The position numbers were made by a program, and so were the translations under genes. A stretch of 64,000 nucleotides of DNA from an uncultured Sulfurovum sp. (GTDB lineage Bacteria > Campylobacterota > Campylobacteria > Campylobacterales > Sulfurovaceae). Below the pieces are notes generated by a model. The model did no database searches. It was given only the letters and a program-made list of their open reading frames with translations, and had not been told where the DNA came from. Position 1 is the stretch's first letter. Every line of letters begins with the position of its first letter. Of this stretch, positions 1-64,000 are shown one piece after another. The stretch lies in NCBI GenBank assembly GCA_902727855.1, contig CACVAS010000147.1, positions 1-64,000 of the forward strand. Direction: 5' to 3'.

Positions 1-126
1 AAAATCTTTCCAGAATCCTTCATAATCCTCTATCGCTTTATTTTGTAGGTTCCAGTAGGCATCCATTGAATCAATGGCCGCACCTTTCGCAAAGTTTGGG
101 TTTGGGGTGTATATTTCTTTTGACAT
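1..126 (-). CDS. acs: Acetyl-CoA synthetase N-terminus (partial, runs off window)
   Basis: Reverse complement from ATG at 126 reads MSKEIYTPNPNFAKGAAIDSMDAYWNLQNKAIEDYEGFWKDF, typical Acs N-terminus. Confidence 0.75.
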   Translation of the reverse strand, partial: MSKEIYTPNPNFAKGAAIDSMDAYWNLQNKAIEDYEGFWKDF

Positions 127-310
127 TGTACATTCCTTAAAAAGATATTCTAAATATTTTAACGTAATAAAATGAAGAATAAAAAATAAAAGATAGATAA
201 AGAAATTATTTATAGGTAGAAGTAGAGTACTCCTACATTTATGTCACTCTAACTTAGAGTTCAGTATATAATATTAAATAGTATAAATTAAAAAACTATT
301 GTTTACTATG

Positions 311-463
311 CTAGTTATCCATATGGTCATCCGACAAATAGTTGTCTTCAACCTCTGTAAAACTACATCCTTCTGGCTTTGTCTCACAATACTTATCGTA
401 AGCGAATTTCACTAACACCAGGACAATCACCAAAACAATAAAGGTTAAAAAGTTTTTATTCAT
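311..463 (-). CDS. Small single-TM protein, 50 aa (not in ORF track)
   Basis: MNKNFLTFIVLVIVLVLVKFAYDKYCETKPEGCSFTEVEDNYLSDDHMDN; one N-terminal TM helix. Confidence 0.5.
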   Translation of the reverse strand: MNKNFLTFIVLVIVLVLVKFAYDKYCETKPEGCSFTEVEDNYLSDDHMDN

Positions 464-482
464 GTTTTTCTCTTATTTTTAT

Positions 483-1694
483 TTACATTAATCTTTTGAA
501 AATTTTTCCAATAGATAGTTCAGTATTTCTTGATACACCTGCTACTTTTGCAAATTTAGACCATTTATTAATAGTCTCTTGTACCTCTTTTACGATTTTA
601 GTACCCTCTTTTATCTGATGTTTCTCTGCCAACTTTAAAAGATGAGTAATGGTAGGGTTTTTACCCTCACCCAGATACATGGTACTATGCTCACCACCTG
701 GTCCACTAGAGAATGTGATGTCATACACTGGTGAAAAGCTCCACTCTCCTTGTTCATTCATAAGAAAAGAGAAGTTTTTACTGTGATCATCACGATTATG
801 AGCAAAAAGATTAAAACAGGCCAGTCGAAACACTTTTTTTTGTTCGACCACACTTTTAGTCAGATGCAAACATAAAGTTAACAAGTCATCATAATCTAAA
901 GAGGGATATCTAAAATCACTATGAATTAACCCAGCAACCGTATGCATATGTATCCGTTCGTCTCCTACGCGATCAAAACGTTCACAAGCAAAGTAGGATC
1001 CTTTTTTATCCTGTAACAGTGTTGTTTTAGGCATATCCAACTTTGCATCTTTTGCCATCAAACTGTAGGCATATTCAACAGCTCCTACCTCTTTTCCATC
1101 AGATGAAGAGGCAAACTTTACCATCCAGTGAGTAAACCCTTCAGCCAGTATTTGCGTACCATGAATAATCTCATTGCTTGACTCATTGATCTGTATCAAA
1201 GCCTTTGGTCTAGCCCCAGCCGATGAACCACCAAGCCGTAACAACTCATCCAATAACTCTTCGCTACTACCTTTTAAAATTGCTTGTGAATGTGTTGCTA
1301 AATCATCCAAGACTATTTTATCTAAAGCAGTGCTTTTTATCTCTTCTTCAGGCTCATAACTCAAAGCCCCCATACCAAACCTGCCCACATAAGAGAGCCG
1401 TTCAAGTGGGCTGATACTCTGAGCATTAATGCCCAGTTTTCTAAGATGTCTCTCAAAAAGTAGCCGACCCCAACCATCAGGAAGAGAGTCATTAAACACT
1501 CCCCATAGCCCTTCAAATGTCATATCTTCACACTCAAATAGACCCTCTTTTAACGGAAGTTTATAAGGTGAAATTTCCAAAGAGCTTTTCAAAAATTCGC
1601 TCTCATATTCAAAAAATATCTTTCTATCCTTATAAAGCAACCTACCGACGTTTAGCTTTTCTCTATGATTTAAAAAAACTTGAAGACTATTCAT
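483..1694 (-). CDS. hipA: HipA family type II toxin kinase
   Basis: GLWGVFNDSLPDGWGRLLFERHL, FAHNRDDHSKNFSFL and YDITFS motifs; overlaps a HipB-like HTH gene. Confidence 0.85.
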   Translation of the reverse strand: MNSLQVFLNHREKLNVGRLLYKDRKIFFEYESEFLKSSLEISPYKLPLKEGLFECEDMTFEGLWGVFNDSLPDGWGRLLFERHLRKLGINAQSISPLERLSYVGRFGMGALSYEPEEEIKSTALDKIVLDDLATHSQAILKGSSEELLDELLRLGGSSAGARPKALIQINESSNEIIHGTQILAEGFTHWMVKFASSSDGKEVGAVEYAYSLMAKDAKLDMPKTTLLQDKKGSYFACERFDRVGDERIHMHTVAGLIHSDFRYPSLDYDDLLTLCLHLTKSVVEQKKVFRLACFNLFAHNRDDHSKNFSFLMNEQGEWSFSPVYDITFSSGPGGEHSTMYLGEGKNPTITHLLKLAEKHQIKEGTKIVKEVQETINKWSKFAKVAGVSRNTELSIGKIFKRLM

Positions 1695-1999
1695 TTTTTA
1701 TGCCCCCTTTTGGGAACACTTTTTTTCTCTGCTAACAGCTCATCCATACTTTTTGCTCTCTTTGGCATTGGATTAGCTATTGATTCAAAGTCATCCAAAC
1801 ACTCTAAAATAAGCGCCAACTTCAACAAAGAGTGCAGTGAAATCTGCCCACTACTCTCAAAACGTTTCACCGACCCCAAACTGACCCCAGACCTATCAGC
1901 CAAAGCCTGTTGCGTATACCCAATACTCAACCGTCGCTCTTTAAACTTCCGACTCAACTCTTGCATCATATCATGTGGTGTTTTCAAAAAGGTTAACAT
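1691..1999 (-). CDS. hipB: HipB-like XRE-family HTH antitoxin
   Basis: Helix-turn-helix RLSIGYTQQALADRSGVSLGSVKRFESSG; overlaps hipA start. Confidence 0.8.
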   Translation of the reverse strand: MLTFLKTPHDMMQELSRKFKERRLSIGYTQQALADRSGVSLGSVKRFESSGQISLHSLLKLALILECLDDFESIANPMPKRAKSMDELLAEKKSVPKRGHKK

Positions 2000-2164
2000 A
2001 TTAGCCCTTATTTGTGTTTTAAAACTTTTATAGCTAATATATTATACCATAATATCTATTGATACAGCTCATCATAAACCTAACATAATTAAATCGACGA
2101 ATAATCGTGTATATGTATAGTTATAGCACCCTTCCCCACACAAATACGTATAATTGTACATTAC

Positions 2165-2320
2165 AGCACTTTAAATAGGAGACTGTAGGTAAAGCTCTTG
2201 TCTTTGCTAAGTTTGTGATGCTAATTTGGCTCCTCAAACATTGAAGCTCTTCTTTTGAAAGTATAAACATAAAGTCCTCCTCCTTGAAACGCTCAACATG
2301 TCTTTGAACTTGTCGTTAAA
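2165..2320 (-). pseudogene. Decayed ORF6N-domain protein fragment
   Basis: Minus strand reads VERFKEEDFMFILSKEELQCLRSQISITNLAKTRALPTVSYLKC with no intact start or continuation; resembles the ORF6N core (EDFMFxLTKEExxxLRSQ). Confidence 0.5.
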
Positions 2321-2345
2321 GATACTTTGCAATACAAAAAATAAC

Positions 2346-2542
2346 AGTATGTCAAATTGAGATAATTTTATACATTAAACGACCTCAACCTTCTCCACAA
2401 CATCAAGTCAAAACCTTGTAAAACCTAGAAACTAAGTCTCTACATTGGTCGTAAGAATGTTAATATTTTTAATGCCTAAGTCTTTAAGTATTTGTGCACC
2501 CACACCAAACTCTTTGGCTTGCTCATGAGAGATAACTTTTGT
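2346..2542 (-). pseudogene. Partial duplicate of the ribBA 3' end
   Basis: Near-identical to 15799-15996 (e.g. aagtctttaagtatttgtgcaccNacaccaaactctttggcttgctcatgagagatNactttt), with substitutions and small indels that break the frame. Confidence 0.9.
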
Positions 2543-2566
2543 TTGATTAATTGAAGTTGCTATCTT

Positions 2567-5500
2567 CTTTAAATACAACTCTTCTGTTGGTTCAAGTCTC
2601 TAGTGCTTCACTCATGCTACCAACTCCCCACATTTAAATACAACTCTTGTGTTGGTTCAAGCTTATTGGTCTACTTGGTTAACTGGTTATAGAGGTTAAT
2701 TTAAATACAACTCTTGTGTTGGTTCAAGAAGTGAAGCAGAAATAGCCGAAGCTACAGGACGCAGATTTAAATACAACTCTTGTGTTGGTTCAAGAATACC
2801 CACTTAGAGGGCTTTTTGAGCCTTTTATAGATTTAAATACAACTCTTGTGTTGGTTCAAGTCTTTAAAGTCTAGTCTTCCTAAGTCTAAAGCGAATATTT
2901 AAATACAACTCTTGTGTTGGTTCAAGAGATAGAAAAAGATTTAAAATTAAGCTCAGAATCAAATTTAAATACAACTCTTGTGTTGGTTCAAGTCTCACTT
3001 GCACCATCTATAAAATTATTTATTTCCATATTTAAATACAACTCTTGTGTTGGTTCAAGCAATAGAAAGTCTATAGTATCACCTATTCCTATCACATTTA
3101 AATACAACTCTTGTGTTGGTTCAAGGAGATACAAAAGTGTGAACTTTGTTTAATATTCGATTTAAATACAACTCTTGTGTTGGTTCAAGTGATTTTTTCG
3201 CAAACTATGTATTAGAGAAAAGCACATTTAAATACAACTCTTGTGTTGGTTCAAGTACCTAAGATAGTTTTTAATCCCCATGCTTGAGGTAATTTAAATA
3301 CAACTCTTGTGTTGGTTCAAGCTAGCCTCCCTACGTCTCTGTCCACGCTTACGGCAATTTAAATACAACTCTTGTGTTGGTTCAAGTGTTTTGCTCCCAC
3401 TGCAAGAAACTTTTGTGGACATATTTAAATACAACTCTTGTGTTGGTTCAAGCATTTCAATTGTCATTGGAGTTTCAGTTACATTTGTATTTAAATACAA
3501 CTCTTGTGTTGGTTCAAGGCGTTCTTTCGTAGCGTTACTCTCTGCATGATTGACATTTAAATACAACTCTTGTGTTGGTTCAAGATGGGTATCAATGCAG
3601 GTATTCAAGTTGCTAACAAATTTAAATACAACTCTTGTGTTGGTTCAAGAATCATTTTCAAATTTTTCTCTTAATTCGTCTTCTAATTTAAATACAACTC
3701 TTGTGTTGGTTCAAGCAGTGCTATTTGCCCACATTTAAGAAGTGTACTCTCATTTAAATACAACTCTTGTGTTGGTTCAAGTAAATTGTTCTTTCGATGC
3801 TGGTAACGCTACATTAATTTAAATACAACTCTTGTGTTGGTTCAAGCGGTCTTTTTGCTATGGTTTACTTCCTTGTTTTTTCATTTAAATACAACTCTTG
3901 TGTTGGTTCAAGTTAGCTCTTTTAGCATCTCTTTACTGTAGTCTATAATTTAAATACAACTCTTGTGTTGGTTCAAGGCTGATACTGCTCATTAACAAAG
4001 ATAGCATGCCTAGATTTAAATACAACTCTTGTGTTGGTTCAAGTCTAGCCTTATTTATCTCTTCTTGTTCAGAGCTTGATTTAAATACAACTCTTGTGTT
4101 GGTTCAAGCAAGCGAAGACACCAACGCTAACGAAGTGTAGCTTAATTTAAATACAACTCTTGTGTTGGTTCAAGAGTGTCGAGTCTATAATCTCTTTATT
4201 GCTATCAAATTTAAATACAACTCTTGTGTTGGTTCAAGTAGACAAAGTACCAGTCACTGTATGTACTTACCCATTTAAATACAACTCTTGTGTTGGTTCA
4301 AGTTGCAGTTTTCTTGTGGTCTGTCTTAATGTGGATAGCATTTAAATACAACTCTTGTGTTGGTTCAAGGATTGTATCCACTCCCAATCAATCACTCTCC
4401 TCGTCATTTAAATACAACTCTTGTGTTGGTTCAAGCACCGCTTGATGTTGATGAGTCACCGCTTGATGTATTTAAATACAACTCTTGTGTTGGTTCAAGC
4501 ACCGCTTGATGTTGATGAGTCACCGCTTGATGTATTTAAATACAACTCTTGTGTTGGTTCAAGATATATGTATATTCTGTAAAACTTGCCTTTTAGTAGA
4601 TTTAAATACAACTCTTGTGTTGGTTCAAGACTAAACATAGTGGGAGTGTTATTAACATTCCCTTAATTTAAATACAACTCTTGTGTTGGTTCAAGTTCAA
4701 AAGCATTTGACCGTGCCATAGCAGAGGGCAATTTAAATACAACTCTTGTGTTGGTTCAAGTCTTTACGTGCAGAAGAACCTTTAACATTTTCGTATTTAA
4801 ATACAACTCTTGTGTTGGTTCAAGGCTTTTGCAAGATGGTATGTGGTGGTTTTGACCTATTTAAATACAACTCTTGTGTTGGTTCAAGGGTCATCTTTTA
4901 AAGACTGTGGTATTTCACTTTCTAATTTAAATACAACTCTTGTGTTGGTTCAAGGTTCCTTCACGTGTCATTCTTAAAATGTTACCAAGATTTAAATACA
5001 ACTCTTGTGTTGGTTCAAGTTTGTAGGGCTTGTGCACCCTGTACACCTAGATCCATATTTAAATACAACTCTTGTGTTGGTTCAAGCCTTGCTTGGGGAC
5101 ATAAGGATTCCCTTTATAGCTATTTAAATACAACTCTTGTGTTGGTTCAAGCAAGGTGTGAGTGTGTAGGTTACAAACTCCAAAGACATTTAAATACAAC
5201 TCTTGTGTTGGTTCAAGTGGAGAGATTCTTTAAGTGCGACAAGCTCTTTTTCATTTAAATACAACTCTTGTGTTGGTTCAAGTTTCTTTTTTTTTGACTT
5301 GCCAAACTACTCTGATATTTAAATACAACTCTTGTGTTGGTTCAAGATATAGGGTTGGTGAAGTTTTTGAATTAAGAACAGAATTTAAATACAACTCTTG
5401 TGTTGGTTCAAGTGTTGATGTCACACGTAACCCAAGACGTTCTCCTAGATTTAAATACAACTCTTGTGTTGGTTCAAGAAAGAGGGTGGTGGTTCTCAAA

Positions 5501-7630
5501 GATTTGTTTTTGAATTTAAATACAACTCTTGTGTTGGTTCAAGATTACGGTAGTATGTGCCTCAGCTGTAGAAAGTGATTTAAATACAACTCTTGTGTTG
5601 GTTCAAGCTGTTGGTTATTTACCTAATGGTTGTCTATTGATATTTAAATACAACTCTTGTGTTGGTTCAAGAATCAAAATCATAAATGTCAATTTCTAGG
5701 TTCAAGATTTAAATACAACTCTTGTGTTGGTTCAAGTTTAACTGTTTTACCTAAACCCTTGGTAATACAATCATTTAAATACAACTCTTGTGTTGGTTCA
5801 AGAAGGTTTAATCCCTATATTCTTAACAATTACGCTATTTAAATACAACTCTTGTGTTGGTTCAAGACTATACAATCTATAGGAAGATTGATGAGATTGT
5901 AATTTAAATACAACTCTTGTGTTGGTTCAAGCATTCGAGATGGATTTAACTTTAACCCATTACCGAATTTAAATACAACTCTTGTGTTGGTTCAAGGTTA
6001 AAAATAAAATACTAAATGAATTTGAAACACTATTTAAATACAACTCTTGTGTTGGTTCAAGCTACTGCTATAATTGGTGTATAAGTTGGTTGAGAGACAT
6101 TTAAATACAACTCTTGTGTTGGTTCAAGTAATATCCGTAATCAGACTGTAGTACCGCTGTCCAATTTAAATACAACTCTTGTGTTGGTTCAAGTAAGCAA
6201 TCTATTTTTACAGATGGAATACCCACGTAATTTAAATACAACTCTTGTGTTGGTTCAAGCTTACATTGTTTGACCCCAAGTTTAGAAATCTTATATTTAA
6301 ATACAACTCTTGTGTTGGTTCAAGAAGCTGGGTGAACGTGCTAAGGCGATTATATTATCATTTAAATACAACTCTTGTGTTGGTTCAAGAAAGAAGCACT
6401 ACACACTTCCTTAACATAATCGTGAATTTAAATACAACTCTTGTGTTGGTTCAAGGGATAAAACACCAATCCATTTCAATAACTCTATGATATTTAAATA
6501 CAACTCTTGTGTTGGTTCAAGGAAAAATCACTGGAACAATCAACAAAACTTAAAATAATTTAAATACAACTCTTGTGTTGGTTCAAGTAAATGCAAATAC
6601 AGAAGCAATAAACCTGTCTAAATTTAAATACAACTCTTGTGTTGGTTCAAGACACCTAGAGACGCAATAGGATATATATATTACAGATTTAAATACAACT
6701 CTTGTGTTGGTTCAAGATACCTAAATTAATTATGTCTAAAACAGTAACATGATTTAAATACAACTCTTGTGTTGGTTCAAGGTGGTGCAAATGAGCCTAT
6801 GAATGATATTGAATGGTAATTTAAATACAACTCTTGTGTTGGTTCAAGGACAACGGAGCTATTCATAGTGATTTGATAAATAATAATTTAAATACAACTC
6901 TTGTGTTGGTTCAAGTCATTCTAGATGGATTTAACTTTAATCCATTGCCAAATTTAAATACAACTCTTGTGTTGGTTCAAGTAAACTGCACCGATGCTAC
7001 CAAGGACTGCTGTTTGATTTAAATACAACTCTTGTGTTGGTTCAAGTTGTATATTTAAAGATAATGATGTTCTATTATGTGATTTAAATACAACTCTTGT
7101 GTTGGTTCAAGTAGAGGGTAGATTAATAGGTGAGTCACTATATAAATTTAAATACAACTCTTGTGTTGGTTCAAGCCTAACTCTAACATGATACTTTTCA
7201 CTTACTTGTGGATTTAAATACAACTCTTGTGTTGGTTCAAGCATTTTAAATGTGATGAATCGTGGTATGGTCATACTATTTAAATACAACTCTTGTGTTG
7301 GTTCAAGACTCTATTAAAACGAGACAAACATACAGTAACTATATTTAAATACAACTCTTGTGTTGGTTCAAGACATTAAGACAGACCACAAAAAAACTGC
7401 AATAGAATTTAAATACAACTCTTGTGTTGGTTCAAGTCCACCGATCACCGATTGTATGCGTGCCGCTTCTATTTAAATACAACTCTTGTGTTGGTTCAAG
7501 TGAATTTAAGCATAACAGAGCAGTATCAACAAGATAATTTAAATACAACTCTTGTGTTGGTTCAAGTTGCTATTGCTACAGGTACGAGTCCAAAGGGTGA
7601 ATTTAAATACAACTCTTGTGTTGGTTCAAG
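2567..7630 (-). CRISPR. CRISPR array, ~78 x 30-bp repeats with ~77 spacers (34-37 bp)
   Basis: Repeat ATTTAAATACAACTCTTGTGTTGGTTCAAG (sense probably CTTGAACCAACACAAGAGTTGTATTTAAAT). The only degenerate copy I saw is at the leader-distal end, 2567-2596. Manual count. Confidence 0.98.
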
Positions 7631-7804
7631 TAAGACTATATAGGCATCTTCATATTTTAAAAAATGAAGAAACGCCCATATTATCGTAAACTTACATAAA
7701 TTTTCCAATCAAATTATTATTAACAATAAAATATTAAAGAACCTATGTAACATTATGATTATAGCGTAAACACACATGTAATTTTACCAAGTTAGGTTGG
7801 AAAA
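7631..7804 (-). promoter_or_regulatory. Probable CRISPR leader
   Basis: AT-rich non-coding segment between cas2 and the array; the decayed repeat is at the opposite end. Confidence 0.7.
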
Positions 7805-8113
7805 TTATAAAAAAAGTGATTCACTATCCATTTTATTACTTCCTAATATCTCTTCATGAAAAACTGATTTATTTTGAAGTTTCACTATTGATACAAAATC
7901 TAACTTCTCGTCTATGTTCTTTTCTATCTCATCACGAAATCTAATAAGATTTGCAGGAGTAATATTCCCTCTAAAAACTGATTTTTGATGGTGCTTAAAA
8001 TATTTTTTGCAAATCTTGAAAACCTTACTCACACGGTATTTACCAGCATCACTCTCTATATCTGCTATATCATAAAAAACAAAAGCATAATTATAATTAT
8101 AGTTTCTACTCAA
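7805..8113 (-). CDS. cas2: CRISPR-associated endonuclease Cas2
   Basis: ~102 aa, YNYAFVFYDIADIESDAGKYRVSKVFKICKKYFKHHQKSVFRG; next to cas1 and the array. Confidence 0.9.
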   Translation of the reverse strand: MSRNYNYNYAFVFYDIADIESDAGKYRVSKVFKICKKYFKHHQKSVFRGNITPANLIRFRDEIEKNIDEKLDFVSIVKLQNKSVFHEEILGSNKMDSESLFL

Positions 8114-9114
8114 TGCTTATCCTTTAATTTAAATGGCACAAATTCTTTATCTTCTATAAGAAATTTTACAAGTTTATATGCATCATATTTTATGGCACTC
8201 TTATAAGTCGTTTTTCGTTTTAATCGTGGATGCATAAATGGCTCATTAATTCGATTTTCAAAAGCTTCTATAAACACTTTTTTACCTGTCTCATTGAGTA
8301 GTGCATAATTAAGATTTTTATCAAAATGTTTACTTACTTGTAGTTGCTTTTTATTCACTAGATCAAAGATGGTCTTAAATACAATAATTGGCTTGAAAAC
8401 TTCACACATATCTAAGCTTAATGAAAATCTCCCCTCTCTTGGAGAGTGTAAAAAGCTTATAGATTGATTCAGATGTGTATGGTAAATTGCAGATATCGTT
8501 TTCGTATAGAGCAAAGTATTACCAAAGCTAACTAGTGCATTGATAGGATTATCCGGTGGTCGCTTTACACGTTTATTCATCACAAAATCTATAGGTAAAA
8601 AATGCTGAAAACTATCATAAAATCTATTCCATATTTGACCTTCTATGTAGAAAATCTGTTTAATGTCTGGTTCTTTTTCTAAAAATACTGATACATCCTT
8701 TTTAAGCCAATCCAAAAATGGCTTTAGTTCCTTTTTCCCATGTCGATAGTAGTGATACAAAACCTCATGCACATTATCGGCTATCCCCTGCACTATTGAT
8801 CTAGCTATAATAAGCCGTTTGTCAATATATGCTTGTGATTGCCGAATGGTCAAATCTCCACTGATGAGTTGTTCTTTAGGGTAAAAACTTCCTGTGTAGT
8901 TATTATGATAGTTAAAAAAATGAACACATATCCCTGCTTTAGCGATAAAGTCTAAAAATTTGGTATTGAAACTCACTTCATTCATACAGTAGAGTTCACG
9001 TGTATCTTCTATCGGCAAATAAAAATTTCCTTTTTCATTTCTAAATGCAATGGAATTGTCTTTTCTCTTCAGTTCACCCATGCTAAATATATACCGTGTA
9101 TGCTCTTTTGCCAT
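8110..9114 (-). CDS. cas1: CRISPR-associated integrase Cas1 (type I-B-like)
   Basis: YIFSMGELKRKDNSIAFRNEKGNFYLPIED, NPINALVSFGNTLLYT, LHSPREGRFSLSLDMCEVFKP. Confidence 0.95.
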   Translation of the reverse strand: MAKEHTRYIFSMGELKRKDNSIAFRNEKGNFYLPIEDTRELYCMNEVSFNTKFLDFIAKAGICVHFFNYHNNYTGSFYPKEQLISGDLTIRQSQAYIDKRLIIARSIVQGIADNVHEVLYHYYRHGKKELKPFLDWLKKDVSVFLEKEPDIKQIFYIEGQIWNRFYDSFQHFLPIDFVMNKRVKRPPDNPINALVSFGNTLLYTKTISAIYHTHLNQSISFLHSPREGRFSLSLDMCEVFKPIIVFKTIFDLVNKKQLQVSKHFDKNLNYALLNETGKKVFIEAFENRINEPFMHPRLKRKTTYKSAIKYDAYKLVKFLIEDKEFVPFKLKDKH

Positions 9115-9123
9115 CTTTTCCCC

Positions 9124-9621
9124 TTATATAAAACAGTACTCATAATAAGCACATTTTTTACACTTATTATCAAAAACAGCTCCTGGTGGTTTTTCTAAAT
9201 TAATCAATATATCAATCTTAGCCAATACCGCCAAAAGCTCTTGCTCATTCCCCTTATCAAGCTCCACATAATGAACCTTTTTACTCTGTTTTCTCTTCTC
9301 TAAAAACTCTACTTTTCCCTTTTTAAGTACACCTTTTTGCTTTAGCTTATACAAGTACAAAAGCACCTGCCACTTCACAGCCTCGGGGTCAGAGTCACTC
9401 TTTTTTATCTCAACCAAATACTCTTTGGTCAGCTTGTCTATTTTGATGTTATCAATAGACACCTCACCCTTTTTACTCTTTTTCTCTTGAAGTTCATGTA
9501 ACACTTTACCTATACGTACATCTTCAGAGTTGCCTTCTAGGTTTATTCGGTTGGCGTGTAGCCAACATTGGGTTTTACAGTGGAAGTAGTAGTTTATTAG
9601 GGTTCCTGTGATTTGGTTCAT
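9124..9621 (-). CDS. cas4: CRISPR-associated exonuclease Cas4
   Basis: CKTQCWLHANRINLE, RIGKVLHE and C-terminal CKKCAYYEYC cysteine cluster. Confidence 0.95.
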   Translation of the reverse strand: MNQITGTLINYYFHCKTQCWLHANRINLEGNSEDVRIGKVLHELQEKKSKKGEVSIDNIKIDKLTKEYLVEIKKSDSDPEAVKWQVLLYLYKLKQKGVLKKGKVEFLEKRKQSKKVHYVELDKGNEQELLAVLAKIDILINLEKPPGAVFDNKCKKCAYYEYCFI

Positions 9622-11792
9622 AAATATCCATTCCTCTGTTCAATATTCTCAACCTCATCATTTGTTAAACCAATGTCACTACTATAGTGTAAAGCAACAA
9701 CTGGAAATACTCGTTTATAACCATAAGCTTCAAAAAAAGTTATTTTATCTTTGTGCATTCTATACCGATTTTTACTAATCGATACAAAAAGTTTTTCAGC
9801 CTCTAAATATTTTTTATTTTCTATAAATTGTCTAAATTCATCTTCTAGCTCAATCGGTAAAACTTCAATCCCATCAAACTGAGAAAAAAACCCTTCTTCA
9901 CTCTCTTCATAAATATTAAAAGGATATAAATTGTCTAAATATCCTCTAAATTGTTCTCTCAAATCATCGAAATTAAGTTCAAAAGGTTCATATATTTTAT
10001 CTAATAAACTTTGTACCATATCTTCATTGACAACAATATTTTCTATTTTTTCTAACTCTAGTAAAGTATTTTCAATTAAGTTCTCTTCTTTATAGATTAG
10101 TTTATGTACATCTTCAATAACTGATATAACAAAACAGTTAGCTTCATCATTCTCTTTCATCACTCTTTTTTCTTCTCTATTCACACGCCCAAACCGTTGT
10201 AACAAAGCATCCAATGGAGCAGGTTCTGTCACTATCAAATCATAATCAATATCTAAACTTACCTCAATAGCTTGTGTACCTACTAAAAGCTGAGGTTTAT
10301 TATCTGATTGAACCTCTTTCTCTTTTTTGGTTCTATCTCTTGCATTAAATCCACTATGTAAAAGCGTTTTAGTATCACATTCAATGGCATCATACATCTC
10401 TTGTGCTTTGGCAACTGTATTACAAACAACTAAAACAGTTTTAGAGTCATCAATCTTTGATTGAATAAAACTCTTCTGCTTATCTATAGCCAAATCAAGC
10501 AATTTTATTTTGTGTCTTTTAATACCATTAATCAATTTCTTATCTGGTCTAATCTCTTTTTTAATGTTCAAAGTATTTTTTATATGCTCTTGCATAAAAG
10601 TAGGCATAGTCGCTGTCATAATAAAAACTTTAACCTCTAACTTTTCTATAAGCCACTCTATAAAAAATAGTATTCTTCTAAAAAGTTCTCTATCATAAAT
10701 ATGAATCTCATCAAAAATTAGATAACTTCCTGCAAGTTCGGTAAAACCTTTTTCAAATCCTTTAACACCAAAAGCCCATTTCAATATCTGAAATGGGGTA
10801 ACCACTTTAAAAGGTTTGATAATTTTTTTATTAATATCAATTAAGTCCTTTAAACTCTGTCCTTCTTTTCGCTCATAATATTCATCTATAAAAAATTTAG
10901 ATTTTCCATGTAAAAGTCCAACTAAAGACTCATCACCAAAACCTTTACCTTTATTAGAAACTCGTTTTGTCATAGCATTAATGGAAGCTGTAAAAGGTAA
11001 GATATAAAAAGCTCTACCCTGTCTAATACTTAATTGTGTTTGTAGCCACCCTAAGCTACTTTCTGTTTTTCCTTGTCCTGTAGGAGCAATCAAAAGAGCA
11101 TTTTCTTTTGTATTCCAAGAGGCTTTTTGATGATGATATGGTTTATATTTGGTATTATACAAAAAATTAAAATTATCTTGTTCAATAATTGGGATTTTTT
11201 GTATACCTGCTGATGCATTGTGGTCACAAATTGAAAGAGAGGCAGATAAGAATATGTTTTGAAATTTTTCAAGTTCAGATATTTTTCTTCTACTCCTTTT
11301 TGAAGTCCATTTTTTTACAACACTTTTTAAATCATTGATTTTTAACTCTCTTATTTCAATATTTTGCGTTAATAAAAACTTGTTTATCCAAAAAAAATCT
11401 AACTCTTCAAACTCTTTGCTTATCCATCTATCTTGATTATACTTTTCATTATTATCATATTCATTAAACAACTCTTTTAACTTATCAAAATTTTTGTGAT
11501 GCGATAAGACAGCATTAATTATCATCTCATTATCTGTATAGTTTTGGGCTACTATTGCACTCAAAACTTCATGTCTAAATCTATATTTTTGATTATTAGA
11601 CATCAAATTTTGAAACCCTTTTGTACTCTTACCTATATCATGAAAGAGTATAGAGAATTTTAAATCATTCCAAAATTCACTACTCTTAAAAAACTTTTCT
11701 AGTGTGGGAAAAGCCTTTTTAAACTCCTCTGCAACATCCAATAAATCTTGTGTATGTTGCTCTAAACTCAACCCATCAGACTTGGCTAACAT
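9618..11792 (-). CDS. cas3: CRISPR-associated helicase/nuclease Cas3 with N-terminal HD domain
   Basis: HD motif LFHDIGKSTKGFQ, Walker A APTGQGKTE, DEIH box, QRFGRVNR. Confidence 0.95.
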   Translation of the reverse strand: MLAKSDGLSLEQHTQDLLDVAEEFKKAFPTLEKFFKSSEFWNDLKFSILFHDIGKSTKGFQNLMSNNQKYRFRHEVLSAIVAQNYTDNEMIINAVLSHHKNFDKLKELFNEYDNNEKYNQDRWISKEFEELDFFWINKFLLTQNIEIRELKINDLKSVVKKWTSKRSRRKISELEKFQNIFLSASLSICDHNASAGIQKIPIIEQDNFNFLYNTKYKPYHHQKASWNTKENALLIAPTGQGKTESSLGWLQTQLSIRQGRAFYILPFTASINAMTKRVSNKGKGFGDESLVGLLHGKSKFFIDEYYERKEGQSLKDLIDINKKIIKPFKVVTPFQILKWAFGVKGFEKGFTELAGSYLIFDEIHIYDRELFRRILFFIEWLIEKLEVKVFIMTATMPTFMQEHIKNTLNIKKEIRPDKKLINGIKRHKIKLLDLAIDKQKSFIQSKIDDSKTVLVVCNTVAKAQEMYDAIECDTKTLLHSGFNARDRTKKEKEVQSDNKPQLLVGTQAIEVSLDIDYDLIVTEPAPLDALLQRFGRVNREEKRVMKENDEANCFVISVIEDVHKLIYKEENLIENTLLELEKIENIVVNEDMVQSLLDKIYEPFELNFDDLREQFRGYLDNLYPFNIYEESEEGFFSQFDGIEVLPIELEDEFRQFIENKKYLEAEKLFVSISKNRYRMHKDKITFFEAYGYKRVFPVVALHYSSDIGLTNDEVENIEQRNGYL

Positions 11793-12517
11793 AAACTTCT
11801 CAATATAATAGAACTATGTAACTCCTCATCAAAATAAGCATTGCTCAATATCTCATTATCAAATTTTGTAAACTTCCAGTTTTTCATATCAAATAGTTCT
11901 ATTTTATTTCTAGGTTGTTCTAAAAAACTACCCAAACCATCATTAATTAAAAATGGTTGTACTCCTCTTGGTTCTCTAACAATATTACTGTTATCAAAAT
12001 ACTTTGGCATAGCATAGATTTCACCTGAACTTTTAAACTGATTAAATGGAACTATTGTACCGTTTAAAACAGCCTTATCTGACTTTACAACTTTTATCTC
12101 TTTAACCTCTAATACTCTTGCTAAATCTCCACTTCGACCTAAAAGAAGTTGAAAAATAGGAGACTTAAAAGCATTGGCTATTTTTTCATCTTCAAAATAT
12201 AGAGTTAAATAACAATCAAATAGTATCTCTCTTTTAAATGTTGGGTCTTGAACAACATTTTTATTGTTAACAGAATTTCCTTTTTTTTCAAACTTATAAA
12301 TCGTTTCCAAATCTACATATGATGATTGGTATCTAAAAATATAAGAAAATCTAAAATCAACCAACTTATCATCTCCTGTAGCAGATGCAACCATACCTGC
12401 TATAGTTGTATAAGGAATCGCTTTGATACTAAGTTGATTTGAACTTATAAAATTTGGATACCTAAAACTAGCTGTTTGAGCTGTGATAAGTACGCGATAT
12501 AATTTCATATTACACAA
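11786..12517 (-). CDS. cas5: Cascade subunit Cas5
   Basis: MKLYRVLITAQTASFRYPNFISSNQLSIKAIPYTTIAGMVASATGD; Cas5 N-terminal signature and locus context. Confidence 0.85.
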   Translation of the reverse strand: MCNMKLYRVLITAQTASFRYPNFISSNQLSIKAIPYTTIAGMVASATGDDKLVDFRFSYIFRYQSSYVDLETIYKFEKKGNSVNNKNVVQDPTFKREILFDCYLTLYFEDEKIANAFKSPIFQLLLGRSGDLARVLEVKEIKVVKSDKAVLNGTIVPFNQFKSSGEIYAMPKYFDNSNIVREPRGVQPFLINDGLGSFLEQPRNKIELFDMKNWKFTKFDNEILSNAYFDEELHSSIILRSLC

Positions 12518-13632
12518 CGACCGTATCTAGTATTTTAGTAAAATTATCAATTGTTTTATTGATACTATCTGTATGAATCTCAATATCTGATATTTCACTT
12601 TTTAAAATATTTAAACTTACATCATCCATAAATCCACTCATTTTACCAATATAAATATCACTTCTTAAATACTCTTTATTGTCTTCAATAGCCTCTTTTA
12701 AAGCATCTATAGATAAAGTAGCTCGTCCATTCTCTTCTACTGCAATATTATCAAAAATATTATTACCACCTTTTAAAACTGCCAAAATAATAAAATCAGG
12801 CTTTACACTCACATAATTTGTTGTTCTTTTTGCTCCACCTGCAATGGTTTTCAGTGCTAAAATAGTCTCTTTAGCTCTATCTCTTCTTATACTATTTTCT
12901 AATCTTGCTCTTTTCACATTTGGATTTATCAAATCATCTACTTCGCTACCACTCTCTAAAACTTTATCGTAAGTAGTGTCCGTTACATTTTTAAATCCAG
13001 AACGATTGACTTTTGTAAATGTTCCTACTTGGTCTAAATCTAATGAAAACATTCCTTTTAAGACTGTAGAATAAGATTGTTTTTCATAAAGTACTGAATC
13101 ACCATCTTGCCTTGTCATTGATGAACGCTCATTTAGTTCTTTTTTATTAATTGATGTCACAGATGTTAAAATAGAATTTTTAAGTGGACTAATCCTAGTA
13201 ACAGTAATATCAACCATTTTAGGTTTATCTTTATTTTTACTCTTTCCCCCAACTAAAACAACATTTCCCTCTTCGTCTTTAAGTTCATCCTTACTGGCTC
13301 TCATATATCCAAAAATATCATCATCTGCATACTCTAAAGGATTTGCATCTGTATAAGCCACATTTTTACTGCTCACTTTTGTTACAGGACTTAATGACCA
13401 ACCATTTAATCCCAAAGATTCTCTCCACCAATATCTCCACGCCTGACCTGAAACAACACTATGTGTTCTTCCATTTTTAGTTACTTTTTTAACAGCACTT
13501 GTATTATCCATACCTTGTGTATTAGTAGCATCACTTCCCCAATTATTTAAACTTGCACCATCAACATCAATTAAGATTGAACTATGTACAAAATAATTTT
13601 TAACCTCATCATTTTTAACTATCTCTTCAAAA

Positions 13633-15746
<2,114 letters not shown>

Positions 15747-15796
15747 TCAGTATATGTTTTATACTGAAGTATATCCTATAAAGTTAGAAGAAAGTA

Positions 15797-15823
15797 AAAG
15801 TATGTCAAATTGACATACTTTTT
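15797..15823. terminator. Bidirectional terminator-like hairpin between cas operon and ribBA
   Basis: aaaagtatgtcaaattgacatactttt palindrome with A/T tracts. Confidence 0.6.
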
Positions 15824-15828
15824 ATACA

Positions 15829-16863
15829 TTAAACGACTTCAACCTTCTCTACAACATCAAGTCCAAAACCTGCAAGACCTACAAACTCAGTCTCTACATT
15901 GGTTGTAAGAAGGTTAATGTTTTTAATGCCCAAGTCTTTAAGTATTTGTGCACCTACACCAAACTCTTTGGCTTGCTCATGAGAGATGACTTTTGTGTCA
16001 AGAAATATGAGGGTACCACCGTTTAGTTTTAGGTAGTCTATGGAGTTATTGAGGGCAGAAAAACGTTTGTCATCTAGTACTAAACCTATGTCTGTCCCAA
16101 TGTTATGAAACTTTACGTTGGCAGTCTCATGAGACTTGTAAAACTGTATGACGGTATGTGTTCTGTCTAGGTGGTCGGTGTAGGTTATTTTTTCTACTTT
16201 TGTCCCTCTTAGTTCTGTCTCTTCTGTGTTGACACGCTTCACAAGTTGTTCATTTGCCAAACGGTACTCTACAATGTCTGAAATGTAGACAATACACAAG
16301 TCATGTTTCTTAGCAAATGGCTCTAGGTCATCCATACGTGCCATGGTTCCATCATCTTTAATGATTTCACAAATCACTGCCGCTGGTGCTAAGCCTGCGA
16401 GTTTACAAAGGTCTACAGACCCTTCTGTGTGTCCTGTACGTACAAGTACACCACCATCTTTGGCAATCAGTGGAAAGATATGCCCTGGACGTACAAAGTC
16501 TGAAGCCACAGTCTGAGGTGAAGCAAGTTTAGAGATACAATCATCTCTCTCTGCAGAGGAGATACCTGTTGTCGCAATGGTAGAGTCTATAGACACGGTA
16601 AATGCCGTCTCATGGTTAGAAACATTGTTACTCACCATAGGCAGAAGATCTAGCTTGGTTGCTATCTCTTTTGTCACAGGAGTACAAATGAGTCCTCTAG
16701 CCTCTTTTGCCATAAAGTTTACCATGTCTGGTGTAGAGAAAGTTGCAGCATAGACAAGGTCACCTTCATTCTCTCTATCTTCATCGTCCATCATGATGAC
16801 CATACGTCCTCGTTTAGTCTCTTCTATCGCTTTTTCTACTCTTTTTATTGCATCCATTGACAT
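15829..16863 (-). CDS. ribBA: 3,4-dihydroxy-2-butanone-4-phosphate synthase with GCHII-like C-terminal domain
   Basis: MMDDEDRENEGDLVYAA, RPGHIFPL, RTGHTEGSVDLC; C-terminal domain lacks a GCHII Zn-cysteine cluster. Confidence 0.92.
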   Translation of the reverse strand: MSMDAIKRVEKAIEETKRGRMVIMMDDEDRENEGDLVYAATFSTPDMVNFMAKEARGLICTPVTKEIATKLDLLPMVSNNVSNHETAFTVSIDSTIATTGISSAERDDCISKLASPQTVASDFVRPGHIFPLIAKDGGVLVRTGHTEGSVDLCKLAGLAPAAVICEIIKDDGTMARMDDLEPFAKKHDLCIVYISDIVEYRLANEQLVKRVNTEETELRGTKVEKITYTDHLDRTHTVIQFYKSHETANVKFHNIGTDIGLVLDDKRFSALNNSIDYLKLNGGTLIFLDTKVISHEQAKEFGVGAQILKDLGIKNINLLTTNVETEFVGLAGFGLDVVEKVEVV

Positions 16864-17015
16864 ATAATATCTCCACGTATATTGTTAATGGAAGTATTAT
16901 ACCTATAGAGACTTCATCATAAGAAAGATTTTTAATTTTTTTTAAAAATCCTCTTGACATGTATCGGTTATGGTGCTATAATTCCGTCCACATATGCAAT
17001 TAAGCACATGTATGT

Positions 17016-17090
17016 TGGGGTATCGCCAAGCGGTAAGGCACTAGTTTTTGGTACTGGTATTCGGGGGTTCGAATCCCTCTACCCCATCCA
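17016..17090 (+). tRNA. tRNA-Gln (TTG)
   Basis: tggggtatcgccaagcggtaaggcactagtttttggtactggtattcgggggttcgaatccctctaccccatcca; loop TTTTGGT gives anticodon TTG. Confidence 0.95.
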
Positions 17091-17181
17091 TGAAAATTTG
17101 TTTTTTTAAACTAGGTTTACTTTAAGTTTAAAAAGATAAACTTCCACTCCAAATAAGTTTAAACGCTTATTAAAATCCTGT

Positions 17182-17258
<77 letters not shown>

Positions 17259-17620
17259 ATTCTTAATTAAATCAACTTATACTTACAATTTACTAAACTT
17301 TAATCCTATTTATAAATCTATGACTATGCTGTAAATTTTCAATATTTTACAAATACATATTTCTCCACGTTTTACACACAATATCTATGTATACTACTCC
17401 TTGAAAGATATGAAAGTACTCCTTCCCTATTTGTGCTTTCTATCTTTCAAGATAATTTTTCACTAATACTCTTTTCCTTCCCTATAAAAAGAGTGTTTAT
17501 TTGTAATTATTTATTTTTTATTGGAAAATTATCTATCTATTCATTTATACCCCACTCAAACTATAGAATTTTAAGATGAAGTTACAGTATACTTCTACAT
17601 ATATTTAAGGAGAGTAAACA

Positions 17621-18838
17621 ATGAAAAAAACCCTTATCATTGGTGCTGGTGGTGTTGGTAATGTGGTTGCCTTTAAATGTGCTATGAACGTGCAAACGTT
17701 TGGAAACATTACCCTTGCTAGCCGCACAGTAAGTAAGTGTGATACCATAGCTACAAATGTCAAAGAAAAAACAGGCGTTACACTAAGTACAGCTACGGTA
17801 GATGCTGATTCAGTGAGTGAGCTTGTCGAACTCATAAATACAACACAAGCAGATATTGTTATCAATGTAGCACTTCCATACCAAGACCTCACCATTATGG
17901 ATGCATGTACACAAACAGGTGTTGACTACCTCGATACAGCAAACTACGAACACCCAGACACAGCAAAATTTGAGTACAAAGAGCAGTGGGCCAAAGACCA
18001 ACAATTTAAAGATGCCAATATTATGGCACTTCTTGGTAGTGGTTTTGACCCAGGGGTCACCAATGTCTTTTGTGCCTACGCTCAAAAACACTATTTTGAT
18101 GAAATACACACCATAGACATTCTGGACTGTAACGCAGGCGACCACGGCTACCCATTTGCCACCAACTTTAACCCAGAGATAAACCTACGTGAAGTCTCTG
18201 CGAAAGGACGGTATTGGGAAAATGGCTCTTGGATAGAGACAGACCCAATGGAGATAAAACAAGTATGGGACTACCCAGAAGTTGGTCCAAAAGATAGTTA
18301 CTTACTCTATCATGAAGAGATGGAAAGTTTAATCAAACATATTAAAGGTCTGAAACGTATTAGATTCTTTATGACCTTTGGAGAGTCTTACCTTACACAC
18401 ATGAAATGTCTAGAAAATGTAGGCATGTTAGGCATAAAGTCCGTAGAGCACAAAGGACAAAAAATCATCCCTATGGAATTCCTAGCCACCCTACTACCAG
18501 ACCCAGCAAGCCTTGGCCCACGCACCAAAGGAAAAACCAACATTGGTATTTTTGCAAAAGGCGTCAAAGACGGTGTAGAAAAAACAGTATACATCTACCA
18601 AATCACAGACCACGAAAGCTGTTATGCAGAAGTACTCAGCCAAGGTGTCAGCTACACCACAGGCGTACCAGCCATGATAGGAGCAAAACTCATGCTAGAA
18701 GGCACATGGCAAGCCAAAGGTGTATACAACATGGAACAATTTAACCCAGACCCATTTATGGATGAACTTATGACTCAAGGTCTACCTTGGAAAGTAATGG
18801 AGTTAGATGCCAACGATACAAGACGCGTAGACACATAA
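17621..18838 (+). CDS. Saccharopine dehydrogenase family; probable carboxynorspermidine synthase/dehydrogenase
   Basis: MKKTLIIGAGGVGNVVAFKCAMN Rossmann motif, GSGFDPGVTNVFCAYA. Confidence 0.85.
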   Translation: MKKTLIIGAGGVGNVVAFKCAMNVQTFGNITLASRTVSKCDTIATNVKEKTGVTLSTATVDADSVSELVELINTTQADIVINVALPYQDLTIMDACTQTGVDYLDTANYEHPDTAKFEYKEQWAKDQQFKDANIMALLGSGFDPGVTNVFCAYAQKHYFDEIHTIDILDCNAGDHGYPFATNFNPEINLREVSAKGRYWENGSWIETDPMEIKQVWDYPEVGPKDSYLLYHEEMESLIKHIKGLKRIRFFMTFGESYLTHMKCLENVGMLGIKSVEHKGQKIIPMEFLATLLPDPASLGPRTKGKTNIGIFAKGVKDGVEKTVYIYQITDHESCYAEVLSQGVSYTTGVPAMIGAKLMLEGTWQAKGVYNMEQFNPDPFMDELMTQGLPWKVMELDANDTRRVDT

Positions 18839-19527
18839 TGTTTCAAGGCTTCCCAAAAAAAGGCTTAGACTTTCTAAGTCAGATTGTTATAAATAACTCT
18901 AAGGAGTGGCTAGATGACAATAAAGATACGTATGAAAAATATATTGTAAATCCCAATAAGTTGTATGTAGCAGACATGGGTGAGATGTTGCAGATACTTG
19001 TACCTACCATACATGCCAACCCTAAGATAAACAAATCACTTTTTCGTATTTATAGAGATGCAAGATTCCATAGGCTAGACCCCATCAAAGAGCGTATTGG
19101 CATTATCTTTTGGCAGGGTGATACTCACCGTATGCAAAGTAGCTCTTTTTACATGCATTATGACCCTTTTGAAGTCTTTGTAGCCACGGGAATACGTAAT
19201 TTTAAAGCACCACTTCTTGAGACCTATAGAGAATACATTAAAAATGATATACGTAGAGCAGAGTTACACCAAATATTTGAAACCCTAAAAAACAAAGGCT
19301 ATAAAATAGGAGAACCCAAGTTTAAAAGATTCCCCAGAGGGTTTGAAGACTTTGAAGATAAAGAACATGCCTACTTGGCTAAATATGGTTCTATTTTTGC
19401 CTACACTACCTTTACACCAGATGCAGACTTTCACTCATCTAACATCATAGGCAAAAATTTTAAAATCTATAAAGATATGTTGGACTTGCATCAGTGGGTC
19501 TATACACTAACATTGCATGCAGACTAA
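18838..19527 (+). CDS. DUF2461 family protein
   Basis: MFQGFPKKGLDFLSQIVINNSKEWLDDNKDTYEKYI...RIYRDARFHRLDPIKERIG. Confidence 0.75.
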   Translation: MFQGFPKKGLDFLSQIVINNSKEWLDDNKDTYEKYIVNPNKLYVADMGEMLQILVPTIHANPKINKSLFRIYRDARFHRLDPIKERIGIIFWQGDTHRMQSSSFYMHYDPFEVFVATGIRNFKAPLLETYREYIKNDIRRAELHQIFETLKNKGYKIGEPKFKRFPRGFEDFEDKEHAYLAKYGSIFAYTTFTPDADFHSSNIIGKNFKIYKDMLDLHQWVYTLTLHAD

Positions 19528-20225
19528 AATCTCTTCATCAAGTCATTCACTACGTTTACAGTACCTTGTACCAGTAGTGGGTTTTTATCTGCATCTAGCC
19601 ACTGGATGATCTCTTTCATTTCATCTTCACGCATCACTGTACAGCCTGCTGTAGGTACTTTTTTGATGTGTATGAAAATGCATGAACCAGCACCCTTTAT
19701 GGCACCAGGTTCGTCTATGTGGTTATGGTTCACCACTATGCCGTACTTGTAGTAGTCTTTAGCAAATCGCATATGCTCAAAACTTTTGTAGTCTTTAGTG
19801 ACCTTGTTACTGTCTACTATTTTGTTGTAAAGTTTTGAGTTTGTATCGTCTACGCAGTGGTCTGTACTTTTGTAAACCTCATAAGGGTAGTCTACTGTAA
19901 AAGGGAAGTACCCAAAAGCTTGCTTTAAAGAAAAAATACCCGCAGGCGCTTTACCATCTCCCTCTTTTTTAATGATGTTGGCATCTTTAGGTGTTGTGTG
20001 CAGACCAACACCCCACCCTAGTCCATTTCTACCTAGTTTTATGTCTATAGCTTTACCCACTTTTTGCCACTTGTCTCTCTTCTCATAACGCTGTAGTATG
20101 CCCTTAGGGGTAGACCAGTTTTGTGTAATAACGACTATGAGCTGTTGGGTGTTGATGGTTTGTGCTTGAAGCATCAAAAAAGTTGAAGCTACGCCAAGTA
20201 ATATTTTTTTCATGTGTATTGTCAT
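19524..20225 (-). CDS. L,D-transpeptidase family periplasmic protein
   Basis: Signal peptide; GDGKAPAGIFSLKQAFGY and CIFIHIKKVPTAGCTVM catalytic motif. Confidence 0.85.
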   Translation of the reverse strand: MTIHMKKILLGVASTFLMLQAQTINTQQLIVVITQNWSTPKGILQRYEKRDKWQKVGKAIDIKLGRNGLGWGVGLHTTPKDANIIKKEGDGKAPAGIFSLKQAFGYFPFTVDYPYEVYKSTDHCVDDTNSKLYNKIVDSNKVTKDYKSFEHMRFAKDYYKYGIVVNHNHIDEPGAIKGAGSCIFIHIKKVPTAGCTVMREDEMKEIIQWLDADKNPLLVQGTVNVVNDLMKRF

Positions 20226-20258
20226 CTTTCTAATATAATATATTTTAAAGGTAGAGTC

Positions 20259-20396
20259 ATGGAATATGGAATCATCTCAATAGCTATACCACTGCTTACT
20301 ATCATTTTAGCTATTATAACCAAAGATGTTATTGTCTCTCTTTTAGGGGGTATTTTTGTTGTTCTTTCGGTTTTAGATGATTTCTCTTTTCATTAA
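20259..20396 (+). pseudogene. Truncated duplicate of the start of the downstream nhaC-like gene
   Basis: MEYGIISIAIPLLTIILAIITKDVIVSLLGGIFV identical to 20975 ORF, then diverges and stops. Confidence 0.9.
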
Positions 20397-20452
20397 ATTT
20401 GACATAAAATATGTTATACTAAATATAATTTAAAACATATAAGGATGTTCAC

Positions 20453-20647
20453 ATGTCTCTTAATGATATATACAATCTACCAGCATCTGAAAAACTTCAT
20501 CTTATTGAACAATTGTGGGATAGACTAAATGATTCTGACATCGTCTCACCTGATTGGCACAAAGAAGTTTTAGATGACAGAAAAAAACGTTATGACAATG
20601 GTCAAATAAATACTATGTCATTAGAAGAATTTAAAAAACAACGATAG
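20453..20647 (+). CDS. Addiction-module antitoxin (Unstab_antitox-like)
   Basis: MSLNDIYNLPASEKLHLIEQLWDRLNDSD...W; directly upstream of a RelE/ParE-like toxin. Confidence 0.85.
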   Translation: MSLNDIYNLPASEKLHLIEQLWDRLNDSDIVSPDWHKEVLDDRKKRYDNGQINTMSLEEFKKQR

Positions 20648-20959
20648 ATGAAGACTTATAGTTTGTATCTAACCGAAGATGCACAAATAGATATATATAA
20701 TTCTGAAAAATTTTACGAAAACAAAAGTCCAAATCTAGGTACCTATTTTTATGACAGTATCATATCAGATTTAGATGCTCTCAAACATTATGCAGGTATA
20801 CATGCTATACATTTTGGTTTATATCGTATGGTCACTAAGCGTTTTCCTTATGTTATTTATTATAATATTGAAGATAATACTGTTATTGTACATGCTATTT
20901 TACACACAAGGATGGATATATCATCCCATACGAAAAAGATTAATAAAAAGTCGAAATAA
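20648..20959 (+). CDS. RelE/ParE family toxin
   Basis: LYLTEDAQIDIYNSEKFYENKSPNLGTYFYDSI...RMVTKRFPYVIYYNIEDNTVIVHAILHTRMD. Confidence 0.85.
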   Translation: MKTYSLYLTEDAQIDIYNSEKFYENKSPNLGTYFYDSIISDLDALKHYAGIHAIHFGLYRMVTKRFPYVIYYNIEDNTVIVHAILHTRMDISSHTKKINKKSK

Positions 20960-20974
20960 ATACAAGGTAGAGTC

Positions 20975-22354
20975 ATGGAATATGGAATCATCTCAATCGC
21001 TATACCACTGCTTACTATCATTTTAGCTATTATAACCAAAGATGTTATTGTCTCTCTTTTAGGGGGTATTTTTGTTGGTCTTTTGGTGTTAAATGACTTC
21101 TCTTTTTTAGACACGATTATCGCCTTTTTTGATGGCATAGTCGCACAATTCGCACAAGGTTGGATAACCAAAACCCTACTCTTTATGTTGTTTGTGGGTG
21201 CCATTATACGTATACTCTCTGACGCTGGCGCAGTTGAGCGTTTTGTAGCCTACCTGTCCTTAAAGTCTGAACGCATTGACTCACCTAAAGGTGCTATGCT
21301 TTTGGCGTACGTTATAGGTGTAGTCATTTTTATAGAATCTAGCATTACCTCAATGGTGGCAGCTACAGTTGCTAAGCCACTTTGTGACAAAAACAATGTC
21401 AGTAGAGAAAAACTCGCTTACATTTGTGACTCTACTTCTGCACCGGTATGTACTATTGTGCCACTCAATGGCTGGGGTGCTCTACTTCTAGGGCTTATTG
21501 TCGCTGCCATTGATGCGCATGTCATTGGTGGAGATGCTGTCTCTTTACTTTTAGAAGCCATTATTTTTAACTTTTATGCGTGGGTAACCCTTCTTATTGT
21601 CTTACTCGTCATTCTCTTTAACATTAACATAGGGCCTATGAAACACGCTAAGGCAAAAAAATATGAAAACAAACATGCAAATACTGATGTTAAACCCTCT
21701 CTTTGGCATATGGTGTTACCCATTGTCGTAGTTGTTGGTATGGTACCTTTAGCACTACTCTACACAGGTAAGGGAGATATCTTTGCAGGTTCTGGCTCCA
21801 CTTCTGTGTACTACGCTACTATTGTGACGCTCATTTTTATGTACTTCTATTTTGTACCTACAAAAAACATAAGCCATAAGAACTACTTTAAATCACTCTA
21901 CAACGGTATGGGTGAAATGCTACCAGTTACACTCATATTGCTTTTTGCCATTTACATAGGTGATGTCATAGGTGACCTTGGTACTGCAAAGTTCATTGCA
22001 CATCTACTCGATGGTAACATCTCCCCAATGCTCATACCTTTACTTGTATTTTTAGTCTCTTCGATGACTGCATTTGCTACAGGTACAAGCTGGGGGACGT
22101 TTAGTATTATGCTTCCTATTGCTCTGGCATTGGGTGCTACTATGGATTTACATATCCCTCTACTTATTGCAGCTGTTATGAGTGGTGGTGTTTTTGGTGA
22201 TCATACTTCACCTATATCTGATACGACCATTATTAGTTCTATGGCAGCAGGCTGTGACCACATAGAACATGTACGTACACAAATACCTTATGCGCTTATA
22301 GGTGGTGTCTTAGCTGCGGTTGCATTTTTAGTGTCAGGATGGGCAATGGTATGA
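20975..22354 (+). CDS. Na+/H+ antiporter NhaC family
   Basis: Polytopic; GTSWGTFSIMLPIALALG, GGVFGDHTSPISDTTIISS. Confidence 0.88.
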   Translation: MEYGIISIAIPLLTIILAIITKDVIVSLLGGIFVGLLVLNDFSFLDTIIAFFDGIVAQFAQGWITKTLLFMLFVGAIIRILSDAGAVERFVAYLSLKSERIDSPKGAMLLAYVIGVVIFIESSITSMVAATVAKPLCDKNNVSREKLAYICDSTSAPVCTIVPLNGWGALLLGLIVAAIDAHVIGGDAVSLLLEAIIFNFYAWVTLLIVLLVILFNINIGPMKHAKAKKYENKHANTDVKPSLWHMVLPIVVVVGMVPLALLYTGKGDIFAGSGSTSVYYATIVTLIFMYFYFVPTKNISHKNYFKSLYNGMGEMLPVTLILLFAIYIGDVIGDLGTAKFIAHLLDGNISPMLIPLLVFLVSSMTAFATGTSWGTFSIMLPIALALGATMDLHIPLLIAAVMSGGVFGDHTSPISDTTIISSMAAGCDHIEHVRTQIPYALIGGVLAAVAFLVSGWAMV

Positions 22355-22881
22355 CAAATATACTCAAATTTTTCTTTGGTATTGTGCTTGCACAAGTAGC
22401 TACCTATGCACTTTTTGTACTCTCACCTACTGACTCTCTTAGTAGCGTTTCTGGTATGTTACGTTTTGTGGTACCTTTACTGTTTATAGCCTTAGCACTT
22501 GCCTTTTGGTTTGCTTCTATTGCCTCGCACCATAGTAAAAACAGCTTTGTCAAAGAACGTGAAACATTACGCAAAGAGACACAACGCGACAAAGAACGCA
22601 TCATCAAAGAAGCACAACGCAATATTACTGTAGAGAGTACAAAAACCCATGCTAAAGCAAACTTTAAAGTCGGTGCAGCCTTTGCAGGTGCCTTGGGTGT
22701 TGGAGCACTTTTTGTATTTGCTCAAATGGTAACAGCTGGGCTACTTGCCCTTGCCGCCACAGGAGGTGCTATGGGTGGGTACTACATACGTTCTAAAAAA
22801 GCACAAAAAGAGAACCTTCTTTCTATAGACGCACCCCGAGATGCCCTTGAAGATGTAGAAGTCATAGAGCACAAGTCATAA
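22339..22881 (+). CDS. Hypothetical membrane protein
   Basis: Several TM segments; overlaps antiporter end. Confidence 0.6.
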   Translation: MGNGMTNILKFFFGIVLAQVATYALFVLSPTDSLSSVSGMLRFVVPLLFIALALAFWFASIASHHSKNSFVKERETLRKETQRDKERIIKEAQRNITVESTKTHAKANFKVGAAFAGALGVGALFVFAQMVTAGLLALAATGGAMGGYYIRSKKAQKENLLSIDAPRDALEDVEVIEHKS

Positions 22882-22943
22882 GCTTATAGCCCTATAATCT
22901 CTTATTGGATATAATCTTCTCAATTTATAAAAAGAGAAAAACA

Positions 22944-24188
22944 ATGGATTTAAGTAAAGAAATATACATACCAAAACCAAGCCCACATGACCCAGATACA
23001 CATGGGCACTTTGGTGGAAACCAAGAGGGACAAGTAGGATTTGGTGGACGTTTTGTACCAGAAACGCTCATGCCAGCACTAGAACAATTACGTTTAGACT
23101 ATGAAGCTGTACGTTTTGATGAAGACTTTTGGAAAGAAGTAGACTACTACTATAAAAATTATGTTGGTCGTCCTTCTGCACTCTACTTTGCTCAGAACAT
23201 TTCAGAAGAACTAGACGCTAAAATCTATTTGAAACGTGAAGACCTTAACCATACTGGTGCACACAAAATTAACCATACTGTTGCACAAGCAGTACTGGCC
23301 AAACGTTTAGGTAAAAAGAAAATCATTGCAGAGACTGGTGCTGGACAACATGGTGTAGCCACAGCAACTGTTGCTGCACTTTTTGGTTTAGAGTGCGAAG
23401 TCTTTATGGGTGCAAAAGATGTAGCACGTCAAGAACTCAATGTCTTTCGTATGAAACTGCTAGGTGCAAAAGTACACGCTGTACAAAGTGGAAGTAAAAC
23501 ACTCAAAGATGCTATGAATGATGCCATACGCCACTGGGTTACACATGCACGTGACACCTACTACCTCATAGGTACTGTTGCAGGTCCTCACCCTTATCCT
23601 ATGATGGTACGTGACATACAAAGTATCATTGGTTGGGAAGCAAAAGCCCAACTCAATGTAGTAGAAGGTTGTTTACCTGACAAGGTCATCGCATGTATTG
23701 GTGGTGGTTCTAATGCACTGGGTATCTTTAGTCACTTTTTAGCAGACTCAAGTGTTGAGTGTATAGGTATAGAAGCTGGTGGTGAAGGACTCAATGGAAA
23801 GCATGGCTGTTCTCTTGAAAAAGGAAGTCCAGGTGTACTCCATGGACAACTCTCTTACCTCCTTCAAGATGAAGATGGTCAAGTACAAGAAGCACATTCC
23901 ATTTCTGCGGGGTTAGACTACCCAGGTATTGGTCCAGAACATGCATATTTGAAAGATGAAAATGTTGTCACCTATGACCATATTACCGATGATGAAGCGA
24001 TGGATGCATTTGTATGGCTATCACAAAAAGAAGGGATTATTCCTGCTTTTGAAAGCTCTCATGCCATTGCCTACCTCAAGAAAATGAAACCAGCAGAGCT
24101 AAAAGGCAAAACCATACTCATCAATCTGTCAGGACGTGGTGATAAAGATATGATACAAGCACAAGATATTTTAAAAGATAAATTTTAG
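22944..24188 (+). CDS. trpB: Tryptophan synthase beta chain
   Basis: [17 protein letters not shown]-Lys motif, [22 protein letters not shown]. Confidence 0.97.
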
Positions 24189-24240
24189 AAGAAGTTTTTG
24201 AGACCCTTTTACAGAGTCTCAAAAGTATGAAGTGTTAAGA

Positions 24241-24981
24241 TTATTTATATTGTAATGTAAATGAACCTTGTTTTGATGATGCTACCTCTATAGTATAGAC
24301 ACCTTTTGCTAACTTTTTTTGTAACCTAGTTACTTTCTTAGCTTTGCCTGACTGTTTTACAATATTGCCATCACTGTCTTTTATCGCAAGTCTATGTCTT
24401 TTATTAGATCTTGAAATAAATTTTACACGTTGTTTTTTCGTAAGTGTAAATTCATACACTTGAGTTTCACCCCATGTACCATCTTCGGTTGTACCTTTTT
24501 CTATGGTCTGAACCGATGTGTTACCTTCAGCAATAAGTCTATAGGCAGACACTTCTGCATCACCACCTGTAATGTCACCAGCTAGCATATTGATAATAAA
24601 TCCACCATATTCACCAGCTGTCAATGGCTCTATAGGCATAGAGACCAAAAGTCTTGCATCCCCAGGAATAGTCTTATTTTGTACAAACAAAAGTTCATTT
24701 TCATCTTGAATAACTTCAAAGTACGTGAGTAAATCCCCCGACAACAAACTTAAATCATTATTTTTCACTTTCACCTGACTTAATGACATAACAAGTTGTA
24801 TATTTTCACTTTCATCAACATCAATTTCATTTCTTTCAGAAAAACCAACACGTAATACACCTTCTTCTCCCATTGTCAATGGCGTGACATAAGGTTGAAA
24901 GAAACTTAAATAACTACCTGCATTTACAAAACTTGTAACAGCTAAGAGTGCTATTACAGTCAATTTGTTTACTATTTTCAT
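24241..24981 (-). CDS. Hypothetical secreted protein
   Basis: Signal peptide MKIVNKLTVIALLAVTSFVNAGS; no family recognised. Confidence 0.6.
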   Translation of the reverse strand: MKIVNKLTVIALLAVTSFVNAGSYLSFFQPYVTPLTMGEEGVLRVGFSERNEIDVDESENIQLVMSLSQVKVKNNDLSLLSGDLLTYFEVIQDENELLFVQNKTIPGDARLLVSMPIEPLTAGEYGGFIINMLAGDITGGDAEVSAYRLIAEGNTSVQTIEKGTTEDGTWGETQVYEFTLTKKQRVKFISRSNKRHRLAIKDSDGNIVKQSGKAKKVTRLQKKLAKGVYTIEVASSKQGSFTLQYK

Positions 24982-25135
24982 GTTTGAGCCTTTTATTTTA
25001 TTTTTTTATTTAGCTATTCTAATACCCTTTCATTATACAAAGTTATTCTTAAAAAAATATATGACATATTTACCAATAATTTGATATACTCTACTTCAAA
25101 AACCCTTTATATCATGTAAAGAATTAAGGCACATA

Positions 25136-26611
25136 ATGAACTTGGAACTTACCATAGCAAAAACGAATGAAATCAAATCAGACATAGAAGTTATCTTTGT
25201 TATTGACAACAATTTAAAACACCACTTTGTCCAAGACAAGAAACTCTTAAAAAAATCTGGATTCTCTTCTTCTCAAGATGAGACTTGTTTACTTGTGAGT
25301 AAAAATAGACTCTATGTTGGTGTAAGTACACTTGAAAGTAAAAATCTCCGTACAGCTGCTGCAAGTGCTTGTAAAACACTTCTAGGTACTAAATATAAGA
25401 GTATTAAAGTGGCTAGCTATACCAACAAAGGATGTACTTACGCAATGAGAGCTATGGTGGAAGGTTTTATACTAGGTGCTTATAGATTTGAAAATTACAA
25501 AAGCAAGAAAAATGAAAGTAAAATAACACACATTTCCATTTCCCTTGAAGAGTATAACAATGTAACTTTAGATATTGAAAAAATATCACAACAAGTTCAT
25601 AAAGCACAGATTATTGCAGATGCAACAAACTTTACACGTGATATTGTCAACACTCCACCTGAAGACTGTTATCCAGATGTTATGGCAAGTATCGCAGAAA
25701 ATATTGCGAAAGACACAGGTTTAGATTGCCATATACTTAAACCTAAAAAACTTAAAAAAGAGAAGATGGAGACACTTTTAGCTGTTGCACGTGCAAGCCG
25801 TCACGCACCAAGAGTAATTCATCTTGTTCATAAACCTAAGAATACTAAACAAAAACCAACAAAAGTTGTCACACTGGTAGGTAAAGGTCTTACGTATGAT
25901 TCTGGTGGTTTAAGTTTAAAACCTGCAGATTTTATGGTAAACATGAAATCTGACAAGGGTGGTGGTTCTGCAGTGTTAGGTATTATGAAAGCTGTTGCAG
26001 AACTTGACCTACCTATCGAAGTACATGGCTTTGTAGGTGCTGTTGAAAATATGATAGGTGGTGATGCCTACAAGCCAGATGATGTTCTTGTCGCTAAAAA
26101 TGGTAAAACCATTGAAATACGTAACACAGACGCAGAAGGTAGGTTAGTCCTAGCAGATGTACTATGTTATGCACAACAAGAGGTAAAATCTGATTATCTG
26201 TTTGACTTTGCTACACTTACAGGTGCTTCTGTTGTCGCTGTTGGACACTATACATCATCTATTATGGGACACAACAAAGAAGTACAAAACCTTGTTGTCA
26301 ACGAAGCACATCATGCAGGTGAACTTGCTACTGCACTCGACTTCAACCCCTACTTAAAGAAGACAATTAAATCTGAAATAGCCGATATATGCAACATCTC
26401 AAATACACGTTATGGTGGTGCTATTACTGCTGGACAGTTCCTATCTGAATTTGTAGACAAAAAACATACTGAGAAATGGGCACATATTGATATTGCAGGG
26501 CCTGCATTTGTTGAGCACGCTTGGGGGGAAAACCCACATGGTGCATCAGGTGCTGGCGTAAGAATGATGGTAAAACTCCTCGAAAATTTATCAAAAAAGT
26601 CAGCAAAATAA
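25136..26611 (+). CDS. pepA: Leucyl aminopeptidase (M17)
   Basis: VGKGLTYDSGGLSLKP, NTDAEGRLVLADVL. Confidence 0.96.
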   Translation: MNLELTIAKTNEIKSDIEVIFVIDNNLKHHFVQDKKLLKKSGFSSSQDETCLLVSKNRLYVGVSTLESKNLRTAAASACKTLLGTKYKSIKVASYTNKGCTYAMRAMVEGFILGAYRFENYKSKKNESKITHISISLEEYNNVTLDIEKISQQVHKAQIIADATNFTRDIVNTPPEDCYPDVMASIAENIAKDTGLDCHILKPKKLKKEKMETLLAVARASRHAPRVIHLVHKPKNTKQKPTKVVTLVGKGLTYDSGGLSLKPADFMVNMKSDKGGGSAVLGIMKAVAELDLPIEVHGFVGAVENMIGGDAYKPDDVLVAKNGKTIEIRNTDAEGRLVLADVLCYAQQEVKSDYLFDFATLTGASVVAVGHYTSSIMGHNKEVQNLVVNEAHHAGELATALDFNPYLKKTIKSEIADICNISNTRYGGAITAGQFLSEFVDKKHTEKWAHIDIAGPAFVEHAWGENPHGASGAGVRMMVKLLENLSKKSAK

Positions 26612-26620
26612 AAGGTATGA

Positions 26621-27691
26621 TTGATGCATAAAAAGTCTCTTTTATTTTCATTGTCTGGTATCATGATACTCACTTCAGGTTGTTATGAACGTGGTAAAAT
26701 TAATCCTAATATTAATACCAATAAATCTAAAAAAGCACCAAAAAAAGAAGAAATAGCATATGATTTTCCCCTCTTGAAAATCACAGCTAACCCTACAGCT
26801 TCTGAGGATAATAAGAATCTAGCGTCAATAAGACCTACAGCAATAAAAGAAGATATGCCGGTACCATCCAGACAACTTGAAACATTGCCAACTGTCAAGC
26901 CATTAAGTGGCATCACACAACCTGTTCCTAAACCTAAACTGGTTCAAAATGATCGCTCTAATACAACCTTAAACACATCAAATATAGTACCCAAAAAACA
27001 AGTCATAAAAAAGAAAAAAACATCTACCAAAGAAAAACCTTTTTATTTAAAAAATACATTAAGTGGGTTTACCTTAAAAAATATACCTATTATCAATACA
27101 GTCGTACCAAAGAAATCAAAAATAAATCACCCTAGAATTAAACAATCTATAAAAGCAAAAGCTATGAGAAGTTCGCAAAACTCTCCTACACATTCTAGGG
27201 TAGTACAAAGAACTGATGTCCCAACAACTCAGATGGCAAAGAGTGACAATCAAACATATGTAAATACATCGGCTAATCAAGCCTCTCAAGAGTTCACCGG
27301 TGGACAAGCGAGTGATAGACTCGATATGGGATTAATGCAAATTGATTTACATGGTGACTTTACCTCTTTGACACTTGGAAGCTATGAGTGGGGAGGTTAT
27401 AATGTTGCACCTATCAATAAGTCACCTTTAACAGGACTCTACCGCTTTAAGTATGAACCGTATAACAATCGTATTGTAGGTACTATTGAAGGATATAAGT
27501 CTTTTTCATCACTCATTAACAGTCAAAGTGAACTCTTTAATAAAAGTAATCTTATTGATGTTATTTATATAGATAGGTATATTGGAAAAGATAAAATAAA
27601 ATTTATTGTAGAACTTTCCAAAAAAGTGAAGTTAAGTATTACAGATTTGCAAGATCCTGGTAGAATCATTATTAATCTCTATCCAGATTAA
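26621..27691 (+). CDS. Lipoprotein with AMIN-like C-terminal domain
   Basis: Lipobox LTSGCYE; IKFIVELSKKVKLSITDLQDPGRIIINLY. Confidence 0.6.
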   Translation: MMHKKSLLFSLSGIMILTSGCYERGKINPNINTNKSKKAPKKEEIAYDFPLLKITANPTASEDNKNLASIRPTAIKEDMPVPSRQLETLPTVKPLSGITQPVPKPKLVQNDRSNTTLNTSNIVPKKQVIKKKKTSTKEKPFYLKNTLSGFTLKNIPIINTVVPKKSKINHPRIKQSIKAKAMRSSQNSPTHSRVVQRTDVPTTQMAKSDNQTYVNTSANQASQEFTGGQASDRLDMGLMQIDLHGDFTSLTLGSYEWGGYNVAPINKSPLTGLYRFKYEPYNNRIVGTIEGYKSFSSLINSQSELFNKSNLIDVIYIDRYIGKDKIKFIVELSKKVKLSITDLQDPGRIIINLYPD

Positions 27692-27713
27692 TAAACCTAT
27701 CAACTCAATGTTA

Positions 27714-28856
27714 CTACTTTGCATTTAAATGCAAAGTATGCTTATCCTGATCAATGTAAAAGTTAAACTTTTTCAAAAAATTCATACCAAGTAATCCATC
27801 AACACCTTCTCTCTTAAAAGGTGCCACAGTGACCTTAATGTCTGAGAGTTCTAAATTTCCAACCCTCATGCTTGAAGCTTTAGAAAGTTTAGCAGCTATG
27901 TCATTTCCTGCTGTTTGCAATATTAAATCATCTCTTAACACTTCTAACATGGATGCTTTGTCTTCATCTATAAATATATATGTAGCACCTGTATCTAACA
28001 AAAGATTAAATGATGTGCCATCTAAAACAACATTGACCACATAATGTGCACCACGTTTTTCTAAAGGGATGCTATAATCATAACTTTCTTCTTCATTTTT
28101 CTCTATTGATTCTAAAAGAGTCTTTGCATTTTGTTCATACGTTTCGTCATACTGTAAAGTATGTAACAATACACTTGCCTCATCCGTTTTATCTAAATGC
28201 ATAAAAATTTGTGCCAATTTAAAAGCGTAAAAACTTTGTGAATCATCATAGGCTATCATCTCTTCTAAAAAAGCAATGAGTAGTCCAAACTCTTCACCTT
28301 CCATGAGCATATCTATGTACTTTTTAGAGGTTACATTTAGTTGTGTCTGTAGTCTTTTATCTTCACGTTCTGAAACGTAATTCTCTTTTGCATCTATAAT
28401 ATGCTTAATAGCCTTAGCAAACTCTTTTTCTTTAATATATGTTTCAATCATCAGTTTACCCACACTGCTTTGTGTGACATTGTCTAAAAATACCTGCATA
28501 TACTCCAGTGCTAAAGTTGGCTTACCATTGGCAAGTGTAGCCAAATATGTTTCTATTTTTTTCATATTTATATCTGTACTATGGTCTAAATAAAACGAAA
28601 GCGCATCATAAAATCTATGTTGTGATAAAAGTACATCAAGAGTCATAGTTTTTGGAGGTTTATACACATGTTCTTCTATAGGTTGACTATAAGAGATTTT
28701 TTGAAACTCATTGGTATGTTTTTTTGCATTTTTATTATGCTCAATCTTTTCGGGTATCTCTTTTTTTTCTTGTGTCGGTAGTGTTATGCTAAAATAATCT
28801 TTAGACAAATAAGCCACAAGTAAAAGTAGAATCGCAATTAATATATTTTTAATCAT
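27714..28856 (-). CDS. Retropepsin-like aspartic protease, membrane-anchored
   Basis: FNLLLDTGATYIFIDED (DTGA motif) with GLLGMNFLKKF. Confidence 0.8.
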   Translation of the reverse strand: MIKNILIAILLLLVAYLSKDYFSITLPTQEKKEIPEKIEHNKNAKKHTNEFQKISYSQPIEEHVYKPPKTMTLDVLLSQHRFYDALSFYLDHSTDINMKKIETYLATLANGKPTLALEYMQVFLDNVTQSSVGKLMIETYIKEKEFAKAIKHIIDAKENYVSEREDKRLQTQLNVTSKKYIDMLMEGEEFGLLIAFLEEMIAYDDSQSFYAFKLAQIFMHLDKTDEASVLLHTLQYDETYEQNAKTLLESIEKNEEESYDYSIPLEKRGAHYVVNVVLDGTSFNLLLDTGATYIFIDEDKASMLEVLRDDLILQTAGNDIAAKLSKASSMRVGNLELSDIKVTVAPFKREGVDGLLGMNFLKKFNFYIDQDKHTLHLNAK

Positions 28857-28996
28857 AAATTATTTTAGCTAAGATTGTTTAATCAGAGGGTTCAATATAC
28901 GTTTAACTAGATTATATTTACAAGATATAACCCCATTTTCACCAACATTACGATAAAATCACGCTTAATTAGATTAATGTATTGTAAGGAAATATC

Positions 28997-30100
28997 ATGG
29001 GACTAGGCATCGGACTTGTAGGACTACCAAATGTAGGAAAATCTACAACTTTTAACGCACTCACCAAAGCACAAAATGCAGAGTCTGCAAACTACCCATT
29101 CTGTACTATTGAACCCAACAAGGCGGTGGTTCCTGTACCAGACAAGCGTATAGATACACTCGCCCAAATTGTAAAACCTGAAAAAGTACAATACTCAACA
29201 CTTGATTTTGTAGATATTGCTGGACTGGTTGCAGGTGCAAGTAAAGGTGAAGGTTTAGGTAACAAGTTTCTAGGTAATATACGTGAGACTGAAGTTATTT
29301 TACATATTGTACGATGTTTTGAAGACCCGAATATCGTACATACTGAAGGTACAATAGATCCTATACGTGATGTGGAAATCATAGAACAAGAGTTACTCTT
29401 TTCAGATATCGATGCAGTCATTAAACGTGTAGAGATGCTCAAGAAAAAAGCAAAAGGCAATGACAAAGACGCAAAAATGCAACTAGAAGTGGCAGAGGCA
29501 CTTTTAGAACATATAGAAAATGGTGCACCTGTTTCGACCTTTGATGACAAAGAATCTGATGGATTCATTGCTATGAATAGAGAGTTACGTTTACTGACAT
29601 CAAAGCCTATTATCTATGGTGCAAATGTTGATGAAGATGGTCTTGTAGATGATAATGAATTTGTACAAAAACTTAAAGCGTATGCCAATGAACGTAACTC
29701 TGAAGTCATTAAGCTTTGTGCAAAAGTGGAAGAAGACATGGTAGACTTTGATGACGATGAGAGAGATGAAATGCTTGCAGACCTTGGCGTCAAAGAGTCT
29801 GGACTAGAGCAAATCATACACAGAGGCTTTGACAAACTAGGACTTCAGTCTTACTTTACTGCGGGTGTAAAAGAAGTACGTGCGTGGACTATTCGTCAAG
29901 GTACTACCGCACCTAAAGCAGCAGCAGTCATACACAATGACTTTGAAAAAGGTTTCATACGTGCAGAGGTCATAGGTTATGAAGACTATGTAGAGTTTGG
30001 TGGAGAAAATGGTGCCAAAGATGCTGGCAAACATAGGCTAGAAGGTAAAGAGTACATTGTCCAAGATGGCGATGTCATGCACTTTAGATTTAACGTATAA
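28997..30100 (+). CDS. ychF: Redox-regulated ATPase YchF
   Basis: MGLGIGLVGLPNVGKSTTFNALT; FTAGVKEVRAWTIRQG. Confidence 0.97.
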   Translation: MGLGIGLVGLPNVGKSTTFNALTKAQNAESANYPFCTIEPNKAVVPVPDKRIDTLAQIVKPEKVQYSTLDFVDIAGLVAGASKGEGLGNKFLGNIRETEVILHIVRCFEDPNIVHTEGTIDPIRDVEIIEQELLFSDIDAVIKRVEMLKKKAKGNDKDAKMQLEVAEALLEHIENGAPVSTFDDKESDGFIAMNRELRLLTSKPIIYGANVDEDGLVDDNEFVQKLKAYANERNSEVIKLCAKVEEDMVDFDDDERDEMLADLGVKESGLEQIIHRGFDKLGLQSYFTAGVKEVRAWTIRQGTTAPKAAAVIHNDFEKGFIRAEVIGYEDYVEFGGENGAKDAGKHRLEGKEYIVQDGDVMHFRFNV

Positions 30101-30108
30101 AATTACAA

Positions 30109-30591
30109 ATGGAGCATTTTATGAAAAATTTATTACTTGGTTTGATGACTTTTATTTTGATGTTTATATTTTCAGGATGTGAAAATAAAAAAGGGACTTT
30201 TTTAGAAATAGTCAATAGTCAAAACTCCCATGAACAATCTGTATTGAAACTTCAAAATATCATTAGAGATCAAGGACTAACACTGTTTGATACTATTGAC
30301 CATCAAGCCAATGCTACTACAGTTAAACTGGACTTAAAACCTACAACTGTTGTGGTGTTTGGTAATCCTAAGATGGGTACAGTACTTATGAACTGTAATC
30401 CTACTATGGGATTAGAGTTACCTCTACGTATCCTTATATCAACAGATTATGAAGGGCTTACTACCTTTACCTATACGAACCCTGAGTACTGGTCACTTAA
30501 ACACAATATTAAAGACAAAAATTGTCTCAGTATTTTACAAAAAGCCAAAGGTGCATTAGCAGATTTAACAGAAAAGTCGAGTCAGAAGTAG
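30109..30591 (+). CDS. DUF302-family lipoprotein
   Basis: Lipobox FSGCEN; VVVFGNPKMGTVLMNCNPTMGLELPLRILI. Confidence 0.75.
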   Translation: MEHFMKNLLLGLMTFILMFIFSGCENKKGTFLEIVNSQNSHEQSVLKLQNIIRDQGLTLFDTIDHQANATTVKLDLKPTTVVVFGNPKMGTVLMNCNPTMGLELPLRILISTDYEGLTTFTYTNPEYWSLKHNIKDKNCLSILQKAKGALADLTEKSSQK

Positions 30592-30595
30592 TTTT

Positions 30596-31069
30596 ATGAT
30601 AATGCCTACAAATGAAATACTTTATCGTATACAAAAGGCTCTATCACTTTCACCTGAAGAGATGTTAGAGGCCTATGCACTAGAGTCTTACAAAATGAGT
30701 GAAACAAACTTACAACAACTACTTAAGCGAAGACAAGATAAAAATTTTCAACTTTGTTCTTATGAAGAACTAGGTGTCTTTTTAGATGGTCTTGTCACAC
30801 TGAAGCGTGGCCCATCATCACAAAAACAGGCAAATAAAGAAGCTGTTGAACTTACCAATAATCTTATACTCAAAAAACTACGTGTCGCACTACAATTAAA
30901 AGAGTCAGAAACTGAAATTATTTTTGGTCTTGCAGATGTGGAACTTACAAAACAGCAACTTGCCTCTTTGTTTCGTAAAGAAAACCATAAAAACTTTAAA
31001 CCTTGTTCTACTGAATTACTATTAGCATTTATAGAGGGTCTAGATGAATACTATTATGATGGTGAATAG
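30596..31069 (+). CDS. DUF1456 family protein (YehS-like)
   Basis: Two internal repeats of the DUF1456 type (EILYRIQKALSLSPEEM...). Confidence 0.75.
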   Translation: MIMPTNEILYRIQKALSLSPEEMLEAYALESYKMSETNLQQLLKRRQDKNFQLCSYEELGVFLDGLVTLKRGPSSQKQANKEAVELTNNLILKKLRVALQLKESETEIIFGLADVELTKQQLASLFRKENHKNFKPCSTELLLAFIEGLDEYYYDGE

Positions 31070-31074
31070 ATCTG

Positions 31075-31329
31075 ATGAAACATACTGACTTTATAGATTC
31101 TCTAAAATCTTTAAAAAGTCATTTTCAGAAAAAGAAGAAACCTCATCACTATCATCATCCACACTTAAATCAGAAAGTACAAATTTGTACCTGTACAGAC
31201 TCTCATGGTGAACACAAATACCTCTACACATCTAAAGATGAATTAGAATATATCTTGTCCTCGACGTCAACACGTTTACAGTCATACCCCTGCCCTTATG
31301 AAACGGGTTGGCATTTGACGAAAGGCTAG
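31075..31329 (+). CDS. Hypothetical protein
   Basis: ORF in operon-like context; no family recognised. Confidence 0.5.
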   Translation: MKHTDFIDSLKSLKSHFQKKKKPHHYHHPHLNQKVQICTCTDSHGEHKYLYTSKDELEYILSSTSTRLQSYPCPYETGWHLTKG

Positions 31330-32096
31330 ACCTCCAATACCAATTTTACAGGACAATGGTCTGAGCCCATGACTTGGTCAAGTATATCTGCCTCGACGAT
31401 TTGACCCTTTAAGTCATCTGAGACATAGAAGTAGTCTATACGCCAACCTACATTTTTGCCTCTTGCCCCTGCTCTATAAGACCACCATGAGTAACGCTCT
31501 TCTACATTTCCATGTATATGCCTAAAGGTATCTATAAAACCTGAAGCTAAAAGCTTATCTTGCCATTGTCTCTCTATGGGTAAAAACCCAGAAGTCTTTT
31601 CGTTGGCTTTAGGACGTGCTAAGTCTATAGGATGATGGGCTGTGTTGACATCCCCACATACTACGATAGACTTTCCTTGATTACGTAGGTCTAAGATATG
31701 TTCTAAAAAACGTTCATAAAATGCCATTTTGTACTCTAAACGTTCAGGTGAACGTTGGCCGTTTGGAAAGTAGACATTAAAGTATGCAATATTGTTAAAA
31801 TGATACTCATTAATACGACCTTCATCCAGTATGTCTACATGCTCACAAGACCCTGCTTCACCTTTTACATCGGTATAAAGTGCCACACCAGATTGTCCTT
31901 TATTAGAAGAAGAGTTTATACTCTGAAATTTATATTTTCTACCAAAAATACTCTCTGGTATTTGCTCTGCTTCGGCTTTAATTTCTTGTAAGCCTAAAAA
32001 GTCTACATCTTCGCCGTCTATCCATTTAAGTGCATCTTTTTTATCTACAGCTCGTATGCCGTTTACATTCCAAGATATAAATGTAAGTTTTGCCAT
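31326..32096 (-). CDS. xth: Exodeoxyribonuclease III
   Basis: SWNVNGIRAVDKK, LGLQEIKA, DYFYVSD, GSDHCPV. Confidence 0.95.
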   Translation of the reverse strand: MAKLTFISWNVNGIRAVDKKDALKWIDGEDVDFLGLQEIKAEAEQIPESIFGRKYKFQSINSSSNKGQSGVALYTDVKGEAGSCEHVDILDEGRINEYHFNNIAYFNVYFPNGQRSPERLEYKMAFYERFLEHILDLRNQGKSIVVCGDVNTAHHPIDLARPKANEKTSGFLPIERQWQDKLLASGFIDTFRHIHGNVEERYSWWSYRAGARGKNVGWRIDYFYVSDDLKGQIVEADILDQVMGSDHCPVKLVLEV

Positions 32097-32159
32097 AAGT
32101 TAATCCTAAATCATTTAAGTTTTGCTAGAATAATAGCCAAATAGAGATTAGGAGTAAAA

Positions 32160-32717
32160 ATGGCACATGCAGATAAGGTACGTTGGAATGAGAAATATCA
32201 AGACAGTAAAATACCCAATGAGCCTATATCACTCGTAGTAGAGTATGCTACTACTTCTAAAGGGAAACAAGCTTTAGACATTGCCTGTGGCATGGGTAGA
32301 CACAGTAGATATTTATCTAATAACGGTTTTCATGTTGATGCACTTGACATATCATCCGTTGCCATTTCACAACTCAAAGATTTGCCTTATATTACCCCTC
32401 AAGAGGTTGATTTTGACACCTATACATTAAAAGATAATAGCTATGATCTTATTGTCTGTACGTACTACTTGGAACGTACATTATTTCCCCAAATGATTGC
32501 AGCACTCAAAGCTGGTGGCATCCTCATTTTTGAAACATTTTTGTATGATGAAGAGAATGAAAGAGCACCGTCAAACCCAGATTTTATTTTACAAAAAGGT
32601 GAACTTGAAAGCGCGTTTGAACCTAGCTGTAAACTACTAAAACTCACCCCATGGTGGGACAAAGACTACCAAGGCTACAAAACATTGAAGATATCAATGG
32701 TTGCACAAAAGTATTAG
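32160..32717 (+). CDS. SAM-dependent methyltransferase
   Basis: ALDIACGMGRHSRYLSNNGFHVDALDIS. Confidence 0.85.
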   Translation: MAHADKVRWNEKYQDSKIPNEPISLVVEYATTSKGKQALDIACGMGRHSRYLSNNGFHVDALDISSVAISQLKDLPYITPQEVDFDTYTLKDNSYDLIVCTYYLERTLFPQMIAALKAGGILIFETFLYDEENERAPSNPDFILQKGELESAFEPSCKLLKLTPWWDKDYQGYKTLKISMVAQKY

Positions 32718-32860
32718 AAGAGCTTGAAAAAGCACGTCATACATAGGAAGTCATCTAAAAGATGCTATGTTTTACTCATACGTAAATGTACTAATCTTAG
32801 CTATCAATGATTTGTAACCTCTCCACAACTCTGACTAAACCTACAAAACCAATTTGACTT

Positions 32861-32950
32861 TTATGCTTCTGAAAGCTTTTCTATAGCATAAAAAAGTACC
32901 AAAGCAAAACCAATAGCCATAGCAGTAATAGCAACCAATGCAAAATCCAT
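32861..32950 (-). CDS. 29-aa single-TM micropeptide (module copy A, second gene)
   Basis: MDFALVAITAMAIGFALVLFYAIEKLSEA; start overlaps upstream stop by 1 nt (TTTATAATG). Confidence 0.6.
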   Translation of the reverse strand: MDFALVAITAMAIGFALVLFYAIEKLSEA

Positions 32951-33180
32951 TATAAATCCTTTATTTCTTTTGTTTTATTTGATATTTTTTTAATGACAAG
33001 CATCAACGCTCCCATCAATACAAAAACCAACAGAATTCCAATCCAAAAGATATAATCTATATTTCCTAGGTCATATCTTTTTATAAGACTTCCCGCCAGT
33101 ATGACCATAAGCCCAAAGATAAGACTCATAGCAATTCTCAATGTGTTTAATATCTCTTTCACTTCATCTAATTTACTCAT
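32950..33180 (-). CDS. Small two-TM membrane protein (module copy A, first gene)
   Basis: MSKLDEVKEILNTLRIAMSLIFGLMVILAGSLIKRYDLGNIDYIFWIGILLVFVLMGALMLVIKKISNKTKEIKDL; paralogue at 54557-54788. Confidence 0.7.
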   Translation of the reverse strand: MSKLDEVKEILNTLRIAMSLIFGLMVILAGSLIKRYDLGNIDYIFWIGILLVFVLMGALMLVIKKISNKTKEIKDL

Positions 33181-33285
33181 GCACTCATTATACCCAAGCC
33201 AAAATAAATTGTCAAAAAAAATCAAAAATCAAACCCAAGACATCCCAAAATATTATTCATTTTTCACTTTTCATTATTCACTAAC

Positions 33286-33708
33286 TTAGGGCTGTCCTGC
33301 TCTAACGCAACGAACGTAACTGCTATTGGTCTTACTGTCGTAGCCCTGATTGCCGCTGTAGAAATTGACGCGCCACGCAGAGCTGGTATAGCCAACATAG
33401 GTAGTAGACGACCAATAAAAGCTAGACGCAGTGTTTTCAAATACTGTTGTATCTATACTAGGATTTATTCTACCATCATTCACTAAAGAAGTAAGTTCAT
33501 TTAGATTTGGTAACCTCCAGTCATTGTGTCCATCTAAACTTAAGTTTTCACAATGCATAATGGCAGATGTCCATGTCATAGAAGAGCCTATGGCATCATC
33601 TTGCCATTGTAGTCCTGTACTACTGTCTGCAACAATGTTTCCACTCTTACTAAAGTCTGCATAGAGTGCCAGACTAAGCCCTAGCATAATCAAAAGGATT
33701 TGTTTCAT
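33286..33708 (-). CDS. DUF1566 (Lcl_C) secreted protein; DGR target 2 (VR2)
   Basis: LQWQDD...WRLPNLNELTSLVNDGRINPSID...FYWSSTTYVGYTSSAWRVNFYSGNQGYDSKTNSSYVRCVRAGQP. Confidence 0.88.
   Translation of the reverse strand: MKQILLIMLGLSLALYADFSKSGNIVADSSTGLQWQDDAIGSSMTWTSAIMHCENLSLDGHNDWRLPNLNELTSLVNDGRINPSIDTTVFENTASSFYWSSTTYVGYTSSAWRVNFYSGNQGYDSKTNSSYVRCVRAGQP
33295..33431 (-). repeat. DGR variable repeat VR2
   Basis: Aligns with 34944-35084 and 35622-35762; differences confined almost entirely to first/second positions of AAY-type codons. Confidence 0.85.
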
Positions 33709-34774
33709 TTAATACTCCTACTTTTTGGTTTAGGTTGTAGCTGTTTGCGTGTTTACAATGACCCACAAATGAAGCTTTGACAGATAAAAACTGTTTTATC
33801 TCTAAAAGTCTCATATTTCCTTTTTGGTTTTCGTATGCGTTTAAGTATTTGGCTTTTTTCTTTTTGAAGTTGTTAACTACTCTTTGTCGTACTAGCGTGT
33901 AAGTTGGACGAATGATATACCCTAAAAAGTCTAAACCTTCACTGTGTTTTTTAAGCTTGGTATCTTCTCTTAGTGTAAGTTTTAGCTCTTTTTGTAGGTA
34001 CTCTTCTATCTCACTTTTTAGGTAGGTAAGCCTCTCTTTACTTTCATCAAACAATACAAAGTCATCTACGTAACGTATGTATCTTTTTACTTTTAGTGTA
34101 CGTTTTACAAAATTGTCAAAGTCATTCATATAGACATTAGCAAAAAACTGGCTCGTGAGATTGCCTATGGGCAGTCCTCTATTTTTAGGTATCTTAAAGA
34201 GTGTTTTATGTGGAGGAAGTAGTGCTAACTTACTTTTATCTCCTTTAAAGTAGTAGCTCTTTGTAGGGTCATGAAAGATGATTTTGTTGCTTAAGTAAAG
34301 TACAGAAGAGACATCTAGGTTAGAACCTATGACCTCTTGTTTTATCTTGTCTAGTAGTATCATCTTTTCGAGATTATAAAAAAACCCTTTGATGTCAAGC
34401 TGTAGGTAGTAGCCATCTGCTGTTTGTCTCATATAGCGTTGTGCTTGGCTTACTGCTTGGTGTGTACCTTTGGCTTTTCTGTTGTTATAGACATCATGTA
34501 TAAACTTACGTTCAAAGAGTGGTTCTAGCTGTCCTACAAGGATGTGGTGTACTACCCTGTCCTTGAAATCCGAAGCAAAGACTTCTCTAAGCTTAGGTGA
34601 AGTGGTAAGAAAACAGAGTGATTTTCCTATGTTGTACCTTTTACTGTTTAGTTCGTCATGTATTTTCCAAAGGTTTTCTATGAGGTTTTGTTCAAATTTC
34701 AGAGCATTTATGGTGTTACGTTTGTTTCTACGGCATGCTAGGTATGCTTTGTAAATGTTTTGAAATGTGAACAT
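33674..34774 (-). CDS. DGR-type reverse transcriptase
   Basis: RYVDDFVLF (YxDD) and GLPIGNLTSQ (DGR signature [I/L/V]GxxxSQ); LDFLGYIIRP. Confidence 0.93.
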   Translation of the reverse strand: MFTFQNIYKAYLACRRNKRNTINALKFEQNLIENLWKIHDELNSKRYNIGKSLCFLTTSPKLREVFASDFKDRVVHHILVGQLEPLFERKFIHDVYNNRKAKGTHQAVSQAQRYMRQTADGYYLQLDIKGFFYNLEKMILLDKIKQEVIGSNLDVSSVLYLSNKIIFHDPTKSYYFKGDKSKLALLPPHKTLFKIPKNRGLPIGNLTSQFFANVYMNDFDNFVKRTLKVKRYIRYVDDFVLFDESKERLTYLKSEIEEYLQKELKLTLREDTKLKKHSEGLDFLGYIIRPTYTLVRQRVVNNFKKKKAKYLNAYENQKGNMRLLEIKQFLSVKASFVGHCKHANSYNLNQKVGVLNETNPFDYARA

Positions 34775-34803
34775 TGTCTTTCTCCTTTTTTTGCTATGTA
34801 TCT

Positions 34804-34892
34804 GTAGGGGGCGATTGCCATCGCACCAATTAAAATATGTAAAATGAATCAAATATATTTTATATATTGGTGCGATGGCAATCGCCCCCTAC
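34804..34892. repeat. 27-bp perfect inverted repeat (REP/MITE-like hairpin)
   Basis: GTAGGGGGCGATTGCCATCGCACCAAT at 34804-34830, exact reverse complement at 34866-34892. Confidence 0.9.
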
Positions 34893-34943
34893 GCATTTTC
34901 ATTTAATTAGGGTGATGATATGTTGGGCATCACCCCATTCTTC

Positions 34944-35084
34944 ACTCTCCTGCTCTAACGCAACGAACGTAAAGGCTATTGGTCCTACTGCGGTTGCGCT
35001 GAAGGCCGCTGTAGAAATAGACGCTCCACGCATTGCTGGTACGGCCAACAAAGGTAGTAGACGACCAATAATAGCTAGACGCAC
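34944..35084 (-). repeat. Third VR/TR-homologous block in DGR template position
   Basis: Homologous to VR1 and VR2; not part of a target ORF; lies between avd-like gene and RT. Confidence 0.85.
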
Positions 35085-35139
35085 CTCATAAGTACTCTAT
35101 TTATGCTACTGCTTGTAGAAATGCCACAAGCGTAGACTC

Positions 35140-35574
35140 TTATGCACATAGGCAAGAGTACCGCACAGTGAATGTGGCACGCTTTACAGAGGTCATCTGT
35201 AAACTCTGGCTCTTACTCACTCCCCCCAAGTTTCTTTGACTAGATTTTAGCCAAGCTTGAGCTTGTTTGCACACTGTGACACTCAGTAAAGAGCTATGCT
35301 CAAACTGCTTAAAGTCTTTAAACGCTTTTAGCTCCTTGCTAAGCTGTATGAGCATCTTCATCTCTTCACATGTGTCACGAAGCCTAACTAAGTCATCTAC
35401 TTTATTTTGGCTAAGGTTCGCACGACTTATGGCAAAAAGTAGAGCTTTGCTCTTTTGTCTTAAATCTACACCCATGGTGTACTTGTGGTACTTCTCAAAC
35501 CCTCTTACTATCTGCTCCATATACACAGCCAAACTTAGTGCCGATTTATATATGGGTAGATTTTCATTTCCCAT
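35140..35574 (-). CDS. Avd-like DGR accessory protein (four-helix bundle)
   Basis: MGNENLPIYKSALSLAVYMEQIVRGFEKYHKYTMGVDLRQKSKALLFAISRANLSQNKVDDLVRLRDTCEEMKMLIQLSKELKAF; DGR context. Confidence 0.85.
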   Translation of the reverse strand: MGNENLPIYKSALSLAVYMEQIVRGFEKYHKYTMGVDLRQKSKALLFAISRANLSQNKVDDLVRLRDTCEEMKMLIQLSKELKAFKDFKQFEHSSLLSVTVCKQAQAWLKSSQRNLGGVSKSQSLQMTSVKRATFTVRYSCLCA

Positions 35575-35619
35575 CTTTTCTCCTTTCAAAAATTTAAAAA
35601 ACAAAGGTCAAAAATCAAA

Positions 35620-37290
35620 TTACTCTCCTGCTCTAACGCAACGAACGTAAGCGCTATTGGGCTTACCGTTGCGGTACTGAGAGCCGCGGTAGAAATAGAC
35701 GCCCCACGCATCGCTGGTACGGCCAACATAGGTAGTAGACGACCAATAATTGCTAGACGCACTGTTTTCAAACACAGAGCTTATAGCTGGACTTATGGAA
35801 CCATAATCGCTAAGTCCTACTAACTCTTTTCTTGTAGGTAGCCTCCAGTCACCATGCCCACCCAACCTTAAGTTACTACAATACGTGGTTGCTGTATCTC
35901 CAGAAGTATCTGTACACTTACTTGTGTCTTGCGTCTGTCCATTTTGCCCTCTACAAATGTCGTAGTTGGTTGTAGTGATCCATTGTTTTCTCATGCTAGA
36001 GCTACTGACGTTAGCATCATCTGCCCACTCTAGCCCTGTGATGTGGTCTGTGACTATCTGCGTAGCATCATCTCTTGTGTAGCTAGGGGTGACACCTCTT
36101 TGGTAGTCACCATCGTCATTGGCTACATACACTGTAGTCTGTCCTGTCTTCTTAAGCCCTACAGTTTCCACCACATCTGAAATGTTTACCGTTACCTCTT
36201 GTGTACTCTCATTCCCATATGCATCTGCAGCCGTGGCTGTAAAGGTGTAGACCTCTTTTGTCTCAAAGTCTGGTGCAACTTTAAAGGTGACTACCCCTGT
36301 AGTAGCATTGACATCAAAGTCTGCACTGTCTCCTCCACTAATGCTGTAGCTAATGGCACTCGCATCTGTGGCTTGTAGGGTAATGGCATCTGTTTGGTTT
36401 TCTGCTACGGTGCTGTTGTCCTCTGAGGTAAATGTGGGTGGAGTGGTGTCTACTACATTTACAGTTCTGGTCACTTGTAGTGCTTCATTACCAGAGGTAT
36501 CATTTACATCGTAGTACACATTGTATGTGCCTACAACATTGATATTGACTTCTGTAGTGTTGATGACTATATTTCCTGTGAGGTTGGTATCATAGTTATC
36601 TGTCACTGTAGCACCTAGTTCTGTGTAAGGGGTATGTACTTCTATGGTTTGTGGGTTAGCCCCAGTTAAGGCTATGACTGGTGGGGTGCTGTCTACTATG
36701 GTTACGTTTCTCTCTACTGTGGCAGTGTTGTTATCCATATCTGTAACACTGTAGGTGAGTGTTTGTGTTCCTAGAGTCTGTGTTTCTACACTTCCTGTGA
36801 TGATGATGCTAGATGTGAGGTTTCCATCTAGTGCGTCTATGGCTGTGGCACCTAGTTCTGTGTAAGTCGTGTTGACTTCTAGTGAGAGGCTTGCATCACC
36901 TACAAGGGTCAGCACTGGAGAGGTAGAGAGTATGGTGTCTAGTATCTCTTGTATCTTAGCTGTACTGTCTACCTCTGTGGTATCCAGTAAAGCTATAGCC
37001 TCATTGAGTGGCGTAAGTGTTCTGCTGTCTACACCTGTTACTTGAGCTTGGGTGTAGTCTACTATGCTAGGGGTGCTTGTGTTACCATCACTAGAAGCAT
37101 ACGCTTCTATCTTGTCAAGAGCCAATTCTTTTTGGCTTGGAGAGCTTAGTATAAAGTTAGTCATAATACCCATGAACGCATGTAGTTGTGCATCAGTAAG
37201 GTTATGCTCTTCTGATGACGCTTGCAGTGATGTAAGCGACGTAGAAGCCAAGAGAAACATAGACAGTAGTAGTTTTTTGAAATTGAACAT
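35620..37290 (-). CDS. Large secreted DUF1566 protein with DUF5011/cadherin-like domains; DGR target 1 (VR1)
   Basis: Signal peptide; repeated PVIALTGANPQTIEVHTPYTELGATVTDNYD; C-terminus SNYWSSTTYVGRTSDAWGVYFYRGSQYRNGKPNSAYVRCVRAGE. Confidence 0.9.
   Translation of the reverse strand: MFNFKKLLLSMFLLASTSLTSLQASSEEHNLTDAQLHAFMGIMTNFILSSPSQKELALDKIEAYASSDGNTSTPSIVDYTQAQVTGVDSRTLTPLNEAIALLDTTEVDSTAKIQEILDTILSTSPVLTLVGDASLSLEVNTTYTELGATAIDALDGNLTSSIIITGSVETQTLGTQTLTYSVTDMDNNTATVERNVTIVDSTPPVIALTGANPQTIEVHTPYTELGATVTDNYDTNLTGNIVINTTEVNINVVGTYNVYYDVNDTSGNEALQVTRTVNVVDTTPPTFTSEDNSTVAENQTDAITLQATDASAISYSISGGDSADFDVNATTGVVTFKVAPDFETKEVYTFTATAADAYGNESTQEVTVNISDVVETVGLKKTGQTTVYVANDDGDYQRGVTPSYTRDDATQIVTDHITGLEWADDANVSSSSMRKQWITTTNYDICRGQNGQTQDTSKCTDTSGDTATTYCSNLRLGGHGDWRLPTRKELVGLSDYGSISPAISSVFENSASSNYWSSTTYVGRTSDAWGVYFYRGSQYRNGKPNSAYVRCVRAGE
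35622..35762 (-). repeat. DGR variable repeat VR1
   Basis: 3' end of target 1; homologous to VR2 and 34944-35084. Confidence 0.85.
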
Positions 37291-37331
37291 TTTTACCCCT
37301 CATAATGTATTGTTATGAGTATAGCAAATAG

Positions 37332-37350
37332 CTCTCTCTCTCTCTCTCTC
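37332..37350. repeat. Dinucleotide tract (CT)9C upstream of DGR target 1
   Basis: ctctctctctctctctctc, ~40 nt upstream of the ATG at 37290. Confidence 0.9.
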
Positions 37351-37410
37351 AAACTTTAACTTAAAATAAACTTAAATTATGGTTTTGGGTGGTTTGGTGA
37401 CAGAAAAGTC

Positions 37411-38244
37411 CTAGTTAACTATATAAACCTTTGTCCCTCTACCTACATTTTTATATAACGTTTTGGCTACATGTTCAGGTAGCCTAATGCATCCGTTACT
37501 TGCAGGGTAACGTTTCACATATTTACTAGCATGCAATCCAATACCTGAACCTGTAATGCGCATCCAGTTTTTTAGGAGTGCCCCCTCATAGCGTAAACCT
37601 TTTTTAGAACCTCTAAATTTTCGCTTATCTCCATGGTAAACCTTCTTTTTACCTTTAAAGTAGCCACCAAAAATAGTAGAACGTTTATTGCGTATTTTTT
37701 CTTTTATTTTAAATGTTCCTCTAGGAGTACGTTGGTCTCTATATATTTTAGTATTGGGTTCAAGTTTTCGTTTTGCACCTGTAGTACAAGGAGAGCAAAG
37801 TGCCACTTTATTATCAACATAGAGCTTTACACGTTGTTCAGATAAATCTACTTTTACTTTGGTGTTTCCCTGTTTTACTCTTTTTAGTAGTGCCTTATTT
37901 TTATAGACTTTATAACTTTTACGTAAATTTGTGCGTTTTTTAAACTGACTATACTTTAAATCTTTACTGTATTTCTTTTTTGAATGTTTTTGTTTTTTCT
38001 TAGTTTTAGAAACTGGCTTTTTGTATTTTGGTTTTTTATATTTTTTTTTCTCTTTAAGTAACTTTTTCTTCACTTGTTTCTCAGAAAGTTTTTGTTGCTT
38101 ATATTTTGAAAAACTACTTTTCTTCTTTTGTGGTGCTTCAATACCTCTGCCATAACGCTCTTTAAATTGTGAAGGTGCACAACCGTTAAAAACAAACAGT
38201 AACGCCAAAGATAAGAAAAACCAAAAAGTAAACTTTATTTTCAT
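37411..38244 (-). CDS. L,D-transpeptidase (YkuD) lipoprotein with Lys-rich linker
   Basis: Lipobox FNGCAP; IGLHASKYVKRYPASNGCIRLPE catalytic motif. Confidence 0.88.
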   Translation of the reverse strand: MKIKFTFWFFLSLALLFVFNGCAPSQFKERYGRGIEAPQKKKSSFSKYKQQKLSEKQVKKKLLKEKKKYKKPKYKKPVSKTKKKQKHSKKKYSKDLKYSQFKKRTNLRKSYKVYKNKALLKRVKQGNTKVKVDLSEQRVKLYVDNKVALCSPCTTGAKRKLEPNTKIYRDQRTPRGTFKIKEKIRNKRSTIFGGYFKGKKKVYHGDKRKFRGSKKGLRYEGALLKNWMRITGSGIGLHASKYVKRYPASNGCIRLPEHVAKTLYKNVGRGTKVYIVN

Positions 38245-38252
38245 TGAATGCC

Positions 38253-38957
38253 TTAGAGTATATATGATGATAGGAGCCCCATAAGACCACCAAAAACGCC
38301 ACCCCAAACAACTAGCCAGCCTAAATGCTCTTTAATAAGTTCTTGCACTAAGGTTTTAACCATCTTAGGTGTAAGTTCATTTAAGCGATTGGTAATAAGC
38401 GTTTCAACAGACACTATCATATCATCAGATAGTGCAGAATTTTGTATATGGTAATCTAATTGTGCTTTAAATGCGGAAGAAGAGACAATAGAACCTACAG
38501 CAGACTTAAGTTTGTCTCCAAAAGGCTCACGTAATCCTTCCAGTGCTTCTTCTCCTCCAAACATCGTAATTGCCCCACCAAACTTAGACTCCATAACAGT
38601 TTTAGATAAAGCATCAAAAGCTGGAGAAAAGTCTGCACTCTCTACCAAAGGCTTTAAATCAATTTTTTGCTCTTCATCTTTAAAAAAGTTGCCCAATTGC
38701 TCTTTGTTAAAAAACTGCTTCATAATCATCTCTTTAATAGATGTTTTAAACATTTCAAAGTTTTTTTCTATAACTCCAGAGCCATATAAAAATGGTACTT
38801 TTTCAAAGAGCATATGGATAGCCAATTGATTGGTAATAGCCCCTGAAAGAGCAAAGAGACCTGTATAAAGTAGTGTATTATGGTATGTTTCAGAGACAAT
38901 AAATGAGAGTCCTATAAGTAATACAGCAAGACTATTGGTGATAAACGCTTTAGACAT
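38253..38957 (-). CDS. DUF445 family membrane protein
   Basis: GAITNQLAIHMLFEKVPFLYGSGVI; C-terminal TM. Confidence 0.8.
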   Translation of the reverse strand: MSKAFITNSLAVLLIGLSFIVSETYHNTLLYTGLFALSGAITNQLAIHMLFEKVPFLYGSGVIEKNFEMFKTSIKEMIMKQFFNKEQLGNFFKDEEQKIDLKPLVESADFSPAFDALSKTVMESKFGGAITMFGGEEALEGLREPFGDKLKSAVGSIVSSSAFKAQLDYHIQNSALSDDMIVSVETLITNRLNELTPKMVKTLVQELIKEHLGWLVVWGGVFGGLMGLLSSYIL

Positions 38958-39591
38958 ACTCTAACAACGCCTCCAATTCAACAACACTTCGTACTGCGTC
39001 ACTGTGATCGGTAAATCCCCACTCTACCATCACATAGTCCATGTCACATTTTTTAGCTGCTAATTCATCTCTAGGACCGTCACCTATAAAAATACTCTCT
39101 CTAACACCCACACCCAGTTCATCCATCACTTTATAAAGCATGTCTGGTGCAGGTTTACCCAGAGGTACATCATCATGACATCCTATGGCATCAAAAAGTT
39201 GCAGTATATTCAGGTGTCCCAATGACTCTAAAGTAGACTTTCTATAGGCATTGGTAGCCACAGCGATTAAGTAGCCTTTACTTTTAAGGTTTTCTAGTAA
39301 CGCTTTAATGCCCTCATATAAAACCAATTCTTGGTCATGATTTTTACTGTAATACTCAGAAAACCACTTTTCATGGTCTCTATCAAATGCCTTTGCATGG
39401 TAAAAAAACTGTGCAGGATTAATATCTGGTTCATTCACATATTTTAAAATGTACGCTTTGTCCATCGCTTCAAAACCAAGGTTTGCACGTACATAGTTAA
39501 TCGCATTGGCAATCGTAATAGACGAGTCAACCAAGGTACCATCCATGTCAAAAATGATAAGTTTCTTTTTTGCTGTAACACTTTTATACAC
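38950..39591 (-). CDS. HAD-family hydrolase (phosphoglycolate phosphatase-like)
   Basis: IFDMDGTLVDSS, GKPAPDML, FIGDGPRDELAAKK. Confidence 0.9.
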   Translation of the reverse strand: MYKSVTAKKKLIIFDMDGTLVDSSITIANAINYVRANLGFEAMDKAYILKYVNEPDINPAQFFYHAKAFDRDHEKWFSEYYSKNHDQELVLYEGIKALLENLKSKGYLIAVATNAYRKSTLESLGHLNILQLFDAIGCHDDVPLGKPAPDMLYKVMDELGVGVRESIFIGDGPRDELAAKKCDMDYVMVEWGFTDHSDAVRSVVELEALLEYV

Positions 39592-40514
39592 TAGTTTATC
39601 TCTTTGTTTTTACGTACACTACTCTGATTTAATTTAATATAGATTGATAACCCTATAATAAGCATTGCAATACTTGCTATAAGATATACAGCATAGATAA
39701 GCTGACCAGGATCGGTTAAGGCAAACTTAAAGACCAACATCAATGCTTCAATAGACAGGGCAATAATAATAGAACCTAAGAAGCGTATCATGGTTTGATG
39801 TCCATCTCCTGCACCTTCTTTTTTCTCTTTACCCAAAACCTCTTCTTCAAATATCGCTTTAACCAGATCAAATATAGCAATAGAGAGGGTTAAAAGAATC
39901 GTTGCTTTAAATATTTCATTGGTGTCTATGGCACCTAAGTCTATACCAAAGTGTAAAAATGCATCTACACCTTTAACAAAAAGCAAAAGTGACACCGCAG
40001 AAAGTGCAATAGAAAATGAAGTATATGCTAGTTTTGAAAGTGTCCCAAAAAATGAATCAACGGATGATGGGTGCACCATACGCAAGATATTTGACAACGA
40101 TATATCTACGCAAATAATGCAAAGAAGGTTGTCTTGTTCATCATAAATAGGAAATGCCGATGTAACGACCATAGTATTACTTATATGAGAAGGATAAGGC
40201 TCTGTAAGTGTACACCTATGTTCCTTTACTGTTTTATAATAATAAGCTCTATCTGACCTATTTGCATTTTTACCAATACCTCTTAGTGTTTTAGAGTCAG
40301 ATATATTTGCAATCATCTGCACACCATTCACATCAAGTGCATAAACTGCTTCTGCATGCGGTATACTATCATTTAAAGCATCAAGTTTTGAAAGCACGGT
40401 TTGTATATCACCATTTTGAATGGTATTACTAATATTTCGTCCGGTGATGTAACATAGATAAGCTCTTGCTTTTGCACGTATCTCTGAATACTCTTGTATT
40501 TCTTTAATTTGCAT
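39591..40514 (-). CDS. Cache/PDC sensor-domain membrane protein
   Basis: AVYALDVNGVQMIANISD...RSDRAYYYKTVKEH...AFPIYDEQDNLLCIICVDIS followed by TM helices. Confidence 0.75.
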   Translation of the reverse strand: MQIKEIQEYSEIRAKARAYLCYITGRNISNTIQNGDIQTVLSKLDALNDSIPHAEAVYALDVNGVQMIANISDSKTLRGIGKNANRSDRAYYYKTVKEHRCTLTEPYPSHISNTMVVTSAFPIYDEQDNLLCIICVDISLSNILRMVHPSSVDSFFGTLSKLAYTSFSIALSAVSLLLFVKGVDAFLHFGIDLGAIDTNEIFKATILLTLSIAIFDLVKAIFEEEVLGKEKKEGAGDGHQTMIRFLGSIIIALSIEALMLVFKFALTDPGQLIYAVYLIASIAMLIIGLSIYIKLNQSSVRKNKEIN

Positions 40515-40550
40515 ACATATCTCCTCTTAATATAATAATATTTGGATGTA

Positions 40551-41366
40551 TTATAACACTTTACCCAAAATATCTGAAAATGATGTCTTTTGATTAATAG
40601 CAACTTCTGGGAATATACTACCTGCTGCTGAAAAAGTTAAAATAGTAGAACCCATTTCAAACCAACCAAAAAGTTCTCCTCTTTCTAAAACAAGGTTTTC
40701 ATAGCTGTAATGCTTTGCTTCTCTTATCTCAGAGTTGGTACGTATGTTCTCTTCGAATGTAACAACCATTTTACCGACATTAAGCGCACCTACAAGAACC
40801 AAAGCTTGTGCCCTCCCTTTTTCATCTTCACACTCTATAATCACACGCTCATTTTCTATAAAAAGATCTTTTTTATTACGGAGTAAAGGAAAATTAACTG
40901 GGTACAATTTCCCCGGTATATGTGTAAGGCTTAACACTTTAAGTGTCATAGGCATATGATAACGATGATAATCTTTAGGTGAAAGATAAAAGTTTATAAA
41001 CTCTCCCCCCTCCACTTTTTTAGCTAAATCTTCATGATGCGTTCCAAACAGAGTCTCAATGTCGTAAGACATACCTTTTATTTGGTAGGCTTTACCATCG
41101 ACTATTTTACCTGCATCCGTAATGAGTGCATCTACCCCAGAGATAAGTGCATTTTCATCTTCTGGTAATGTGGGTGTAGTTACAAATGCTCTAGTAAAAA
41201 GCTTGTTAAGTGTCTTATAGCTGCTTGGTTCTGCAAAGGCAGTCATATCAAGCCCCATAAGTTTTACATAGCCAGCATTAATCATGTGTTGAATAACTGA
41301 GGGGAATTCTTTAGAGGCAAATTTACCAAATCCTCTTGATAGTGCTGATGTATAGTGTTTCTTCAT
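40551..41366 (-). CDS. psd: Phosphatidylserine decarboxylase
   Basis: FYLSPKDYHRYHMP and C-terminal GWFEMGSTILTF. Confidence 0.95.
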   Translation of the reverse strand: MKKHYTSALSRGFGKFASKEFPSVIQHMINAGYVKLMGLDMTAFAEPSSYKTLNKLFTRAFVTTPTLPEDENALISGVDALITDAGKIVDGKAYQIKGMSYDIETLFGTHHEDLAKKVEGGEFINFYLSPKDYHRYHMPMTLKVLSLTHIPGKLYPVNFPLLRNKKDLFIENERVIIECEDEKGRAQALVLVGALNVGKMVVTFEENIRTNSEIREAKHYSYENLVLERGELFGWFEMGSTILTFSAAGSIFPEVAINQKTSFSDILGKVL

Positions 41367-41468
41367 ACCTGTTCCTAATTAAAATTAAATGAGTATCATT
41401 ATATCATTTGTGTTTTAGGGTTTAGGAATATTACGCTAGTATTTTGGAAATTAATCGGAGGTTTATCC

Positions 41469-42209
41469 ATGGCAAAATATATACTTTTTGATACAGAAAC
41501 AACAGGTGCGACAGAAGAAGACCGTATCATACAAGTGGGTGCAATGATTGTGCACGGTAAAGATGAAATAGAAGTCTTCGATGAACTCTGTAAACCTGAA
41601 GTGCCCATCACCTTAGAAGCTATGGAGATTCATAACATTACACCCGATGTTATTGAAAACCAACCCCCTTATGCTGAACTCCTTTTTGCAAAAAAACTAG
41701 AAGAGCATAATCATAAAGAGAACTATCTCATTGCACACAACATCAAGTTTGACTTAGGTATGGTAAAAAAAGAAGGCTTTGAAAACAATTATACACTCAT
41801 TGATACCTTACGTTGTGCAAAACATCTACTTCCCAACCTGCCTTACCATAGACTACAATATTTACGTTATGCTTTAGAACTCTACAAAATTGAAGGGGCT
41901 GAGGCAAATACATTAAATATTACTATTAAAGCACATGATGCACTAGGTGATGTACTTGTTATGAAGTTACTCCTTTCCAAACTCGTATCTCTTACTAAGG
42001 TACAATACCCCAATGAGAACATTATGGAAAAACTTGCCGAACTTACACAAACACCTGTAATGATAAGCACTTTTAAGTTTGGAAAACATAAAGGCAAACG
42101 TGTTGAAGATGTAGTGCAAGAAGACCTAAGCTACATTAAATGGATGCGTAGCAATATGGAAATGGATGAAGATTTATCATTTACTTTAGATTATTATTTA
42201 AATCAATAA
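41469..42209 (+). CDS. 3'-5' exonuclease (DnaQ-like)
   Basis: YILFDTETTGATEEDRIIQVGAM ExoI motif; FKFGKHKGKRVEDV C-terminal motif. Confidence 0.88.
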   Translation: MAKYILFDTETTGATEEDRIIQVGAMIVHGKDEIEVFDELCKPEVPITLEAMEIHNITPDVIENQPPYAELLFAKKLEEHNHKENYLIAHNIKFDLGMVKKEGFENNYTLIDTLRCAKHLLPNLPYHRLQYLRYALELYKIEGAEANTLNITIKAHDALGDVLVMKLLLSKLVSLTKVQYPNENIMEKLAELTQTPVMISTFKFGKHKGKRVEDVVQEDLSYIKWMRSNMEMDEDLSFTLDYYLNQ

Positions 42210-42270
42210 ATTCTAAAGCGAAACACCCTATAATTGCAATAATTATTTTACACACAATGGAGTCAATGAT

Positions 42271-43584
42271 ATGCTAAGATTTGCCTCATCCCCTACTGAT
42301 GACATGCACATAAGTAACTTGCGTGTTGCCATAGTGAGTTACCTCATGTCTCAACAAAAAGAAGAGAATTTTACCGTTCGTATTGATGATACCCATAAAA
42401 AAGAAAATATTGAAGGTAAAGATACAGAGATTATGCAAATTTTAGAAAAGTTTGCACTCACACATACCTCTGTTTTTCACCAGAGTGAGCACCTTCATAT
42501 GCATCAAACATTTGCTATTAAACTCTTGGAAGAAAACAGCGCTTTTCTCTGCACATGTACACTTCATGATGAAACAGGGTCTTACACAGAACAATCTTAT
42601 TTAGGACACTGTCAAGATATTGACCCATCTGAACAAAAAGAGTTACACAAGTCTCTAAAAGCGTCTGGGAAACCTTTTGTCATTCGTCTCAAATCACCTA
42701 CACATAACATAGTCTACCATGACCTCATTCAAGGTGATGTCATGACACCTATAGATAAAGTGGACTCATTTGTTATTTTACATGAAGATGGGACACCTAG
42801 CCATACATTTGCATCGGCTTGTGATGATATGCTCTCAGGCGTTACCACAGTCATTGACACAGCAGAACACCTAAGAGATACAGCAAAAGAAGTACATATT
42901 AAAAAGCAACTGGGTTATGAGCAAGAGACCAATTATGTGCATCTATCATCTCTTTTAAATGTTGACGGTAAAGCACTCTCAAAGGAAGATGATCTATTTT
43001 ATGTTAAATCGCTCTTAGAAGAAGGTTTTATACCTGATGCAATCATTAATTATCTTTTACTACTAGGTTACACAAGTGGGAATCAAGAGATATTTACATT
43101 GCCTGAAGCGATAGAATGGTTTAACCTAGATAACCTTTCAAAAACAGCCACAACATTTGATATAGAAAAACTACGTTTTATTAACAAGGAACATCTCAAA
43201 AAGATGGATGATAAAAGACTCTCTTCTCTCTTTGGCTTTGCCGATGAGAGTATTGGTAAACTGGCTAAACTCTACTTAGAAGAAGTCAGTACAACCAAAG
43301 AACTAGAAGCTAAAGTCAAGCCTATTTTTCAAGCAAAAGACTTCTCTAGACAATATGGAAAAGAGATGCGTAAACTAGAACATATTATAGCTGATGCACC
43401 ATACATAGAAAGCTATGATGCATTTCACGCATACCTTACTAAAAAGTCTGGATTTTCAGACAAAATATTGTTAAAGCCACTTCGTTGTCTACTTACGGGT
43501 AACTACTCTAACACGGAAAATGAACCAAAACTATCGGACATCTACCCATTCATCAAATCATACATACTGGAGGTCGCCTCATGA
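42271..43584 (+). CDS. gltX: Glutamyl-tRNA synthetase, GluRS2-like
   Basis: FASSPTDDMHISNLR (HIGH-like), KALSKED (KMSKS-like), TPSHTFASACDDMLSGVTTVI. Confidence 0.88.
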   Translation: MLRFASSPTDDMHISNLRVAIVSYLMSQQKEENFTVRIDDTHKKENIEGKDTEIMQILEKFALTHTSVFHQSEHLHMHQTFAIKLLEENSAFLCTCTLHDETGSYTEQSYLGHCQDIDPSEQKELHKSLKASGKPFVIRLKSPTHNIVYHDLIQGDVMTPIDKVDSFVILHEDGTPSHTFASACDDMLSGVTTVIDTAEHLRDTAKEVHIKKQLGYEQETNYVHLSSLLNVDGKALSKEDDLFYVKSLLEEGFIPDAIINYLLLLGYTSGNQEIFTLPEAIEWFNLDNLSKTATTFDIEKLRFINKEHLKKMDDKRLSSLFGFADESIGKLAKLYLEEVSTTKELEAKVKPIFQAKDFSRQYGKEMRKLEHIIADAPYIESYDAFHAYLTKKSGFSDKILLKPLRCLLTGNYSNTENEPKLSDIYPFIKSYILEVAS

Positions 43585-43856
43585 GTGCACTTATTTACTC
43601 TATTGTTCAACTTTTACACACAGTCATCAACCTTTACATCTGGATCGTTATTATAGCATCCTTACTTTCATTTGTTAAACCTGATCCACACCACCCTATT
43701 GTTCAGGCACTTTACCGTTTAACAGATCCTGTTTTAAGTTATATACGAGAAAAATTGCCATTTGTTGTACTCTCAGGTATTGACCTATCTCCAGTTGTTG
43801 TAGTACTTGGCTTACAGCTGCTTGACAACTTTATGATACGCTCTATAGTAGGATAG
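43581..43856 (+). CDS. YggT family membrane protein
   Basis: VIIASLLSFVKPDPHHPIVQALYRLTDPVLSYIR. Confidence 0.85.
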   Translation: MSALIYSIVQLLHTVINLYIWIVIIASLLSFVKPDPHHPIVQALYRLTDPVLSYIREKLPFVVLSGIDLSPVVVVLGLQLLDNFMIRSIVG

Positions 43857-43864
43857 ATAAACAC

Positions 43865-45142
43865 TTGAAGCACATCTTTCTACTCTCTATACTTTTTTTA
43901 ATTTTGGGACAAACACATGCTTATGCCAAAAGTTTCACCTATCATCAAATAGATAAAATACCAAAAAGTGTAGAGAAAGACTACTACATTTGGCGTTTTC
44001 TTATCCAAAAAAACACCACAAGACAAGAAGCAAAAAAGATTATCTATCAAGCCAATAGTATCAATAAAAAACTACGTATTGCTTACAAGAAAAAAACTGG
44101 GCTTGCTACACCATCACTGCCACGACCTAAAGGAACACTCCCTCCACATATCTGGAAAAATAGAGCCAAAGCCAATAAATATTTCCGTAAAGGTCTCAAA
44201 TTCTTACAAGCCAATAAAATGCAGACAGCAACACAATATTTTGACGCGGCAAGAAGACATTATGTAAAAAGACATGAAAAAGATAAAACACTTTTTTGGC
44301 TCTATATGAGTACCAAAAACTCTTTATATCTTAAACATCTTGAGAGAAGCCATAGCCCCAATATGTACACGCTACTTGCTGCGGATACTTCAAATAGTCC
44401 CTACCCAAAAACGATTACCCAACGTTTTAAATATTATGATAAAAAAAACTTTAAAGACAACAATCCCATTACTTGGGCAACAATAAAACATAAAATGAAT
44501 TCACTCTCCAATAGCCAAATATCAAATCTCGCTGACAACTATACCTATCAAGAGAGCATAGGTATTTACACCTACTTAAAAGCAAAAGCAAGTGACTATA
44601 AAAAGTCTTACTTTCCTATGCCATACCGTGATATCATGAAAGACTTACCTTTAAGAAGACAGGCACTCATTTATGCCATAGCACGTCAGGAGAGTCGTTT
44701 TGTACCTGCTTCTGTTTCACGCTCTTTTGCCTTAGGTATGATGCAGTTTATGCCATTTCTCATTAAAGATATTGCTAAGAAAAAAGGGTACAAAATGGAC
44801 TTAGATAAAATGTTTAATCCGTATGTTGCTATTGAGTTTGCTGATTATCATTTAGACTATCTCAATAAATATCTTTACCATCCTCTTTTTGTTGCCTATG
44901 CCTATAATGGTGGCATAGGGTTCACGAAACGTCATATATTAAACAATAAGCATTTTCGACATGGAAAGTATGAACCTTATATGAGTATGGAGACAATGAA
45001 AAATGTAGAGGCAAGAGAGTATGGCAAAAAAGTTTTAGCAAACTACATCATATACCTCAATAAACTAGGCATGCCATCACGTATCTCTTCTTTTATTGGC
45101 GATCTTGCAACCCCTTCTAAAACAGATAAGTTTAGAAGATAG
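43865..45142 (+). CDS. Soluble lytic murein transglycosylase
   Basis: ARQESRFVPASVSRSFALGMMQFMPFLIKDIAK, AYNGG. Confidence 0.9.
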   Translation: MKHIFLLSILFLILGQTHAYAKSFTYHQIDKIPKSVEKDYYIWRFLIQKNTTRQEAKKIIYQANSINKKLRIAYKKKTGLATPSLPRPKGTLPPHIWKNRAKANKYFRKGLKFLQANKMQTATQYFDAARRHYVKRHEKDKTLFWLYMSTKNSLYLKHLERSHSPNMYTLLAADTSNSPYPKTITQRFKYYDKKNFKDNNPITWATIKHKMNSLSNSQISNLADNYTYQESIGIYTYLKAKASDYKKSYFPMPYRDIMKDLPLRRQALIYAIARQESRFVPASVSRSFALGMMQFMPFLIKDIAKKKGYKMDLDKMFNPYVAIEFADYHLDYLNKYLYHPLFVAYAYNGGIGFTKRHILNNKHFRHGKYEPYMSMETMKNVEAREYGKKVLANYIIYLNKLGMPSRISSFIGDLATPSKTDKFRR

Positions 45143-45815
45143 CACCTTTTATAAAGGTGAATTTAGCCGCTTTTGCAAAAGGAAGCTCACCACTTCCATA
45201 ATGTTTGCTTTTTAATTTAAGTTTAAATGTTTTCTTCTTGCTATGTGCAAATTTCACAAGTGCAAACCTACTCCACTCTGAGACAAATGACAAGTTTTTT
45301 AACCTATGATCTCTTTTGTCTAACTCCTCAATGTATATTGCTTTTTGACCATTTTTTTTATCACTAAGGGTAAGTTCAAAATCTGTTGTCATATTTTGTT
45401 CTTCACTTTTTGTTGTATTATCATCATTTGTAGTATTTAAATCAGAAATATCATTCTTAACAATAGTTAGATTTGTTTCATTGTTATCTTCTGGCTCAGG
45501 CCATACTCTCGTACCTAGTATTTCTGCCATGCTCTCTGAATCATTGTCTATCTCTTCAGAATTTACATAAAAGCCAATAATAAAGGTTTCATTACTCTCA
45601 TTATCATCTTTTTTAAATCTGTTTTCATAGAGGTATGTAGCTGTCATGACTACTTTGGTAACATTGTTCTCAGACAACAAAAGACTCTCAGTTTTTTGTA
45701 ACTTTTTATATTGTGAGACTTTCTCACTATAAGAGCCTATAAGATGTTTTTCTTTTTTTGATGCACATCCGGTTAAAAGTACCAGTATGGCTAAAATTAA
45801 ACCCCACTTTATCAA
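45132..45815 (-). CDS. Hypothetical lipoprotein
   Basis: Lipobox LLTGCAS; low-complexity acidic centre. Confidence 0.6.
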   Translation of the reverse strand: MIKWGLILAILVLLTGCASKKEKHLIGSYSEKVSQYKKLQKTESLLLSENNVTKVVMTATYLYENRFKKDDNESNETFIIGFYVNSEEIDNDSESMAEILGTRVWPEPEDNNETNLTIVKNDISDLNTTNDDNTTKSEEQNMTTDFELTLSDKKNGQKAIYIEELDKRDHRLKNLSFVSEWSRFALVKFAHSKKKTFKLKLKSKHYGSGELPFAKAAKFTFIKGAIF

Positions 45816-45925
45816 TTGAAACTCCTATGTCTATATATTAAAATATGTAAAGATTCATTTTAACATACTTTCAATAAACATTTAAGTATAATTAGCGTCA
45901 ATAAAAATCTAAGGGAACACTTATA

Positions 45926-46423
45926 ATGTACAAAAGAGTAGCCGTAGCATTCACCGGACCTTCTGGTTCAGGGAAAACCACATTGGTTGAAAAAGTTGCT
46001 ACGATTCTCATAGAAGAGCGTAAAGTTGCCATCATTAAAAATGACCCTAAAAACAAAGCCAAGTTTGATGTTGAGGGAAAAGACAGTTATAAGTTTTCTC
46101 AAACTGGTGCTGAAGTCGTCATCACTTCACCTACACGTACCACCTACTTTTCACAACGTGAAAAAACACTTGATGACATCGTATCTATGATAAATGACTT
46201 TGATATTTTACTTGTTGAAGGGCTTAAAACATTGCCCTTACCACGTATCGCCATTTTTAGAAATGAAATTGATGAAAGTTATTTTGAGTGTTCTGAAGCT
46301 ATTGCTACTGACGAGAGCATTGATCTTTCACAGTATACCATACCAAAACATATCACACTACTCAACCTAAATAACAGTAAACAAATCATAGCCTGGATAG
46401 ACGCGCATGCCAAAAGAATATAA
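45926..46423 (+). CDS. mobB: Molybdopterin-guanine dinucleotide biosynthesis protein B
   Basis: VAFTGPSGSGKTTLVEKV; DILLVEGLKTLPLPRI. Confidence 0.9.
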   Translation: MYKRVAVAFTGPSGSGKTTLVEKVATILIEERKVAIIKNDPKNKAKFDVEGKDSYKFSQTGAEVVITSPTRTTYFSQREKTLDDIVSMINDFDILLVEGLKTLPLPRIAIFRNEIDESYFECSEAIATDESIDLSQYTIPKHITLLNLNNSKQIIAWIDAHAKRI

Positions 46424-46446
46424 TAAAAAATATTAGAGGATAGAAA

Positions 46447-47295
46447 ATGAACACTATATTTGAAACCATTAAAACCATTGCATTTGACATTGATGATGCT
46501 ATTAAAACAGCAGACCTTGGCTACAGCGACAGTGAAAATTCATCGGGCGAAGATCAACTCAAACTAGATGTTCAGTCAGATATCATTATAGAAAAAGCTT
46601 TTGCTTTTGTGGCTATAGTAAAAAATCTTGTCAGTGAAGAGAAAGAAGGTGTACTTGAACTCCATGAGACTGGTAAGTACACTATCTGCTATGACCCATT
46701 AGATGGTTCGTCTTTAGTTGATGTCAATCTTTCTGTAGGGTCAATCTTTGGCATCTATGAGGGTAAGTTACAGGCTTCTAACCTTGTGGCTTCTGTGTAC
46801 GTTGTCTATGGACCGCGTATTGAACTGGTAATTGCACAACATGGTAAAAAGCCTATGCTTTCACGCGCCTTTGGTACGCAGTTTAGAGAAGTAGGTGAAA
46901 TAAGCATGAACGAAAAAGGTAAACTCAATGCCCCTGGAGGTACACAACAAAATTGGTCTAGTGTACACAAAACCTTTGTAGACTCACTTTTTAACCAAGG
47001 CTACAGACTGCGTTACTCTGGTGGTATGGTACCAGACTTGCATCAAATTATGCTCAAAGGTGGAGGACTTTTCTCTTACCCTGGCACAACAGACAAGCCT
47101 GACGGTAAATTAAGACAACTCTTTGAAGTGATTCCTTTTGCATTTATGTATGAACAAGCCGGTGGACAGGCTGTCAATGAAAAAGGGCAAAGACTTATGG
47201 AGCTTATTCCTACTCACCCACATGACACTAGCCCTTGTTTTTTTGGGTCTAACCATGAGATAGAAGCTATGAAAAAAGCTTACGGTGTACACTAA
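46447..47295 (+). CDS. fbp: Class I fructose-1,6-bisphosphatase
   Basis: [44 protein letters not shown]. Confidence 0.95.
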
Positions 47296-47492
47296 TGTCT
47301 GAAAAAATGCTAGATGAATGGCAACTCGTTTTAGAAGAAAAAAAACATGCACTTGAAGTACATATGAAACAACAAGGTATTAAAAGTGAAATGGACTGTA
47401 AAGACTTCCCAAACTGCCCAGTTCAAGAAGCTTACGTGAAGGCTGTTTATGACTCTATGAGTAAAGGTAAAGGTGGCGGGTTTGAGTTCTAA
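47295..47492 (+). CDS. Hypothetical small protein
   Basis: ATG-TAA overlap with fbp. Confidence 0.6.
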   Translation: MSEKMLDEWQLVLEEKKHALEVHMKQQGIKSEMDCKDFPNCPVQEAYVKAVYDSMSKGKGGGFEF

Positions 47493-47508
47493 GAGACCCC
47501 TCCAAAGA

Positions 47509-47748
47509 CTAAGAAATCAATTGTAACTTCTTCTCCCTACTCATTTTTTTTATCTCATACTCACGCTTAGATGCACTACTTCTATCTGCATGTGTTTCAC
47601 TATAGACCAGTGCCACAGGACGACGCACCCGTGTATACTTAGCCCCTTTAACTGAATTGTTATGCTCTTCAACCCTACGTTCAAGATTTGTAGTTATCCC
47701 TGTATAGAGGGTGTCATCGGAGCATTTTAAGATGTAGAGTTGATACAT
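47509..47748 (-). CDS. GIY-YIG domain protein
   Basis: MYQLYILKCSDDTLYTGITTNLERRVEEHN. Confidence 0.93.
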   Translation of the reverse strand: MYQLYILKCSDDTLYTGITTNLERRVEEHNNSVKGAKYTRVRRPVALVYSETHADRSSASKREYEIKKMSREKKLQLIS

Positions 47749-47768
47749 AGCAGACTTTTATAAATAAA

Positions 47769-48311
47769 TTATTTTCTAAAACGTTTAAATACCTTCTTGA
47801 AATCAATAGAAGCCTTACAGGTAGTCTCTTCAAAGTTATATGACTCTGTTAAAAAATCACCTTCTTTAGTATATTTTCCATTTTCAAGTCTATAGATTTT
47901 TGCTTTTAAATCATTAGGGTAGACAATAATATAGTATTTGACTTTCTCTTCTTCATAGAGTTTAAACTTTGTCTTTTCATCTCGCTTAGCTGTAGTCTTG
48001 CTAATCACCTCGACAATAATCTCTGGTGCTTTTGTCATATAAGCATCATTGGTCTCGTTACAAATGAGTACTACGTCAGGCTTTACAATAGTATCATCAT
48101 TGACTTTCCAGTCAGCTTCTCCAAAGACAAGGCACTCTCTACACTCTCCTATGGAACTTTTTAATTCAAAGAGTATATCTCCTGCTATTACTTGATGATT
48201 TATCATAGGTGCAGGAGCCATTGCCAAAGGCACACCAGAAATAAGCTCCCAATCACCTTTCCATTGACAGTAGTCATCATAGGTATAATATTCGACTACA
48301 CACATTATCAT
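47769..48311 (-). CDS. Uma2 family putative restriction endonuclease, copy 1
   Basis: YYTYDDYCQWKGDWELISGVPLAMAPAPMINHQ...VKPDVVLIC...PEIIVEVISKTT. Confidence 0.9.
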   Translation of the reverse strand: MIMCVVEYYTYDDYCQWKGDWELISGVPLAMAPAPMINHQVIAGDILFELKSSIGECRECLVFGEADWKVNDDTIVKPDVVLICNETNDAYMTKAPEIIVEVISKTTAKRDEKTKFKLYEEEKVKYYIIVYPNDLKAKIYRLENGKYTKEGDFLTESYNFEETTCKASIDFKKVFKRFRK

Positions 48312-48344
48312 TCTCCATTAACCTAAGTTTCATGAGGTTATTAT

Positions 48345-48385
48345 AACATAATTCCATAGGGTGCAATTTCGATTGCACCACGTAA
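48345..48385. repeat. REP-like palindrome copy 1
   Basis: ataattccatagGGTGCAATttcgATTGCACCacgtaa. Confidence 0.75.
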
Positions 48386-48457
48386 AGGAACCTAAATACA
48401 AACACACTCTCACCACATGGAAAACTCTTTTTTTTCGTATAGAGCACACCCTTTTTC

Positions 48458-48988
48458 TTATCTAAAACGTTTAAAGACTTGCTTGAAATCTATAGTTACT
48501 TTACACTCTAGGTGATCAAAGTACATCACTTCATTTGTAAAGTCACCCACTTTATCATATGTACCATCTTTAAGTTTAAACACTTTTGCTTTTAAGTCAT
48601 TGGGGTAGACTATGACGTAGTAAGGTACTTTCTCTTTTTCGTATAGCTCAAACTTTGTTACTTCATCACGTCTTGCAGTACTTTTAGATATCACTTCAAC
48701 CAGTACTTTAGGTGGCTTCGTGATGTATGAGTCATGTGTTTCATTACATATCATCACGACATCAGGCTTCACGATGGTTTCATCACTTATCTTCCAGTCT
48801 TGCTCTCCTATCACTATGCACTCTTCACACTCTAAACTATTTGAGAGTTCAACCAAAACAAAAGAGGCTAACATTTGATGATTAATCATAGGACTAGGAG
48901 CCATCATTAAAGGATAACCATCTATTAACTCCCAGTTACCCTCCCACTGAATATAGTCACTGTAACTGTAGTATTCTATAGCACCCAT
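48458..48988 (-). CDS. Uma2 family putative restriction endonuclease, copy 2
   Basis: Paralogue of 47769-48311, highly similar along its length. Confidence 0.9.
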   Translation of the reverse strand: MGAIEYYSYSDYIQWEGNWELIDGYPLMMAPSPMINHQMLASFVLVELSNSLECEECIVIGEQDWKISDETIVKPDVVMICNETHDSYITKPPKVLVEVISKSTARRDEVTKFELYEKEKVPYYVIVYPNDLKAKVFKLKDGTYDKVGDFTNEVMYFDHLECKVTIDFKQVFKRFR

Positions 48989-49014
48989 ATATAGTCCTTT
49001 TTCATTTATTATAA

Positions 49015-49055
49015 CATAATTCCGTAGGGTGGGATTTCAACCCACCACGTAATAA
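49015..49055. repeat. REP-like palindrome copy 2
   Basis: ataattccgtagGGTGGGatttcaaCCCACCacgtaa; shares flanks with copy 1. Confidence 0.75.
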
Positions 49056-49097
49056 GATAAGAAAAAGGTAAAACTTTCGCCGTAAGGGCTCATCCAT

Positions 49098-52000
49098 TTA
49101 GCCTTTCAACGGTATCATAATCATCAAGTCATCTGCTATGATAGGCACAAACTTCTTAGGCTTCTTAGTATCACTTGGGTCTAATGGGTCTGAACCTGCT
49201 TCTATCTCATCTTTATTACTCACACCATCACCATCACTATCTGTATCTCCACCATCACTTGCATCTAGTGGGTCAAAGCCCCATTTTCTTTCATCTGCAT
49301 CGCTTATCCCATCGTTGTCATCATCCGTGTCTGCATTATTTCCTGTACCGTCATGGTCTGTGTCTACAGATTCATTTTTGTTTAGTGGTAAGTCATCGTT
49401 GTTGTCTAGGACACCATCTCCATCATCGTCATCATCAGCATTATTTCCTGTGCCGTCGTTGTCTGTGTCTAACCATTCACTTGCATCTCTTGGAAAAGCA
49501 TCGGCTGCATTGACTACACCATCACCATCTATATCTGGGTCATTATTATCTGACACGCCATCATCATCTAAATCTGGAGCAAACCAACCACCATCTCTTA
49601 TGATATCTGCTATGTTCACCGTGTAGCTATCTAGTACAGTTGTACCACTGGCTGTGTTACTAGCCAAGTTATATATATCATCCAGTATATCTGGTATGCC
49701 ATTATTATTTTCATCAAAAGCATAACGTATGTCACTTACCCATTGGTCTACAGTGTCTTGTAGTCCATCATTATCTGCATCGGTATAGCTCATGTTTATA
49801 GCACTACTGACTATGTTTTTTACACCATCATTATCTAGCACGGCATACAGTGTTTTGAGTGTGATAGGTAAATTATGGCTATCTATAGGACTACTTACTT
49901 CAACCCCATTAGCAAAGTATGTAACGCCCAAAGTATCTACAGCGTTATACAACGTATGGATAGAAGCATTGATAGCATCTGCTTGTACATTACTAAGTGT
50001 TGCAGTGAGTGTTTCTCCATACTCTATACTTTGTGGGCTTACATTGAGTGTAGCATGAGGTATCATAAAGATGCGTTGTATGACCTGCGTTAGTTCTGCT
50101 CTGCTAATGCTTTGTTGTGGGTTAGCATGTGTAACTGTCATAAACAGACCAAATGCTTTAGCCACTTTAGCATAGTGCAACATCACGTCATCAGAAAAGT
50201 CTACCTCATCTACAAAGCTTACGTTACTGTCTAGGTGATACACTTTGGCTTCTAGGTCTAAGGTCTTGACTATCAGCTGTGCTATGCTTTCTCTACTTGG
50301 GTAAATATATGCCAAGTTACCCATCTCACTTTTCAACGCTCCAGTATCTACGGCAAAGGTGTAGTACGGCATCGCCCATGTTGGGAATGTACTTCTGTAG
50401 TACTCAGCTGTTTTTAGCTCTATAAGCCCTGCTTTTTGCTCTGCTTTTATGACTATCTTCAAGGCTTCTGCCAAAGAGACATTGTCATCTGGTCTAAAGA
50501 TACGCTGAGTCTCATCATCTGAGTTTACTTGTCCTTCTACCACACCTTTAAGTGTACCAAAGGCTATGGCATCAAAATACTCACTACTACTAGCCACATC
50601 TACATAGTAGTTTTCTATACTATTTTGACTAAAGTCAATGACTCTAAACTCTTTTACCACTGTCTCTTTACCATCATTTAGTCCTATCTTAATGGTGTGT
50701 GCCACTTGTCCATCAGAAAAAGATGCACTCAGTCTATTGCCATTTAGGCTTACGCTTCCGCCTGCACTGTCCTCTACACTGAGTGTGACCACATCGCCAT
50801 CACTATCATACGTTTCTATCTCTAAGTACGCACTGCTGTCCCCCACTAGTCTTGTGAGCTGCCCGTCTGCTAGACGTGGGGCATGGTTGATCTTGGTCAA
50901 GCTCCAAAAAGTATCGCTTCCGCTTACTTTCACTATTTCACCATTGCTGTTTTTGAATTGTAGGGTTAGTTTGTTAATGGCATTGGTGGTGTTTGGGGTT
51001 AAATTGATTTTTAGGGTGTTGCCTTCTTTTATGAAGTCATCTACTGTTATGGTATTTTGGTAGGTATTTTCTAGAATGTTGATGCTTAAATCGGTTAGCT
51101 CTTTGTTGAATGTCCACTCTTTTGTGAAAGCGTTGCCAATAACTGTTCCGTCAAGATAGTTTTCATTGAGTAGGTTTATGGTTTGTATTGTTGTGGTTGG
51201 CGTAGTACCACCACCTAATTTGTAAAGTTCTTGAATTTCTGACTCACTTAAGGCTCTGTTGTAGATGCGGAGGTCATCGATATGACCATTGTAATAATAA
51301 TTTTTTGTTGCATAAGTACCTATAAAAAGTTTTAATAAATTATCTGAATTTAGACTACCTTGAAGTACATCTAAACTATATATGATCTTGCTATTTTTAA
51401 AAGCTTTTAGTTTTTTTTCATTACCATTGTATATAAAACCAAGTTGTTGCCAAGAATCATTAATTTGAACTTCATTATAATACTCAGAACTGTCTGATTC
51501 TAAAACCTGAACACCAACTGAATTTAAATGCTGCTTTATGGACCATACATCATTTACATTACTTCCACTGTATTCTCTCCCAACGATCATACCCCAGTCA
51601 TTAGATAAATCTGATGTTTTAGCCCATACAGAAACTGATAGAGTTTGTTCATTATCACCAACATTACTATCAATTTCAATGTGGTCATCAACCCCATCAA
51701 AACTCCCAGCCTGACCAATCACTCCATCCACATAACTCACACCACCATATTCAGTACCATGATTACCGTTACCAGAACTGTCATTGGCATCACCCTCAAA
51801 CTCGTAGTGGGCCACGAGACCCTCCTCTAAATCTATGGGATCTTGTTGTTTTAGTGCGTATAGTTCTTGGATTTCTGTTTCATTTAATGCTCGGTTGTAG
51901 ATTCGGAGGTCGTCTAGATTGCCATTGTAAAAAGAATAGTTATTATGATTTTCTTCCGTCCAAGCAATTCTTAGATTATTAGTATTTCTATTAAAAGATG

Positions 52001-54245
52001 AATACTCATCATCAAACATATGTTTTAAATTACCATCAATGTATATTTTTGTTTTATGTGTATTTCTATCAATAACTGCTGTATAAAGAAACCATTTATT
52101 AGTTTCAAAGATATTAGAGTCTGTATTGTAATACTTTTGTATAGAATTATCTCCTGCAGAAGTTAAATGTAAAATATTTGAATTCTCCAGCCATAAAGCA
52201 TATTCTCTATTAGAATACCGTGGGCTATCTATCCTTACACCTCCTTTATGTATTATTGGCGACCATGAATTTGGTAAAGTTTTAATATTTATCCAGACAC
52301 TTAATGTTAACATAGTATCAATATTTAAACTACTATCGTGAGCTATTTCAACATAATCATCAACCCCGTCAAAACTACCAGCTTGACCAATCACACCATC
52401 AACATAAGCAACTCCACCATGTTCAGTACCATCATTTCCATTTCCACTACTATCATTTGCATTGCCTTCAAACTCGTAGTGGGCTACTAGGCCATTGCTT
52501 AGGTTGACCGTTTCGTTTGAGTCTGTTGTACCATTGGTGTCTACACTCTCCCAAACCGTAGGAAGCCCACAAAAACCAGACCCATAATAATCATCTTCTA
52601 TATTTTTATCATAAGCCAAATTTACCATAGTTATCTGAGTACTTGGCATAGCAAAAGAAAAAGTCTGATTGAAACTCTCAAAATTCAATGGCAAAGACTT
52701 TCTTTGACCATCTATGTCTATATACCACAACGTATAAGTAGCAGCATCTCCTGCATCATGTATGCAGCCTCTCAAAAAACTAGCTGTAATCCCTCCTTGA
52801 AAAGATACCGTATCCCCCAGTGTAGCATTAAGCTTATAGCCGTCTATGGTTGCATTTTGTGGTAGGGTTATGTTTAGGATTGGAGGGGTTTGAGTGTTTT
52901 CTTCAGTGTTACTGGTATGATGAAGAAAACTTAGGTCACCAATATTATTAACTTCATCTAATAAGTCTGCAGATATCTTATGTGTATCTACTTTAATATC
53001 ATTAATTAATTTAGAAATAATAACTTGAGAGATGTTTTTATCATATTCATACATATCTAAGGCTAGTAGTTTTTCAAAATCATTAATTTGTTTAGCATCT
53101 ACAGAAAGACCAAATAATGAGGCAAATGAAGCTTTAGAGAGATAACCTTTTGTATCATCATCCTTTAAATCTTTCGCTAGTTTAATATTAGATTTTATAC
53201 TATCACTATACGCATTTATTAAAGGTATATTAATATCATTACTACCAAGTTCATTGTGAATTTTAATCATATCTAATTTTGACTCAAATATATAGCTACT
53301 TGAATAGTACGAATAATATTGTTGCATTTGTACTGGATTAAGGTATTCTCCTTCAGCTATATTAAAATACTTTCCATCATCAAAATATTCAGAATATAGT
53401 TTAATGCTATTCTCTAAAATAGACCGTGTTCCTTCTGCAACGATAACAACTCCCCCTGCTGTAGTAGTACCTGCAAATACAGCCACAGAAGCCAAAGCAG
53501 AAGAATAATCTTTTAAAGTAGCTTCATTATTGATAACTTTGTACCCAGTGATACCTATATCCAAAATCGCCAAAGCATTTCCAGCCCAAGCAATACTTTT
53601 ATTAATATTCTTCAAGTAAACTGCCGTACGAGCATTAATAATAGAAGATGGCTTAATTTTATTAAAAAAACTCGTTCTTGATTTAATTCCTTCAATTATT
53701 TTGTTAATGTGTCCTTTTTCCATCTCCGTCGCAGTTATTTTCATTTTTTCCAATGAGAGTAAAAGGTTTTGACCTCTTGATTTTAAAGAAGATAAAAGAT
53801 TAGTATATGTAGCTTGAAGTTTTGGTGTTAAAGTATTAGAAGCATACTGTTTATTTTTCAGCACTGCTCTTACATCTTCTTTTGCCTCTTGAACAAATTG
53901 TAATTGTCTTTGGTAGTCAAGCTTAAATTCAGCCATCGAAATCTTTTTTTGCTTGACAAAATCCTCTATCTCTACTAGCTCAAAATTAGGATTCCCAATA
54001 ATTGCTGCAAACTGCTTTTCAGCATCCTTTGCATGAAAAAGCCCTGACATTTCATAATCTAACTGAATAGCATTTGCAACTTCACCTATGAGTAAATATG
54101 TTTGAAACCATGGTGAATCTTTAACCTCTTCGTAATCTTGATTGTAATCATCAATAACATCATTTGCATTAGTGTAACTATTTAATCCAAAAATCAACAA
54201 ACCCGCAACAAAAAACTTCTTAAAAAACATAAAAAAACTCCACAA
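49098..54245 (-). CDS. Giant secreted protein: two LamG domains, SLH-like repeats, TSP type-3/EF-type Ca repeats
   Basis: Twice-repeated GLVAHYEFEGxANDSSGNGNxGTExGGVxYVDGVIGQAGSFDGVDD; RPDDNVSLAEALK SLH-like; DDDGDGVLDNNDD repeats. Confidence 0.85.
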   Translation of the reverse strand: MWSFFMFFKKFFVAGLLIFGLNSYTNANDVIDDYNQDYEEVKDSPWFQTYLLIGEVANAIQLDYEMSGLFHAKDAEKQFAAIIGNPNFELVEIEDFVKQKKISMAEFKLDYQRQLQFVQEAKEDVRAVLKNKQYASNTLTPKLQATYTNLLSSLKSRGQNLLLSLEKMKITATEMEKGHINKIIEGIKSRTSFFNKIKPSSIINARTAVYLKNINKSIAWAGNALAILDIGITGYKVINNEATLKDYSSALASVAVFAGTTTAGGVVIVAEGTRSILENSIKLYSEYFDDGKYFNIAEGEYLNPVQMQQYYSYYSSSYIFESKLDMIKIHNELGSNDINIPLINAYSDSIKSNIKLAKDLKDDDTKGYLSKASFASLFGLSVDAKQINDFEKLLALDMYEYDKNISQVIISKLINDIKVDTHKISADLLDEVNNIGDLSFLHHTSNTEENTQTPPILNITLPQNATIDGYKLNATLGDTVSFQGGITASFLRGCIHDAGDAATYTLWYIDIDGQRKSLPLNFESFNQTFSFAMPSTQITMVNLAYDKNIEDDYYGSGFCGLPTVWESVDTNGTTDSNETVNLSNGLVAHYEFEGNANDSSGNGNDGTEHGGVAYVDGVIGQAGSFDGVDDYVEIAHDSSLNIDTMLTLSVWINIKTLPNSWSPIIHKGGVRIDSPRYSNREYALWLENSNILHLTSAGDNSIQKYYNTDSNIFETNKWFLYTAVIDRNTHKTKIYIDGNLKHMFDDEYSSFNRNTNNLRIAWTEENHNNYSFYNGNLDDLRIYNRALNETEIQELYALKQQDPIDLEEGLVAHYEFEGDANDSSGNGNHGTEYGGVSYVDGVIGQAGSFDGVDDHIEIDSNVGDNEQTLSVSVWAKTSDLSNDWGMIVGREYSGSNVNDVWSIKQHLNSVGVQVLESDSSEYYNEVQINDSWQQLGFIYNGNEKKLKAFKNSKIIYSLDVLQGSLNSDNLLKLFIGTYATKNYYYNGHIDDLRIYNRALSESEIQELYKLGGGTTPTTTIQTINLLNENYLDGTVIGNAFTKEWTFNKELTDLSINILENTYQNTITVDDFIKEGNTLKINLTPNTTNAINKLTLQFKNSNGEIVKVSGSDTFWSLTKINHAPRLADGQLTRLVGDSSAYLEIETYDSDGDVVTLSVEDSAGGSVSLNGNRLSASFSDGQVAHTIKIGLNDGKETVVKEFRVIDFSQNSIENYYVDVASSSEYFDAIAFGTLKGVVEGQVNSDDETQRIFRPDDNVSLAEALKIVIKAEQKAGLIELKTAEYYRSTFPTWAMPYYTFAVDTGALKSEMGNLAYIYPSRESIAQLIVKTLDLEAKVYHLDSNVSFVDEVDFSDDVMLHYAKVAKAFGLFMTVTHANPQQSISRAELTQVIQRIFMIPHATLNVSPQSIEYGETLTATLSNVQADAINASIHTLYNAVDTLGVTYFANGVEVSSPIDSHNLPITLKTLYAVLDNDGVKNIVSSAINMSYTDADNDGLQDTVDQWVSDIRYAFDENNNGIPDILDDIYNLASNTASGTTVLDSYTVNIADIIRDGGWFAPDLDDDGVSDNNDPDIDGDGVVNAADAFPRDASEWLDTDNDGTGNNADDDDDGDGVLDNNDDLPLNKNESVDTDHDGTGNNADTDDDNDGISDADERKWGFDPLDASDGGDTDSDGDGVSNKDEIEAGSDPLDPSDTKKPKKFVPIIADDLMIMIPLKG

Positions 54246-54317
54246 AAAATATTACGCCAATTCTAACAATAAATTTTATCACATTTATGTCACATTTTAC
54301 GTCACATTTTGAAAAAC

Positions 54318-54327
54318 GGGGGGGGGG
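54318..54327. repeat. Homopolymer G10 tract upstream of giant surface protein
   Basis: aaaacGGGGGGGGGGaaag in an AT-rich context, ~75 nt upstream of the ATG at 54245. Confidence 0.9.
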
Positions 54328-54556
54328 AAAGAGTGTTGTAAATTTATGTATTTGGATATATTTGATACAGAACTACACACTACATACATAGAAAAATTAC
54401 CACTTCAGCCTAGAACACCTCATCAAAATATCTAAGATTTTGGGTGTTGGTGTGGAAGTGTTTTTTGAGGGGGTTGAGAGTAGTAAAAAATAAGATGGTT
54501 TTTATTCATTGAAAGTATTATGCTATAATCCAATCAAAGTATTAAACAGAAAGGTG

Positions 54557-54788
54557 ATGAATACCAAAAATTGATGAAGTCAAAGAGTTTATCGGGTTTT
54601 TAAAGGCTATATTTATCACACTGATTGTAATTGATACATCGTTAATTGCATGGGTTTTCAAAAACTTTGACATTGCACACACTGGTAGAGTATATACCGT
54701 TGTATTTTTAACTATTGTATTTGCTATTGCTATCGGTTTACTTTTTAACAAAATATTAAAAGAAATAAAACGATTAAAGGATTTATAA
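54557..54788 (+). pseudogene. Small two-TM membrane protein (module copy B, first gene), apparently +1 frameshifted at A5
   Basis: Removing one A from accAAAAAttg gives MNTKIDEVKEFIGFLKAIFITLIVIDTSLIAWVFKNFDIAHTGRVYTVVFLTIVFAIAIGLLFNKILKEIKRLKDL, paralogous to 32950-33180. Confidence 0.65.
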
Positions 54789-54874
54789 TGATTGCACTTA
54801 TTATCTCGCTAGGAACAGGCTTACTGTTACTAAGCTACATGGCTTATAAGATTAATACATTTCAGTATGACTGA
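54788..54874 (+). CDS. 28-aa single-TM micropeptide (module copy B, second gene)
   Basis: MIALIISLGTGLLLLSYMAYKINTFQYD; same TTTATAATG junction as copy A. Confidence 0.6.
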   Translation: MIALIISLGTGLLLLSYMAYKINTFQYD

Positions 54875-54975
54875 TTTATTATATAAGTGTTTGAACCTTT
54901 CAAACAATAAATAACACATAATAACTAGAAATGGGCATGAAACCTACCCATTAAAAACATCTAAACTATTGGATG

Positions 54976-57207
54976 TTATATATCTTGTTCAATCGTCTTA
55001 GCAAACGTACCGAAGTATATATCTTTCACCTTACTAAGTGGCATTTCTACATCATTTACCTTAACCAATGTGCCACCTACTCTACCTATGACTTGAGTAG
55101 GTAAACCTAAGGATTTTGCCATACCTTCTACTGCTGCTACATTTCCCTGACTTACTTCTAGTAGTGCACGAGACTGTGACTCATCAAAGATGTTTCTACT
55201 TTCTCCTACCTCAACAGTTGCAACTATACCTTTACTAGATACAGCTGCCATTTTAGATAAAGCAAGGGCTACACCACCTACATTGACATCTTTAGCAGCA
55301 TGCAGTAGCCCTTTTTTGTTGGCTTCTATGACTAACTCCCAGAGTGCAAGTTCTGCTTGGTAGTTAAACTCTGGTAGAGAACCAGCAGTCTCACCATGTA
55401 GTGCCTTAATGTACAGTGAACCACCGAACTCACCTTTTGTCTTTCCTACCATGAGTACTGCAGAGTCATCTTTTTGGAATGATGAGGGTAAAACTTTATT
55501 TTCATCTTCATTAAGACCTACCATAGCAATCGCCGGCGTTGGGAAAACAGATACACCATTGGTTTCATTGTATAACGATACATTTCCTGAGACTACAGGT
55601 GTCGTTAACGCTAAACATGCCTCTTTTATACCCTCACAAGATTGTGCAAACTGCCACATCACCTCTGGGTTTTCTGGGTTACCAAAGTTGAGACAATCTG
55701 TAATAGAAAGTGGTCTAGCACCTGACATAGCAACATTACGTCCTGACTCAACGACAGCCAATGCCGCACCTTTGTATGGGTCTATGTAACAATAACGTGG
55801 ATTACAGTCAGAACTCATAGCCAAGGCTTTTCCGTTCTCTTTAATACGAATAGAAGAGGCATCTAAACTTCCTGGTGCTTTAGTTGTATTGGTTTGTACC
55901 ATAGAGTCATATTGATTATAGACCCATGCTTTGTCAGAGACTTCTATGTTTGATAAAAGTGTTTCATACGCTTCTTGATCTGCTACAGCCTTATAGTCTG
56001 TCACAGATTTTCCATTGACTTCATCTAAGTAGCTAGGACGTGCCACAGGTCTGTCTAATACTGGTGCTTCTTCACTCACTGGTGCTATAGGCATATTGGC
56101 ACATGGTTCACCATGCCACATGAGTTCCATACGTGCTGTGTCTGTCACCTCACCAATGACAGCGACATCTAGTTCCCATCTTTCAAAGATATCTATAATC
56201 TCTTGTTCTCTACCTTTTTTAGCACAAATAAGCATACGTTCTTGTGACTCTGAAAGCATAAAGTCATACGGTGTCATACCCTCTTCACGTGCAGGCACTT
56301 TGTCTAGGTGCATAATAAGTCCTGCACCTGTTTTACCAGCCATTTCAAATGCAGAAGAGGTAAGACCTGCTGCACCCATATCTTGTATACCTACAATATG
56401 ATCTGTTTTAAAAAGTTCTAAACATGCTTCAAGCAGTAACTTCTCTGTAAATGGGTCACCTACTTGTACTGTAGGACGTAGTGATTTTGACTCTTCTGTA
56501 AAACTGTCTGAACTCATTACGGCTCCACCTAGACCGTCACGTCCTGTTTTAGATCCTACGTACATCACAGAGTTACCTACACCTGAAGCCACGCCTAAAA
56601 AGATTTCATCGGATTTTACCAATCCAAGTGAAAAGGCATTAACTAAAATGTTTCCATTGTAAGATTCATCGAAACTCACTTCACCACCAATGGTAGGTAC
56701 TCCCATACAATTACCATACGAACCAATACCATCTACCACACCACGTACCAAGTGTCTTTGGTACTTAGCGATATCTGAGTCGCCTTTGACCGTTCCAAAA
56801 CGTAAGGCATTCATGTTAGCAACTGGTCTTGCTCCCATAGTAAAGATATCTCTAAGTATCCCACCTACACCTGTGGCTGCACCTTGGAAAGGTTCTATAA
56901 ATGAAGGATGGTTATGTGATTCCATTTTGAACACTGCTGCCATACCATCACCAATGTCAATAACTCCAGCATTTTCTCCAGGACCTTGTATGACCCATGG
57001 TGCCTCTGTAGGAAAACCTCTAAGATATTTTGTACTAGATTTATACGAACAATGTTCAGACCACATTGCGGAAAAAATACCAATCTCAACGATATTTGGA
57101 TGACGTCCTTCTAATATACGTAAAATATCTTCATACTCTGGTGGTGTAAGTTTATGGTTTTTTAAAACTTCATCTAAATCTTCTATTGGCTTATTGGGTT
57201 GTGACAT
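54976..57207 (-). CDS. purL: Phosphoribosylformylglycinamidine synthase subunit PurL
   Basis: [57 protein letters not shown]. Confidence 0.97.
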
Positions 57208-57296
57208 GAACTGAGTCCTTTTAGGGCTTAAAATAAGGAGTATATTTTACTAAAAAAGTACTAAATAGTTCATAAAACAAAAACGCAATCAAATAC

Positions 57297-58100
57297 TCAA
57301 TAAAGTAATGCTAAATCATCCAAGTCAAACAAGAGAAGCGTATCATTTTTCATACTTTTAAGTTCGTTAGAAAAACCTGACTTTGAGAAGATTGCATAGA
57401 CGTCTGCATTAATACCCGATGCTACTGCTTTAGCCTGTAACTTACTAAGTTCATTTTTACATATTTTTCTCTGTTTATATTTACACTCACCAAGTATGAC
57501 TTTTCTTTTTTTACTTATCAACAATATGTCAAACTCTGAATGAATATTCCAATAACTACCTGAAGAGATTATCTCTATTTGATCAGCGTAGTGTTGTAGT
57601 AGTAATGCATTTGAAAGATGTTCATAAACCAGTGAACGTAAACGTTCATAATGTCTTTCAAAGTTATCTAAAAAGTTTTTTCCCTCACCCGATGCCAACG
57701 CTTCACTATAGTAACTCACAAAACCAAACCAAAAACGCATAAAAGGTTTTACAAAACGAAGTTTATGTTGTATACGGTAGGTACGTTGTTCCTTCTTTAG
57801 TTTATGTTTAGGATGATGTTTTAATGGTGCTTCACGAGAATACTCAACATTTAAGACATTTAAAGAGACAAGTTCAGCCACTATGCGCTCACCTGTAGAC
57901 TCTGAAAGTTTTGCTTTACGTATAGCAGAATAGAATTTTCCATCGCCTCTTGCTACTGCTACCAATAACTCTTTATAGGGTGTTTCAAGTAAGTATGAAG
58001 GTCGCACTAAATCTTGATATTGAGAAAAGTTTTCTACAAAGTTGGACTCTACCATAGAAAATACATCATCATAAAAATCCAATGTCACTGCAGCTTCCAT
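57297..58100 (-). CDS. DUF234-containing protein, C-terminal part of an ATPase family (ATPase domain absent)
   Basis: RFVKPFMRFWFGFVSYYSE...NFERHYERLRSLVYEHLSNALL...EFDILLISKKRKVILGECKYK. Confidence 0.7.
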   Translation of the reverse strand: MEAAVTLDFYDDVFSMVESNFVENFSQYQDLVRPSYLLETPYKELLVAVARGDGKFYSAIRKAKLSESTGERIVAELVSLNVLNVEYSREAPLKHHPKHKLKKEQRTYRIQHKLRFVKPFMRFWFGFVSYYSEALASGEGKNFLDNFERHYERLRSLVYEHLSNALLLQHYADQIEIISSGSYWNIHSEFDILLISKKRKVILGECKYKQRKICKNELSKLQAKAVASGINADVYAIFSKSGFSNELKSMKNDTLLLFDLDDLALLY

Positions 58101-58285
58101 ACCCCCTAAAATAGAAAAGTACTCAACTGTCTCTTCTAATGATAAATAGGAAAAGTGTTGATGGAATTTTTGAAATGACTCTTTGATAGCATTCCTTTGT
58201 CTATATGAAAATGATTCATCAATATTAACATACTTTTATTTTAACTTATGGTATGATTATTTTTTAATCAACATAAGAGACGACA

Positions 58286-59020
58286 ATGGAAACATTTTTC
58301 ACTACTTCAGAAAATATACAGCACATTATTAAGAGTTTTAATCTCACAAAAACCCTCTTTGTTTCTTCCATACTCATTGGAGAAGCACGGACAGGAAAGA
58401 AGTCACTTGCACGCCACCTTTTTCCTCATGCACACCTAGTATCATGTAAGAATCAAAAAAGTGTTGAAGAAGCACTTGAAGAGTATGACGAAATTATTCT
58501 TACCGATTTTGAGTTACTCTCAAATCCATCTGCCCTTAATTTTAACAATAAACGTATTATAGCCACAGCAAATTTTGAAGGTAATAGCACGCTTATCGAT
58601 GACCTTTTCGCTTTTATTTATACGATGCCTTCTTTACAAGAACGTCCTAAGGATGTAGAATATCTCAAAACACTGTTTGTCAACAATGCATGTAAAACCC
58701 TTCAAATAGATAAGACAACTATTGATAAAAATATGATACCTGTAGACATTAGTACCAATACTCAAAGTTTAAAAAAGTCGATCTATCTCTATTTAACTAA
58801 GCTAACCATGACACAAGAAGATATAGCAGCACTTAGTTATGCTTATTTTTTAGAACATCTTGAAGGAAATGATGGATACAGACAACACCTTAGCCTGTAT
58901 GAAAAGCCACTTATTGAAGCTGGACTGAAAAAATTTGGTTCACAACTTCAACTTTCACAAATACTAGGTATCAATCGAAACACACTAAGAAAGAAAATTC
59001 ATGAACACAACATCCATTAA
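58286..59020 (+). CDS. Degenerate NtrC-like regulator with Fis-type HTH
   Basis: Residual Walker A GEARTGKKSLARHLF and C-terminal SQILGINRNTLRKKIHEHNI; no GAFTGA. Confidence 0.7.
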   Translation: METFFTTSENIQHIIKSFNLTKTLFVSSILIGEARTGKKSLARHLFPHAHLVSCKNQKSVEEALEEYDEIILTDFELLSNPSALNFNNKRIIATANFEGNSTLIDDLFAFIYTMPSLQERPKDVEYLKTLFVNNACKTLQIDKTTIDKNMIPVDISTNTQSLKKSIYLYLTKLTMTQEDIAALSYAYFLEHLEGNDGYRQHLSLYEKPLIEAGLKKFGSQLQLSQILGINRNTLRKKIHEHNIH

Positions 59021-59717
59021 CTTTCAATCCTTCGTAGAATGGGATAATAGTCCCTTTATATTATTTTCTAATGAAGGGAGGGTAGTCTATTTAAACGCCA
59101 ATGCAGAAGTACTGCTAGGTTATGTTTCACAAAATGAAATGTATGATATTGCTCTGTCTTACGCACCAAAAGACTTTGGATATAAAACGACTTTACTTCA
59201 GTTGTCTTATCATACTTTTCAATTCTATTCTATCACTGTAGGCTATGAAAATGAAGAACAACTTTCATTACGTCTTTACAATACACCACGTCTACAAAAT
59301 GAAGAACAACTGAAAACAGATACCCTAGCCACAACAGATATCAATATTTTGCTTGAAGCCAATCTAGCACTCTTTAAAAGTGCAAATAGTACTGCCTTAA
59401 CCTTACTCACAGATCAAGATCTACCCCCATTTAAAATAGAACAAAATAATTTTTCAAAGCTTTTACGAAAATCTCTTGATATATTTTGTGATGAAGATGC
59501 GATACATATTGAGCTCAAGCTTATTATTGGCCAATATATTCTTATTGACAATAAAAAAAGGTCTATTGTTCAACTTACAATCTCTTCGCACTCTTATTCT
59601 TCCAATATTAGTCATAGAGAGAAAAATCGTGAAATCAACATACTGGCTAAAAAATGCCATATTACCCCTACATTAAATCATAATCGTATTATGTTAGAAA
59701 TACCCTTTATAGAATAA
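59001..59717 (+). CDS. NtrB-like PAS/degenerate kinase protein
   Basis: PAS-like NSPFILFSNEGRVVYLNANAEVLLGY; overlaps NtrC-like gene; no convincing H-box or ATPase motifs. Confidence 0.6.
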   Translation: MNTTSINFQSFVEWDNSPFILFSNEGRVVYLNANAEVLLGYVSQNEMYDIALSYAPKDFGYKTTLLQLSYHTFQFYSITVGYENEEQLSLRLYNTPRLQNEEQLKTDTLATTDINILLEANLALFKSANSTALTLLTDQDLPPFKIEQNNFSKLLRKSLDIFCDEDAIHIELKLIIGQYILIDNKKRSIVQLTISSHSYSSNISHREKNREINILAKKCHITPTLNHNRIMLEIPFIE

Positions 59718-59801
59718 TTTATTACAATTTATAGATGAAAATAACTACTATGCTACAAAAGTTTTGTTATCATCTTATAGTTTAAATTTAGGAGATTCCT
59801 T

Positions 59802-60971
59802 ATGGAAATGAATTATGTAATCGATACACTCTTTGCACTGTTTGCAATGACACTTATCATCTTTATGGTACCAGGCTTTGCTATGCTAGAAGCTGGGCTT
59901 GTGAGAACTAAAAATGTCACAGCAGTACTCACAACGAACATCATGATATATGCCGTAGCGTCTATGGCATTTTTACTTGTAGGCTATAGCCTTGCATTTG
60001 GATCTTGGGAAAATAGTAGTATGAGTATGTATGCTGCCTTTTTATTTCAAATGGCATTTGTAGGTAAAACTGTCAACATTATGTCTGGAGGGGTCAGCGA
60101 GAGAACTCGTATTATCCCACTTACACTCTTTACTGTCATTATGGCAGCTGTGATATACCCTTTAGTTGTCAATGTAACTTGGGGAGCCAACTTACTTGAA
60201 GGAACGATGTTTGACATATCTGCTATGCATGACCTTGCAGGAAGTACAGTCATTCATTCCACAGGTGCTTGGGCATTACTCGCAGCCATCATCATCATAG
60301 GGCCAAGACGTGGACGCTATACAGAAGATGGAAAAATCCGTGTCATTCCTGCTTCTAACATTCCTTTAGTAGTCTTAGGTGCACTACTTCTGTGGATAGG
60401 TTGGTTTGGGTTCAATGGAGGTTCTGTTGGTTCAATCTCATCTAAAGAAAATGCTGACTTAGTAGCACTCACTATTATGAATACCAATACTGGTGGTTTA
60501 GCCGGTGCACTGATGGTAGGATTAATTATGTATATCAAATATAAACGATTTGATATCACCATGGTACTCAATGGCGCATTAGGTGGACTTGTCTCTGTGA
60601 CAGCAGGGGCTGATATGTTTGATATGTATGCACCTATTTACATAGGTGCTATTGGGGGAGCCATCGTTGTCTTTGGTGTAGCGATGTTTGATAAACTTAA
60701 ACTTGATGACCCGGTAGGTGCGCTCTCTGTTCACCTCCTTAACGGTATTTGGGGAACTATAGCTGTAGCTCTTTTTGCAGATGTTTCACTTTGGGACCAA
60801 GTAAAAGGTGTACTCGTAGTAGGTGTATTTGCCTTTACAAGCTCATTTATTGTAATCTATGTTATTAACAAGGTGTCAAAATTCAGAGCTCAAGACGATG
60901 AACAACAACAAGGTCTTGACATAGAAGAGTGTGGGCTAGAAGCCTACCCAGAATTTAGACGTTCAATTTAG
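59802..60971 (+). CDS. amtB: Ammonium transporter
   Basis: MVPGFAMLEAGLVRTKNV, DLAGSTVIHSTGAWALLAA, HLLNGIWGTIAVALFA. Confidence 0.96.
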   Translation: MEMNYVIDTLFALFAMTLIIFMVPGFAMLEAGLVRTKNVTAVLTTNIMIYAVASMAFLLVGYSLAFGSWENSSMSMYAAFLFQMAFVGKTVNIMSGGVSERTRIIPLTLFTVIMAAVIYPLVVNVTWGANLLEGTMFDISAMHDLAGSTVIHSTGAWALLAAIIIIGPRRGRYTEDGKIRVIPASNIPLVVLGALLLWIGWFGFNGGSVGSISSKENADLVALTIMNTNTGGLAGALMVGLIMYIKYKRFDITMVLNGALGGLVSVTAGADMFDMYAPIYIGAIGGAIVVFGVAMFDKLKLDDPVGALSVHLLNGIWGTIAVALFADVSLWDQVKGVLVVGVFAFTSSFIVIYVINKVSKFRAQDDEQQQGLDIEECGLEAYPEFRRSI

Positions 60972-61081
60972 AGGATGTGAACTGGGCAAAGCTCATGCTT
61001 CACTACACTGACGTTGTGTCCTCTTCAGCATTTGAGGGCTCTCGTAACTAGTTACTCTTGGAAGTATCTAGTATATTTTAA

Positions 61082-61466
<385 letters not shown>

Positions 61467-62225
61467 GAAAAGCATACCCTAAATGTATTTTATAATGCTA
61501 ACGAAACGCACCTAGTTATTTCAGGGGTATAAGCCCCTACACCTTTCTACATTCTCTTGACTTCCTTCAATTTTCCAAACTACTCTATCTATACCAAGGT
61601 GACCACCATTGATGCGTTAATTAGTACTTTGTAACAGTGTCTCATGAACGGATGTCACCTTCTGCGGTGAGTGCAGAAGAAACAGTTCCAAAACTAAAAA
61701 AAGAGAAGGTCAATATAGCTAGTAAATAACGTAGCATTTTTCTCCTTTTTTAGGTTTGGTTGTTTGAATATACTTTTATTTTTATTTAATGTTTATTGTG
61801 TACAATGATGGAAAGGGTACATCGATACCTGAAGAACTTCTACTTCTTCAGGATCAATGCGATTACTTATCGTTATCGGTGTTCTTTTGCCTTTTACACT
61901 CTTTATAATCAAGCCACATAATTGTAACTCTCATAACTCCAAGCATTAAAAACAGTACTGAAAATAGAATTTCCATAATGTACCCTTTCAACTGAGATTA
62001 ACCCTGCCTATGCTTGAAGCATATAAATCTGCAAGCCCACCCACTCAATGAAAAGAAGGACACTACCCCATTACCTAAAAGGGTACGGTGAATTATAGCT
62101 AATTGTTGGGTAAGTATCGATGTGTTTTAATGGGCATTTTAAGGTACGATTATGTTTATTTGACCTATGCTTTACCATCTCTCATACAGCATGACAAATA
62201 TAATCCTCCTAATTATCATTAGTTG

Positions 62226-62933
62226 TTACGCCTTCTTGGCAGACGATGGTGGGATAGGATACTCATACCACACCTTGTCAAAACGATCTGTAATCTTCAC
62301 AGTTGCACCATCAATTAATATATCTTTAAACCTATGTTTAAAACTGTACTCATTTGGTGGAGTTTCAAGTATAGGTTTTGAAATAAACTCCCCATTTTTA
62401 TATTCAAATTCTAACGTTAAAATAAACCTATTTATATTGATATGCCCTACAAGCTTAGCAGTAATCCCTTTACCCGTGATACGTTTCTTTTTAGATATCC
62501 AAGTATATTCATAATTATTTTTTCTAAATATTTCTATGCCTTCTTCTACCACTTTTACAATAAGAGGATACTCTTTTGCTATTTTTTGATTGCCTTTGTA
62601 GATATGAGTGATAAGGTATTCGTACACTTCTTTTGGGTCTTTTTCTTTGGGATAATCTTTATCTAGCATTTTAATAGGGATACCCAATAATCTATTTATT
62701 ATTTCTATCTTTCTATCTTTTTCAGTTAAAACACCTTTATAATATAACCCATCAAATCCAAGTCCTTTAACTTTATCTTGTTTTAAATATTGCCCTAAAA
62801 AGAAACCTAAGGCTCTTGATTCATTAGTAATATGACTATTTAAATCATTGCTCCAGTGAACACCTCCACCTTCACCTTTTATAAATATATAATTGAACCC
62901 TCTGAAAAACCAAAAGAATCCATCCGATTTCAA
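62226..62933 (-). CDS. Hypothetical protein
   Basis: Long ORF, no family recognised. Confidence 0.6.
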   Translation of the reverse strand: MKSDGFFWFFRGFNYIFIKGEGGGVHWSNDLNSHITNESRALGFFLGQYLKQDKVKGLGFDGLYYKGVLTEKDRKIEIINRLLGIPIKMLDKDYPKEKDPKEVYEYLITHIYKGNQKIAKEYPLIVKVVEEGIEIFRKNNYEYTWISKKKRITGKGITAKLVGHININRFILTLEFEYKNGEFISKPILETPPNEYSFKHRFKDILIDGATVKITDRFDKVWYEYPIPPSSAKKA

Positions 62934-63058
62934 ATATTATAGCATCTAAAAAAATGAATTTGTCATTTTTAGCTATTTTTCTTTGAAATCACCTCCAATA
63001 TTGTGATATATTTTGTGTTTCTATGCCAGTTTAGGCACTTTTTCCTCTTTTTGCCTAC

Positions 63059-64000
63059 CTATCCATAAGCTTTCATAAGTTGTGGCACTCTTCGTAAGTT
63101 TGCACAGGCAGCAATAAGATTAAAATGTTCCTGATTTTTCTCAAGTCCAAGATATCTTGTCTCTTTAAAATACATATGATGTTTAATAAAAGCAAAGGGT
63201 AATTCTACCAAGCCTCTAAGTTTTGCAAAGCGTTTATTGTTTTTTTGTTGTTTAGCTCTTAGTTTAGACTGACCTCTTACTTTTCTTTCAACTATGCCAT
63301 TGAAGATACCTTTTTCTCTTAACTTCTTTTTTCTCTCTTTTGACATATAACCACTATCTGCAAAGATTGCTTTCTCTTCATCTTCGGTAAGTACATCAAA
63401 CTGTGTGCTATCATGGGTTTTAGCCGTGGTGGCTATCACTTTTTTGATTACACCATTCGTATCTGTAGCAATATGCATCTTGTGCCCGTGATGCTTTTGT
63501 CCTCGTTTGGATGTATATGTTGCTTCTTTATCGTAAGCTTCATTTGAAATGGTTTTACCATCATTGTCTTTTTTCTTCTTTGGCTCGGAACTATTGATAA
63601 GTGTAGCGTCTACCAATGTACCTTCATTGAGTATAAGGTTCTTTTGAATCATCATCACTTTTACTTCATCGAAAATACGTGAAAGTAGTTTCTTTTTAAT
63701 CAGTTTATTTCTAAACTTGATAATGCCCTGAAAATCCTAAACAACTTACAGTACAGATTGTGGTTTCATCAGGAATAGTATCTTCTTCTGTGATATCAAG
63801 GAACTTTCTAAAAGAAATTCTATCATGTATCAGCTCTTCTGTCATTGGATCACTCAGGTTATACCAGTTCTGTAGAAACAGTGCTCCTAAGAGTATCTTT
63901 GCAGGTGTTTGTGGTCTTCCACCTTTTAATCCTATCTCTGGTTTATAAACACCTTCTTCAATGAGGATAGAGACAAGATTCTCAAAGGGAATAATATCCT
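63059..64000 (-). mobile_element. IS5-family transposase, disrupted (window-truncated)
   Basis: C-terminal part VDATLI...GQKHHGHKMHIATDTNG...ADSGYMSKERKKKLREKG...VELPFAFIKHHM; N-terminal part in a different frame (GLKGGRPQTPAKILLGALFLQNWYNLSDPMTEELIHDRISFRKFL); junction at 63718-63751. Confidence 0.85.

Follow-up and report, generated by a model that had tools for sequence, protein, structure and literature searches.

Two overlapping spacers from opposite strands in a Sulfurovum type I-B CRISPR array: probably an ordinary trace of related invaders met more than once

CRISPR adaptation is known to yield spacers that come from one site but point in opposite directions, as reportedly described by Shmakov et al. 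in 2014. In the type I-B system of Haloarcula hispanica, where spacers are acquired by priming, 28 protospacers were downstream of the priming site, and 25 of these lay on its target strand, in the opposite orientation (PMC3936756). A third point of comparison is the type I-B array on pSulSP of Sulfurospirillum sp. 'SP' (2674-6375 of the sequence compared), which has a similar repeat, ATTTCAATACAAATCTTGTGTCGGTTCAAG. The array studied here lies in a window of 64,000 nucleotides, the whole stretch of uncultured Sulfurovum DNA that was analysed. It shares with pSulSP the gene order cas3-cas4-cas1-cas2-array and the spacer lengths, but the two arrays have no spacers in common (best cross score 12). 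Like the H. hispanica system it is type I-B, and it may follow the primed adaptation seen there, in which new spacers cluster near an earlier target and downstream ones are on the opposite strand; there, however, the process was seen in real time with a sequenced virus, whereas here it would be read from one array and overlapping sites. As in the case of Shmakov et al., both orientations of one site are present, but the ends of the two spacers are staggered and cas4 is part of the locus.

A complete type I-B operon, in the order cas6, cas8b, cas7, cas5b, cas3, cas4, cas1, cas2, lies beside the array (Table 1). The type is given by a Cas8b large subunit together with Cas5b and Cas7 (Cst2/DevR), by the adjacent cas3, cas4, cas1b, cas2 and cas6, and by an array of approximately 30-nt repeats and 34-37-nt spacers that adjoins cas2. 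The guide-sense repeat is CTTGAACCAACACAAGAGTTGTATTTAAAT. The leader side is the right end: the A+T content is 76% in the flank 7631-7830 versus 66.5% on the opposite flank of the array, and we take 7631-7804 as the leader, with its edge at 7631. At the other end, the terminal repeat (2567-2596) is degenerate, unlike the others. Since the degenerate last repeat and the AT-rich flank toward cas2 agree, the guides are on the minus strand and a higher spacer number means a newer spacer; spacer 27 thus predates spacer 74, an order of acquisition read from the polarity of one array in one strain. Spacers 29 and 30 (4436-4533) are identical neighbors, a tandem duplication that leaves 76 unique spacers, and their sequence contains an internal repeat, CACCGCTTGATG...CACCGCTTGATG.

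Table 1. Features of the CRISPR-cas locus, with positions counted from the first base of the window.
Feature	Position	Strand	Basis or description
CRISPR array	2567..7630	-	78 repeats of 30 nt, 77 spacers of 34-37 nt
Spacer 27 of 77	4303..4339	-	37 nt, guide GCTATCCACATTAAGACAGACCACAAGAAAACTGCAA; older of its pair
Spacer 52	5932..5966	-	Pairs with spacer 67 on the same strand; PAM-side ends identical
Spacer 67	6916..6951	-	Putative recaptured variant of the spacer 52 site
Spacer 74	7373..7406	-	34 nt, guide TCTATTGCAGTTTTTTTGTGGTCTGTCTTAATGT; newer of its pair
Leader, AT-rich, between array and cas2	7631..7804	-	A+T content and position adjoining cas2
cas2	7805..8113	-	TIGR01573 1.6e-10; Cas2b 1.9e-28
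cas1 (type I-B)	8110..9114	-	TIGR03641 2.5e-118
cas4	9124..9621	-	Cas4b 1.2e-56
cas3 (HD + helicase)	9618..11792	-	TIGR01587 1.3e-74, TIGR01596 2e-22; Cas3b 9.6e-212
cas5b	11786..12517	-	TIGR01895 1.3e-33
cas7 (Cst2/DevR)	12510..13667	-	TIGR02585 2.2e-49
cas8b (large subunit)	13633..15021	-	Cas8b 4.8e-15; no match from NCBIfam
cas6	15012..15737	-	TIGR01877 4.4e-18; Cas6b 1.5e-76

The surroundings of the locus show two further features. A direct repeat of approximately 206 bp, 90% identical between its copies at 2338-2542 and 15791-15996, flanks the entire CRISPR-cas locus. Its right-hand copy forms the 3' end of a gene at 15829-16863 that looks like ribBA, and its left-hand copy is a fragment left stranded. 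Recombination at this gene may have brought the locus in. Adjoining the distal end of the array are a HipA-like kinase gene and, upstream of it, an HTH antitoxin-like gene (483-1999).

When all spacers were compared against all on both strands, three pairs stood out: spacers 29 and 30 (score 34), spacers 27 and 74 (27.5, opposite strands) and spacers 52 and 67 (25.5, same strand). Three shuffled sets reached maxima of only 10.5-12, and the next unrelated real pair scored 11. As an earlier note on this DNA had claimed, the reverse complement of spacer 74 aligns with spacer 27 over 30 nt with 1 mismatch. The 30-mer, with up to 3 mismatches allowed, occurs only at these two array sites among 398 genomes of the order and, likewise, among 78 genomes of the genus. 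Since the score is far above the shuffles and the 30-mer is unique among relatives, the overlap is not due to chance. Merged, the two spacers give a site of 41 nt, GCTATCCACATTAAGACAGACCACAARAAAACTGCAATAGA, of which bases 1-37 are represented in spacer 27 and, on the other strand, bases 8-41 in spacer 74; the two are thus offset by 7 nt at one end and by 4 nt at the other. Spacer 74 contains 4 nt (TAGA) that spacer 27 does not, and each spacer has bases that the other lacks; therefore, neither was copied from the other. The single variable base is guide position 27 of spacer 27 and position 15 of spacer 74. The staggered ends and the differing base together indicate two separate captures of two sequence variants rather than an inverted copy. 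Thus, the proposal that two distant entries of the array record acquisitions from one site and from opposite strands, and that the target was a recurrent one, is supported.

The coding reading of this site fared less well. The earlier note had merged the spacers into a frame, AIHIKTDHKKTAIE, in which the mismatch (AAG/AAA) is synonymous for Lys. The codon change is as described, but the 41 nt are open throughout in two frames, and the mismatch (R) is synonymous in both: as Lys in AIHIKTDHKKTAI and, on the other strand, as Phe (TTC/TTT) in SIAVFLWSVLMWI. Since the second frame fits equally well, no specific gene or frame is shown. Moreover, a transition placed at random leaves the amino acid unchanged in at least one open frame for 62% of composition-matched random 41-mers and for 70% of 41-mers from the window; with such chance rates, a synonymous mismatch alone has almost no weight for coding. 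Of the 14 residues of the proposed peptide, the last (E) is not contained in the spacers, where its codon is present as GA only; the third base came from the repeat, and the residue is D or E. Both guide positions of the variable base, 27 and 15, are divisible by 3, which makes it a third codon position in the preferred phase of the array (see below). This phase suits both candidate frames equally, and from it we infer, weakly, that the target may be coding DNA.

Spacers 52 and 67 are stronger evidence for a recurring coding target than spacers 27 and 74. They hit one site from the same strand, with guides that start at the same base of it, and mismatch at guide positions 2, 5, 11 and 30, and 3 of these 4 differences are synonymous in the frame I(R/L)DGFNFNPLP. 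Two of the mismatches are in the seed, as expected if the site was recaptured from an escaped or diverged variant. The existence of this second related pair suggests that the host came across variants of its earlier targets again and again.

A codon phase is also visible in the array as a whole. Stops are depleted in sense frame 0 (29 of 76 spacers versus 47 and 38 in the other frames, p=0.014) and in antisense frame 2 (22 of 76 versus 45 and 39, p=0.0005). The antisense bias recurs in the Sulfurospirillum 'SP' array (19 of 53 versus 32 and 34), and over both arrays it amounts to 41 of 129 versus 77 and 73 (p=6e-6), while the sense frame 0 depletion is weak. Spacers of both arrays begin in a preferred codon phase, and both preferred phases put third codon positions at guide positions divisible by 3. 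Host DNA has a similar phase pattern downstream of GC, TC or CC at -3,-2; this suggests a candidate PAM with C at -2, a reading made without recourse to any protospacer. In addition, guide positions 6, 12, 18, 24 and 30 of the array are enriched in A+T, a 6-base period. In type I complexes, these same positions are flipped out of the R-loop. We considered the period as an R-loop signal, but it is mostly accounted for by codon phase, and the residual A+T contrast between positions 12/18/24/30 and 9/15/21/27 has p=0.07 over the two arrays.

Searches of IMG/VR, GTDB contigs, phages, plasmids and relatives returned no protospacer for spacers 27 and 74, and the DNA of the merged site and degenerate peptide patterns derived from it gave no match in viral contigs, species genomes, phages, plasmids or 175 genomes of the family. 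In particular, the patterns HIKTDHKKTA, IKTDHKKTAI, KTDHKKTA and, from the opposite frame, AVFLWSVLMW retrieved nothing from 2.9 million viral contigs, and HIKTDHKKTA nothing from 84,980 species genomes; the peptide that had been put forward as a probe for the invader protein thus found no match in either collection. A shortened opposite-frame pattern had one match, in Lachnospiraceae, among the 84,980 species genomes, which we attribute to chance given the close flanking stops on both sides in that frame and an identity of 23/41. Likewise, DGFNFNPLP from spacers 52 and 67 matched two viral contigs that are nearly the same as each other. Only 20-21 of 35-36 bases were identical, and a long ORF runs on the other strand; this is again a chance match. 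Probes from spacers 65, 77 and 13 found none. Spacer 13 (3387-3422) reads FCSHCKKLLWT in one frame, which had no match in viral contigs; it resembles the zinc finger of Mu-like Com proteins. The whole array, compared with phages and plasmids, returned weak chance pieces only, plus the related array on the Sulfurospirillum plasmid.

Probably, this is an ordinary type I-B array that on two occasions took up overlapping sequence from a single invader lineage, each time from a different variant. We infer the shared lineage, and also a priming step, from the two spacers themselves. Spacer 27 would have been acquired first, from one strand of the invader site; many acquisitions later, spacer 74 would have been captured from the other strand of this site, a few bases further along and in a variant with 1 base changed. 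In type I systems, the seed of the guide is on the PAM side. Since the variable base, at position 27 of spacer 27, is outside this seed, spacer 27 should still recognize the later variant, and its interference may have driven, or primed, the capture of spacer 74. The orientation of spacer 74 relative to spacer 27 fits the downstream pattern of H. hispanica, for one pair only; H. hispanica reportedly acquires spacers by priming alone. Priming of spacer 74 is therefore plausible, although priming and two independent naive captures give the same picture here. The latter reading, two unrelated acquisitions from a much-sampled virus population in which limited PAM sites suffice, differs from our explanation only in the priming step, and we hold it to be a serious candidate with a somewhat less than even chance. 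If 76 spacers sample 10 to 1 viruses of 40 kb, 0.07-0.75 shifted or opposite overlaps are expected, a rough guide that assumes uniform sampling of sites. A special hot-spot mechanism is thus not needed. The upper value, which applies when a single 40-kb virus is the source of most spacers, favors naive captures, but with ten or more viruses the expectation is at most 0.07, and yet two related pairs exist.

A bolder version of the priming scheme is that cleavage of the variant invader, directed by the spacer 27 guide, took place exactly here, and that spacer 74 was acquired for this reason, from the other strand of the very protospacer that did the priming. We regard this as doubtful; if true, the pair would be a natural record of interference-driven opposite-strand capture, with two guide RNAs complementary over 30 nt. 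Both orientations of one site could also arise from misoriented ("flipped" or slipped) integration, in which one favored prespacer site is captured twice, once inserted the wrong way, so that only one spacer has a proper PAM. Although this agrees with the oppositely oriented spacers already described for adaptation, the two spacers do not share their ends, and the locus has cas4; Cas4 reportedly determines which PAM new spacers have and how they are oriented (PMC8406132). We consider such an integration improbable. Hardly credible is a rearrangement within the array, by which spacer 74 would be an inverted duplication of spacer 27 followed by drift. The array does contain one tandem duplication (spacers 29 and 30), but the TAGA of spacer 74 contradicts copying, and the repeats that flank spacer 74 are normally oriented and identical to the others.

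On our preferred explanation, in which a single invader lineage was sampled twice as different variants, this pair of spacers is genuine but unremarkable testimony that related invaders were met more than once. It is a known kind of event and leaves existing knowledge of CRISPR adaptation unchanged. The merged site provides a 41-base probe for an invader that is absent from the databases searched. For this Sulfurovum, the pair would mean that variants of one invader were encountered on occasions far apart in time.

Follow-up and report, generated by a model that had tools for sequence, protein, structure and literature searches.

Separate capture of homologous coding protospacers as the probable origin of two related spacers in a type I-B CRISPR array of an uncultured Sulfurovum sp.

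Two related spacers in one array

Spacers 52 and 67 of a CRISPR array in an uncultured Sulfurovum sp. are, taking the evidence as a whole, best explained as two separate captures from homologous protein-coding protospacers, and we consider this origin very probable. The array lies in a window of 64,000 nucleotides, the whole stretch of DNA that was analysed. Spacers are numbered from left to right, low numbers being taken as old and high numbers as new.

2567..7630, minus strand: CRISPR array, 78 repeats of 30 nt and 77 spacers of 34–37 nt
5932..5966, minus strand: spacer 52, the older of the pair, 35 nt; antisense frame xTC-GNGLKLNPSRM
6916..6951, minus strand: spacer 67, the newer of the pair, 36 nt; antisense frame xTT-GNGLKLNPSRM

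A preliminary description had given the coordinates and sequences of the two spacers and aligned them over 35 nt with four mismatches, all of which proved exact on recheck. In an all-against-all comparison of the 77 spacers the pair has a local score of 27, which is exceeded only by an exact duplicate (spacers 29 and 30; score 34) and by the pair 27/74 (score 28). The remaining spacer pairs score 13 or less. As the best scores in 20 shuffled arrays were 12–15, the likeness of spacers 52 and 67 is not due to chance. Their right (leader-proximal, PAM-side) ends coincide and spacer 67 is longer by 1 nt at the left; counted from the PAM side, the differences fall at positions 2, 5, 11 and 30. The two spacers are 15 units apart, with 14 spacers between them, and their neighbours are unrelated.

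The array and its cas genes

The repeat reads ATTTAAATACAACTCTTGTGTTGGTTCAAG on the plus strand and is identical in 77 of the 78 copies, the sole altered copy being the left-terminal repeat (2567–2596; two changes). With the altered repeat leftmost and cas2 to the right of the array, the leader is placed, from position, at the array's right end, with transcription presumed to run leftwards and guides to come from the minus strand. The PAMs fall to the right of the mapped spacers, supporting a right-side leader. Together with the adjoining cas genes, the array is, judged by gene content, a complete type I-B system.

7631..7804, minus strand: presumed leader (from its position), intergenic between the array and cas2
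7805..8113, minus strand: cas2 (TIGR01573, PF09827)
8110..9114, minus strand: cas1, type I-B (TIGR03641, 395 bits against a cutoff of 304)
9124..9621, minus strand: cas4 (PF01930)
9618..11792, minus strand: cas3, HD and helicase (TIGR01587/TIGR01596)
11786..12517, minus strand: cas5b, I-B/TNEAP (TIGR01895)
12510..13667, minus strand: cas7, Cst2/DevR, I-B/TNEAP (TIGR02585)
13633..15021, minus strand: cas8b (PADLOC Cas8b, 4.8e-15)
15012..15737, minus strand: cas6 (TIGR01877)

The old end of the array is adjoined by a HipA-like toxin gene (483–1999; PF07804, PF13657) and a small gene upstream of it.

Known targets and the PAM

With all spacers joined as the query, a contig of the same assembly, C47 (136,045 bp), was found to carry matches to three spacers; a fourth spacer matches a gene in a genome of the same genus.

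5413..5448, minus strand: spacer 44, 36/36 match to C47 31751–31786, PAM 5'-TCA
6782..6818, minus strand: spacer 65, 34/37 match to C47 51652–51688, PAM 5'-TCA
7437..7470, minus strand: spacer 75, 34/34 match to C47 10749–10782, flank AAA and not TCA
3126..3159, minus strand: spacer 9, 31/34 match to a gene in a contig of a same-genus genome (G020:C53)

One of the three differences between spacer 65 and C47 is non-silent (N/D). The other spacers have at least ten mismatches in their best matches to C47, the same as reversed controls. In the orientation of the guide the 5' flank is thus TCA at two of the three C47 protospacers (background frequency of TCA 2%); the spacer 9 match, which has three mismatches, is flanked by CCT. 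For type I-B systems of Campylobacter, TCA and TCN have been published as PAMs (PMC8482600). The present system is like the Campylobacter one in its type I-B cas operon and in these two TCA flanks, and unlike it in the AAA next to the exact match of spacer 75. This AAA is a possible PAM escape.

The two ends of C47 share an overlap of 127 nt that falls within a 45-nt tandem repeat, so that the contig is probably circular and complete. Its genes encode a secretin, a T2SSE ATPase, a lytic transglycosylase, ParA, ParB, an integrase and a C5 methylase, as well as a TrwB-like coupling protein (a weak match) and an 841-aa protein that we call VirB4-like on inspection and on its plasmid homologues rather than on a Pfam match. 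Among plasmids, relatives of the latter occur solely in Campylobacter, Caminibacter and Helicobacter (24–28% identity). We take C47 to be a Campylobacterota conjugative plasmid; it may reside either in the host of the array or in a neighbour binned with it (9% contamination). C47 also encodes, at 72625–76434, a 1269-aa helicase with eleven copies of the helicase-associated (HA, PF03457) domain.

The target gene of spacer 9 (element at 1318–3009 of the analysed stretch of G020:C53) follows a secretin-like gene, and its protein has a motif of HUH type (HFHVLVH); by inspection, and not by family search, the target looks like a filamentous, inovirus-like phage. Because C47 and this element are both matched by spacers, the array probably preserves a record of plasmids as well as of phages. 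Spacers 62 and 17 gave partial matches only against the relatives (9–11 mismatches), and BLAST of the array gave chance scores only against phages, and repeats and chance matches only against plasmids.

Other related spacers

4303..4339, minus strand: spacer 27, overlapping the reverse complement of spacer 74
7373..7406, minus strand: spacer 74, opposite-strand partner of spacer 27
4436..4469, minus strand: spacer 29, exactly duplicated in tandem as spacer 30; an internal control for duplication
4500..4533, minus strand: spacer 30, exact copy of spacer 29

The pair 27/74, which had been missed in the preliminary description, lies on opposite strands, overlaps by 30 nt with one mismatch and is 47 units apart. 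Two stop-free frames, AIHIKTDHKKTAI and SIAVFLWSVLMWI, leave its single difference silent; in a third such frame it would give a Leu/Phe change. As its members lie on opposite strands, the pair did not arise by simple duplication: the system of this array has re-sampled a second target. The duplicated spacer 29/30 (4436–4533) holds CACCGCTTGATG twice within itself.

A related type I-B array is found on plasmid pSulSP of Sulfurospirillum sp. 'SP' (14673–18374 of the analysed stretch; 56 spacers found; repeat with three differences). Its spacers 13 and 28 (35 and 36 nt) have 16 nt in common at the leader-proximal end and read INWLDKKIGEI and INWLDRKIKEI in one frame, the changes being largely conservative. 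The same array carries an exact copy of a three-spacer block (40–42 = 53–55).

Reading frame of the target and search for the protospacer

The preliminary description had read spacers 52 and 67 as IRDGFNFNPLP and ILDGFNFNPLP. That frame is open and, as claimed, three of its four differences are silent and one is Arg/Leu. The antisense frame fits better: both spacers read GNGLKLNPSRM and all four differences are silent (GGT/GGC, GGG/GGA, CGA/AGA and the C/T third base of the codon xTC/xTT). A TCA PAM would make the codon preceding GGT either ATC or ATT, Ile in both spacers. In a simulation with four random changes, some open frame was wholly silent in 0.9% of trials (a chance of ∼0.009). The silence of four changes is modest evidence. 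Since all four differences are silent in the antisense frame, with Ile in both spacers given a TCA PAM, the target gene is most likely read on the strand opposite to that first proposed, as [I]GNGLKLNPSRM. The frame first proposed has one radical change (Arg/Leu) against zero in the antisense frame, and we think it unlikely to be the coding one. Its only database matches, two exact hits of the DGFNFNPLP pattern in IMG/VR, are chance ones, lying antisense to an unrelated SH3/endolysin-like phage gene on GC-rich contigs with flanks unlike the spacers.

The 52/67 protospacer was not found in IMG/VR (exact and protein-level patterns), in the phage or plasmid collections searched, in GTDB contigs (one match, by chance) or in its own genome and 398 relatives with three mismatches allowed. 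The GTDB match to GNGLKLNPSRM, in Candidatus Methanoperedens, reads NGLKFNPSSM in a helicase/nuclease gene and is a product of the loose pattern, and the three-mismatch matches in two relatives (G292 and G056) do not keep the peptide. The pattern DHKKTAI[ED] of the pair 27/74 has three matches in IMG/VR, which were rejected as being without IHIKT upstream. On C47, neither pair has a DNA or peptide match above shuffled controls, with one weak exception for 27/74; a WSVLxWIA string for this pair (score 42 against 31–36) lies in a short frame antisense to the gene at 58971–61097 and was rejected. For 52/67 the coding gene and the adjoining PAM are thus putative, and the invader may be either a plasmid or a phage.

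Separate captures, duplication and paralogous sources

Spacers taken twice from one site should be alike beyond chance yet non-identical, should share the PAM-side end while the distal end varies, and should differ in ways compatible with purifying selection on the protein. Spacers 52 and 67 show each of these features, the last with zero non-silent changes in the antisense frame. Matching protospacers in related invaders, which would also be expected, were not found in the collections searched, a negative that does not amount to a refutation. Two cuts made separately from one PAM would be expected to leave coincident right ends and left ends off by 1 nt, as seen here. The claim of the preliminary description that the pair records two independent acquisitions from homologous coding DNA is borne out by this shared end and length difference, and further by the silent-only differences in one open frame, the undecayed repeats and the opposite-strand pair 27/74.

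The contrary case that had been named, duplication of one spacer within the array followed by mutation, invokes a process that does occur, as seen in the tandem copy 29/30 and in the block copy on pSulSP. These known duplicates are, however, exact and were moved as whole units, whereas spacers 52 and 67 stand far apart among unrelated neighbours. With 77 of the 78 repeats unchanged, spacers here do not decay at a rate of four changes per 35 nt, as one of this pair would have had to do; the changes would nonetheless have been silent in one frame, and an indel would have been required precisely at the spacer edge. We regard this origin as very improbable indeed. A source in two paralogous gene copies within one invader, and not in two diverging invaders, is less remote but still improbable. 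Gene families are frequent in large plasmids and phages, so that such a source is conceivable, and nothing in the array separates paralogues from orthologues. The 14 acquisitions that intervene make capture in a single encounter unlikely, and the restriction to silent changes suggests that one function was strongly constrained, each being weak evidence either way. Separate captures from homologous genes of diverging invaders therefore remain our preferred reading.

Proposed history

Spacer 52 would have been captured first, from one invader lineage, and some 14 acquisitions later a relative in which the gene had accumulated silent changes would have entered the cell. Two of the silent changes fall in the PAM-adjacent seed and would be expected to weaken guide 52; Cas1–Cas2–Cas4 would then have cut the new spacer, 67, at the same PAM and 1 nt longer distally. 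Priming by guide 52 is plausible from the type I-F data discussed below. In the Haloferax I-B system pairing is required at positions 1–10 except 6 (PMC4390866). Should the same rule apply to the present system, guide 52 would fail to clear an invader of the spacer 67 type, and re-capture would be favoured. The analysis thus suggests re-vaccination against a relative that had escaped spacer 52. In the arms-race record proposed by the preliminary description, the repeated sampling of a homologous coding site stands; escape from spacer 52 with subsequent re-vaccination, acquisition that was primed rather than naive, and the identity of the invader are what we infer. A wider reading, in which the array would be a datable record of repeated encounters with a Campylobacterota conjugative plasmid family, silent escape in the seed of a conserved gene would lead to re-capture at the same PAM, and same-edge pairs would bring to light invader lineages not otherwise seen, with their coding frames, even where the databases contain no protospacer, is speculative and rather doubtful.

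Relation to known systems

Silent variation under spacers has been described for viruses of Yellowstone mats, in a viral lysozyme gene (Heidelberg et al., 2009; PMC2612747). As there, the homologous coding protospacers of 52/67 differ mainly by silent or conservative changes, a pattern that was read as host–virus co-evolution. In that study variants in a virome were compared with a spacer, whereas here the two variants are two spacers of one array with the same PAM, and the site is known from the spacers, the target not being found in the collections searched. The pattern of 52/67 is thus of a known kind, and the pair is a good new example of it, a clean but ordinary arms-race trace.

In type I-F, targets that have escaped give rise to new spacers taken close to the site of recognition and on the other strand (Staals et al., 2016; PMC5059440). 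The pair 27/74 fits this other-strand geometry of primed, or interference-driven, acquisition; a difference is that the members of the pairs here are 15 (52/67) and 47 (27/74) units apart and are not adjacent captures.

The pair 52/67 provides, from one genome and without a time series, evidence that the same gene site was captured twice as the invader drifted, and such pairs hold information about a target that is itself unseen: its PAM side, its reading frame and the constraint acting on it. Two pairs here and one on pSulSP suggest that they can be found in long type I-B arrays. The second pair and the plasmid target add to the interest of 52/67, C47 being in the same assembly and hence a concrete system for testing escape and re-capture.

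Comparison with the cas locus of pSulSP

The type I-B locus of the window (8110–15737) and that of pSulSP (18539–26747 of the analysed stretch) have near-identical repeats (3 of 30 nt differ), and likeness at the level of identity is 76% for Cas1 and 62% for Cas6. BLASTP gave no meaningful similarity between the two loci for Cas8, Cas7 and Cas5, and Cas3 is 25% identical in the helicase part only. The I-B models matched also differ, being TNEAP-like in the window and HMARI-like on pSulSP. On these protein comparisons the two loci look like the outcome of an effector-module swap in which the repeat, Cas6 and the adaptation genes were kept.

Follow-up and report, generated by a model that had tools for sequence, protein, structure and literature searches.

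A VR-like block in the template slot of a Sulfurovum-like DGR: a template repeat probably overwritten by an adenine-mutagenised copy of itself

Our results strongly favour the idea that block III, an adenine-mutagenised, VR-like sequence at positions 34944-35084 (minus strand) of the window, the 64,000-nucleotide stretch of DNA analysed here, is the former template repeat (TR) of a diversity-generating retroelement (DGR), and that a copy of this TR mutagenised at its adenines has been written over it. As it stands, the window element is a degenerate, template-less DGR and not a complete one. An overwritten TR leaving a locked DGR had been one of two outcomes considered in the original prediction, and it is supported by the TR-slot flanks and leader of the block, by changes at ancestral adenine sites only, and by the finding that no variable repeat (VR) was templated from III.

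The DGR belongs to a Sulfurovum-like campylobacterote, whose assembly comprises 3.1 Mb in 170 contigs, with an estimated completeness of 100 and an estimated contamination of 9.07%. Its components all lie on the minus strand, in the order target 1 with VR1, Avd, block III, reverse transcriptase (RT), and target 2 with VR2. Target gene 1 (35620-37290) encodes an Ig-like/cadherin surface protein with a C-terminal Lcl_C domain, and its 3' end is VR1 (35622-35762), which has the tail TTTGATTTTTGA. Target gene 2 (33286-33708) encodes a 140-aa Lcl_C protein and ends in VR2 (33292-33430), from which the TTTGA-rich tail is absent; a PDB sequence search with the short target protein gave no match. The three copies of the repeat in the window (33292-33444, 34945-35097 and 35623-35775) are 81-87% identical. 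As originally stated, the window holds no other copy, and the genome has one more, likewise VR-like, on contig C36, located 3'-terminally in an Lcl_C-type ORF of 113 aa. Targets with a C-terminal variable repeat are thus the two Lcl_C genes of the window and this remote one.

The protein components show no sign of decay. The RT (33674-34774, minus strand; 366 aa from its ATG, in an ORF open from 34852) matches RVT_1 (E 3.2e-18), carries the motifs IGNLTSQ and YVDD, and is of the DGR type, its homologues being located in canonical DGRs; no RT relatives were found among viral contigs. Its best PDB match is 8ub7 (E 3.5e-37), which is named only 'Reverse transcriptase'. The Avd accessory protein (35140-35574, minus strand) is recognised by the profiles bAvd (E 1e-07, below the Pfam gathering score) and DivGenRetAVD (E 8e-06), and is 47-76% identical to the Avd of related DGRs. 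At columns invariant among homologues, deviations number 0 of 101 in the RT (15 homologues) and 0 of 15 in Avd. Since neither protein has decayed, the template loss appears to be recent, and the element, judged from its sequence, appears jammed with its enzyme intact.

Block III itself does not have the composition of a template. At the variable columns of the window it carries A in 12 of 36, within the range of the VRs (12-16 of 36), whereas in most homologous TRs the count is about 27-32 of 32-36; the original description of the block as not A-rich and as a third VR-like copy is therefore borne out. Among III, VR1, VR2 and the C36 copy, the aligned core contains 30 variable sites, 16 at codon position 1, 14 at position 2 and none at position 3, so that the earlier observation of a constant third base and varying first two bases holds, and the targets do end in repeats that change at codon positions 1 and 2. 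When III is taken as the template, only 19 of its 58 mismatches to the other three copies (33%) fall at its own adenines, and no copy, used in the same way, attains 50%. Our results clearly show that III has templated neither VR1, VR2 nor the C36 VR, in agreement with the original argument that its mismatches lie mostly outside its own adenines.

In order to place these figures, we compared 20 related RT loci from Campylobacterota genomes, many of them labelled Sulfurovum. In most of these loci the order is avd-TR-RT and the TR immediately precedes the RT. All of about 20 have an A-rich sequence in the TR slot, and typically 80-95% of TR/VR mismatches fall at TR adenines. One locus, L098, was considered as a poorly A-biased TR and rejected, as it proved to be an ordinary TR once flanks were excluded. 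The two closest relatives, L030 and L032, have TRs that each carry A at 30 of 33 window-variable sites, showing that the A-rich template inferred in the original prediction was right in kind. Their TRs both have A at 46 sites, where III has 27 A, 7 G, 6 T and 6 C, and VR1 has 26 A, 9 G, 4 T and 7 C. At the 78 non-A sites common to both TRs, III agrees at 72, as do VR1 and the C36 copy. Lineage-wide changes aside, III differs from the relatives' TRs only at TR adenines: each of the three changes found in III alone starts from an A, and substitutions in III are concentrated at ancestral A rather than non-A sites (Fisher p 1.3e-5). Since ordinary decay is not restricted to adenines, changes limited to ancestral A sites point to a mutagenised copy.

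The surroundings of the block, in turn, are those of a TR. III lies exactly in the expected slot, in the order Avd, leader, block, RT. Directly 5' of the relatives' TRs there is a conserved stretch, ACTGTGCGG...TTGCC...CATAA..., and the window has the same stretch directly upstream of III, at 35086-35169 (minus strand). This RNA leader, defined by alignment and helix covariation, is predicted to fold into an 8-bp outer helix (GGTACTCT/AGAGTACT) enclosing an inner hairpin. Across 17 sequences, 93.4% of cells are paired with 37 double-sided changes, compared with 41-58% and 3-11 changes in controls slid by 1-3 columns; the imperfect alignment of a few rows works against this result. No curated Rfam family matched the leader. 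Instances with strong covariation accompany Campylobacterota DGR TRs in the window, at L021:7358-7448, at L030:5664-5746 and at other loci, and the structured leader is possibly a general cis element of this Campylobacterota DGR group. Compared with its homologues, Avd has a reading frame that runs on for about 25 aa beyond the usual end and enters the leader (35140-35250, minus strand); this extension adjoins a run of six G, and in L032 the corresponding stretch is in a different frame.

Between block III and the start of the RT lies a dispersed, MITE-like hairpin repeat (34804-34892, strand not assigned) with 27-nt arms (GTAGGGGGCGATTGCCATCGCACCAAT), related copies or arms of which occur on many contigs of the genome; against Rfam it gave only sub-threshold microRNA matches. 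We do not claim it as an inactivator, as L030 and L032 have comparable spacers with inverted repeats together with A-rich TRs. A similar hairpin is found between avd and RT of a second, paralogous DGR of the same genome, on contig C107 (L021 2897-9618), which has an intact A-rich TR and two Lcl_C targets, its TR having been relocated together with the leader upstream of avd. In addition, a (GA)n/(CT)n repeat (37332-37349, strand not assigned) stands beside a -10-like TATACT upstream of target 1. Such (GA)n tracts lie directly upstream of this motif before both large DGR targets, the one in C107 (L021 2843-2854) being shorter, and they may possibly form a phase-variable promoter of the diversified surface protein.

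The other outcome allowed by the original prediction was a true TR located elsewhere and acting in trans, with III as a spare VR-like copy. In this regard, the whole 3.1-Mb draft assembly was searched with III, with the conserved 3' segment (allowing 3 mismatches at most) and with an A-rich TR as inferred. No A-rich cognate TR was found, and apart from the three copies in the window and the one on C36 the only match was the DGR on C107, which is clearly different. The latter served as a positive control, with 19 of 20 TR/VR mismatches at TR adenines, and its TR was rejected as a source for the window VRs, from which its differing constant bases are absent. A contig missing from the assembly, or other strains, could carry an intact TR, and an unassembled, plasmid-borne or unbinned template would be compatible with a draft of 170 contigs with such estimated contamination. 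Action on remote VRs is plausible given the C36 target on a separate contig, and undecayed RT and Avd would also fit a still-working element with an unseen TR. Against this stand the lack of a cognate A-rich copy despite the estimated completeness, and the presence of the TR leader and TR slot at III, by which the replaced TR is the cis one. On balance, we consider a template acting in trans improbable.

Draft or metagenome assembly can cross repeats, and the VRs and the TR have constant stretches in common (as long as 29 nt in the case of VR1 and C36), so an assembler might have stitched a VR allele between TR flanks. At the 5' junction, however, the distance from the leader flank to the first mutated codon is just 10 nt (TGCGTCTAGC), no constant stretch within the core exceeds about 18 nt, and III and a VR match exactly over 29 nt at most, at the 3' end. 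With common stretches this short, any assembler using k > ~30 needs real reads that connect the leader with the mutated core and the 3' flank. Moreover, III is identical to no assembled VR. A simple assembly chimera is, on these arguments from the sequence, very unlikely. Finally, that III, in the template slot with its leader, is a working template for an RT that mutates bases besides A is scarcely credible, as just one third of the mismatches fall at its adenines, almost every variable site is an A in related TRs, and an A bias is seen both with closely related RTs (70-79% identical) and, according to the survey PMC8144416, in nearly all DGRs.

Overwriting of the TR by a mutagenised copy could have followed either of two routes: a mutagenised cDNA meant for a VR would have been inserted into the TR, or homologous gene conversion of the RecA type would have copied a VR into the TR. 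Both give the same product, and in our judgement the first is slightly ahead. No donor of III was matched among the assembled VRs. By hand count, III has in common 13 of 31 variable sites with VR1, 14 of 31 with VR2 and 7 of 31 with C36. With VR1 the agreement is greater in the 5' half; as a signal this is weak and post hoc, and since recurrent Tyr codons could account for it, no donor is claimed. Mutagenic homing would now be locked, as a transcript of III could do no more than propagate III, with fresh mutations at the adenines that remain.

The 3' ends of the repeats provide a candidate for a direction signal. A single-base pattern is seen at the repeat end (L021, L030-L051; window positions 33294, 34947 and 35625), VRs having GGAC and TRs GGAG or GGAT. 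In loci that have kept an A-rich TR, GGAG ends 14 of the 17 distinct TRs and a GGAT-type sequence the other 3, and 29 of 31 VRs end in GGAC. Both exceptions (GGAG) belong to one locus, G030:C41, whose RT lacks its first 309 residues. This locus (L083, ~5646-6500) has kept an A-rich TR and leader, and between its TR and the RT remnant there is a small inserted ORF that by eye resembles a four-helix-bundle protein. In BPP-1, mismatches between the 3' ends of VR and TR set the direction of transfer (PMC3240598), and because of this analogy we infer that the base is a candidate part of an IMH/IMH* direction signal. In the window, the 3' end of III (GGAGAGTGA) has the TR-type G at 34947 (minus strand), VR2 has the VR-type C at 33294 (GGACAG) but no TTTGA-rich tail, and at 35625 VR1 has not C but the TR-type G (GGAGAG). 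The C36 VR also ends in GGAG, as TRs do, so that at the putative homing signal the base is of the TR type in two of three recipients (VR1 and C36). Two VRs of G026, for which no RT was found, likewise end in GGAG; orphan VRs with GGAC exist as well, and GGAG is therefore no general mark of loss.

DGRs rely on a master template that is kept safe while copying errors enter the targets. A TR bearing the signature of adenine mutagenesis would mean that this one-way flow can fail, and the locus offers a concrete place for asking what keeps the flow one-way. We propose, tentatively and as something we would rather doubt than assert, that a DGR can bring its own activity to a stop: with mutagenised cDNA homing into the TR and recipients gaining the TR-type IMH* base, successful variants would be frozen and RT and Avd left intact. 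If recurrent, such self-overwriting would be a natural off-switch, and also a cost against which the IMH/IMH* distinction would guard. The GGAC versus GGAG/GGAT signal and the structured RNA leader are both candidates that can be tested directly.

The element resembles that of the Bordetella phage BPP-1 (avd-TR-brt, with mtd as target) in having the TR between Avd and RT, in A-to-N substitutions and in a candidate distinction of the IMH/IMH* kind between VR and TR 3' ends (PMC3240598); the structural match of the window RT to 8ub7 may be counted with these likenesses. It differs in that the window TR is no longer A-rich and is preceded by a structured leader, and in that the putative IMH-like discriminator is here one conserved C (VR) versus G/T (TR). 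A survey blind to base bias counted only 7 genuine DGR clusters with <75% of mismatches at adenine (PMC8144416), and the window element is like them in its adenine share. In Treponema denticola, VR target genes are left over without RT or TR (PMC4891356), and frozen VRs persist there as here after function is lost, whereas the window locus retains RT, Avd and the TR slot. In the degenerate DGRs of Thiohalocapsa PB-PSB1, MITE-like arrays took the place of a TR or RT, or genes were pseudogenised (PMC10907252); the loss of key machinery and the MITE-like repeats near TR/RT are shared, but in the window RT and Avd are intact and the TR is replaced by a mutagenised copy. In the DGR literature that we searched, we found no description of a TR slot occupied by a VR-like sequence. 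Taken together, degenerate DGRs are already known, and a TR overwritten by a mutagenised copy with RT and Avd intact, as the sequence suggests for this locus, would differ from the cases described.
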